A DNA stretch of 38,098 nucleotides from Bdellovibrionales bacterium (lineage in GTDB: Bacteria; Bdellovibrionota; UBA1018; CAIMNF01): NCBI GenBank assembly GCA_947462765.1, contig CANHQK010000002.1, positions 1 to 38,098 of the forward strand, in the 5' to 3' direction. The notes under the pieces are model-generated. The model did no database searches. It was not told where the DNA came from and saw only the letters and a program-made list of their open reading frames with translations. Shown one piece after another: positions 1 to 38,098 of this stretch. The translations under genes and the position numbers were made by a program. The first letter of the stretch is position 1, and each line of letters starts with the position of its first letter.

Positions 1-184
1 GAGCGAGCGGGAGGTTGTAGACGTTTCCGCCGGTGTTGGTATTGGAGGTCGGGGAGGTGCCCGAACCGTCGGACAGGCCGCTTTGACCGAGGGTGCGATC
101 CCGGGTGGAATTGGAGCCGCAGGCGCTCAGGAGCACCATCAGACCGATCACTGAAAAAAATGAAAACAATGAAAACGATTTCAT
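1..184 (-). CDS. Lipoprotein, N-terminal part only (gene runs off the window start)
   Basis: Not covered by a complete ORF because the gene leaves the window. Reading leftward from the ATG at 184-182, the product starts MKSFSLFSFFSVIGLMVLLS and then has a lipobox (L-S-A-C, Cys22), followed by a Ser/Thr/Gly/Asn-rich linker. This is a clear lipoprotein signal peptide with a Lys at residue 2 and a hydrophobic core. An SD-like AGAGG lies a few bases upstream. The start is divergent from the DUF2400 gene. Only 61 codons are visible, so no function can be given. Confidence 0.8.
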   Translation of the reverse strand, partial: MKSFSLFSFFSVIGLMVLLSACGSNSTRDRTLGQSGLSDGSGTSPTSNTNTGGNVYNLPLA

Positions 185-343
185 ATTCCTCTCCCTCTTC
201 TACTCTCACCCTTGAAGAAAGCACGGAGTGTGCCAGGGGGCGTGAGCCCCTGCCTGCTTGATTCTGTTGGTGAATTCAATGTTTTTGCTTGGATGCGGAT
301 GTCGAGGCTTTTCGAGGGTGTCCATTCCTTTTACAGTGTGGAC

Positions 344-1177
344 ATGGGGTCCCTGAATCGTGAGGAACAAAAAAAAGTCATTCTTGAGCTTTATGCGCGC
401 TTCCACCATGCCTCGTATCTGGAATGGGATCCGCTCTCGGTGATTCGGGAGTTTCGTGGAAAGCCCGATCAGGAGTACGTCGCACTGGTGTCGGCTCTCT
501 TCGCTTTCGGTGGGGTCAAGCAGATCATCGCATCAGTCCGCAATGCGATCGGACGCATCGGACTGGTTGAGAGGCCCGGAATCATCGGGCGCGAAACCGA
601 GTCATTGACGGACTGTTTAAGCGGGTTCAGGCACCGGATCTACGTGGATCAAGACCTGGTGCACCTGACCCTTCTCTACCAGGAATCGTGTCAGCGATAT
701 GGGAGTCTCAAAGAGCACTTCTTGATTCATCATGACCCGGCTGATCCCACCATTGAGAGCGGATTGACCGGTCTCATCCGTGATTATCGACAATGGTCGG
801 CTGCCCAGGTGCATCGTCCGGGAGCGCACTTCGGGCACATGCTCAATTCACCCGAGGGTGGAAGCACGTGCAAGCGCTGGCTCATGTTTTTGAAATGGAT
901 GGTGAGGCCGGATGATGGCATCGATCTCGGGCTTTGGTCCGATACGCCCTTGCTCCGTACGGATCAATTGCTGATCCCCCTCGATACTCACCTGTTCAAG
1001 ATCTCGAGAAAGCTCGGGTTGACTCGGAAGAAGACGGCCAACTGGGTGGCAGCCCTCGAAGTCACCCGTAAACTGAAGGCGCTAGATCCTGAGGATCCCA
1101 CCCGGTTTGATTTTGCGCTGTGCCGTTTTGGTATGCTGGAATACCGCGGTCTGACCGGTTATGCTCAAACGCGATGA
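344..1177 (+). CDS. TIGR02757 / DUF2400 family protein
   Basis: The protein matches the TIGR02757 (PF09674, DUF2400) family from memory of its conserved blocks. These are an N-terminal LELYARF...DPL segment, a central segment with CKRWLMFLKWMVR followed by D-G-I-D-L-G-L-W, then LIPLDTHLFKISRKLGL, and a final DP.DPTRFDFALCRFGM. The biochemical role of the family is not established. The start is uncertain. The frame is open from a TTG at 212, with in-frame ATGs at 293, 299 and 344; none has a good SD. The first ~40 codons from 212 do not look like the family, so 344 is chosen. The stop overlaps the next gene's ATG (ATGA at 1174-1177), so the two are probably co-translated. Its presence at the head of the motor-like operon may be incidental. 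Confidence 0.85.
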   Translation: MGSLNREEQKKVILELYARFHHASYLEWDPLSVIREFRGKPDQEYVALVSALFAFGGVKQIIASVRNAIGRIGLVERPGIIGRETESLTDCLSGFRHRIYVDQDLVHLTLLYQESCQRYGSLKEHFLIHHDPADPTIESGLTGLIRDYRQWSAAQVHRPGAHFGHMLNSPEGGSTCKRWLMFLKWMVRPDDGIDLGLWSDTPLLRTDQLLIPLDTHLFKISRKLGLTRKKTANWVAALEVTRKLKALDPEDPTRFDFALCRFGMLEYRGLTGYAQTR

Positions 1178-2169
1178 ATCGGATGGTGTTTCTGCTCATT
1201 GCCGGTTTCGGAACCACTCTGGGTTGCGCTTCGGGGCCGCGGATCATTGATCCTTTCCGCGAGGTTCCGGGGTTTTCCATTTCTGCGTCTCGCACGCTTG
1301 ATTTGAGTTTCGACGCCGGACCCGGATTTCGAATCCGTCACTCGACCTCTTCCCGTGGTGGGAAACGAATATGGTTAGTCGCGCCTTCAGGGAAGGTGGT
1401 CTATCCGATAGGAGAGGGAGGTTTGAAAGTCCTCGATCTCAATCTGATGAGAGGTTATGCAGGCAAACGATTTCCCTTTCCGGGCCATGTTCCCTTGTCT
1501 CTCGAGCCGGATTACCTGACCTACTTGGAGCAGGAAGCCTTTAAAACCGCACTGCCGGATCCGGCAGACTACATGGTCATCCGGCTCGACGAGCTGATTC
1601 CCTTTCCGGCGGACTTGCTGGATCGTGCGCTGCAGCTGGATGCCCGCGAATCCACCTATCGCATCGCAACGAAATGGTTGTACAAGGAGCGCTCCAATAA
1701 TTCGACACTCGGAATCACGGAGCAGGAGCGTGAGGCCTTCCTGATCCGAATGATTCATGACTATTACGCCTACAGCACCCTCGAGGTCCGCAAGAGGGCG
1801 CCCCAGGCTCTGATCTTGAGTCAGGCTCATCGGATCGAGGACTTTGAAATCGTACCGATTCGCGAGTTCACTTCCCAATTCTGTGACATCATCCAGGTCC
1901 GGTACCCCAAAGGAGAGCGATTGAACGAGAGCGCCATCAAGCGACTTGCTGAGCGGCTCCGCAAGCCGATCTGGTTCCGGGACGTCCCCGTCGGGGTCGC
2001 CTTGGATCGGATTTCTCCATTGGTCGCCAGTCCCTGGGTCATCGGTTGGGATTGGGACCGGAGTCGTCCGTGGAAGCCGGATGAGACTGAGTTTGTGGCG
2101 AAACTCGAGCAGGGTTTCGACCGTTGGCTCGATCATCTGTACGGTTCCGATATTCCCTCGAAGAACTGA
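1174..2169 (+). CDS. Predicted lipoprotein of unknown function
   Basis: I do not recognise a family. The start at 1174 is chosen over the upstream in-frame ATG at 1120 because it overlaps the previous stop as ATGA and puts a signal peptide at the N terminus (MNRMVFLLIAGFGTTLGC). The lipobox T-L-G-C (Cys18) is slightly atypical because position -3 is Thr rather than Leu. The rest (about 310 residues) is a soluble, charged, mixed alpha/beta-looking protein with no obvious repeats or catalytic motif. It lies 48 bp upstream of motA in the same direction, so it is probably co-transcribed with the stator genes. It could be a periplasmic or outer-membrane accessory of that system (inference). Confidence 0.7.
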   Translation: MNRMVFLLIAGFGTTLGCASGPRIIDPFREVPGFSISASRTLDLSFDAGPGFRIRHSTSSRGGKRIWLVAPSGKVVYPIGEGGLKVLDLNLMRGYAGKRFPFPGHVPLSLEPDYLTYLEQEAFKTALPDPADYMVIRLDELIPFPADLLDRALQLDARESTYRIATKWLYKERSNNSTLGITEQEREAFLIRMIHDYYAYSTLEVRKRAPQALILSQAHRIEDFEIVPIREFTSQFCDIIQVRYPKGERLNESAIKRLAERLRKPIWFRDVPVGVALDRISPLVASPWVIGWDWDRSRPWKPDETEFVAKLEQGFDRWLDHLYGSDIPSKN

Positions 2170-2217
2170 TCCCCGATCCGGATTGATTCTGTGCCGGCCT
2201 TGTGCGGTAATGGTGGC

Positions 2218-3012
2218 ATGAACATCGTCAATCTGATGGGTATCGTTTTTGCCGCTTTCATCATGGTATTCTCGATGGTTTTCGGAAATCCCAACCCCGG
2301 AAAAATGCTCGATGCACACGGAGCGCTCATTGTAATCGGTGGGACGCTTGCCTGTGTCGGTGTTGCGTTCTCGCTTCCCAGGGCGTTTTCCATGTTGATG
2401 ATTTTCATCAAGGGACTCTTCAAGACGACGGTTCCGAAAGACCTCAACAAAAGGATCATCGAGGAGTTGATGAAGCTCGCCGAGGCTTATCGAAGCGGCA
2501 ATCCTGAGCTCGAGAACATGGTGAAGAACAGTTCCGATCCATTCTTGCGTGAGGCGATGCAAGCCATGATGGACGAGGTGCTCGAGCCGAACAAGCTGAT
2601 CCGGGTCCTTCATGCCCGGGTGAATACCTTGTATGAGCGCTACTCCGACGACGCGAAAATGTTCGCTGCATGTGGAAAATATCCCCCGGCAATGGGTCTC
2701 ATGGGAGCGGTGACCGGAATGATCATGCTTCTCGGATCACTCGGTCAGCCCGGAGCTGAGAAAACCGTCGGCCCCAACATGTCAGTCGCTCTTGTGGCCA
2801 CACTGTACGGGATCGCTCTTGCCAATCTTTTCATCATTCCGATCGGTGAACACCTTCAGGAAATTGCCAAGAAGATGAAGCTCAAAAACACCATCATTGT
2901 TGAGGGGGTCAAGTTCATCCAGCAACGACAGAATCCCGTTGTTCTTGCAGAGGAGCTCAATTCATATCTCCTTCCCTCTGAGCGTCTCGACTGGAAGGCT
3001 ATTGGAAAATGA
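2218..3012 (+). CDS. motA: MotA-type stator protein (MotA/TolQ/ExbB family)
   Basis: 264 residues, normal MotA length. Four hydrophobic segments lie at about residues 3-22, 33-52, 157-177 and 187-209. The large cytoplasmic loop between segments 2 and 3 carries charged residues (DPFLREAMQAMMDEVLEP, 107-124), where MotA contacts the rotor protein FliG. The KYPPAMGLMGAVTGMI block (154-169) and P208 correspond to the conserved prolines of MotA. The family forms the proton or sodium channel of the stator with MotB. The ATG at 2218 is preferred to the upstream in-frame GTG at 2191 because MNIVNLMGIV matches the usual N terminus. Its stop overlaps the motB start (ATGA, 3009-3012). It lacks the long C-terminal tail of ZorA. 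Confidence 0.93.
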   Translation: MNIVNLMGIVFAAFIMVFSMVFGNPNPGKMLDAHGALIVIGGTLACVGVAFSLPRAFSMLMIFIKGLFKTTVPKDLNKRIIEELMKLAEAYRSGNPELENMVKNSSDPFLREAMQAMMDEVLEPNKLIRVLHARVNTLYERYSDDAKMFAACGKYPPAMGLMGAVTGMIMLLGSLGQPGAEKTVGPNMSVALVATLYGIALANLFIIPIGEHLQEIAKKMKLKNTIIVEGVKFIQQRQNPVVLAEELNSYLLPSERLDWKAIGK

Positions 3013-3767
3013 AGGGTCCGCACGATTCCCACGAAACCGGTGATGATGAGATCCATGTCCGCCATGCTCACGAGGAGGGCCATGGCGATGGAGGGCACGG
3101 GGAGCCCTGGCTCGTTTCCTATGCAGACATGATGACCCTGTTGTTCGGGTTTTTTGTGATCATGTACGCATTCGCTGTGGCGAAGAACGAGGACGACCCG
3201 AACATGATCAAGATCCGCAGGGAGCTTGCGGCCTATTTCGGAGGAAAATACATTGATCCATCCGAAAAGATGAACGAGAGCATCAAAAAGTTTCTCGACG
3301 TCAATCCGGATCTCAAGAAGTCCATCGAGGTCACATCCACACCGGACGGTCTCAAGATCATGATCACCAGCCAGCTCCTTTTCCAGTCGGGAAAAGCGGA
3401 TCTCGGGGACGAGGCTCGGACTCTGATCGGAAAGATCGTTCAAAGGGTCGCAGATGAGGGAAAACACTTTCAGATCCGGGTGGAAGGCTACACCGATGAC
3501 AATCCCGTCGTAAAAAGCGAGGAATTCGAGTCCAATTGGGATCTGAGTTCGGCAAGGGCGATTTCGGTTCTGCGGGTTTTCGAGGAAGCGGGTTTCCGGC
3601 CGGACCAGCTCCAAGCAACCGGATTCGGCGAAGGTCGCCCGCTCTTGCCGAATCGTGACGCAAAAGGGGTTCCGATCACTGAGAATCAATCAAAGAACCG
3701 TAGAGTCGTGATCCGGGTTCTGCCTGATTTCGTGAGTCCAGCGGCAAGTCCTGCGCCAAAAAAGTGA
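3009..3767 (+). CDS. motB: MotB-type stator protein with OmpA peptidoglycan-binding domain
   Basis: 252 residues. A His- and acid-rich cytoplasmic N terminus (1-33) is followed by EPWLVSYADMMTLLFGFFVI, which contains the single TM segment. Asp40 in SYADMMTLL aligns with the ion-binding Asp32 of E. coli MotB. A plug/linker region follows. The OmpA-like domain (about 110-240) includes RVEGYTDDNPV, a LSSARAISVLRVFEEAG helix, ATGFGEGRPL and the terminal NRRVVIRV motif. The protein should anchor the MotA channel to peptidoglycan. Translationally coupled to motA. The N terminus has six His between residues 5 and 30, which is unusual for MotB. Confident as a MotB; whether it drives a flagellum or something else is not decided by the sequence. 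Confidence 0.94.
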   Translation: MKGPHDSHETGDDEIHVRHAHEEGHGDGGHGEPWLVSYADMMTLLFGFFVIMYAFAVAKNEDDPNMIKIRRELAAYFGGKYIDPSEKMNESIKKFLDVNPDLKKSIEVTSTPDGLKIMITSQLLFQSGKADLGDEARTLIGKIVQRVADEGKHFQIRVEGYTDDNPVVKSEEFESNWDLSSARAISVLRVFEEAGFRPDQLQATGFGEGRPLLPNRDAKGVPITENQSKNRRVVIRVLPDFVSPAASPAPKK

Positions 3768-3782
3768 CGAATTGAGTTCGAG

Positions 3783-3810
3783 TCAAGTTTTTACAATGGT
3801 CCGACGATAC
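3783..3810 (+). promoter_or_regulatory. Candidate sigma-28 (FliA)-like promoter upstream of the PEGA/TPR lipoprotein gene
   Basis: TCAAGTTT at 3783-3790 matches the FliA -35 consensus TAAAGTTT at 7 of 8 positions. GACGATAC at 3803-3810 matches GCCGATAA at 6 of 8. The spacer is 12 bp against the usual 11. It lies in the 81-bp gap between motB and the next gene, with the predicted start about 32 nt before the TTG codon. Consensus values are from enterobacterial FliA; use by this organism is inferred. Confidence 0.45.
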
Positions 3811-3819
3811 CACCTCTGA

Positions 3820-3834
3820 GGAGCTGTGAGCTCC
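3820..3834 (+). other. Short inverted repeat in the leader of the PEGA/TPR gene
   Basis: GGAGCT-GTG-AGCTCC is a perfect 6-bp dyad with a 3-nt loop, just upstream of the SD (GAGGA, 3838-3842). In RNA it would be a small hairpin. It may affect stability or initiation. It has no T-run, so it is not an intrinsic terminator. Confidence 0.4.
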
Positions 3835-3848
3835 CATGAGGATTCATT

Positions 3849-4523
3849 TTGGATTCAAGGCAGCGGGTTTGCATCATTGTGTTAGGAATGGCTTTCGCAG
3901 GAGCAGGGTGCTCCAGCGTGGCTTCCCTGACTTTGCAGAGCAATCCGGGCGGTGCCGAGATCTGGGTGGCTCCTCTCGACGGGACCACTCCGAAAAAGCT
4001 CGGAATCACGCCGCTTTCGACGGGCTCCGATGAGGCCCAGAAGCTCGCGGGAACTACCGGGCCCATCATGGTGGAATTCCGCAAAGACGGATACCTGGCG
4101 TCGAAGTCCATGATCACGGATTTGGTTCCGGCCGATATTGCGATCACCGCACAATTGCAACGATCGTCAGGGCTCGAGAACATCGAAGCCCTGAATGGAG
4201 TGGTGGATCGGCTGTTTGAGGCCCAGCGTCTGGTTCGGGCAGGGCGCCTGGACGATGCTCTCAAGCTCGCGGGACAGGTGGAGCGCGACGCTCCTGAGCT
4301 TTCGGCAGTGTATGAAATCCAAGGGGGGATCTACTACCTCCAGAAAAAGCCCCGTGAAGCACTCGATGCCTATCAGGTCTCGATCCGCTACAACCCGAAA
4401 AATGCGGAAGCGATCCGCATGCGGAACTACCTGATGGCCAATCTCGGTATCACCCCGCAAGATGCCACCACCCTCGCGCCGGGTGGAGCCAAAACCCCTT
4501 CGTCATCAGGGGGTAACCGATGA
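3849..4523 (+). CDS. PEGA + TPR lipoprotein
   Basis: 224 residues from a TTG start at 3849. The TTG is supported by GAGGA at 3838-3842 (6-nt spacing) and by the resulting lipoprotein signal peptide (MDSRQRVCIIVLGMAFAGAG then Cys21). Residues about 26-100 look like a PEGA domain (LQSNPGGAEIWV..., then MVEFRKDGYLASKS), a surface/envelope beta domain. Residues about 113-195 form tetratricopeptide-like helices (RLFEAQRLVRAGRLDDALKL; YYLQKKPREALDAYQVSIRY). The C-terminal tail is Pro/Ser/Gly-rich. The stop overlaps the next ATG (4520-4523). A plausible role is an outer-membrane-linked scaffold of the neighbouring motor-like complex; this is inference from context. Confidence 0.85.
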   Translation: MDSRQRVCIIVLGMAFAGAGCSSVASLTLQSNPGGAEIWVAPLDGTTPKKLGITPLSTGSDEAQKLAGTTGPIMVEFRKDGYLASKSMITDLVPADIAITAQLQRSSGLENIEALNGVVDRLFEAQRLVRAGRLDDALKLAGQVERDAPELSAVYEIQGGIYYLQKKPREALDAYQVSIRYNPKNAEAIRMRNYLMANLGITPQDATTLAPGGAKTPSSSGGNR

Positions 4524-6418
4524 AGCGACGCCTTTCTTCATGGGGTTTCCTGGCGTTGTCTCTTTTTGCCTTGAGTACCCGGGCATCAGACGAAGCCCCC
4601 CGGGTGGATCCGGAGTGGGAGCGGGTCCAACTCGAGTCCACGGTGAACGACCGTGCCAAGAGTGTGGTAGCGGCCTTCACTTCAGGGCAGCAGTTCATTG
4701 TTCAAACCACCATCACGCTGAAGCCGATAGCCAATCTTCCCGTCAAAGCGATGGCCAAAATTGAAACCGAAGGTAATGTGAAGACGGCCGAGCAGGAAGT
4801 CTCACTGAGCAAGCTCGACATGAGTGCCCCGGTCTTTGAAAAACTCATGGCCGGTCATGGGGCTCCCGGAGATGCCGAAAATGGCATTTTTGCGAGGATC
4901 CAGAAAGTCACGATCCGGGCCTCGGTTCCGGGATTTGTCATGGCCAATGGCAAAGACGGTCTCGAAAAGCAACTGACCGCCGTTGGAAAACTCACCCCAA
5001 AGACTCCGGTTTCGGTCACGGTCGAAGAATGGACCGCTCCCCGTAATCGAGAGGAGGACTCCTGGACCTGGAAACAGTGGCTCCGTGAGTTCAGAGGCGC
5101 GATCGGAGTGGTCGCTGGCAACCTGGTGGTCGCCTTGTTCCTCGTTCTCATCGGATGGCGCATCCTCGCAGCTTATCGCAGTCTGGAGTCGAAAAAGATC
5201 GCACTGATGGAAGCGGCGAATGCGCTTGAGACCGAAAAGAACAAGCCAGCCATCACCGAGATCGAGGAAACGGGGCATGTCGAGATCGAGGCCGAAAGCA
5301 AGAATCCTTACGAGTCCGAGAAGCTGGTTGAAATCGAGGGTGCTGATACAGGTTACGAGCGATTCAAGAAGTTGATGGCAACCGATCCGGAAATGGCTTC
5401 TGGCATGGTCCGCCAGTGGATCACCAGTGCCGAGAAAAACGGCCCGTTTGAAGCCCTGCTGTCATTGCCGCAATTTGTCGATCCGAAGGCTCTGATGAAT
5501 TTATTCTCATACCTCACACTGATGGAGCGCAAAGCCTGGAAGTCCATTCTGGGAGAGCGGGTGAGTGGACCTACCGCTGTCGAGGCTAAATTGGCCGATG
5601 CATTCATCTCCCGACAGATCGTCGATGCGATCATGATTCCGACTCCCGTTTCGGATGTCGAGTTCAAAGGTTTGCTCCAGACGCTCACTTTCAAGGATTG
5701 CTTCTCCCTGATCTCGAGTGAAATCGAACTCGCTCCGGCCCTGATCAATTTCCTGCCTACCGCGATTGTCAGCCGGGTATACGCACTATTGCCACAGGAA
5801 CAGGCTGATCAAATCACCTTGCTCAGTGTGAAAATGAAGGAGTCCGAAATCCAAGCCAAGGTCGAGACCTTGAAGCAGAAGGTCAGGGACCTCGCCTCGG
5901 GTAAGACTGTGATCTCAGGCACTCCTTTCGTCGAGAATATCGCCGAGCTGTTGAGAACGGTGTCAGGCGAAAAAGAAAAGAGTATCTGGAATGCCTTGAT
6001 CGAGGCACGTGAGGTATCGGTGATCCGAGGGGCCGCATTGAAGGTATTCCCGGCTCACCTGATACTTAAGCTCAAACCGGGAGTTCTAAAGCAAGCGATC
6101 GACCGTTTCAATACGGTCAAAAAAGCGGAATTCATTTATTTGCAGTCTGAGCAGGACCGTAAGTTCTATCTCGAGATTTGTGGTAAAGAGGGCTCCAAGG
6201 TTCGTGACATGATCGAGTACGAGTTGAATCAGATTCCTTCCAATGAGATACGTAAACAGAAAGTCATGAAACAGGCCGGTCTTTTGCAGCGGGAATACCA
6301 GGATATCATCCGTGGTCTCGTTGTGACCGATGATGCGGTCAGGGAAGCTGCGGACGAAATCGTCAAGGAATGGATCGGACAGGTCGTTCCAGAGGAATCC
6401 TTTGCTCAGGCTGCTTAA
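4520..6418 (+). CDS. Inner-membrane protein with FliF-like C-terminal motif followed by a FliG-like region
   Basis: 632 residues. Signal peptide or N-terminal TM at 1-22, an unfamiliar periplasmic domain (about 23-185), a TM at about 193-213, an acidic cytoplasmic linker (225-275), then alpha-helical sequence to the end. Residues 281-302 (FKKLMATDPEMASGMVRQWI) match the FliG-binding tail of FliF, which in Salmonella reads DNDPRVVALVIRQWMSN near the C terminus. Residues about 392-430 (LISSEIELAPALINFLPTAI, then VSRVYALLPQEQAD) resemble the FliG middle domain pattern (LL..EHPQ.IALIL..L....V...LP.E). It could therefore be an MS-ring-like anchor fused to a switch-like segment. Sequence likeness is read by eye only; no ring-building motif of FliF was recognised. 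Tightly coupled to both neighbours. Confidence 0.55.
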   Translation: MKRRLSSWGFLALSLFALSTRASDEAPRVDPEWERVQLESTVNDRAKSVVAAFTSGQQFIVQTTITLKPIANLPVKAMAKIETEGNVKTAEQEVSLSKLDMSAPVFEKLMAGHGAPGDAENGIFARIQKVTIRASVPGFVMANGKDGLEKQLTAVGKLTPKTPVSVTVEEWTAPRNREEDSWTWKQWLREFRGAIGVVAGNLVVALFLVLIGWRILAAYRSLESKKIALMEAANALETEKNKPAITEIEETGHVEIEAESKNPYESEKLVEIEGADTGYERFKKLMATDPEMASGMVRQWITSAEKNGPFEALLSLPQFVDPKALMNLFSYLTLMERKAWKSILGERVSGPTAVEAKLADAFISRQIVDAIMIPTPVSDVEFKGLLQTLTFKDCFSLISSEIELAPALINFLPTAIVSRVYALLPQEQADQITLLSVKMKESEIQAKVETLKQKVRDLASGKTVISGTPFVENIAELLRTVSGEKEKSIWNALIEAREVSVIRGAALKVFPAHLILKLKPGVLKQAIDRFNTVKKAEFIYLQSEQDRKFYLEICGKEGSKVRDMIEYELNQIPSNEIRKQKVMKQAGLLQREYQDIIRGLVVTDDAVREAADEIVKEWIGQVVPEESFAQAA

Positions 6419-7010
6419 TCTCTTTCTGGCGCTTTCTTCCTTTTTCTGGACCGTACCGGCCTCTTTCTCGTCAGATGATTTCCGTGACCGCCAGTTGCAT
6501 TTCAGGAGTGCGCTTTTGACCACCAATGTGTTCGGAGGGTCGATTTCAAGGAGTTACAGTGTGGCCAATACGGTCGATCTCGAATACGAGACCTTCAATC
6601 ATTCGAAGGCCTCCACTGTTTTCCGTGGAACGATCGCACACAGTCTCGAATTGGGTAGAACGGTTTATGCGTTCATGGGACTCGGGCGCAGATTCTATTT
6701 CGGCTCGACCGGGATCTCGGTGAAGACTGCGGGAAATGGTTTCGAAGTCGATCATATCCCGAAGAGACGTTACTATTATGGTGCCGACCTCGGTTATTCA
6801 TCCGGAGTCATTTCGGTACTCAAGGGGACGCCTCTCCAAACCGTGACTTCCATGATTGATTTCGGGGGTGTGGTAGGGATGCTCTACCAGCTTTCGCGTT
6901 CAAACGCCATTGAGGCCCAGTTCGGGATGAGCTTCGGATACGGTTTTTCCGGTGTTGCTGCGGCGGCTCAGACCACCCGGATGTTGATTGGATTTGCACA
7001 TAGCTTTTGA
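6402..7010 (+). CDS. Small outer-membrane beta-barrel-like protein
   Basis: The TTG at 6402 is chosen. AGAGGA lies at 6391-6396 with 5-nt spacing, and the product then begins with a signal peptide (LRLLNLFLALSSFFWTVPAS). The longer frame back to 6330 would lie inside the previous gene and start with a charged non-signal sequence. The mature part (about 180 residues) alternates hydrophobic and polar residues in short strands with many Gly, Tyr and Phe, and ends in HSF. A C-terminal Phe is typical of Bam-assembled barrels. It overlaps the upstream gene by 17 bp, so it belongs to the same operon. No specific family recognised. It could be the outer-membrane part of the local complex (inference). 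Confidence 0.7.
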   Translation: MLRLLNLFLALSSFFWTVPASFSSDDFRDRQLHFRSALLTTNVFGGSISRSYSVANTVDLEYETFNHSKASTVFRGTIAHSLELGRTVYAFMGLGRRFYFGSTGISVKTAGNGFEVDHIPKRRYYYGADLGYSSGVISVLKGTPLQTVTSMIDFGGVVGMLYQLSRSNAIEAQFGMSFGYGFSGVAAAAQTTRMLIGFAHSF

Positions 7011-7028
7011 TTTGGCGATAATCTCGGC

Positions 7029-8075
7029 ATGTCCAAAACGTCGCGCCTGATCCTGGCATCGTTAGTCCTTTTTTTTGGAATCGCTGCGGTATTGATGAAA
7101 GACCGTCTGATCTGGTCCTCCCGGCGGGAGTCATTTGAGACCCAACGAGAAGCCCAGCGTGAGGCTGATCGGAGCATTCTTTTCGCCCGTGACAATCGGG
7201 ACTCCACTTCGCTTTACGGGGCTTTGATCCGTGTGTCCTTGAACCCCGGTGAAGATATCCGGAAGCGGGTTCTTGAGTTGGTCGGTTCGAGTGACGTCCG
7301 GGTGCGTGCCGGTGTTGCGTTTTTCTTGTCTGGTCAGAAAGGCAGTGCCGAGATCGATGCCTTGAAAAAGCTCATGAAGGATCCTGAGTCGATGGTCCGG
7401 ACCCATATTGCAAGAGGCTTCAACCATCACGCGGGTCCTGACCGTGCCCCCCTGATCCGTGAATTCCTCTCGGTCGCAGTCATGGAAGACGCTGATCGGG
7501 TTCAGGCATTTTCGGCCTTGTTCCGTTCCCAGACCGCTCGTGCCGAGCAGGATGTATCGCTGCAGACCATTGTCGATTTCGCAAAACAGGAGAAAAACCC
7601 CGACCTGGCCCAGTGGGCTTTGCTCGAACTCTGCAATCTCGCACCCCAAGACTCCCGGGTGATCGATTTGCTGCGGAAGGCGATCCAGAAGAAGCAAAAA
7701 GTGGTGACCCCCATCGCGATCAGGACTCTGGCCGTGAGGCGGGATGCCTGGCTACAGGAAACCATTGAAAAATGGATTTTCGATTCCGATCCAGAAATCA
7801 AGCGTTCAGGGGTCGATTCCTTGTTGTTCCTCTGCCCCGTCAATCGATGGACTCTGATCGAGAAGGGATTCAGGGAGGCCAAGGATCTGCGCGAAAAGAA
7901 AGAGGTTTGGTTGGCGCAAGCCGAGCGGATGCCGGGCAAGGAAGCCGCGGAGTTCTATCAAAAATTACTCGATGGATTGAAGGACAAAAGTCCACCTGAA
8001 TTCAGTGAGATCCGCGCCTCATGGGCCCGGATGCAGGAGTCGAAGGTCAAGGATCCATGCGCAAAAGTGAAGTAG
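7029..8075 (+). CDS. Membrane-anchored HEAT-repeat protein
   Basis: 348 residues. One N-terminal hydrophobic segment (about 6-23) and few charged residues before it suggest a signal anchor. The remainder is helical with HEAT-like repeats, for example SSDVRVRAGVAFFLSGQ, DPESMVRTHIARGF and DPEIKRSGVDSLLFL, each with the D-x-x-[VI]-R pattern. HEAT arrays are protein-binding scaffolds. The gene starts 18 bp after the barrel-like gene and is the last of the plus-strand run. Its 3' end overlaps the convergent gene by 29 bp (8047-8075). The specific partner is unknown. Confidence 0.75.
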   Translation: MSKTSRLILASLVLFFGIAAVLMKDRLIWSSRRESFETQREAQREADRSILFARDNRDSTSLYGALIRVSLNPGEDIRKRVLELVGSSDVRVRAGVAFFLSGQKGSAEIDALKKLMKDPESMVRTHIARGFNHHAGPDRAPLIREFLSVAVMEDADRVQAFSALFRSQTARAEQDVSLQTIVDFAKQEKNPDLAQWALLELCNLAPQDSRVIDLLRKAIQKKQKVVTPIAIRTLAVRRDAWLQETIEKWIFDSDPEIKRSGVDSLLFLCPVNRWTLIEKGFREAKDLREKKEVWLAQAERMPGKEAAEFYQKLLDGLKDKSPPEFSEIRASWARMQESKVKDPCAKVK

Positions 8076-8913
8076 ATCCGTCCTGAAATACAGATTGGAG
8101 TCCTTCTGATTTTTCAGACCAGTATACCCGCACCGGCTTCGGGTTCGATGGGAGTCGAATGGGCCCTTCGACCAAAGACGCCGGTCCCACCGCTGCGGGC
8201 TCTCTAAAAACCGAGACTTGCGACTGGCTGAGAGACACCATTGCCATCATTTTTTTGTGTGAGACCCAAGTGAAGGCCTCGATCGAGTCCGCATCGGTCA
8301 TCGGGATGGAAAAAGAGCGGCTCCATTTCGGTACAAGGGTCCGGTCTTTCCCTCCGTGTAGGGAGCCAATTCCCATGATTTTGACCGTTTTTTCTTCGGG
8401 AAACCAGAGGGCGACCTCCTCCCCGGCGCGATCCACCTGGATCAGGCTCGCGCCAGAGAGCTCCGGACCTGCGTACACCCGGATCGGTGAGAGATTTCCA
8501 CCGTATCTCGAGATGAAGACCCTCAAGTCTTTCGAGCCGTCCTCTTGACGATTCAATATCCAGACTTCCTTACGGGTCGGAGAGAGCGCGATGCTCTCGA
8601 CCGCGTTCAATCCAGTATTCGGCCCGGAGATGAAATCGTATTTGTCAGTCCCTGTATGCGAAACGAGGCTCACCAGATTCTGAAAGCCGGCTGCGCTGAA
8701 TTTTTCGTAAGGGGAGGTGGTGGATTGGCTGGCTGGAGCGCGATTGAAAACGGCCTGGGCGCAAGTCCGATCCAATCCGCGCGCGGAGACGCCGGCCCCG
8801 AGAGATGCCCCACGCTTGGCGCAGTCTACCGCTTCCTCACTCGAGGCCCACGGGCTAAGAGCCAGGAAGAACCCCAACCACCCTGCGCGGGAAATAGAAG
8901 AAAACACCTTCAC
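8047..8913 (-). CDS. Secreted protein of unknown function
   Basis: 288 residues from a GTG at 8913; a second in-frame GTG at 8907 has the better SD spacing (GCGAGG, 5 nt) and may be the true start. A signal peptide (SISRAGWLGFFLALSPWASS) leads to a mature protein with short repeated beta segments such as AVESIALSPTRKEVWILNRQ and EEVALWFPEEKTVKIM. These look like the strands of a beta-propeller (inference). Three Cys occur near the mature N terminus. It lies 28 bp after the OmpA-like gene and is probably the last gene of the three-gene minus operon headed by the FliG-like gene. Confidence 0.65.
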   Translation of the reverse strand: MKVFSSISRAGWLGFFLALSPWASSEEAVDCAKRGASLGAGVSARGLDRTCAQAVFNRAPASQSTTSPYEKFSAAGFQNLVSLVSHTGTDKYDFISGPNTGLNAVESIALSPTRKEVWILNRQEDGSKDLRVFISRYGGNLSPIRVYAGPELSGASLIQVDRAGEEVALWFPEEKTVKIMGIGSLHGGKDRTLVPKWSRSFSIPMTDADSIEAFTWVSHKKMMAMVSLSQSQVSVFREPAAVGPASLVEGPIRLPSNPKPVRVYWSEKSEGLQSVFQDGSTSLLRMDP

Positions 8914-8941
8914 CTCGCTAGTTTCTCACGGGACCGGAAGC

Positions 8942-9862
8942 TCATGAATGTGTCCCCCATGACCCGGAGTGGATCCGAATGATCGCCTTTCGTCCCAGAC
9001 GTTCATCGGCGCCCTTGCCGGTGGCTTTGAATTCAACTGAATCGAAGGATCCGGAGCGTTTCAGTGCCCGCACCAGGGCCTCGGCCCGGGTCTGGGTCAA
9101 TTTTCGATGAAACCGCAGATTGGAGCTGTCTCGTGCGGATCCGCCCGGAATCACCGAGTGGATCTCGATCTCGACCCGACGGATGGTTTTCGGTGAATGA
9201 TTGGACAGATTGCGTTCAGCTTTTTTGAAAAAGGCTGAATTCAACCTGAGGGATTCCCCGTCGAATCCATCGGTGGCATCGAGTGTCACCACGGTCGCAG
9301 GGCCGCTTTTCCCGGCTGGACTCCTGCTACTGGAGAGGCTTGCTTGGACCCCTGACACCATTCGGTCGATCACCTGACGGGTGTGAAAAGCGGACCAATC
9401 CCCGATTGTCCTAGCTTGAAACATCAGTGCCATGAAAGCCACAACCAAAATTCCCTTTTTGAAAGAGAACGACTCCGGCGCCAGGTCGCGCACCGAGCTC
9501 GAGTCGATTTCAATGGATTTGTCGAGTAGTGGTGTGGAGGGTGCGGGGGCGGGGTCGTGAACGGGGGGTGTGGCTTTTTTACGTTTTGATCCGCTTCCCG
9601 GGCTCGGGAGTTGTCGCTCAAGAGTTTGGATCAGTTGGATGATCTCGAGATTCTGCCGCTCGATCTGTTCGATCTTGTTTTGGATCAACTTACGCGATCT
9701 CGGGGTGAGTTTCGGATTTTCCAACTCGGATTCGAGCTCCACCAGAAGCGCCGACTTGGCCATGACCAACTGTTCGAGGGGTTTCAGCTTTCTTAATTGC
9801 TCGACTTCCCGAGGGTAGGGGCTTCTCTTCGGTTTCTGGGAACGTGTCTCGGTCTTCATCAT
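8942..9862 (-). CDS. Coiled-coil / TM / OmpA-like protein
   Basis: 306 residues. An N-terminal cytoplasmic coiled coil (about 17-85, with LEQLVMAKSALLVELESELE and later helices) is followed by a Pro-rich linker and one TM (about 136-150, GILVVAFMALMFQA). The C-terminal periplasmic domain (about 188-298) resembles OmpA/MotB. It has a conserved-looking NLRFHRKLTQTRAEALVRAL helix (compare NxxLSxxRAxxV), then FKATGKGADE and RKAIIRI. Unlike MotB it has no Asp in the TM, so it is not an ion-conducting subunit; a peptidoglycan anchor is more likely. The start overlaps the stop of the FliG-like gene (ATGA at 9859-9862). A second ATG at 9859 is also possible. Confidence 0.7.
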   Translation of the reverse strand: MMKTETRSQKPKRSPYPREVEQLRKLKPLEQLVMAKSALLVELESELENPKLTPRSRKLIQNKIEQIERQNLEIIQLIQTLERQLPSPGSGSKRKKATPPVHDPAPAPSTPLLDKSIEIDSSSVRDLAPESFSFKKGILVVAFMALMFQARTIGDWSAFHTRQVIDRMVSGVQASLSSSRSPAGKSGPATVVTLDATDGFDGESLRLNSAFFKKAERNLSNHSPKTIRRVEIEIHSVIPGGSARDSSNLRFHRKLTQTRAEALVRALKRSGSFDSVEFKATGKGADERLGRKAIIRIHSGSWGTHS

Positions 9863-10635
9863 TCCACCTCGCTTTGCATGGATTCTTGTCTGAGAATGCT
9901 TTGGAGTCGCTCCGAAAGCGCGGGATCGACTTCCGAGAGAAGCGCAGTGATCCGATCCTCAATCTCGGCCTCCCGGGACCGGATCATGGAAAAAGTTTCA
10001 ACGGCTTCTTCGACTAACTCGGCTGAGATCGCTGTCGGAGTCTCATGGGTAGCTGTATCGAAGAGTGTCCCTGAGGAGTCGAGAGCCAGACGGACTCGGT
10101 TGGAGAATCCTCGTCCGGTGACCCGAACCGAATCGGCCGGAAGCTTCTTCAGTCGCTCCATGGCGAGAATGAATGAACGTCGCTTCTCCGGAGAAAGGCC
10201 TTTAGCCAAACCCAGAGTTTCTTCCGGATTCCAGAAAAGTGAGATCAGAGCCCACTCTTCGGGTTCGAAGCGCCGGAGCAGATCCGATTTAACAGAGGGT
10301 TCACACTGTCGGAGAAAATCAAAGGGATCCTCAAAATCAGAGTGGGACTCTTCCCATGTCAGTTCCATGGCGGTGATGGACTGGATCATCCATTTGGCCG
10401 TTTCGATGGAGTCCGCTGAAGGATCGGCTGCCGACCGGATCGTGCGCCACTGTTCTGACGGGATCCAATCCATCATGAGTTCGGCCACATCAGCTCCTAA
10501 TAGGCTTGAAATTGAAGCCATTTTTCTCATTCCTTCGGAGGAGCGCGTGCACTGTAGCGTCAGATTTCGACACATTCCTGGCTTGTCGTGAAGGAGTTCG
10601 ATGATCTTCGTTTTCATTTTTTCGGATGGATTCAT
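9859..10635 (-). CDS. Divergent FliG-like protein
   Basis: 258 residues. Residues 103-166 (DPFDFLRQCEPSVKSDLLRR, then EPEEWALISLFWNPEETLGL, then KGLSPEKRRSFILAMERLKK) follow the FliG middle-domain layout: P-F-x-F-L-R-x-x-D-P, L-L-x-x-E-x-P-Q-x-I-A-L-I-L, then L-P-x-x-R. Residues about 38-70 (MASISSLLGADVAELMMDWI) recall the FliG N-terminal helix pair. The EHPQ motif is not kept (FEPEE). The FliG C-terminal torque domain with its charged ridge was not recognised; the C-terminal third is acidic and helical. FliG is normally 330-340 residues. First gene of a minus-strand operon, divergent from the giant lipoprotein gene. Identification is by eye, moderate confidence. Confidence 0.55.
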   Translation of the reverse strand: MNPSEKMKTKIIELLHDKPGMCRNLTLQCTRSSEGMRKMASISSLLGADVAELMMDWIPSEQWRTIRSAADPSADSIETAKWMIQSITAMELTWEESHSDFEDPFDFLRQCEPSVKSDLLRRFEPEEWALISLFWNPEETLGLAKGLSPEKRRSFILAMERLKKLPADSVRVTGRGFSNRVRLALDSSGTLFDTATHETPTAISAELVEEAVETFSMIRSREAEIEDRITALLSEVDPALSERLQSILRQESMQSEVE

Positions 10636-10662
10636 CAGGGTTCTTTCACCTCTACTGTCGCC

Positions 10663-10691
10663 TTGTCGGACTAAATGCCGGCAAAACTTTA
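10663..10691 (-). promoter_or_regulatory. Candidate sigma-28-like promoter for the FliG-like operon
   Basis: On the minus strand TAAAGTTT (10691-10684) is an exact FliA -35 consensus. TCCGACAA (10670-10663) matches GCCGATAA at 6 of 8 positions. The spacer is 13 bp, 2 bp longer than usual, which weakens the case. A perfect TTGACA lies further upstream on the same strand, so a sigma-70 promoter is an alternative. Confidence 0.35.
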
Positions 10692-10728
10692 GACATCTCT
10701 GAGTTGCGGGGGTGTCAATTTATACCCA

Positions 10729-10757
10729 TTTAAGTGCAGACAGAATTGAATGATAAT
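10729..10757 (+). promoter_or_regulatory. Weak candidate promoter for the giant lipoprotein gene
   Basis: GATAAT at 10752-10757 matches the sigma-70 -10 box at 5 of 6. The -35 position 17 bp upstream reads TTTAAG and is poor. It is the best plus-strand candidate in the 144-bp divergent gap. Confidence 0.25.
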
Positions 10758-10779
10758 CAAGAGTTAGGGGACAACGACC

Positions 10780-13700
10780 TTGGGCCTTGGTTCTATGTTG
10801 CGTAATTTAGTGAAAGCGACTGCTGCACTTTGTCTGGGTGTGGTGTTGTCTTCGTGTACGCAAAGTCTCGACTCCATCCTTGCAGGGGACTTCGGTCTGA
10901 AACTCGAGATGGTTCGAGGGAATGATCAAGTGGCTCCGGATGTCGGTGTGCAGTTCATCGATCCCATCACCGTGCGCATGATGGCGCCGGACGGGACACC
11001 GCTACAAGGCATTGAAATTCAATTCACTCTGGATCCCCCCGAGTCTTCGGCCACGATTCTCACTCCTTCGGCATTCACCGATCCGAATGGATTTGCGGTG
11101 GCCTCTGTGCTTTCGCCTCGTGAATACAACAAACAGTTCAAGCTCATTGCCCGCGCTGCAGGATCTTCGCTGACCCGGGTGTTCGATCTGGCTTCACCCG
11201 ATTCTTCCGGGACTCTCAAGTTCTCTTTGAACACGACCAATGGCATGACCGAAGTCGCCGGAAGGCCCTTTGGTTTCATCATCCGGGCCCTCACCCCGAA
11301 GAACGAGCTGGAGCCGGGTTATGAAGGCAATGTGACCCTCGTGTGGAACCAGCTGGCCCAGCCGTCATGGGGCGGTAAAGCACCCAACCTTCCCGTCGGG
11401 AACATCGATTGTCAGTTTGTCGGAGGAGTCTGTTACACCCCGATCATTTACACGGCAAATGACACCCTCTACGAAACCAAGTTGTGGGTCGGGATGCCTC
11501 CCGGTGTTCCGGGACCGGCGGCAGTCGCTGCAAAATTATTGACCGTTCTTCCTGGGACTCCGGATCATCTCGCTCTGGCAAACAAAAAAGGCGGACCGAA
11601 GGGTCTGAATGGCACTCTGGAGAGTTCTCCCGGCGCAGTTGGCGGAGATGATGCGACCTCTTACGTTTCGATCAAAACTAACGCCGATCAGCCGGATATC
11701 GAACTTTATCCGGCGATTGTGGACGAAGCCGGAAATTATTTCGAGGATGCTTCGATCACCAACCTCGAGATCACGAGTACCTCCAGCTTCCTGCAGTCCC
11801 CTTATGTCACGAAGCTCAGTGAATCTTTTTTGCTGAAAACTCAAAAAAGCGGAAACGGCCTGATGACCCCCCAGGACGGTTCGGGGAACTACCAGGCGAG
11901 CGATGTGTCGGTCATGATCAACCCGGGTGCACCGGCGAAGATCGCGATCGAGACCACTCACAATGGAATCGAATCTCCGGGAGTGCCCTTCGCCATCAAT
12001 CTCCAGGTTCAGGATCAAAAAGGGAATGTGATTGACCGCTCATTCGACACGGGACGCGGAGACTACACCGGTATTTTTCCCGTGACGGTGAGTTTCAGCA
12101 ACGCTTACCGGAATACCCTGAATCCGATTGCTAAGGCCTTCGGTCAGGAAGAATGTCGCGCGGGAACCATCCTGAGGGGCTGGAGCCCGACGAATACCGG
12201 AATTCCCGGACTCGGCTTGCCCTGGGCTCACACCTGGGAGGTGGCGAACAAGCCGGAGTCCGTGAAATGCGGGACGTTCACACATCCCGTCCAGTTCCTG
12301 TTCGGAAATGCGATCAACATGGAATTGTTTCCCTACATTCTCGATGCCGAGCAACCCGGTCGGAAGCCGATCCTGACCGTCAGTTCTGCAGGCTTTGGTG
12401 ACATCCCCGCCGTGACGGGGTCCATCGAGCTGACGGTCCCACAGGGGCCTCCGGTCATGTGGGCAGGATACAGAGCCTTGAATGCCACCAACCCGAACGG
12501 ACTCCTGTGTATGCCCTCATCGATGTACAACAATGGAGGGAGCACCACCAGTTGCAACATCGGTCCGCCTTTCAAAGTTCCGAACACCAGTGACTGCCAG
12601 GATCCGGTCTCAGGCCAGTACCCCAACGGGTGCAGCGTGCTTCCTGCTGGTGGAACGCCACAATCATTTTACATTGGCGCTCTGGACTACGGTGGAAACT
12701 TCCTGAATTGGGAGCACATCCCCGACAGCTCAATTGCATACGGTTCTGTACCGTCAGGCAATTCGGACCTGGTCCACGTCCAAGAGATGGTGAACGGGAG
12801 TCCCGTGACCAAGTTCACTCACATTCCGACCCGTCTGGGTTTGCACCGTGCCATCATCGATCCCCTTCTTCCGGTTTACCCCACTCCAGACCCCAGACCA
12901 CAATTTGTCACAAACGATTGGGTGCCCACCTTTACGCAAGGAGTCCGGGCAGTCACGGGGCCGGCCGAAGTGAGCACCTACAAGTTGCACTTTGTGCAAC
13001 GTGAGGGTCTGACTCAGATGATCGATGCGACCGAGCCCTTCGGGATCATTCTCGAAGCCTACGATCGTTTCGGAAACCGCACCTTGGCGCCGGACGAGAC
13101 TTCCTTGAATTTCAGTGTGAGTGGAGTGGGGCCATCGCCTAAGGGTACGGCCCCGGTGATGCCGGCCAACGGTGTCTATGAGTCAGGTTCTTATTTCGGT
13201 TTTTCCAAGGTGTTCTATGTTCCGGGTGTTCGCTTTGCGCGGGCGGGTGATAACTTTGCCGTACAGGTCACGGACGGAGCGGGTCGAATTTCAGAGCGGA
13301 AGTTCGCGTATGTGGTACCGGGTGTTTTTTCGACCGTGACGCTTCGGGCCGGGCCTCTTAGTTCATCGCAAAACCTTGCCAATTTCGATTTCTCGATCAA
13401 CACGGATGCGCCCGTGCAGTACTACGCCTCGGGAGCGGATACGGAGTTGAACCTGACCTCTGCTCAGCCCTCATTCACGTATCAATTCACTTCTGACAAC
13501 ACCGCAACCGCCGAGCTCGTCGATGCCGGCTCGTCCGTGGTGTTTGCACCGATTAAAGTCGGTACCGGGGTTTTGAAGGTGGTCGGAACCTGGTCCCAGA
13601 ACGATGTGGTGTACAACGCCGAGGTTTCAACCGGAACCATCACGATTGTTCCCGGGAATCTCAGAAAATTCGTGTTGACCTCGACGAACAACGGAGTGGA

Positions 13701-16700
13701 GACCGCCGGTGTGCCGTTTGGATTTCAAATCGAGGTCAAGGACCTGAAAGATAACCTGGTCAGCGACTACAATCGCACCTTGAATCTGAATTGGACCATT
13801 CCGGCCATTGTGTCCTGGGATGGCAATCGTGCCGTTCTGCCCAATGGCTTGGTCCCTTGCACATTTGTCAGTGGAGTCTGTCAGACCCCGAACACTTACC
13901 GTCTCATGGCAGAGTCTCAAGGGACCTACATTTACATGAGCGGGAATGACCCTGCCGTCCAGCCGGTGATTAGCCAAACCATCGAGGTGTTGCGTGGCGG
14001 CCCCGCCAAGCTTCGCTTTGCCACCGGCTTCGGGGGGCCTGCTGCCGGAGCGCGCTCGTTCAGTTACACGACCGACATCTGGGGTAATCTGGTGGCCCGT
14101 TCCGAGGAGACGGCTACTGCAGATGAGCCCAGTCGCCAGTTCTTCGGAGCCATTGTGGATGAAGGCGGGAACTACCTCTCCGACGCAACCGGGTTGAGTT
14201 GGACCGGGTCCGCCACCTATATTTCTGATTATTTGACGTCAAATCCAGACGGCACGGCCACTCATATTCCGACGAAAACCGGTTCTGCCGGAACCCTGAG
14301 TATGAGTAAGGCGGGATTAGAAGGTCATACCATCCTGTACTATGTTTTTCCGGGAGCACCCAATCGCCTGGTGGTGAACACCGAGCATAATAATATCGAA
14401 GCAGCAGGGGTACCTTTCACGATTCAAGTCTCAGCCGTGGACCAAAAGGGAAATATCCTCGCGGGAGGCTCCAGCGGGGGAGGAGCATTCACGGGGGCAT
14501 TCACGACCCAGCTCGAAATGAACAACGAGATTCCACCCTATCCTGTCAGTGGGGGCTGTGCGTTTATTCAAGAACGGGGGAATCTCTACGCGGCACCTTG
14601 CAATCAGCCGGTCATCAGTCCGGTGGGTTTCATCAACGGGACTCCTAGTTCTCCTGATACTGCGGTGATTTACGCTGCCAATGATCTCAATGCTCTTTAC
14701 AACCAGGACCCATCCTATGTTCCGACCATCACGGTCACCACACAGGCTGCGAATGGCTTTCCGTCCTTGAGCGGAACCTCACCGCCCATCCTGGTGACCC
14801 GTGGGGCGCCTCACCATATCATGCTCAAATCCGATCCGGGACCCATGAGTACTTTCAGGTGTGAGGGCGACCAAGTCAGTGCGATCGAGCCCTGCACCGC
14901 CCTCAAAGTCGTGGCCGGGGTCGCTCCGACCGAGCACTATGCCGTGCTTCAGGATCGGGGCGGGAACTATATTTCCGATCTTCCAAACGCGGTGTTCACG
15001 CCCTCCGGCGCCTGGGCTGGCTCCGGGCAGTGGACCCCGGTCACAGGATCACCGGGTAGGCGAGTGCGCTTCACTCCCATCTTGGCAGGGAATGGAACCA
15101 TCACGGTTTCGGGAGCCGGGATTTCAAGTTTTTATAATGGTGAGACAGCTCCAGCGCCTCTCAAGAGTTTCTCGATCACCCTGAGTGACGGAGTCAATGC
15201 GCAAAATATTTTGGATGTCACGAGGCCCCTGACCTTAACGATTCAAGCGCGCGACGTGACGAACAATAATCTGATCGGATACAATGATCCGAATCATCCT
15301 CTGCAGATTGTGATCAAGCGGAACGGAGTGGTCCAACCCCCGAGTACCTCACCGCTTGGAACGAACCCGGTTGTCCCGGCCAACGGCAATTACGATTTTG
15401 ACTCCGGGATGGTCACGATCAACAACCTTCGGATCCCGAATGCTTCGGATACGATTTCCATTCAGGTGATCGACGGAAATAATTCCGAGATCGTGAGCAA
15501 CATCCTCGTGCCCACCTTGAAGCTCGGAGCGCCAGCTTCGATCGCCATCCGGGATGCTGCCGGAGGACTCGGTAATGCGCTCGTTGATTCGACCAACCCA
15601 GCCGGCGCTTTGAACCCCAATTACTCGGTTGATTTGCCGGTAACCTTCCACCTTGCGGTTTACGATGCGGAACGGAACTACTTCCCGACCACTGAACTAG
15701 GAGTGTGGAGCGGGACCCTCGGGGCGCTCGAACTCTCAACTTTCTCTCCGACGCTCGGAAGTCCTTCCGCTTCCATGCAGTACTTTCCGTACCGTTCGGG
15801 GAGCGGATTTCTCGAGGTCAGCTATGGGGGAATCACCGCTCGCACCGGAACGATCACCATGCGTCCCGGGGAGTTTCGCGAGATCATTGCCGACCTGAAC
15901 GGGCTTCCTTCGCCACTGATCGCCGGAACCACCTACCCCTTGAAAATGCAGTTGGTCGATCGTTATTACAACGTGCTCGACGCTCTTTCTTCCGGAAACC
16001 AGACTTTGAACTTGCAGTTTAGCGCCATGGGGGCTTTTCAGACCGTATACGGTTACGGAGCCACCATTCCCCCGGATGGCAATTATGCGTTTATCAACGG
16101 GACCGTCGCACTCGGGGGAGTGGTAGGGGTCTTTCCGACCTTCACTTTCTTCGGGGCGGGTAATCCCATGATGGTTCCGGTCGTCTTGGGTGGCGGAAAT
16201 CAGCGGGGAATGATTGCATTGACGGTCCGCAATGCTCCCGCGGATCACTTTTTTATCCGTCCGGCCAATACTGCGGTGAATGCCGGAAGCAACATGAGCT
16301 TCACGGTCGCCGTCAATGATTTCTACGGGAACCCTGTCACCTATGATGCCGGTTCGAATGTGGCGTCGAACGGTCTCGTGACCGTCGGTTTTTCGAGTTC
16401 CTTGACCGGACAGAGTATCGTCAGCACCTCGCTTTCGGGTGCCACCGCTCTGCCAAGCTCATCCAGCGTGACCGGGCGCCTAAGCGGGGGAACTGCACAG
16501 GTCACCGTCAGATCGAACCAGTCCGGGCAGTTGGCTCTCGGAATCTCAGGGAACGGGTTTACTCTCGCTCAGACCCGGAGTGATAACCTGAACGGAGTCA
16601 CCGTTTTACCCTTGTCCACCATCGCCGGAATCAAGTTTTCGAACGGATTCACGCCGGCATCCGTCTATCAGGCGAGTGCCAGCAGTCCGATGTCCCTTTT

Positions 16701-19700
16701 CCGGGCCGAGCTGAATGACATCTACGGCAACGTGATCACGAGCAACAGCTCGGCGTCGATCACGCTTCAGCTCATCCAGGGAACAAACGGGGCCTTTCTC
16801 GGAACTCGAACCCAGGGGGTGAATCAAGGGATCGCTTCATTCAACGATATCCGGCACACCAAAGCGGAAGAGATCCTGATCCGGGCCACTGAGAGCGCTT
16901 CAGGATTCTCAACCTCGGACAGTGCCATCACCGTCACTGCGGGACCTGTAGTCCAGGCCCTGACCGTGCTTCCCGGGCAAACCTTCAACGAAGGGGTGAG
17001 CAGTCTCGCTCTCGCCGTGACCGGTACAGCACTCAATCAGAATGCGGGAGTGCCCTTTGATTTCAATATTCGCGCAGTGGATTCGTGCTTCAATGTCGCC
17101 GCTAATTACGGTGCGGATGTCAGACCCCTAATCAATGATTCGCGAGTCGAAACTTACCTGACTCGCCCCGAGATGACCTCGGTTCCGGTCGCAACCGTGA
17201 CTCAGTTCGTTTCGGGATCCCGGGATTTCAGGATCACTCCGCTCAGCATGAGTTCTTCTGCCCGGATCACCCCGGCGACCGGCCTCTCGAATATTCCCTC
17301 GGCAACTTTCGTGGTCTCTCCGGGAAATTTGAACCGGCTGGTGGTGGTCGGACCCACACCGAGCCCGAGTCCCGGCCCGCTGGCCGTCGAGGCGGGGACT
17401 TGCCTCGGGCCTTTCAATGTTTTTTCCCAGGATGACTTCGGTAACAATCTGCCTCTTCCATCGGCCCATGTAGTGAACTTGAGCTCGAGTCTCGGGCAAT
17501 TCTACGCGAGTAGCGACACCACTTGTACGGGAACCACCCTCAATTCCGTGACACTGCCATCCGGTGGGTTCGCCGCATCCTTCCGGTTCCGCTCGACGGT
17601 GTCGGGGTCCACCACGCTCACCCTGACCGATACCGGAACCGATCCCGTGACACTCCTTTCGGGCACATACGCATTGACGATCAACCCTTCGACTCCCGTG
17701 AAGCTCGGGTTCTTGGGACCCTTCCCGAGCGGGTCGGTTACTGCAGGGAGCGCTCTTTCTCCCGCGATTCAAGTTGCCGTGCAGGATACCTTCAACAATA
17801 CGGTTCCCACCGCAACGGGCTTTGTCTGGATCGATCGGGATACTGGCCCCGGAGACAGTTTCTTGATGGGGAATACCTACATGCCGCTGGTGAACGGAGT
17901 GGCGACCTTCAGCGGGGTGAGTCTGTTCCGAGTGGGAGCCCACACTTTGCGCGCCTCGGGATCCGGCGGAACGGTGAGTGGACTCACGATGGCCCGATCC
18001 AGTACCAGTCCTGCATCCACCGCTCCGAATACCATCACGGTCACGGTCGGACCCCCTTCCAAATTGCGGGTGCTCCGGAACATCCAGACCGAGTACTCTG
18101 CGACGCCCGGGCAGTATGTCGCCCAGTCAGCCGGGGTGATCCTCCAGGATGCGATTGACTCTTCCTATAGTTCGAATCCGACCGGGAACTTCATTCAATT
18201 CGCCATCACTGACAATTTCGACAACGTGATCACGACCGACAACTCGACCCAGGTCACGCTTCAGTTGTCGTCGAATCCGACTGGAGCGGTTCTTCAGGGC
18301 ACGACGATCAGGCCGACGGTGAACGGTGTCGCGACCTTCAACGATATCCGCCTCGATCGGGCGGCCACTGCGACCTACCGGATTGTCGGAACCACCGCAT
18401 CAGGTTATACGGCTCAAACTTCGAGCTTTTTTGTTTATCCCGCTCCGGCCGTCAAGCTCGGGTTTTCGTCGTTCCCGAACGGGAATGCACAAGTGGTCGG
18501 TACTTGCGGGTCGGCCATCACGATTTCGACTCAGGATACCTTCAATAATAACTCTCCTACCGCCATGCCGCGGACTCTGAATCTTTCCGCCTCCGGGATC
18601 GGTGGGACTTTTTATTCCACCTCTTCGTGTTCGAACGGCACTGAGCTAACCTCCGTTTCGTTGCCGTACGGGACCTCTTCTGCAACGGTTTATTTCAAAG
18701 CCAATTATTCCAATTCGACCTCCACTCCGGTAGTCAACATCGGAGTGACCGATACTTCGGCCTCTCCTTTTACAGCGATCACTCAAGGGCTCACCATCAC
18801 GCAAGACTCACCTGTGAAGCTGGTCTGGACCACTCAGCCCCAGTCGGTATTGGCCGGATCCGCCATCACCACCCAGGTTGCGATCATGGATCAGTACGAC
18901 AACATCGTGAACTCCTCGGGTGCCTCGATCACCATTGACTTCAGCTCGAATCCCGCGGGAGCCACGTTGGGAGGTCTCCGGACGATCAACGCCTCAGGTG
19001 GCGTCGCAACTTTTTACAGTACGATCACGAAGTCGAACACAGGTCTCGGATCTTATCGTTTCGTGGCGAGTTCGAGCGGGTTACCCAACCAGCTTTCGAA
19101 TGCTTTTGATGTGGGCTATCAGGGCGCCAGCAAGTTGGTGTTCTTCCAACAGCCCACGAACGCAGTGGCGGGTGTGAATATCAACCCTGCGATCGTGGTC
19201 CAGGTCCAGGATAACTTCGACAATATCGTCGCCAACAACTCCTCGACCGTTACGCTCCGGATTCCGACCGGCACCTACCAGACCTTCGGAGCATCGGCCA
19301 GTACCGTGACGGCTTCCGCATCAGCCGGTGTTGCGACCTTCTCCGGGGTCAATATCCGGAGGATCGGAACTTATACCCTCCAGGCGTCGATTGATAGCAC
19401 AGGAGTAACTGGAACCAGTTCTTCATTCCAGATCTCTCCCGACACTCCGACCAAGCTCGTGATCACCGGAGGGGCGTCGATCACCGCAGGCGCTTGTGCC
19501 GGTTTATATGATGTGACGGTGCAGGACCAGTATTCGAACCCGAGCCCCGTGGCTTCAGTTCTCAATGTGGGGCTGACTGGAGGCGGAGCCGGTGCATTCT
19601 TCGGTGGCAACGATCTCTCCTGCTCAAGTCCCTTGAGTTCGGTCTCGATCGGGGCAGGGGCTTCGGTTGCATCCTTCCGTTATCGATCCACACTTGCGAA

Positions 19701-22700
19701 TGTCACCAATACCTATGTGGGTACCGGTTCCGGCCTGACCCAGGGAAGTCTTGCGGTGGCCGTGGTTCCCGATGCCGCCTCTCAGCTTTCGATTTCGACG
19801 CAAATGAATTCGAATGCCGACTTTGCAGCGGGAACGAATCTGAACTCCACGAGTGGGATATTGGTAAGGATCGAAGACCAATTCGGAAACCTGCGCACGG
19901 GTGACACTACTTCGATTTCGGCAGCCATTGAAACAGGGTTCAATCCGGGAAGCTCGACCTTGTCCGGCACGACTCCGAGAGCAGCTGTTGCCGGGGTGGC
20001 CACCTTCAACAATCTGACCTTGAATAAAGTCGGTAGCGGATACAGGTTGCGCTTCAGTGGGGTGGGATCCGGGATCGTCTCGAATGCCTTCAATATCATT
20101 CCTGCTGGTGCTTCGAGATTGTCGTTTGTCCAGCAACCGAGCAATGCGGTTTCAGTGGTATCAATGAGCCCTTCAGTGACCGTTGAAGTCACGGATGCTT
20201 TCGGGAACCGCATCACGAGCGGGACCGGCTCGAATTCGACGGTCTCGCTCGCGTTTGCCACCGGAGGCAATCCGGGTTGGACTAGCACTTCTGCGACCGG
20301 TGGTTCGGGAACCGGTGGAGGCACCTTAAGCGGTGGTGCTTCGGTGAGTGCCGTGAATGGCTTGGCGACTTTTTCTGCAGTGAGTGTGAACCGGACCGGG
20401 ACTGGCTATAAACTGACTGCAAGTTCGGGTTCGAGCTATACGGCTGCTGATAGCTCGACCTTCAATATCAGCGCTGCCGCGCCCACAAAACTTGCTTTCA
20501 TCGCGCCCACGACTTCGATCGTAGCCGGGGTTTGTACTGCCTACGTCGTACAGTCGCAGGACGCCCAAAATAACATGTCGGCTCCGGGGTCTGCGACCAC
20601 CGTCGGTCTCAGCGCCACAAACGGCACCTTCTGGTCAGATGCGGGTTGTACCAGTTCGATTTCGAGTGTTTCCTTGAGTCCTGGCGCTGCTACGGCTACC
20701 TTCTATTTCAGACGGAACCTGGTCGGAACCGATTCCATTTCGATCACCAGTACTTCCGGTACTTCGCTCACCGGAAGCTCTTCCGGCTCGATCTCTGTCA
20801 CTCCAGCCGGGTACAGTCTTGCGGATAGCACGGTGTCAGTTTCTGCATCCACACTTGCTTCGGGGGCCTCGGCCGATGGGGGAACCCCGATCACCGTCAC
20901 ACTGACTCCGAGAGACGCCTTCGGGAACTTGAATCCGACCGGAATCGCAGGGCCCTCGGATATCGCATTTACGACCGCGGCGAATACCACCGGAACCGGC
21001 ACTTTTGGCGCAATCTCTGGAAGCGGGGGAGGCGCTTATACGGCCACCTACACCGGAGTGCTGGTCGGGGGAGCCACGATCGGAGCGACCATCAAGAGCG
21101 CCACAGTGACCTCGACTCAAGCGGTGACGATCACGCACGGGAACGCCTTCACGCTTTCCTTCGCGGCGAGTGCGCTGGGGGCTGTCGAGCCTTCGACTTC
21201 GGGGGATGCCGACACCGCACTCTCGACCCAGCCGAGGGTGGTTGTGCTCGACAAAGCCGGGAACCGAGTTCTCGGTGGAGCGACGATGCCTGCGAATGTG
21301 ACCCTTTCACTCGCTTCAAACAGCACCTGTTCCACAGCCGTGGCCAATACCTTGAACAGTACGCCCGCAGTCTCGAATGGAACGGCGAGTGTGTCCACCG
21401 GGCTTGCGACAGCGAGCGGCTTGATCATCCGCCACGCAGCGAGCGGGCTTTATCTCAGGGCCGCGAGCGGGGGCCTCACCGGTTGCTCATCGAGTCCGAT
21501 CACCATTGCTCCGGGTGCATTCAGTCTCTCGCAAAGCTCCATTGCCACTCCTGCTAACGTGGCCTCAGGATCGAACGTTTCAGTGGATCTGGTCACCCGA
21601 GATGCCTACGGCAACCTGAACCCGAGCGGAATCAGTACGGTCGCCTTGAATTATACCTCGAGTAATGGCGGGACGGGCTCGTTCGGAGCCGTTCAAGCCA
21701 ATACGCCCTCTGCCGGGACCAACCGCTCCGCATTTACAGGCAACCTGGTGGGAGTCATTACGCCATCGGCCACCATTAACGGGAGTGCGATCACTTCAAC
21801 ACTTCCGACCTTCAATGTGACTCCGGGACCGTATTCCACTTCCACCAGCGTGCTCTCGCTTTCTTCTTCCACGGTGTCTTCGGGATCCACCGTGACCGTG
21901 ACTCTGACGCCACGGGATGCAGCTGGAAACTATAGTCCGACCGGCATATCGACGATGTCTCAGGTGGGATTCACTTCGACCGGACCCGGTACAGGAAATT
22001 TTGCCGCAGCAACCGCCGGGACGGATGGCAACGGTCGGGCGATCATCACCTCGACTTTCACCGGGGTGCTTTCCGGTGCAACGACCATCGGCGCGACTTT
22101 TGCCACCACCAATGTGTTCACTTCGACCCAGGGACTGACGGTGACATTCGGTGGTGCGAACCGCTTGGCCTTCACCACCCAGCCTTCTGCAACCGGAGTG
22201 GCGGGGGCGGTTCTCGCCCAGCAACCGGTGGTGACAGTGCGGGATGCAGCGGGTAACACCGTCACCAATAGCTCAGTTGCGGTCGCTCTCGAGCTCCATA
22301 GCAGTGCGACTTGCAACTCACAGATTACCGCTACTCCAGACACCACCTTGCCCATGAGTGTCAGTGGAACCCCTGTGGCGAGTCCTTCGGTCAATGCCTC
22401 ATCCGGTGTCGCGACCTTCGCCAATCTGGCCGTCAATCAGGCCTCTTCCACACTTTATCTGAAAGCCAGCTCAGGAAGCCTCGGGACCTCGTGTACCTCG
22501 CTGATGAATATTTCCCCGGGTCCGTTCAGCCTCTCGAAGAGTTTGATCACAGCCTCGGGAAGCACGGTCCAGTCGACTCAGAACCTGACCTTCACCTTGA
22601 CTGCTCGGGATGCTTTCGGAAACGCGAGTCCGAGTGGAATCACGGCTGTGGCGTTCGGTGTGACGTCCTCGAACGGCGGAACTGGAACGGTAGGAGCCAC

Positions 22701-25700
22701 CACGGGTACCTACCAGGCAACCTTTACGGGGGGCACTGTGGGAACCCTGGTTCCAACCGCGACCATCAATGGCAGTGCCGTAACATCAACTCCGAACCCG
22801 GCCAGTTTTACCGTGACTCCGGGCCCGCTCAGTACTCTGAGCTTTTCGACCCAGCCCTCGGCTTCTGCGGTGAACGGTGCGAACTTCGCCCAACAACCGC
22901 AGGTGACGGCACGGGATGCGAACTCGAACTTGCTCGGCAGTGGAACCCAGATCGTGCTTTCGCTGAATAGCGGCACCCCGACTTTGGCCTGCACGGCGAC
23001 CACGGTCAACACCAATGCCTTAGGAGTAGCGGCTTTCGCAGGGTGTAAGCTCACGGGAACGGTCGGCAGTTACCAACTCAAGGCTGCGAATTCCGGAAAT
23101 ACCATCAGCGTGGTTTCGAACGCTATCTCGCTCACGCCTGCCGCCGCCACTCAGTTGGTGGTGAGCACCACTCCCAGTTACACCGGGAATACCGATACCG
23201 CTCTGACCAACCAGCCCGTCATCACCGCTCGGGATGGATCCAATAACATCGATACCAATTACGCCGGCGTGCTGACACTGAGCGGGCACACCGACACCAC
23301 TTGCGGGGCCGGAACCGCGGTCGCCTCCTCAGTGGAGGGAACGCTTCCAAACTCGTCCGGCACCTTCAATGTCTCGGGGCTGAAGATCAAGAACACCTCG
23401 GTCCGCTCGGTTCGGGTCACGGATGGAACGCTTTCGGTCTGCATGGCGACCTTCACCATCAGTCCAGGCGCACTCAATTCGCTCGCCTTCACCCAGCAGC
23501 CATCAGCTAATGCCAATTCTGCTGCGAACTTCGCTCAACAGCCGAGGGTCTCTGCCTATGACGCCAACATGAACCTTCTCGGCAATGGGACCCCGATCAC
23601 ACTGACCGTGACCGGTGGCGGACCCTCGATTTCCTGCTCGAGTGCGGTCAATACGGTATCCGGCGTATCGACCTTCTCGGGGTGCGCGCTGACCGGAGCC
23701 ACCGGGTCCTATACTTTGACTGCGACTTCCGGTACTAGGACAGCCACTTCGAACGCCATTACCCTCGCTTCCGGTGTCGCCACTCAGCTTGTAGTGACGA
23801 CGACCCCAAGCACCACGGGCAACACCGATACTGCTCTGGTCACCCAGCCGGTGGTGACGGCGCGGGATTCGGCCAACAACCCCGCTGCGGCATATGCGAG
23901 CACGATTTCGTTCAAAGGGTATTCGGATACCGGGTGTTCGACCGAGGTGGCCTCTTCGGTGACCGGAACGCCCTCGAATGCCTCGGGTGTGGTGACCTTT
24001 TCGGGGCTCAGGGTACTGAAAACCTCGGTGCGCTCGATCAAGGCCACGGATGGAACCTTGAGCTCGGCTTGTTTGTCGACCTTCACCATCAGTCCGGGTG
24101 CGCTGAACTCACTGGCTTTCACCACACAGCCTTCCTCCTCCGCAGTGAGTGGTAGTGCTTTCGGAACCTCTCCGTCCGTAACTGCATACGATGCCAACTC
24201 GAACGTTCTGGGCAGTGGGACTTCGATCACGCTTTCGCTGACTTCGGGTACTCCGACCTTGTCCTGTACTTCCATGAGTGTCTCGACGAACTCAAGCGGA
24301 GTCTCCGCTTTTGCGGGCTGTTCCTTGAGTGGATCGACCGGAAGTTACACCCTAACCGCGACTTCCGGATCGCGGACCGTTGTATCGAGCGCAATTTCGC
24401 TCGGAGCCGGATCAGTTTCACAGCTTGTGATGACCACTCAGCCGAGTGCCACCAGTAACACCGATGCTGCATTTTCGACTCAGCCGGTGGTCACCGCGAG
24501 GGATGCATGGGGCAATACCGCTACCTCTTATGGCAGTTCCGTGACCCTGAGAGGGTATTCAGATGCATCTTGTGGCACTGAAGTGGCTTCCTCCATTTCC
24601 GGTGGCGTGGTCACGGCTGCATCGGGTATGGCAACCTATTCGACCTCCCGGGCACTGAAGACCACGGTGGTGGCGGTCCGTGCCGACGACGGCACTCGGA
24701 ACACCGCCTGTGTCAGCGGTTTAACCGTGAATCCGGGGGCGGTGAACACCGTGACCTTCACCACGGCTCCTTCTTCCAGCGCCAGTAGCGGCCAAGCTTT
24801 TGCCCAACAGCCGGCGATCACACTCCGGGATACGAACAGCAATATTCTCGGCAGTGGAACCGGAGTCACTCTCTCGGTGTCTCCAGCGACTGCGACTTTG
24901 GCCTGTACCACGAATCCGATCAACACCACCTCCGGCGTTTCCACTTTCTCAGGGTGTATGCTCACTGGAACCGCGGGGACCTATACCCTCACGGCGACCT
25001 CCAGTGGTAAGACAGCGACCGCGAACGTTTCCCTCAGTTTTGGAAGTCTGAGCCAGTTGGCCATTACAACGACTCCGACCAAGACCGGGAACACGGATAC
25101 TGCGCTTTCAACCCAGCCGGTGGTTCGCGCCCAGGATGCCTCGGGCAACACGGTGACTTCTTATTCCGGAACGGTGGGGTTCAAGGGCTATTCAGATGGG
25201 ACCTGTACGACCGAGGTGGCGGGTTCTGTGGTCGGTACGCCTAGCAATAGCTCGGGAACGATCAGTTTCACTGGTGTGCGGATCTTGAAAACCTCCGTGG
25301 TGGCCATCCGCGCGGTCGATGGAACCGTGCAGTCGGCCTGCATGAACGGATTCACTCTGTCGCCGGGTGCATTGAGTACGCTTGCATTCACCACGCAACC
25401 GTCAAGCTCAGTTTCAGCCGGAGTCGCCTTTGCAACCCAGCCACAGGTTTCGGGGTATGATGCGAATGGCAACCTCGTGGGAAGTTCGACCTCGATCACG
25501 CTTTCATCGAACGATGGCGGCATGACCCTGAGTTGCACCGCGAATCCGGTGACCACCTCGAGCGGAGTCTCGAGCTTCTCGGGATGTTCGCTATCCGGGG
25601 CCGCAGGGACCTACACGCTGAAGGCTCAGTCCGGAGCGGTGCAGGTCAATTCGGCGAATCTGACTGTGGGCGGCGGAGTCCAGAAGAAGCTCGCCTATGT

Positions 25701-27252
25701 TTCGCCTGCGAGTCCGGTGACAGCGGGTCAGTGCACGAGCTTTACGGTGAAGGTGCAAGATCAGTGGAACAACGACACGATATCCGGGGCAGCTTATACC
25801 CTGAACCTCTCCGACGGTTCGGCAGGCGGCTCGTTCCACAATACTGCGGGATGCGGTGCTGCTGCGATTTCATCGGTCTCGCTGGCTTCGTCGACCTCTC
25901 AGCAAACCTTCTGGTACAAGAACAGCACGGCAGGGACCCCGACCTTGACGGTCTCAGCGACCGGGCTCACTTCCGCCACTCACAATCTTACTGTCGGATC
26001 CGCCTCCGCTTCGAAGCTCGCTTTCACTACGGGGCCCGCCAGTCGTACAGCGGGGCAGGCGCAACCCACTCTGGTCGTTCAAGTGCAGGATGCCTTCGGG
26101 AACGCAGTGTCGGTCACGGATTCGGTCACTCTGAGCTTGTCTGCAAACCCGGGAGGGGATTCTTTTAGCTCGGTTACCCAGTCGACCAACGCCCAGGGGG
26201 CCGCAAGCTTTACGGGAGTTTCGCTCACCAAATCCGGAACCGGGTACCAGATCACAGCCTCGAGTTCCGGGGGATTCACCTCGGCAGTTTCTTCGAGCTT
26301 CAACATCACGGCAGCAAGCGCTTCGAAGCTTGCTTTTGCCGTCCAGCCCGGGAATGCGACGGCTGGAGTGAGTCTCTCGTCCTTCTCGATCCAATTGAGA
26401 GACCCTTATGACAACACTGTCGCGAGTAACGGAGTCAGTGTTTCGCTCGCGTTGAGTTCTGGAACGATTTCATCGGGGGCGAGTGCCAATACGACTGCAG
26501 GACTCGCGACGTTTTCGAGCACGACGATCCAAGCCGCCGGTACTTATGCCCTGACGGCTTCGAGCTCAGGGCTGACTGCTGTGACCTCCTCGAGTCTGAC
26601 GATCAGTCCCGCAGCGGCAAATGCGGGTCAATCCTCCATCAGTGCGACGGGCCCGGTGCTTGCCAATGGCTCGAACACTTCTTCCGTGACGATTGTTCTC
26701 AAAGATTCTTTCGGGAATCCGATTTCCGGGGTGACTCCGGTATTGAACGTATCGGGCAATGGCAACAGTGTGTCGTGTCCCGGGGCCACGAATGCTTCGG
26801 GTTCGACTTCTTGCACAGTCAGTTCGAGCGAGGAGGGACAGAAGTCACTCTCACTCGACTCGCCGGCGATTTCTCCTTCCAATACCGGGGTGCAGTTTTA
26901 TGCGGTGGGTCCGAAGGTGCCCGATGTGTGCGATCGGTACACGGGGAGCCAATGTGACTATGGTTCAGTGACTGCGACCACTACCAGCACCTTCACCTTC
27001 GAGAATATTTCTGCGAATACTGCCGTTCTGGGTGCCAGCCGCTTTTCAATTGTCGGTGCGGATGCAAGCAGGTTTGACATCCAATCCGACGGGTGTTCCG
27101 GACAGAGTGTCTCTGCATCCGGATCTTGTACGGTTCAGATCAATTTCATCCATCAGGCGGGTCAGAGTGCCGAGCTCAATGCCGAATTGAGATTCCTCCT
27201 CCCTTCTAGCGGATTCCTCTCCATACCGCTCAGGGCGACCAACGCCCCTTGA
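10780..27252 (+). CDS. Giant Ig-like repeat surface lipoprotein (~5,490 residues)
   Basis: One uninterrupted 16.5-kb ORF, well over 500 kDa. The TTG at 10780 has AGGGG at 10766-10770 (9-nt spacing); the ATG at 10795 is an alternative. A lipoprotein signal peptide with lipobox L-S-S-C (Cys26) follows. The rest is an array of roughly 40-50 Ig-like/filamin-type beta modules of about 90-120 residues. A typical module carries AGVPF or AG near its start, VQVQDAFGN or ARDANSN in the middle, GVATFSG, then TYTLTASSSG. The first ~1,700 residues have longer, less repetitive modules; the later part is Ser/Thr/Gly/Ala-rich. The last ~110 residues resemble the choice-of-anchor D (HYDIN-like) domain (SRFDIQSDGCSGQSVSASGS). 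Likely role: cell-surface adhesin or stalk (inference). No autotransporter, sortase or RTX signal is seen. Confidence 0.9.
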   Translation: MGLGSMLRNLVKATAALCLGVVLSSCTQSLDSILAGDFGLKLEMVRGNDQVAPDVGVQFIDPITVRMMAPDGTPLQGIEIQFTLDPPESSATILTPSAFTDPNGFAVASVLSPREYNKQFKLIARAAGSSLTRVFDLASPDSSGTLKFSLNTTNGMTEVAGRPFGFIIRALTPKNELEPGYEGNVTLVWNQLAQPSWGGKAPNLPVGNIDCQFVGGVCYTPIIYTANDTLYETKLWVGMPPGVPGPAAVAAKLLTVLPGTPDHLALANKKGGPKGLNGTLESSPGAVGGDDATSYVSIKTNADQPDIELYPAIVDEAGNYFEDASITNLEITSTSSFLQSPYVTKLSESFLLKTQKSGNGLMTPQDGSGNYQASDVSVMINPGAPAKIAIETTHNGIESPGVPFAINLQVQDQKGNVIDRSFDTGRGDYTGIFPVTVSFSNAYRNTLNPIAKAFGQEECRAGTILRGWSPTNTGIPGLGLPWAHTWEVANKPESVKCGTFTHPVQFLFGNAINMELFPYILDAEQPGRKPILTVSSAGFGDIPAVTGSIELTVPQGPPVMWAGYRALNATNPNGLLCMPSSMYNNGGSTTSCNIGPPFKVPNTSDCQDPVSGQYPNGCSVLPAGGTPQSFYIGALDYGGNFLNWEHIPDSSIAYGSVPSGNSDLVHVQEMVNGSPVTKFTHIPTRLGLHRAIIDPLLPVYPTPDPRPQFVTNDWVPTFTQGVRAVTGPAEVSTYKLHFVQREGLTQMIDATEPFGIILEAYDRFGNRTLAPDETSLNFSVSGVGPSPKGTAPVMPANGVYESGSYFGFSKVFYVPGVRFARAGDNFAVQVTDGAGRISERKFAYVVPGVFSTVTLRAGPLSSSQNLANFDFSINTDAPVQYYASGADTELNLTSAQPSFTYQFTSDNTATAELVDAGSSVVFAPIKVGTGVLKVVGTWSQNDVVYNAEVSTGTITIVPGNLRKFVLTSTNNGVETAGVPFGFQIEVKDLKDNLVSDYNRTLNLNWTIPAIVSWDGNRAVLPNGLVPCTFVSGVCQTPNTYRLMAESQGTYIYMSGNDPAVQPVISQTIEVLRGGPAKLRFATGFGGPAAGARSFSYTTDIWGNLVARSEETATADEPSRQFFGAIVDEGGNYLSDATGLSWTGSATYISDYLTSNPDGTATHIPTKTGSAGTLSMSKAGLEGHTILYYVFPGAPNRLVVNTEHNNIEAAGVPFTIQVSAVDQKGNILAGGSSGGGAFTGAFTTQLEMNNEIPPYPVSGGCAFIQERGNLYAAPCNQPVISPVGFINGTPSSPDTAVIYAANDLNALYNQDPSYVPTITVTTQAANGFPSLSGTSPPILVTRGAPHHIMLKSDPGPMSTFRCEGDQVSAIEPCTALKVVAGVAPTEHYAVLQDRGGNYISDLPNAVFTPSGAWAGSGQWTPVTGSPGRRVRFTPILAGNGTITVSGAGISSFYNGETAPAPLKSFSITLSDGVNAQNILDVTRPLTLTIQARDVTNNNLIGYNDPNHPLQIVIKRNGVVQPPSTSPLGTNPVVPANGNYDFDSGMVTINNLRIPNASDTISIQVIDGNNSEIVSNILVPTLKLGAPASIAIRDAAGGLGNALVDSTNPAGALNPNYSVDLPVTFHLAVYDAERNYFPTTELGVWSGTLGALELSTFSPTLGSPSASMQYFPYRSGSGFLEVSYGGITARTGTITMRPGEFREIIADLNGLPSPLIAGTTYPLKMQLVDRYYNVLDALSSGNQTLNLQFSAMGAFQTVYGYGATIPPDGNYAFINGTVALGGVVGVFPTFTFFGAGNPMMVPVVLGGGNQRGMIALTVRNAPADHFFIRPANTAVNAGSNMSFTVAVNDFYGNPVTYDAGSNVASNGLVTVGFSSSLTGQSIVSTSLSGATALPSSSSVTGRLSGGTAQVTVRSNQSGQLALGISGNGFTLAQTRSDNLNGVTVLPLSTIAGIKFSNGFTPASVYQASASSPMSLFRAELNDIYGNVITSNSSASITLQLIQGTNGAFLGTRTQGVNQGIASFNDIRHTKAEEILIRATESASGFSTSDSAITVTAGPVVQALTVLPGQTFNEGVSSLALAVTGTALNQNAGVPFDFNIRAVDSCFNVAANYGADVRPLINDSRVETYLTRPEMTSVPVATVTQFVSGSRDFRITPLSMSSSARITPATGLSNIPSATFVVSPGNLNRLVVVGPTPSPSPGPLAVEAGTCLGPFNVFSQDDFGNNLPLPSAHVVNLSSSLGQFYASSDTTCTGTTLNSVTLPSGGFAASFRFRSTVSGSTTLTLTDTGTDPVTLLSGTYALTINPSTPVKLGFLGPFPSGSVTAGSALSPAIQVAVQDTFNNTVPTATGFVWIDRDTGPGDSFLMGNTYMPLVNGVATFSGVSLFRVGAHTLRASGSGGTVSGLTMARSSTSPASTAPNTITVTVGPPSKLRVLRNIQTEYSATPGQYVAQSAGVILQDAIDSSYSSNPTGNFIQFAITDNFDNVITTDNSTQVTLQLSSNPTGAVLQGTTIRPTVNGVATFNDIRLDRAATATYRIVGTTASGYTAQTSSFFVYPAPAVKLGFSSFPNGNAQVVGTCGSAITISTQDTFNNNSPTAMPRTLNLSASGIGGTFYSTSSCSNGTELTSVSLPYGTSSATVYFKANYSNSTSTPVVNIGVTDTSASPFTAITQGLTITQDSPVKLVWTTQPQSVLAGSAITTQVAIMDQYDNIVNSSGASITIDFSSNPAGATLGGLRTINASGGVATFYSTITKSNTGLGSYRFVASSSGLPNQLSNAFDVGYQGASKLVFFQQPTNAVAGVNINPAIVVQVQDNFDNIVANNSSTVTLRIPTGTYQTFGASASTVTASASAGVATFSGVNIRRIGTYTLQASIDSTGVTGTSSSFQISPDTPTKLVITGGASITAGACAGLYDVTVQDQYSNPSPVASVLNVGLTGGGAGAFFGGNDLSCSSPLSSVSIGAGASVASFRYRSTLANVTNTYVGTGSGLTQGSLAVAVVPDAASQLSISTQMNSNADFAAGTNLNSTSGILVRIEDQFGNLRTGDTTSISAAIETGFNPGSSTLSGTTPRAAVAGVATFNNLTLNKVGSGYRLRFSGVGSGIVSNAFNIIPAGASRLSFVQQPSNAVSVVSMSPSVTVEVTDAFGNRITSGTGSNSTVSLAFATGGNPGWTSTSATGGSGTGGGTLSGGASVSAVNGLATFSAVSVNRTGTGYKLTASSGSSYTAADSSTFNISAAAPTKLAFIAPTTSIVAGVCTAYVVQSQDAQNNMSAPGSATTVGLSATNGTFWSDAGCTSSISSVSLSPGAATATFYFRRNLVGTDSISITSTSGTSLTGSSSGSISVTPAGYSLADSTVSVSASTLASGASADGGTPITVTLTPRDAFGNLNPTGIAGPSDIAFTTAANTTGTGTFGAISGSGGGAYTATYTGVLVGGATIGATIKSATVTSTQAVTITHGNAFTLSFAASALGAVEPSTSGDADTALSTQPRVVVLDKAGNRVLGGATMPANVTLSLASNSTCSTAVANTLNSTPAVSNGTASVSTGLATASGLIIRHAASGLYLRAASGGLTGCSSSPITIAPGAFSLSQSSIATPANVASGSNVSVDLVTRDAYGNLNPSGISTVALNYTSSNGGTGSFGAVQANTPSAGTNRSAFTGNLVGVITPSATINGSAITSTLPTFNVTPGPYSTSTSVLSLSSSTVSSGSTVTVTLTPRDAAGNYSPTGISTMSQVGFTSTGPGTGNFAAATAGTDGNGRAIITSTFTGVLSGATTIGATFATTNVFTSTQGLTVTFGGANRLAFTTQPSATGVAGAVLAQQPVVTVRDAAGNTVTNSSVAVALELHSSATCNSQITATPDTTLPMSVSGTPVASPSVNASSGVATFANLAVNQASSTLYLKASSGSLGTSCTSLMNISPGPFSLSKSLITASGSTVQSTQNLTFTLTARDAFGNASPSGITAVAFGVTSSNGGTGTVGATTGTYQATFTGGTVGTLVPTATINGSAVTSTPNPASFTVTPGPLSTLSFSTQPSASAVNGANFAQQPQVTARDANSNLLGSGTQIVLSLNSGTPTLACTATTVNTNALGVAAFAGCKLTGTVGSYQLKAANSGNTISVVSNAISLTPAAATQLVVSTTPSYTGNTDTALTNQPVITARDGSNNIDTNYAGVLTLSGHTDTTCGAGTAVASSVEGTLPNSSGTFNVSGLKIKNTSVRSVRVTDGTLSVCMATFTISPGALNSLAFTQQPSANANSAANFAQQPRVSAYDANMNLLGNGTPITLTVTGGGPSISCSSAVNTVSGVSTFSGCALTGATGSYTLTATSGTRTATSNAITLASGVATQLVVTTTPSTTGNTDTALVTQPVVTARDSANNPAAAYASTISFKGYSDTGCSTEVASSVTGTPSNASGVVTFSGLRVLKTSVRSIKATDGTLSSACLSTFTISPGALNSLAFTTQPSSSAVSGSAFGTSPSVTAYDANSNVLGSGTSITLSLTSGTPTLSCTSMSVSTNSSGVSAFAGCSLSGSTGSYTLTATSGSRTVVSSAISLGAGSVSQLVMTTQPSATSNTDAAFSTQPVVTARDAWGNTATSYGSSVTLRGYSDASCGTEVASSISGGVVTAASGMATYSTSRALKTTVVAVRADDGTRNTACVSGLTVNPGAVNTVTFTTAPSSSASSGQAFAQQPAITLRDTNSNILGSGTGVTLSVSPATATLACTTNPINTTSGVSTFSGCMLTGTAGTYTLTATSSGKTATANVSLSFGSLSQLAITTTPTKTGNTDTALSTQPVVRAQDASGNTVTSYSGTVGFKGYSDGTCTTEVAGSVVGTPSNSSGTISFTGVRILKTSVVAIRAVDGTVQSACMNGFTLSPGALSTLAFTTQPSSSVSAGVAFATQPQVSGYDANGNLVGSSTSITLSSNDGGMTLSCTANPVTTSSGVSSFSGCSLSGAAGTYTLKAQSGAVQVNSANLTVGGGVQKKLAYVSPASPVTAGQCTSFTVKVQDQWNNDTISGAAYTLNLSDGSAGGSFHNTAGCGAAAISSVSLASSTSQQTFWYKNSTAGTPTLTVSATGLTSATHNLTVGSASASKLAFTTGPASRTAGQAQPTLVVQVQDAFGNAVSVTDSVTLSLSANPGGDSFSSVTQSTNAQGAASFTGVSLTKSGTGYQITASSSGGFTSAVSSSFNITAASASKLAFAVQPGNATAGVSLSSFSIQLRDPYDNTVASNGVSVSLALSSGTISSGASANTTAGLATFSSTTIQAAGTYALTASSSGLTAVTSSSLTISPAAANAGQSSISATGPVLANGSNTSSVTIVLKDSFGNPISGVTPVLNVSGNGNSVSCPGATNASGSTSCTVSSSEEGQKSLSLDSPAISPSNTGVQFYAVGPKVPDVCDRYTGSQCDYGSVTATTTSTFTFENISANTAVLGASRFSIVGADASRFDIQSDGCSGQSVSASGSCTVQINFIHQAGQSAELNAELRFLLPSSGFLSIPLRATNAP
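11209..15867 (+). repeat. Internal duplication of an ~740-815-residue block in the giant lipoprotein
   Basis: Block 1 (about 11209-13653) and block 2 (about 13654-15867) have the same module order. Matching pairs are VAGRPFGF with TAGVPFGF; DCQFVGGVCYTP with PCTFVSGVCQTP; AIVDEAGNYFEDA with AIVDEGGNYLSDA; IESPGVPFAI with IEAAGVPFTI; ALDYGGNF with VLQDRGGNY; VMPANGVY with VVPANGNY; and GTITIVPG with GTITMRPG. The copies are diverged, so the duplication is old. Boundaries are approximate. Confidence 0.65.
23152..25680 (+). repeat. Four tandem ~211-residue two-module units in the giant lipoprotein
   Basis: Units start at about 23152, 23785, 24421 and 25054, with periods of 633, 636, 633 and 627 nt. 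Each unit is an A module (TPS.TGNTDTAL..QPVVTARD, later a Cys pair) plus a B module (FTTQPSSS..., ANSNVLGSGTSITLSL, SCT...FSGCSL). An extra B module precedes the array (about 22825-23151). The regular period and high similarity indicate recent expansion by unequal recombination. All units keep the reading frame. Confidence 0.85.
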
Positions 27253-27284
27253 TCTTGATGATCGGAGAAGGCTAAACTGGGCAC

Positions 27285-27713
27285 ATGAAGCGTAAATGGG
27301 CGTGGTGGTTGTTAATCTTGGCTCCTGTGGCGGTTTGGGGTGTGTGGAAGAGCGTCCGTAAGGTGAAGCTGGCCATGACCGTTGAAACGGATCTTTTTAC
27401 ACAGGGTCAGATTGAGCTCAATCAGGGGCAGTTCTCCTCGGCCATCGAGGTCTTTGAAACGTTTTTGGCTCGTGATCCCAATCATGTGCCCGCGTTGCAG
27501 TTCAAATTGACAGCTGAAATCAAGGCAGGGAAAACTGAATCGGCCCTGGTCACGGCAGAGCGGATTCTGAAGCTAGATCCTTCGTCGAGCAATAAAGCGA
27601 TCGTCGCGGAGCTGTTCCGTCAGAGTGGCAAGGAGGCGGAGGCACGGCGCATCTTGAACTTGCCCGATCCTGCACCGAGCGTGAGCCCTTCTCCGACTGT
27701 TGCTTCGTCTTGA
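27285..27713 (+). CDS. Small TM-anchored TPR protein
   Basis: 142 residues. An N-terminal hydrophobic segment (WAWWLLILAPVAVWGVW) preceded by Lys/Arg residues suggests a signal anchor. Two or three TPR-like helical pairs follow (LFTQGQIELNQGQFSSAIEV, ALVTAERILKLDP), then a Pro/Ser tail. It starts 33 bp after the giant lipoprotein stop. The SD is weak, with GGAGAAGG about 13 nt upstream. Possibly a partner of the giant protein, but this rests on position only. Confidence 0.7.
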   Translation: MKRKWAWWLLILAPVAVWGVWKSVRKVKLAMTVETDLFTQGQIELNQGQFSSAIEVFETFLARDPNHVPALQFKLTAEIKAGKTESALVTAERILKLDPSSSNKAIVAELFRQSGKEAEARRILNLPDPAPSVSPSPTVASS

Positions 27714-27725
27714 ATCGATGAAGAA

Positions 27726-27809
27726 TGGTGCCTAGGACTGGATTCGAACCAGCACGCTTTTGGCGCTCGCCCCTGAAACGAGTGCGTCTACCAATTCCGC
27801 CACCTAGGC
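27726..27809 (-). tRNA. tRNA-Leu (anticodon CAG)
   Basis: On the minus strand a 7-bp acceptor (GCCTAGG / CCTAGGC), a Leu-type GGTGGCGGAATTGGTAGACG D-arm region, anticodon loop TTCAGGG in a CTCGT/GCGAG stem, a short variable arm, the T-arm GGTTCGAATCC and an encoded CCA end. The anticodon CAG reads CUG. Confidence 0.93.
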
Positions 27810-27857
27810 ACAGTGACTCAAATAAATGAATACACTCAGGGTGATTTGATCAGGAAG

Positions 27858-27933
27858 TGGTGGGTAGGGACGGAATCGAACCGCCGACACATGCCTTTTC
27901 AGGGCATTGCTCTACCGACTGAGCTACCTACCC
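27858..27933 (-). tRNA. tRNA-Phe (anticodon GAA)
   Basis: On the minus strand a 76-nt cloverleaf with acceptor GGGTAGG / CCTACCC, D-loop TAGCTCAGTCGGTAGAGC, anticodon stem ATGCC/GGCAT with loop CTGAAAA (anticodon GAA), T-arm GGTTCGATTCC and an encoded CCA. It lies 48 bp upstream of tRNA-Leu, so the two are probably co-transcribed. Confidence 0.94.
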
Positions 27934-27967
27934 AATGCCGGATTCCGGATCAAAACGGAACCTTAGA

Positions 27968-27994
27968 GTTATGCCAGTTCTGTTGAATAGGCAA
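27968..27994 (-). promoter_or_regulatory. Weak candidate promoter for the tRNA pair
   Basis: On the minus strand TTGCCT (27994-27989) and CATAAC (27973-27968) are 4 of 6 matches each to sigma-70 boxes, with a short 15-bp spacer. It is placed about 35 nt upstream of tRNA-Phe. Confidence 0.22.
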
Positions 27995-28002
27995 GGGTCG
28001 AA

Positions 28003-28296
28003 TCATTCGGTGGATGAATTTTTGAGAGGATGCATCCTTCCGACCCGGCGCAAGAGGGGGGATCGAACTGTGGAGCTGAGACTGTCATCCCGAGCACCAG
28101 TGCCCAGGGAAGCGCCCTCCTTGGCCTCGACAAAGGGGTCAAGGGACTCCGGGATCTCGATGACAGGCTTCTTGAACAGATTCTCCTCGTTCAGTTCCTC
28201 GCTCCCGGGAATGGGAGCAGCCGACGACCAGGAAGTGCTCAGTCCGAGCAGGAGGGCAATGATCCGGCTGAAGCGGTCAAAACGTTTGGATTTCAT
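28003..28296 (-). CDS. Small exported protein of unknown function
   Basis: 97 residues. It starts at an ATG (28296) preceded on the minus strand by GTGGAG about 6 nt away. A basic n-region (MKSKRFDRFSR) and hydrophobic core (IIALLLGLSTSWSSA) form a signal peptide, probably cleaved after SSA. The mature part (about 70 residues) is acidic near its start and then basic, with no domain recognised. Divergent from groES; the 263-bp gap between them holds the groESL promoter and two dyads. Confidence 0.65.
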   Translation of the reverse strand: MKSKRFDRFSRIIALLLGLSTSWSSAAPIPGSEELNEENLFKKPVIEIPESLDPFVEAKEGASLGTGARDDSLSSTVRSPLLRRVGRMHPLKNSSTE

Positions 28297-28412
28297 GATT
28301 CACTCCACTTTCCTTGTTTTGGATTCGTTGACTCTTTCGGTAGGAAATTGGGAAATCTTGACCTGTTTCGGGCAAAAACTTCCATAATGCATGAAGTTGC
28401 GAGGGTCTGAAC

Positions 28413-28427
28413 TTTGACACCGTCAAA
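28413..28427. promoter_or_regulatory. Dyad TTTGAC-ACC-GTCAAA upstream of groES
   Basis: A perfect 6+3+6 inverted repeat about 48 bp upstream of the groES -35 box. It looks like an operator half-site pair. The regulator is unknown and no CIRCE element is present nearby. Confidence 0.4.
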
Positions 28428-28467
28428 AATCCAGCCAGAAAAGGCATCTTTCTGACTTTTTTTGGGG

Positions 28468-28481
28468 TTGTCGGTTGACAA
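28468..28481. promoter_or_regulatory. Dyad TTGTC-GGTT-GACAA overlapping the groES -35 box
   Basis: Five-bp arms with a 4-bp centre; the right arm lies within and just past the TTGACA at 28475-28480. A repressor bound here would occlude the promoter. It is short, so chance is possible. Confidence 0.3.
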
Positions 28482-28504
28482 TCAGGGGGGCGAAACCATC
28501 TAAT
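28475..28504 (+). promoter_or_regulatory. groESL sigma-70-type promoter
   Basis: TTGACA at 28475-28480 is a perfect -35 box and TCTAAT at 28499-28504 matches the -10 box at 5 of 6, with an 18-bp spacer. The predicted start is about 45-50 nt before the groES ATG. It does not resemble the sigma-32 consensus. Confidence 0.7.
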
Positions 28505-28559
28505 CCTGCAGAATCGAAACTTTTGGTTTAACCCAATGAAACCTGAGGAGGTCAATGCC

Positions 28560-28847
28560 ATGCAAGTACGTCCGCTGCACGATCGTGTGCTCGTTAAGAG
28601 ATTCATCGAAGAAGAGAAGTCCAAAGGCGGGATCATCATTCCCGACACTGCAAAAGAGAAGCCAATCCAAGGCGAGATCATCGCCGTTGGAACCGGTCGC
28701 GTGACCGATGACGGGAAAGTCCGTCCCCTCGAAGTCAAAAAAGGCGACAAGGTCCTGTTCGGGAAGTACTCCGGAACCGAGATCAAAATCGAAGGCGAAG
28801 AATTCCTGATGATGCGCGAGGAAGACATCCTCGGAATCATCCAATAA
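28560..28847 (+). CDS. groES: Co-chaperonin GroES
   Basis: 95 residues, the normal length. [14 protein letters not shown] is the classic N terminus, and the mobile loop (about 17-35) includes GGIIIP that docks on GroEL. The C-terminal half has [19 protein letters not shown] and [15 protein letters not shown]. GroES caps the GroEL cavity during ATP-driven folding. The ATG at 28560 has GAGGAGG at 28545-28551 (8-nt spacing); the in-frame ATG at 28536 lies upstream of this SD and is rejected. groEL follows 25 bp later. Confidence 0.98.
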
Positions 28848-28863
28848 ACATCCCCCAACATAG

Positions 28864-30507
<1,644 letters not shown>

Positions 30508-30541
30508 TTCGCGCGGAAGCGCACATCACCCAGTAACAGAT

Positions 30542-30585
30542 AAAAAAACCGCCCGGGACCGATGGTTCCGGGCGGTTCTGTTTTA
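30542..30585. terminator. Bidirectional intrinsic terminator after groEL
   Basis: A 14-bp stem (30547-30560 with 30564-30577, one G-U pair, loop GAT) rich in G/C, flanked by a run of seven A on the left and a T-rich TTTTA on the right. It can stop groESL on the plus strand and, through the A-run, the convergent gene at 30597 on the minus strand. Confidence 0.9.
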
Positions 30586-30596
30586 TGGACTTGATT

Positions 30597-31703
30597 TCAT
30601 TCCGTCATCTGAAGGTACTGGTTGCGGCCGCCGAGGTAGATGAGTCCCCAGGTGTAGCGGTCGGCGATCCGGATCATTTTCGGGCCGAGAGTCGCAGCGA
30701 GTTCGTTCCCTTCCAAGCAGGCATTGAGGAGTAGATTCGGAACCTGGTTCATCAGCGCCCGATCGAGTACCCGTTTCGGGTAAAACCTGACCACACTGAA
30801 TCCGGTGTCGTAAGGGACCAGCCGCTTACCGAGGCTTTCTTTCTCCTGGTCTGATGCTTCTCCCTCTTTAGGTTTCGAAAAAGCGTCGTAGATCGGTCTT
30901 TTTACGAGTGCATTGGTGAGGTAGTCCGTGGTCGTGCGGGTCGCAAAATCCCTGACGGGACCTACATCTGAAACCACCACGCGTTTGATGATCGGACTGG
31001 TGACCAGGATGCTCAAATTATTGGCCAGGAGATCGGAATACATGAGCTTCCGCTTCTCCGGATCGGTCAGCAAATGATTGCCGGAGAGCTCCTGGGTGAC
31101 GATCCCGGCAGCTGCGACCGTGTTCGATGAAACCAGATTGTCGAGCAGGAATGTTTTTCCGGTGCGACTCTTCGACATGATTTCGAGACAGTTCACAGCG
31201 ACTCCGCGGTCGAGCCGGGGATTCTTCTCGCGCTGGATTTTCAGACCGGGGCGGTCCTTTTCGATTTTTTTCAATAGCGCTTCGCTCTCGCCGGGTGCGA
31301 GGTCCCAACCGCTTTTTGAATCAAAACGGAGCGATTTGGAGTTCGGGTCAAAGCTGACTTTTCCGGATTCCTTGATGATCCGGACGCCATCGCTATCGGG
31401 AGTTTTCAGGCTCAAGAATCCGTTTTTTCCTTCGATGACTTGGTCGCCTTTCAGGAAATGGATCTCATCAAGAGTGTCAATGTAGTAGGAATAGGCCTTT
31501 CCCGACTCGATTTCAGCAAGGATCCGTCGATCCAGGCCCTTCAAGTCCGCCGTGACCGGGCTCAGGTCCAGAGTGAGGGGAGTCTCATCGGTGAGGTTTT
31601 TCTCCAGGATGGAGCGGAAGTCGCATTCCGCTGTCACGGGCCCCGGTGCGGAGACCAGCAGGAGGGCGGCGATCATCTTGCGAGTCCTTCCTGAGCACAA
31701 CAA
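30597..31703 (-). CDS. Secreted protein of unknown function
   Basis: 368 residues from a TTG at 31703 that has GAGGAG 8 nt upstream and gives a basic n-region (GRTRK) before the hydrophobic core (MIAALLLVSAPGPVTA). The ATG at 31676 also has an SD-like AGGAAGG and is a real alternative. The mature protein begins AECDFRSILEKNL and contains a mostly soluble mix of helices and strands with three Cys. No family recognised. It lies 12 nt after the hslO stop, so it is probably translationally linked to hslO. No catalytic motif seen. Confidence 0.7.
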   Translation of the reverse strand: MLCSGRTRKMIAALLLVSAPGPVTAECDFRSILEKNLTDETPLTLDLSPVTADLKGLDRRILAEIESGKAYSYYIDTLDEIHFLKGDQVIEGKNGFLSLKTPDSDGVRIIKESGKVSFDPNSKSLRFDSKSGWDLAPGESEALLKKIEKDRPGLKIQREKNPRLDRGVAVNCLEIMSKSRTGKTFLLDNLVSSNTVAAAGIVTQELSGNHLLTDPEKRKLMYSDLLANNLSILVTSPIIKRVVVSDVGPVRDFATRTTTDYLTNALVKRPIYDAFSKPKEGEASDQEKESLGKRLVPYDTGFSVVRFYPKRVLDRALMNQVPNLLLNACLEGNELAATLGPKMIRIADRYTWGLIYLGGRNQYLQMTE

Positions 31704-31715
31704 AAGTATTTCTCC

Positions 31716-32600
31716 TCACATCATATCGCGCACGAGTTCCGCCAGCATGGTCGGACTGAATACGTAGGTTTCGGAGCAAAAGTCGCAGTCGATTTCGAAG
31801 TCTTTGTTTTCATCGAGCATGGAGCGTAATTCATCGGAACCGATCAGCATGAGCGAGCGCTTGACCCTCTCGAGACTGCAGGGGCACTTGAGCGAGAGGG
31901 TTTGTTCCTCGAGCAGTTGGAAAGATTGGTTTTCAAGCAGGTAGGAGAGTAGCAGGGTGGGCGTGCTCCGGATTTCCGAGTTTGAATCGAAATGATGGAG
32001 TTTTTTCAGATGTTCTTCGATCAGGCTGATGTCAGCGTCGGTCGCCCCGGGCATAGCCTGGATCAGAAAGCCCTCAGCGACGCTGACCCGGTCATTCTCC
32101 ATGAACACCTCGATTCCGACCGCTGAGTTGACTTGTTCCGATTGGAGCCAGTAGAAGGTGAGGTCTTTAGCCAGGTGTCCGGTCAGGAGTGGCACCGTGC
32201 CGATATAGGGCTGTGCATCGTCGTGTTTGGTCCTGAGGACAGAAAGAAGTCCGATTCCCCAGGGGCCCACGTTCCGCGCGAGCTGGATGTCTGCAGGGGC
32301 CCGCTCCAGTACGTAGCCGCGCACCTCGCCTGTGGCGTTCGCATCGATGATGGTTTGGTGTGACCAACCTGAGGATTGGATGTTCAGGTTCACCTTTTCG
32401 CCCGACTTGCAGTAGGAAGAGAGAATCAGTCCAGCGACCAGAGCCTCTGCCAGGGCCTTACGTCCAGATGGGGAAAGTTGGTGGCGGTCGGCCAAAAGAT
32501 TCGAGATCTCGGTTGCGCTGACGGCTACAGCGCGAATCGTCCCCGTACCGGAAAGGCATTTGACCCACTTGTCGGAGGCGGATTTGAATTCGATGGACAT
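31716..32600 (-). CDS. hslO: Hsp33 redox-regulated chaperone
   Basis: 294 residues. The C-terminal redox switch has the four zinc-binding Cys in the family pattern C-x-C ... C-x2-C: Cys239 and Cys241 in KCPCSLERV, and Cys272 and Cys275 in DCDFCSETY. The N-terminal domain has the expected GEVRGYV and the IGTVPLLTGHLAKDLTFYW block. Hsp33 is a cytosolic holdase activated by oxidation and heat. The ATG at 32600 has AGGAG 9 nt upstream. It lies 12 nt after an outer-membrane-protein gene and just before a secreted-protein gene, an unusual pairing for a cytosolic chaperone. Confidence 0.96.
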   Translation of the reverse strand: MSIEFKSASDKWVKCLSGTGTIRAVAVSATEISNLLADRHQLSPSGRKALAEALVAGLILSSYCKSGEKVNLNIQSSGWSHQTIIDANATGEVRGYVLERAPADIQLARNVGPWGIGLLSVLRTKHDDAQPYIGTVPLLTGHLAKDLTFYWLQSEQVNSAVGIEVFMENDRVSVAEGFLIQAMPGATDADISLIEEHLKKLHHFDSNSEIRSTPTLLLSYLLENQSFQLLEEQTLSLKCPCSLERVKRSLMLIGSDELRSMLDENKDFEIDCDFCSETYVFSPTMLAELVRDMM

Positions 32601-32612
32601 GGGCGGATGCTC

Positions 32613-33293
32613 CTAGAAGGTGAGTCCGGTGTGGACAGTGAACGAGGCGAACGCGCCGCCCAAGGATTGAACGGTGCCTTTTGAGTCCCTTTTCGAGGAG
32701 TCGAACATGTTGTGATACATGAGTTTGGCTCCGAAAAATACGCGGTTACTGATCATCAGATCGATACCGGTGCCCAGCTGCATGCCGAACAGCAGTCCAC
32801 TCACAGTCGCCGAATCAGGCAAAGTGAACGAAGGGTTGAAGAATCCGAGGCCTACGGACGCGAAAGGCACGAGCTGATCGAAATACATCAAGTTGGCCCG
32901 AAGGCCTGCTGCAAGGTTCCAGGCCGAAAATGAACCGCTCGAATGCGAGTGATAGGCAAAATGGGACTGGAAGGAGAAGAGGTCGCTCACCCCGTAGGTG
33001 TAATTGATTTCCGGACCAATGGCGTTTTCGTAAGAGCTGGCCAGATTGCCGAGCAAAAAGAATTGCCCCACGCCAATCGAGAGGTTGTGGGTATTGGGAG
33101 CGAACGGCCCTTTGCCGTAATCGAGCTGGGGGTCGCGTTTCTTTTTCTCTGGGAGATCCCGTGAGGATCTTGAGTAGGTGAGGGAGTCTCGGGAGAACCG
33201 GGTTTCCGCCAGAGATTCTTGAGAAACCGAACACACTCCGATCGTGCTTGAAATGAACAACAGGATGACTCTTAAGCCCGCGTCAACGCGCAT
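32613..33293 (-). CDS. Predicted outer-membrane beta-barrel protein
   Basis: The ATG at 33293 is chosen because it gives a signal peptide (MRVDAGLRVILLFISSTIG); the frame extends to a TTG at 33335. No strong SD precedes either. After a basic, charged linker (about 30-60) the protein has alternating strands with aromatic residues (LSIGVGQFFLLGNLASSYEN, FGAKLMYHNMF) and ends in HTGLTF, a C-terminal Phe as in Bam substrates. It resembles small OmpW/OmpX-size barrels in layout only. First gene of the OMP-hslO-secreted protein operon. Confidence 0.75.
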   Translation of the reverse strand: MRVDAGLRVILLFISSTIGVCSVSQESLAETRFSRDSLTYSRSSRDLPEKKKRDPQLDYGKGPFAPNTHNLSIGVGQFFLLGNLASSYENAIGPEINYTYGVSDLFSFQSHFAYHSHSSGSFSAWNLAAGLRANLMYFDQLVPFASVGLGFFNPSFTLPDSATVSGLLFGMQLGTGIDLMISNRVFFGAKLMYHNMFDSSKRDSKGTVQSLGGAFASFTVHTGLTF

Positions 33294-33373
33294 GATTAGA
33301 GTGTATTCGGTGTCTCGAAAGAAGCAAAGCCTCAATCCGGAATCTCAGCAAAACCCGGTACTTCGGCTGAATT

Positions 33374-33404
33374 TGATTCGAATCAGACCGTCAGGGAGCT
33401 GACG
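33374..33404. terminator. Two adjacent dyads downstream of the PhaR-like gene, possible terminator
   Basis: TGATTCGAATCA at 33374-33385 is a perfect palindrome and CGTCAG-GGAG-CTGACG at 33389-33404 is a 6-bp hairpin with a 4-nt loop. They lie 17-48 bp after the PhaR-like stop. Neither has a T-run, so termination is doubtful. Confidence 0.3.
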
Positions 33405-33421
33405 ATTACTGGTTCATCCGA

Positions 33422-33949
33422 TCACTGATTCATCAGTGGTGCGTTATTGACGTTCGCAGAAGCATTGGCAGCGGCTTCGGCTTCGATCGAAGCGAGTTCG
33501 CCCTTAAGCTTCTCTGCGATGAAACCGGAGAAGGAGCCATCGCCAGAACGGATGATGGTCTTCAGCAGGTTCACAGAAGGCTGGGTCTTGGCTTTACGCT
33601 CAGATTCATACAGCAGCTGGGTCAGGGTCGCTGCAGTGATGTCGTTTTTGGTTTTGTTGTCGATTACGCGGATTTCTTCGCCGGCGCGGATCATTTTCGC
33701 GATCTCATCGAGAGTCACGTAGCTGGACTCATGAGTGTCGTACAGTTTGCGGTTCTGGTAGCGCTTGATTACTTTTGCTTCTTTCATACTGCCCCCTACC
33801 TCTTGAATTCCGAGGTTGTTAGCTGACGTTATTGTTACCACTTCGACCGGGGATGCCTGCTCCAGAAAAGCCTCAGTTACCCCTGCTTTTCCCGGGAGAT
33901 CGGTCTTTCCAACGTTGAAGTGGGCTATCGGTATCACGCTTTTTGACAT
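33422..33949 (-). CDS. PhaR-N-type DNA-binding protein (PHA/PHB regulator domain)
   Basis: The segment VIKRYQNRKLYDTHESSYVT and the following LDEIAKMIRAGEEIRVIDNK then TKNDITAATLTQLLYE match the PhaR N-terminal DNA-binding domain (PF07879). In polyhydroxyalkanoate producers this domain is in a repressor of phasin genes. The C-terminal part (about 60 residues) is Ala/Asn-rich. Two starts are plausible: ATG at 33949 (AGAGG, 9-nt spacing) gives a 54-residue extension, and ATG at 33787 (AGGGGG, about 4 nt) starts just before the domain. No PHA genes are in the window, so the target is unknown. Confidence 0.8.
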   Translation of the reverse strand: MSKSVIPIAHFNVGKTDLPGKAGVTEAFLEQASPVEVVTITSANNLGIQEVGGSMKEAKVIKRYQNRKLYDTHESSYVTLDEIAKMIRAGEEIRVIDNKTKNDITAATLTQLLYESERKAKTQPSVNLLKTIIRSGDGSFSGFIAEKLKGELASIEAEAAANASANVNNAPLMNQ

Positions 33950-33974
33950 GGCGCAACACCTCTTTGCAAGTTTT

Positions 33975-34003
33975 TAGGTATCAACAGGGGGCGATAAAGT
34001 CAA
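33975..34003 (-). promoter_or_regulatory. Candidate sigma-70 promoter of the PhaR-like gene
   Basis: On the minus strand TTGACT (34003-33998) is a 5 of 6 -35 match. TACCTA (33980-33975) is a weak -10 match, though preceded by TGA (extended -10-like), with a 17-bp spacer. It lies just upstream of the 33949 start. Confidence 0.35.
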
Positions 34004-34086
34004 GCCTCCGCGCCCCGGCGGGCTAGACCTCTGGGCTTCAGTTTTCACGGGTTTCTGACGAAAAGGGGAATAAGGGAGGCCTACTG

Positions 34087-35844
34087 ATGCAGGTCTACAC
34101 GGTCAGGATTACGGAATCACTGAGGAAAATCAAAAGCGCCCCTTGGGTGCTTTCTGGGCTTCTCCTTTGTGCTTCGTGCGCAACCTCGGGTTCCAAGCAC
34201 GGTACGGCACAGTATGACGCGCATGGCAAGATTCAGGCCCTGGCCCAGGCGGATTGGGAGCGGGGCGGAAAAGCCGACGGCGCAGAGTATCACTTCCTCC
34301 TCGGGCAGGCTTATGCCCAGGATGGCAAGGTGGACCGCGCGATCGAGGAATACCGTGCGGCGCTGATTCATGATCCGGAGTCCGCGTTGATTCATGCCAA
34401 ACTTGCCGCGGAGTATCTCAAAAAAGGTTCGGTCTCATTCGCAATAGAGGAGTGTGAGAGGTCACTGAAAATCGATCCGCGCTCCGTGGATGTCAGGTTG
34501 ATGCTCGGGGGAATTCATGCATTGAATCATGACCTCGAGCGGGCCTTGGTCGAATATGAGAAAGTTCTGAAATACGACCCGCTCAATGATGAAGCCGCAG
34601 TGTTTAAAACACAGGTTCTTGCCGAGCAAGAACGGTTCAAGGAATCCCTCGCTTTCATTCGCGCCTTCACTCGCAAAGTTCCAGACTCGGCCGCCGCATG
34701 GTTTTATGCGGGAAAACTCGAGCAGGTCGAGGGGCATTCTGAGGCGGCGCTTCGAGCCTACCGCAAAGCCTTGGAACTGCGCCCCGGCTTCAGTCAGGCA
34801 ACTCTCGCAATCGGACTGTTGTTCGAGACGCGCGGAGACAACCGGAAGGCGATCGAGGTTTACGAGTCCCAAATCGAGGAGCGTTTCGAATCGCAGGTGG
34901 CCGGAAGACTCGTCTCCCTCTATTTGCGTTCGAATCTTCCCGGTCCTGCATTGAAGCTCCTGCAGTCGATGGTGGTGGTCGATCCCGAGGATCTCAATGC
35001 CAGGCTGCGATTGGGTCTGCTGCACATGCAACGCGAGAACTGGTCGGAAGCCAAGGCTGTTTTGAGCGCTCTCGAGGCCAAGGTGCCCGACTCCGACAAG
35101 GTTCATTATTACCTCTCCGCCGTTCATGAACAGGAGGGGCGGCTCGAGGTGGCCATTCAGCATCTCGTCAAGGTTTCGGGTGAATCGAAGTTGTTCGAGG
35201 ATTCCCGTATCCATGCAGCAGGGCTCTGGCGCAGGATGGGTAAGCGGGATCGGGCTCATGAGGTGCTGGTCGAGGGGATGAAGCTCTCTCCGGAGAACCC
35301 CGGGCTCTATGTCGCCCAAGCAAGCATGTTCGAGGATGAAAAGCGCCTTCAGGATGCCGACCGCGCGCTCCAGGCCGGTTTGAAGCTCTTTCCGGATCAT
35401 GAGAAAATGAGGTATTTCCGCGGTGCTTTGCTGGAGAAACAGGGCAAGGTGGATGAGGCAGTGGTGGAAATGCAGCGGCTCCTGAAGATCAACGCCGATC
35501 ACGCGGATGCGCTCAATTTTGTTGCCTACACCTGGACCACCCAGGGTGTCCGCCTCAAGGATGCCGAACAAATGTTGAAGCGGGCGATCCGTCTCAAGCC
35601 CGACAATCCCTACATTCTAGATAGCCTCGGTTGGAACCAGTTCATGCTGGGAAAATCCAAGGATGCCTTGATCTATCTGGAAAAAGCGGCCTTGCTGAAA
35701 GGGGATGAGGAAACCATCCTCGAACACCTGGTCGAGGTCTATTCCCGCAATCAGATGCCGGAGCGTGCCCGTGCGTTGAAGGCGAGGATTGTCGACCTGC
35801 AGGCGCGAGCCGACCGTGCTCCCGCATCTGTTGAAGAAAAGTGA
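34087..35844 (+). CDS. TPR lipoprotein (about 12 repeats)
   Basis: 585 residues. ATG with AGGGAGG about 7 nt upstream. A signal peptide ends in a lipobox (L-C-A-S-C). The rest is tetratricopeptide repeats, for example EYHFLLGQAYAQDGKVDRAI, AAWFYAGKLEQVEGHSEAAL, VHYYLSAVHEQEGRLEVAIQ and LDSLGWNQFMLGKSKDALIY. TPR arrays bind peptides or scaffold complexes. It is followed 24 bp later by a LolB-like lipoprotein. A TPR lipoprotein next to a LolB-like one is a known pairing in delta-proteobacteria as I recall it. A role in outer-membrane lipoprotein handling is inference. Confidence 0.9.
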   Translation: MQVYTVRITESLRKIKSAPWVLSGLLLCASCATSGSKHGTAQYDAHGKIQALAQADWERGGKADGAEYHFLLGQAYAQDGKVDRAIEEYRAALIHDPESALIHAKLAAEYLKKGSVSFAIEECERSLKIDPRSVDVRLMLGGIHALNHDLERALVEYEKVLKYDPLNDEAAVFKTQVLAEQERFKESLAFIRAFTRKVPDSAAAWFYAGKLEQVEGHSEAALRAYRKALELRPGFSQATLAIGLLFETRGDNRKAIEVYESQIEERFESQVAGRLVSLYLRSNLPGPALKLLQSMVVVDPEDLNARLRLGLLHMQRENWSEAKAVLSALEAKVPDSDKVHYYLSAVHEQEGRLEVAIQHLVKVSGESKLFEDSRIHAAGLWRRMGKRDRAHEVLVEGMKLSPENPGLYVAQASMFEDEKRLQDADRALQAGLKLFPDHEKMRYFRGALLEKQGKVDEAVVEMQRLLKINADHADALNFVAYTWTTQGVRLKDAEQMLKRAIRLKPDNPYILDSLGWNQFMLGKSKDALIYLEKAALLKGDEETILEHLVEVYSRNQMPERARALKARIVDLQARADRAPASVEEK

Positions 35845-35868
35845 TCTTTCCTGCACACTTGCAGGACC

Positions 35869-36561
35869 ATGTTCTTTCGGATTTCCTCCAGACTCCTGTT
35901 ACCGGCATCACTCTTGATGGGTGCGTGCGCCGGCACCCCGCCGGTCTCCCTGGACCGGATCAGTGCGGACCAGGCCAAGGTCTGGCTCGGACGCTATTGC
36001 TCCGACCGGGGCGGTTCGCTCACCGGGCAGCTGGTGGTGAAGTCCGACTCGAGTGATTTCAGGGGGCAGTTTTTGGCCCAAGTGCGCTTTGAGCAGGGTG
36101 GGGCTTTCGTGTTGGAGGTCACCCATCTTCTCGGGGGGACCTGGGCCAGGCTCACCAGTGACTCGAAAACCTTCAATTTGGAATTCCCGTCGAAGCCGGG
36201 GCGGAACAGAACGGGGTTGACTCATTACCTCGGCCTCGAGGTCCCCCTGCTTTCCCGTTTGTTGCATGGGGATTTGCCTTGTCCGAGTGAAGCCCTTCGG
36301 GGCGAATTCCGTGTGTCGGGCCATGTCATCGAAGTGGATTCCGGGGATTGGGTCTGGACCTTCCTGAAGGGGGAGGCGCCCGGGGAGGTTCCGGTCCGCG
36401 TGATTCTGTCGCCTCGCGTTCAGTCGTCCGGAGCCGGAAAAGTCGAGCTGGAGATCGTTTCTTGGAACACGGAGGGGCGTTACGCCGAAAAAGTGGTGCT
36501 CCGGGGCCCTGAAGGCATGCTCAAGTGGATTTGGAAAAACCGCCAATCAGGGGTACAGTGA
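35869..36561 (+). CDS. LolB-like outer-membrane lipoprotein
   Basis: 230 residues. Lipoprotein signal peptide ([20 protein letters not shown], lipobox M-G-A-C). The mature part has the rough layout of the LolA/LolB fold: a half-barrel of strands such as [19 protein letters not shown], then [20 protein letters not shown], then a helix with [17 protein letters not shown], similar to LolB segments ending in LPxxLxxLLxGxLP. LolB inserts lipoproteins in the outer membrane. Sequence likeness is weak and by eye, so another LolA/LolB-fold lipoprotein is possible. It ends 8 bp before the oppD-type start. Confidence 0.5.
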
Positions 36562-36569
36562 GGGTTCTA

Positions 36570-37571
36570 ATGAGTGACAGCAAGATTCTCGAAGTCAGGA
36601 ACCTCCAGACCTCGTTCACCACTGAACGTGGCGTGCTAAAAGCTGTGGACGATGTGAGTTTCGAACTGTCCGCAGGGAAGACTCTCGGAGTGGTGGGGGA
36701 ATCCGGTTGCGGTAAGTCGGTGACCTCACTCTCGATCATGCGCCTGATCCCGAATCCGCCCGGAAAAATCACGGGCGGAGAGATCCTGTACAAAGGCAGG
36801 GATCTGCTCCGTCTCAGTGCAGAGGAGATGCGGAAGATCCGGGGCAACGAGATTTCCATGATTTTCCAGGAACCGATGACATCCCTCAATCCGGTGTTCA
36901 CCATTGGAAACCAGTTGATGGAGGCCATTCTCCTGCATCAGGATCTGTCCAAGTCCGAAGCCTTGAACAAGGCAGTCGAGATGCTCCGTCTTGTGGGCAT
37001 CCCTGCCCCCGAGAAGCGCGTACGTGATTATCCTCATCAGCTTTCCGGCGGAATGCGCCAGCGCGTGATGATTGCGATGGCGCTCTCATGCAATCCAAAG
37101 ATTCTGATCGCCGATGAGCCGACCACGGCACTCGATGTGACCATTCAGGCGCAAATCCTCGACCTTCTTCGTGATCTTCAGCAAAAGACCGGACTCGCTC
37201 TTTTGCTCATCACCCACGATCTCGGAGTCGTGGCGGAAATGGCTCACGACGTCGTGGTCATGTATGCCGGTCGAGTGGTGGAGCGTGCACCGGTGAATGA
37301 GATTTTCAAGTCACCCAAGCACCCTTATACCCGCGGACTCTTGAACAGTATCCCCGTACTGAGCCGAGATCCGACCGGTAAAGTGAAGAAAAGCCGCCTG
37401 GAGCCGATACCCGGCATTGTTCCGAGCCTCTTCGATCTTCCCCGTGGATGCCGGTTCCAGGAGCGCTGTTCCCTGGTTTCAGACGAGTGCAGGACTTCCG
37501 AACCCGCACTGCGCGAACTCACGGGGATCCGTTCGGTCCGTTGTGTGAAGGCGGAGGAGGGTAACGCATGA
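36570..37571 (+). CDS. oppD: Oligopeptide/dipeptide ABC transporter ATPase, OppD/DppD type
   Basis: 333 residues. Walker A GESGCGKS (43-50), Q-loop Gln100, signature LSGGM (158-162), Walker B ILIADE (178-183) and H-loop His216. The C-terminal oligopeptide-transporter domain has the Cys-rich [15 protein letters not shown] motif (OppD/DppD type). Energises peptide import with a permease pair and binding protein, which are not in this window. ATG at 36570 has GAGGG 5 nt upstream; an in-frame start at 36525 inside the previous gene is rejected. The stop overlaps the next ATG (37568-37571). Confidence 0.95.
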
Positions 37572-38098
37572 ACACCGAAGCATCCTCGGATGAAGTCCTG
37601 TTGTCGGTCCGGAACCTCGTCAAGCGCTTCCCGGTCAAAGGGGGCATCCTCGGTCGCGAGGTGGCCTCTGTTAAAGCAGTCCAAGACGTGTCGTTCGACA
37701 TCCGTCGGGGTGAAACCCTCGGTTTGGTGGGGGAGTCCGGCTGTGGAAAGTCCACGCTCGGGCGATGCATCCTCAGGCTCATTGAGCCCACCTCCGGACA
37801 GGTGATTTTCAAGGGTCAGGACATCACGAAGCTCGATTCTCGCGAGATGCGCAAGCTTCGCCGGAACATGCAGATTGTATTTCAGGATCCTTATGCCTCT
37901 CTGAATCCGCGCATGACGATCGAGGAAATCCTCGGTGAGCCGCTGATCATCCACGGTCTCGCAGGCAGCAAGGAAGAGCGCCGGAAACAGATTTATGAAC
38001 TGCTCGATCTCGTCGGTCTTCGGCGTGAGTCGATCTCCCGCTACCCCCACGAGTTCTCGGGTGGCCAAAGACAGCGGATTTGCATTGCGCGTGCCCTG
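37568..38098 (+). CDS. oppF: Oligopeptide/dipeptide ABC transporter ATPase, OppF/DppF type (truncated by window end)
   Basis: The frame runs open to the window end (177 codons). Walker A GESGCGKS (55-62), Q-loop around Gln106 ([14 protein letters not shown]), and signature FSGGQ (163-167) are present; Walker B lies beyond the window. The Q-loop text [12 protein letters not shown] is typical of OppF/DppF. It starts with ATG overlapping the oppD stop (ATGA). The second ATPase of the same Opp/Dpp transporter. Confidence 0.95.

Follow-up and report, generated by a model that had tools for sequence, protein, structure and literature searches.

A distant FliG relative encoded beside a MotAB-linked gene of a putative FliF-FliG-like rotor in Bdellovibrionota

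Introduction

Both FliG and FliF are commonly regarded as hallmarks of the flagellum. The gliding motors AglRQS-Glt of Myxococcus and GldLM of Bacteroidota are proton-motor-driven machines that move surface adhesins; they are powered by TolQR-like or GldLM energizers, and we know of no FliG/FliF-type rotor in either of them. In the flagellar motor, the positions of FliG that face MotA belong to the pairs R90/D288-D289 and E98/R281 (PMC12505986). Engineered FliF-FliG fusions are reported to form rings (PMC6079021; PMC11481574). Here, we describe a gene cluster from the genome of a predator-type bacterium of the Bdellovibrionota in which a protein with features of both FliF and FliG is encoded together with a MotA/MotB pair, and in which a second, smaller FliG relative is encoded on the opposite strand.

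Results

The features of the cluster are collected in Table 1; the window is the whole stretch of DNA that was analysed (38,098 nucleotides).

Table 1. Features of the cluster, with positions in the window
Feature	Position	Strand	Length (aa)	Characteristics
MotA	2191-3012	+		Stator subunit; true start at Met10, about 2218, suggested by alignment
MotB	3009-3767	+		Stator subunit; ion-binding Asp40, intact OmpA-type peptidoglycan-binding domain
PEGA/TPR lipoprotein	3849-4523	+		PEGA assigned by eye, TPR part by Pfam
Rotor-like protein	4520-6418	+	632	Signal peptide, FliF RBM3-like periplasmic domain, TM 193-211, FliG-like M/C region
Small outer-membrane beta-barrel	6330-7010	+		Predicted (by eye); recurrent beside rotor gene
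HEAT-repeat protein	7029-8075	+		Membrane-anchored
Exported protein	8047-8913	-		Fold unknown; third gene on the strand of FliG258; conserved in genomes G003 and G036
Partner 306	8942-9862	-	306	Conserved helical segment towards the N-terminus (about 20-90); one TM (about 132-150); periplasmic end OmpA-like but degenerate
FliG258	9859-10635	-	258	Soluble, FliG N/M-like, without FliG_C; C-terminal long helix 205-257
Surface lipoprotein	10780-27252	+	5,490	Predicted; Ig-like repeats, lipoprotein-type signal, single reading frame

The MotA/MotB pair of the cluster contains both family domains and shares with its flagellar counterparts all family features, i.e., Asp40, the plug and the peptidoglycan-binding domain of MotB. 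It differs from them in that it is gene-linked to a rotor of its own, and in that related pairs are present in assemblies without detected flagellar genes. The MotB also matches models of ZorB (3e-20), but the MotA has no ZorA match and neither ZorC/D nor ZorE was matched; a role in Zorya defence was therefore rejected. In nearly all loci of the same type as the window (version 1, see below), the rotor gene is immediately preceded by that of the PEGA/TPR lipoprotein, and the MotAB-rotor modules are repeatedly accompanied by giant surface proteins with repeats. Farther downstream in the window, the Cpn60 chaperonin gene (28873-30507) is accompanied by an open frame of almost full length (535 aa) on the opposite strand, which is presumably an effect of composition.

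The product of 4520-6418 is itself a FliF-FliG-like rotor protein with a torque helix and with its own MotA/MotB, which had been overlooked in the earlier note on this DNA. The profile of its family (17 members aligned) identified FliG as the first match in PDB (3ajc, 9.7e-9), followed by a weak match to FliF (0.06). A Foldseek search with the AF2 model of this protein (mean pLDDT 67.7) placed FliG chains at 13 of the top 14 ranks (1-12 and 14), and then the chains of the FliF MS-ring/RBM3 with a probability of about 0.9. The periplasmic domain resembles FliF in structure, and its resemblance in sequence is marginal (hhalign 5-7%, profile E 0.06). With FliF, this protein appears to have in common a periplasmic domain of ring-building type followed by a transmembrane segment and a FliG-like cytoplasmic part, but it contains no recognised RBM1 or RBM2 and has a signal peptide and a single further transmembrane segment. 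With FliG, it shares the M and C regions including the torque helix, although it is membrane-bound and encoded outside the flagellar operon. In the joint alignment, an acidic residue occupies the position of FliG D289 in all 29 rotor-type proteins, and in the version-1 rotors this residue is E in 17 of 17, with K or R at the position of R281 likewise in 17 of 17. The protein is thus a natural FliF-FliG-like fusion in which the charges of the torque helix are kept.

Scanning of genome contigs with MotA to collect module loci revealed that a rotor-like gene is paired with MotAB in three versions across Bdellovibrionota. Version 1 is that of the window, version 2 occurs in contig C4 of the same genome (G000) and in Bdellovibrio Tiberius, and version 3 in contig C11 of the same genome. 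The version-1 rotor is homologous to the version-2 protein over 509 columns (98%, E 4e-15); the version-2 family (575-580 aa in B. bacteriovorus) matches FliG in PDB (1lkv) at 1.9e-25, and its members pass the Pfam cut-offs of FliG_M and FliG_C. A MotA gene is present at a distance of up to 7 kb from the rotor gene in 17 of 21 version-1, 6 of 7 version-2 and 6 of 6 version-3 informative loci, counts that include close relatives, so that not all of these loci are independent. Version-1 rotors were found in 66 of 369 genomes, representing 40 genera, and four version-1 loci are without nearby MotAB. In the MotA tree, in which the MotA of the window is represented by its 83%-identical G003 orthologue, stand-alone MotA proteins form a clade from which the rotor-linked ones are separated (support 98/99), although a few other stand-alone, long-branch MotA proteins are placed among the latter. 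Our search of the literature, for the most part limited to papers outside subscription, yielded no description of a module of MotAB and a FliG-like rotor; the module has the appearance of a variant of the MotAB rotary motor that is widespread and as yet undescribed.

Certain loci depart from this scheme or add to it. A version-1 rotor subtype of 707-714 aa, encoded at loci L062-L065 (genomes G096, G107, G104 and G110), is adjoined by PEGA and other genes and has no MotAB within about 6.5 kb. At L071:5475-6506 (G000:C4), the version-2 rotor is adjoined by a protein of 343 aa that has homology to its periplasmic half and contains no FliG part, i.e., by a second FliF-like ring protein. Between the rotor and MotA genes of version-3 clusters outside the source genome, a cyclic-nucleotide-binding protein (cNMP, E 1.3e-20) is encoded (L128:6601-7113 and equivalents), possibly a control input.

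FliG258 and partner 306 are products of two real genes of the minus strand, which overlap by 4 bp (ATGA) and are translationally coupled, in agreement with the proposal of the earlier note that a FliG-like protein is encoded here together with a transmembrane partner. With the single proteins of the window as queries, searches of Pfam, NCBIfam and, by phmmer, PDB recognised no FliG, and the FliG kinship of FliG258 becomes clear only when relatives are added to the search. The four best PDB matches of the profile of the four-member FliG258 family are all FliG (1lkv, E 4.2e-5; 3ajc, 4.5e-4), and the family member of genome G036 passes the cut-off of Pfam FliG_M (E 4.6e-7, 30.4 bits vs. 25), which bears out the FliG-M layout read earlier from the sequence. 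In profile comparison, FliG258 aligns with the FliG-like half of the version-2 rotor family with 99% probability (E 7e-18), whereas its probability of match to the version-1 rotor family is far lower (17%). Direct hhalign comparison with a local FliG set gave 4.7%, probably because the sequences of this set are near-identical. In the Foldseek search with the AF2 model (mean pLDDT 77.5, based on 3 sequences), the first eight matches are FliG chains, each with a weak E-value (0.16-1.0). Judged from these comparisons, FliG258 is a true but distant relative of FliG.

The armadillo-type N/M layout is what FliG258 shares with FliG. It differs from FliG in that, by our reading of the sequence, FEPE stands in place of the EHPQ motif, and in that FliG_C is absent: the homology to the FliG-like family covers only residues 6-183 and ends near residue 183-190, while residues 205-257 are modelled as one long helix. 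Both losses had been anticipated. FliG258 is encoded outside the flagellar genes, whereas the true FliG of relatives (L080, L081) is encoded in a FliF-FliG-FliH-FliI operon. Among 369 genomes of the phylum, four encode a stand-alone FliG258 (E about 1e-110 or better); large membrane rotor-like proteins follow only from E 1e-23 onwards. All four of these genomes encode a version-1 rotor, and the distance between the genes of FliG258 and the rotor is 3.4-5.7 kb in the three informative ones (3/3). The tie between the pair and the 4520-6418 product, at which the earlier note had hinted, is supported.

The part of partner 306 that is conserved is its cytoplasmic, helical and charged segment only, which the earlier note had taken for a coiled coil. 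No Asp is present within its transmembrane segment 132-150, as had been noted for the ion-binding Asp of MotB. The claim of a periplasmic OmpA fold did not hold: the match of this end in Pfam is weak (E 0.22, 12.4 bits vs. a cut-off of 27.2), and in our own reading against the MotB of the cluster other residues stand in place of T-D and N of the peptidoglycan-binding motif, with only Arg left. The G003 orthologue (136 aa) stops after the transmembrane segment and has no OmpA-like domain, while in G036 the FliG258 homologue is overlapped at its end by a frame that comprises the helical segment only; the pairwise E-value of this frame to partner 306 is modest (4e-4), and it is its position, rather than this value, that persuades. 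The gene order of the pair is kept in three genomes. Since the conserved part of the partner is cytoplasmic, and the OmpA-like end is degenerate here and absent from both other copies, the suggestion that the pair links a cytoplasmic ring to the cell wall is not supported, and we rejected the idea that partner 306 binds directly to the cell wall.

Discussion

It is, in our judgement, rather probable that the FliG258 pair is part of a MotAB-powered rotary motor that is independent of the flagellum, with the 632 aa protein as the rotor, FliG258 as an accessory and surface movement as the output. This reading draws on homologies, gene order and linkage, residue conservation, and distribution, the latter including assemblies without detected flagellar genes. 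In such a motor, MotA/MotB (2191-3767) would be the stator. In the rotor, the periplasmic FliF RBM3-like domain would be responsible for ring formation, and the FliG-like M/C region on the cytoplasmic side would present the charged torque helix to MotA and thereby presumably be rotated. FliG258, devoid of a torque helix, would most likely pack onto the cytoplasmic FliG-like layer of the rotor as an accessory or regulatory layer (a spacer, a brake or a clutch), and the helix of partner 306 may hold it at the membrane. Packing onto a version-1 rotor is a guess, because FliG258 bears more resemblance to the rotors of version 2 than to the version-1 rotor next to it. The output would pass via the PEGA lipoprotein and the outer-membrane barrel to the giant Ig-like surface protein, and may result in surface movement (gliding) or in movement of the adhesin.

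Alternatively, MotAB and the rotor-like proteins may be parts of the flagellum, namely, extra stators and C-ring accessories, with FliG258 as a variant subunit of the C-ring. Consistent with this, the source genome is flagellated (it encodes FliI, FlhA, FliM and flagellins), as are most of the rotor-bearing genomes; with regard to the flagellum INDEPENDENCE, FlhA is encoded in 68 of the 78 genomes tested, most of which are rotor-bearing. Moreover, the literature assigns every MotAB pair of Bdellovibrio to the flagellar stators and lists two copies of FliG among the rotor proteins (PMC3539863; PMC11323537). From its place on the map, the version-2 pair of Bdellovibrio may correspond to motA2/motB2 (Bd3021/Bd3020), which has hitherto been described as a flagellar stator (PMC11323537). 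However, MotAB-rotor clusters are present in both G173 (94% complete) and G082 (89%), the former with three version-1 rotor matches, and in neither of these assemblies did we find a match to FlhA, FliM or flagellin; as both are drafts, the absence of flagellar genes is probable rather than proven. Rotor-linked MotAB pairs are thus not confined to assemblies with detected flagellar genes. The separation of the rotor-linked MotA group from the stand-alone MotA, as well as the membrane ring domain of the rotor itself, which a flagellar accessory would not need, also argue against the flagellar assignment, and we regard it as unlikely. Since the source genome is flagellated, cross-talk between the proposed motor and the flagellum is possible.

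Still less likely, in our opinion, is an envelope energizer, in which MotAB and the FliG-like membrane protein would provide ExbBD/TolQR-like force for the export or display of the giant surface protein without continuous rotation. The recurrence of giant surface proteins beside the modules, together with the PEGA lipoprotein and the outer-membrane barrel, could be explained in this way. In contrast, the MotA of the cluster matches flagellar MotA models far better than those of TolQ/ExbB, the MotB contains the MotB plug and peptidoglycan-binding domains, and the torque helix of FliG, which ExbBD/TolQR systems do not use, is conserved.

In the case of a rotary motor, gliding is an attractive but unproven output, suggested by the giant surface proteins and by a review of 2026, in which the gliding machinery of Bdellovibrio is described as unidentified, and the identification of motor, adhesins and force transmission as a major open challenge (PMC13104615). 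The clusters provide a named candidate for each of these three, and as the candidates are present also in a cultured strain of B. bacteriovorus (Tiberius), the question of the gliding motor is open to gene deletion. We put forward only tentatively the possibility of a third kind of envelope-spanning rotary machine, distinct from the flagellum and from the Agl/Gld gliding motors, in which MotAB turns a ring of FliF-FliG fusions that moves giant outer-membrane adhesins, and which would be the missing gliding motor, FliG258 and its partner forming a torque-less FliG layer that serves as a clutch or for the control of direction. If true, a MotAB-powered FliF-FliG fusion in assemblies without detected flagellar genes would show that the core that generates torque can exist by itself, a point of relevance to the origin or the reduction of the flagellar motor. 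The interest of the locus lies mainly in this motor, rather than in the FliG258 pair.

It is improbable that FliG258 and its partner represent a lineage-specific offshoot in decay that no longer has a role, as their occurrence in few genomes, with identity of 30% or lower, and the shortened partner in G003 and G036 might indicate, given that the frames are open in four genomes, the order of the pair is the same in three, and invariant residues remain. Within the motor reading, the pair looks like a new, narrow accessory of the MotAB-rotor variant, and its presence in only 4 of 369 genomes indicates that FliG258 is no core part. A protein that complements FliG258, i.e., has the torque domain without N/M, is encoded elsewhere in the source genome: the stand-alone FliG_C protein of 141 aa at L072:3824-4249 (G000:C6:3824-4249; 97 bits vs. 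a cut-off of 23). Similar frames of 130-170 aa that comprise only FliG_C are present in many genomes of the phylum.
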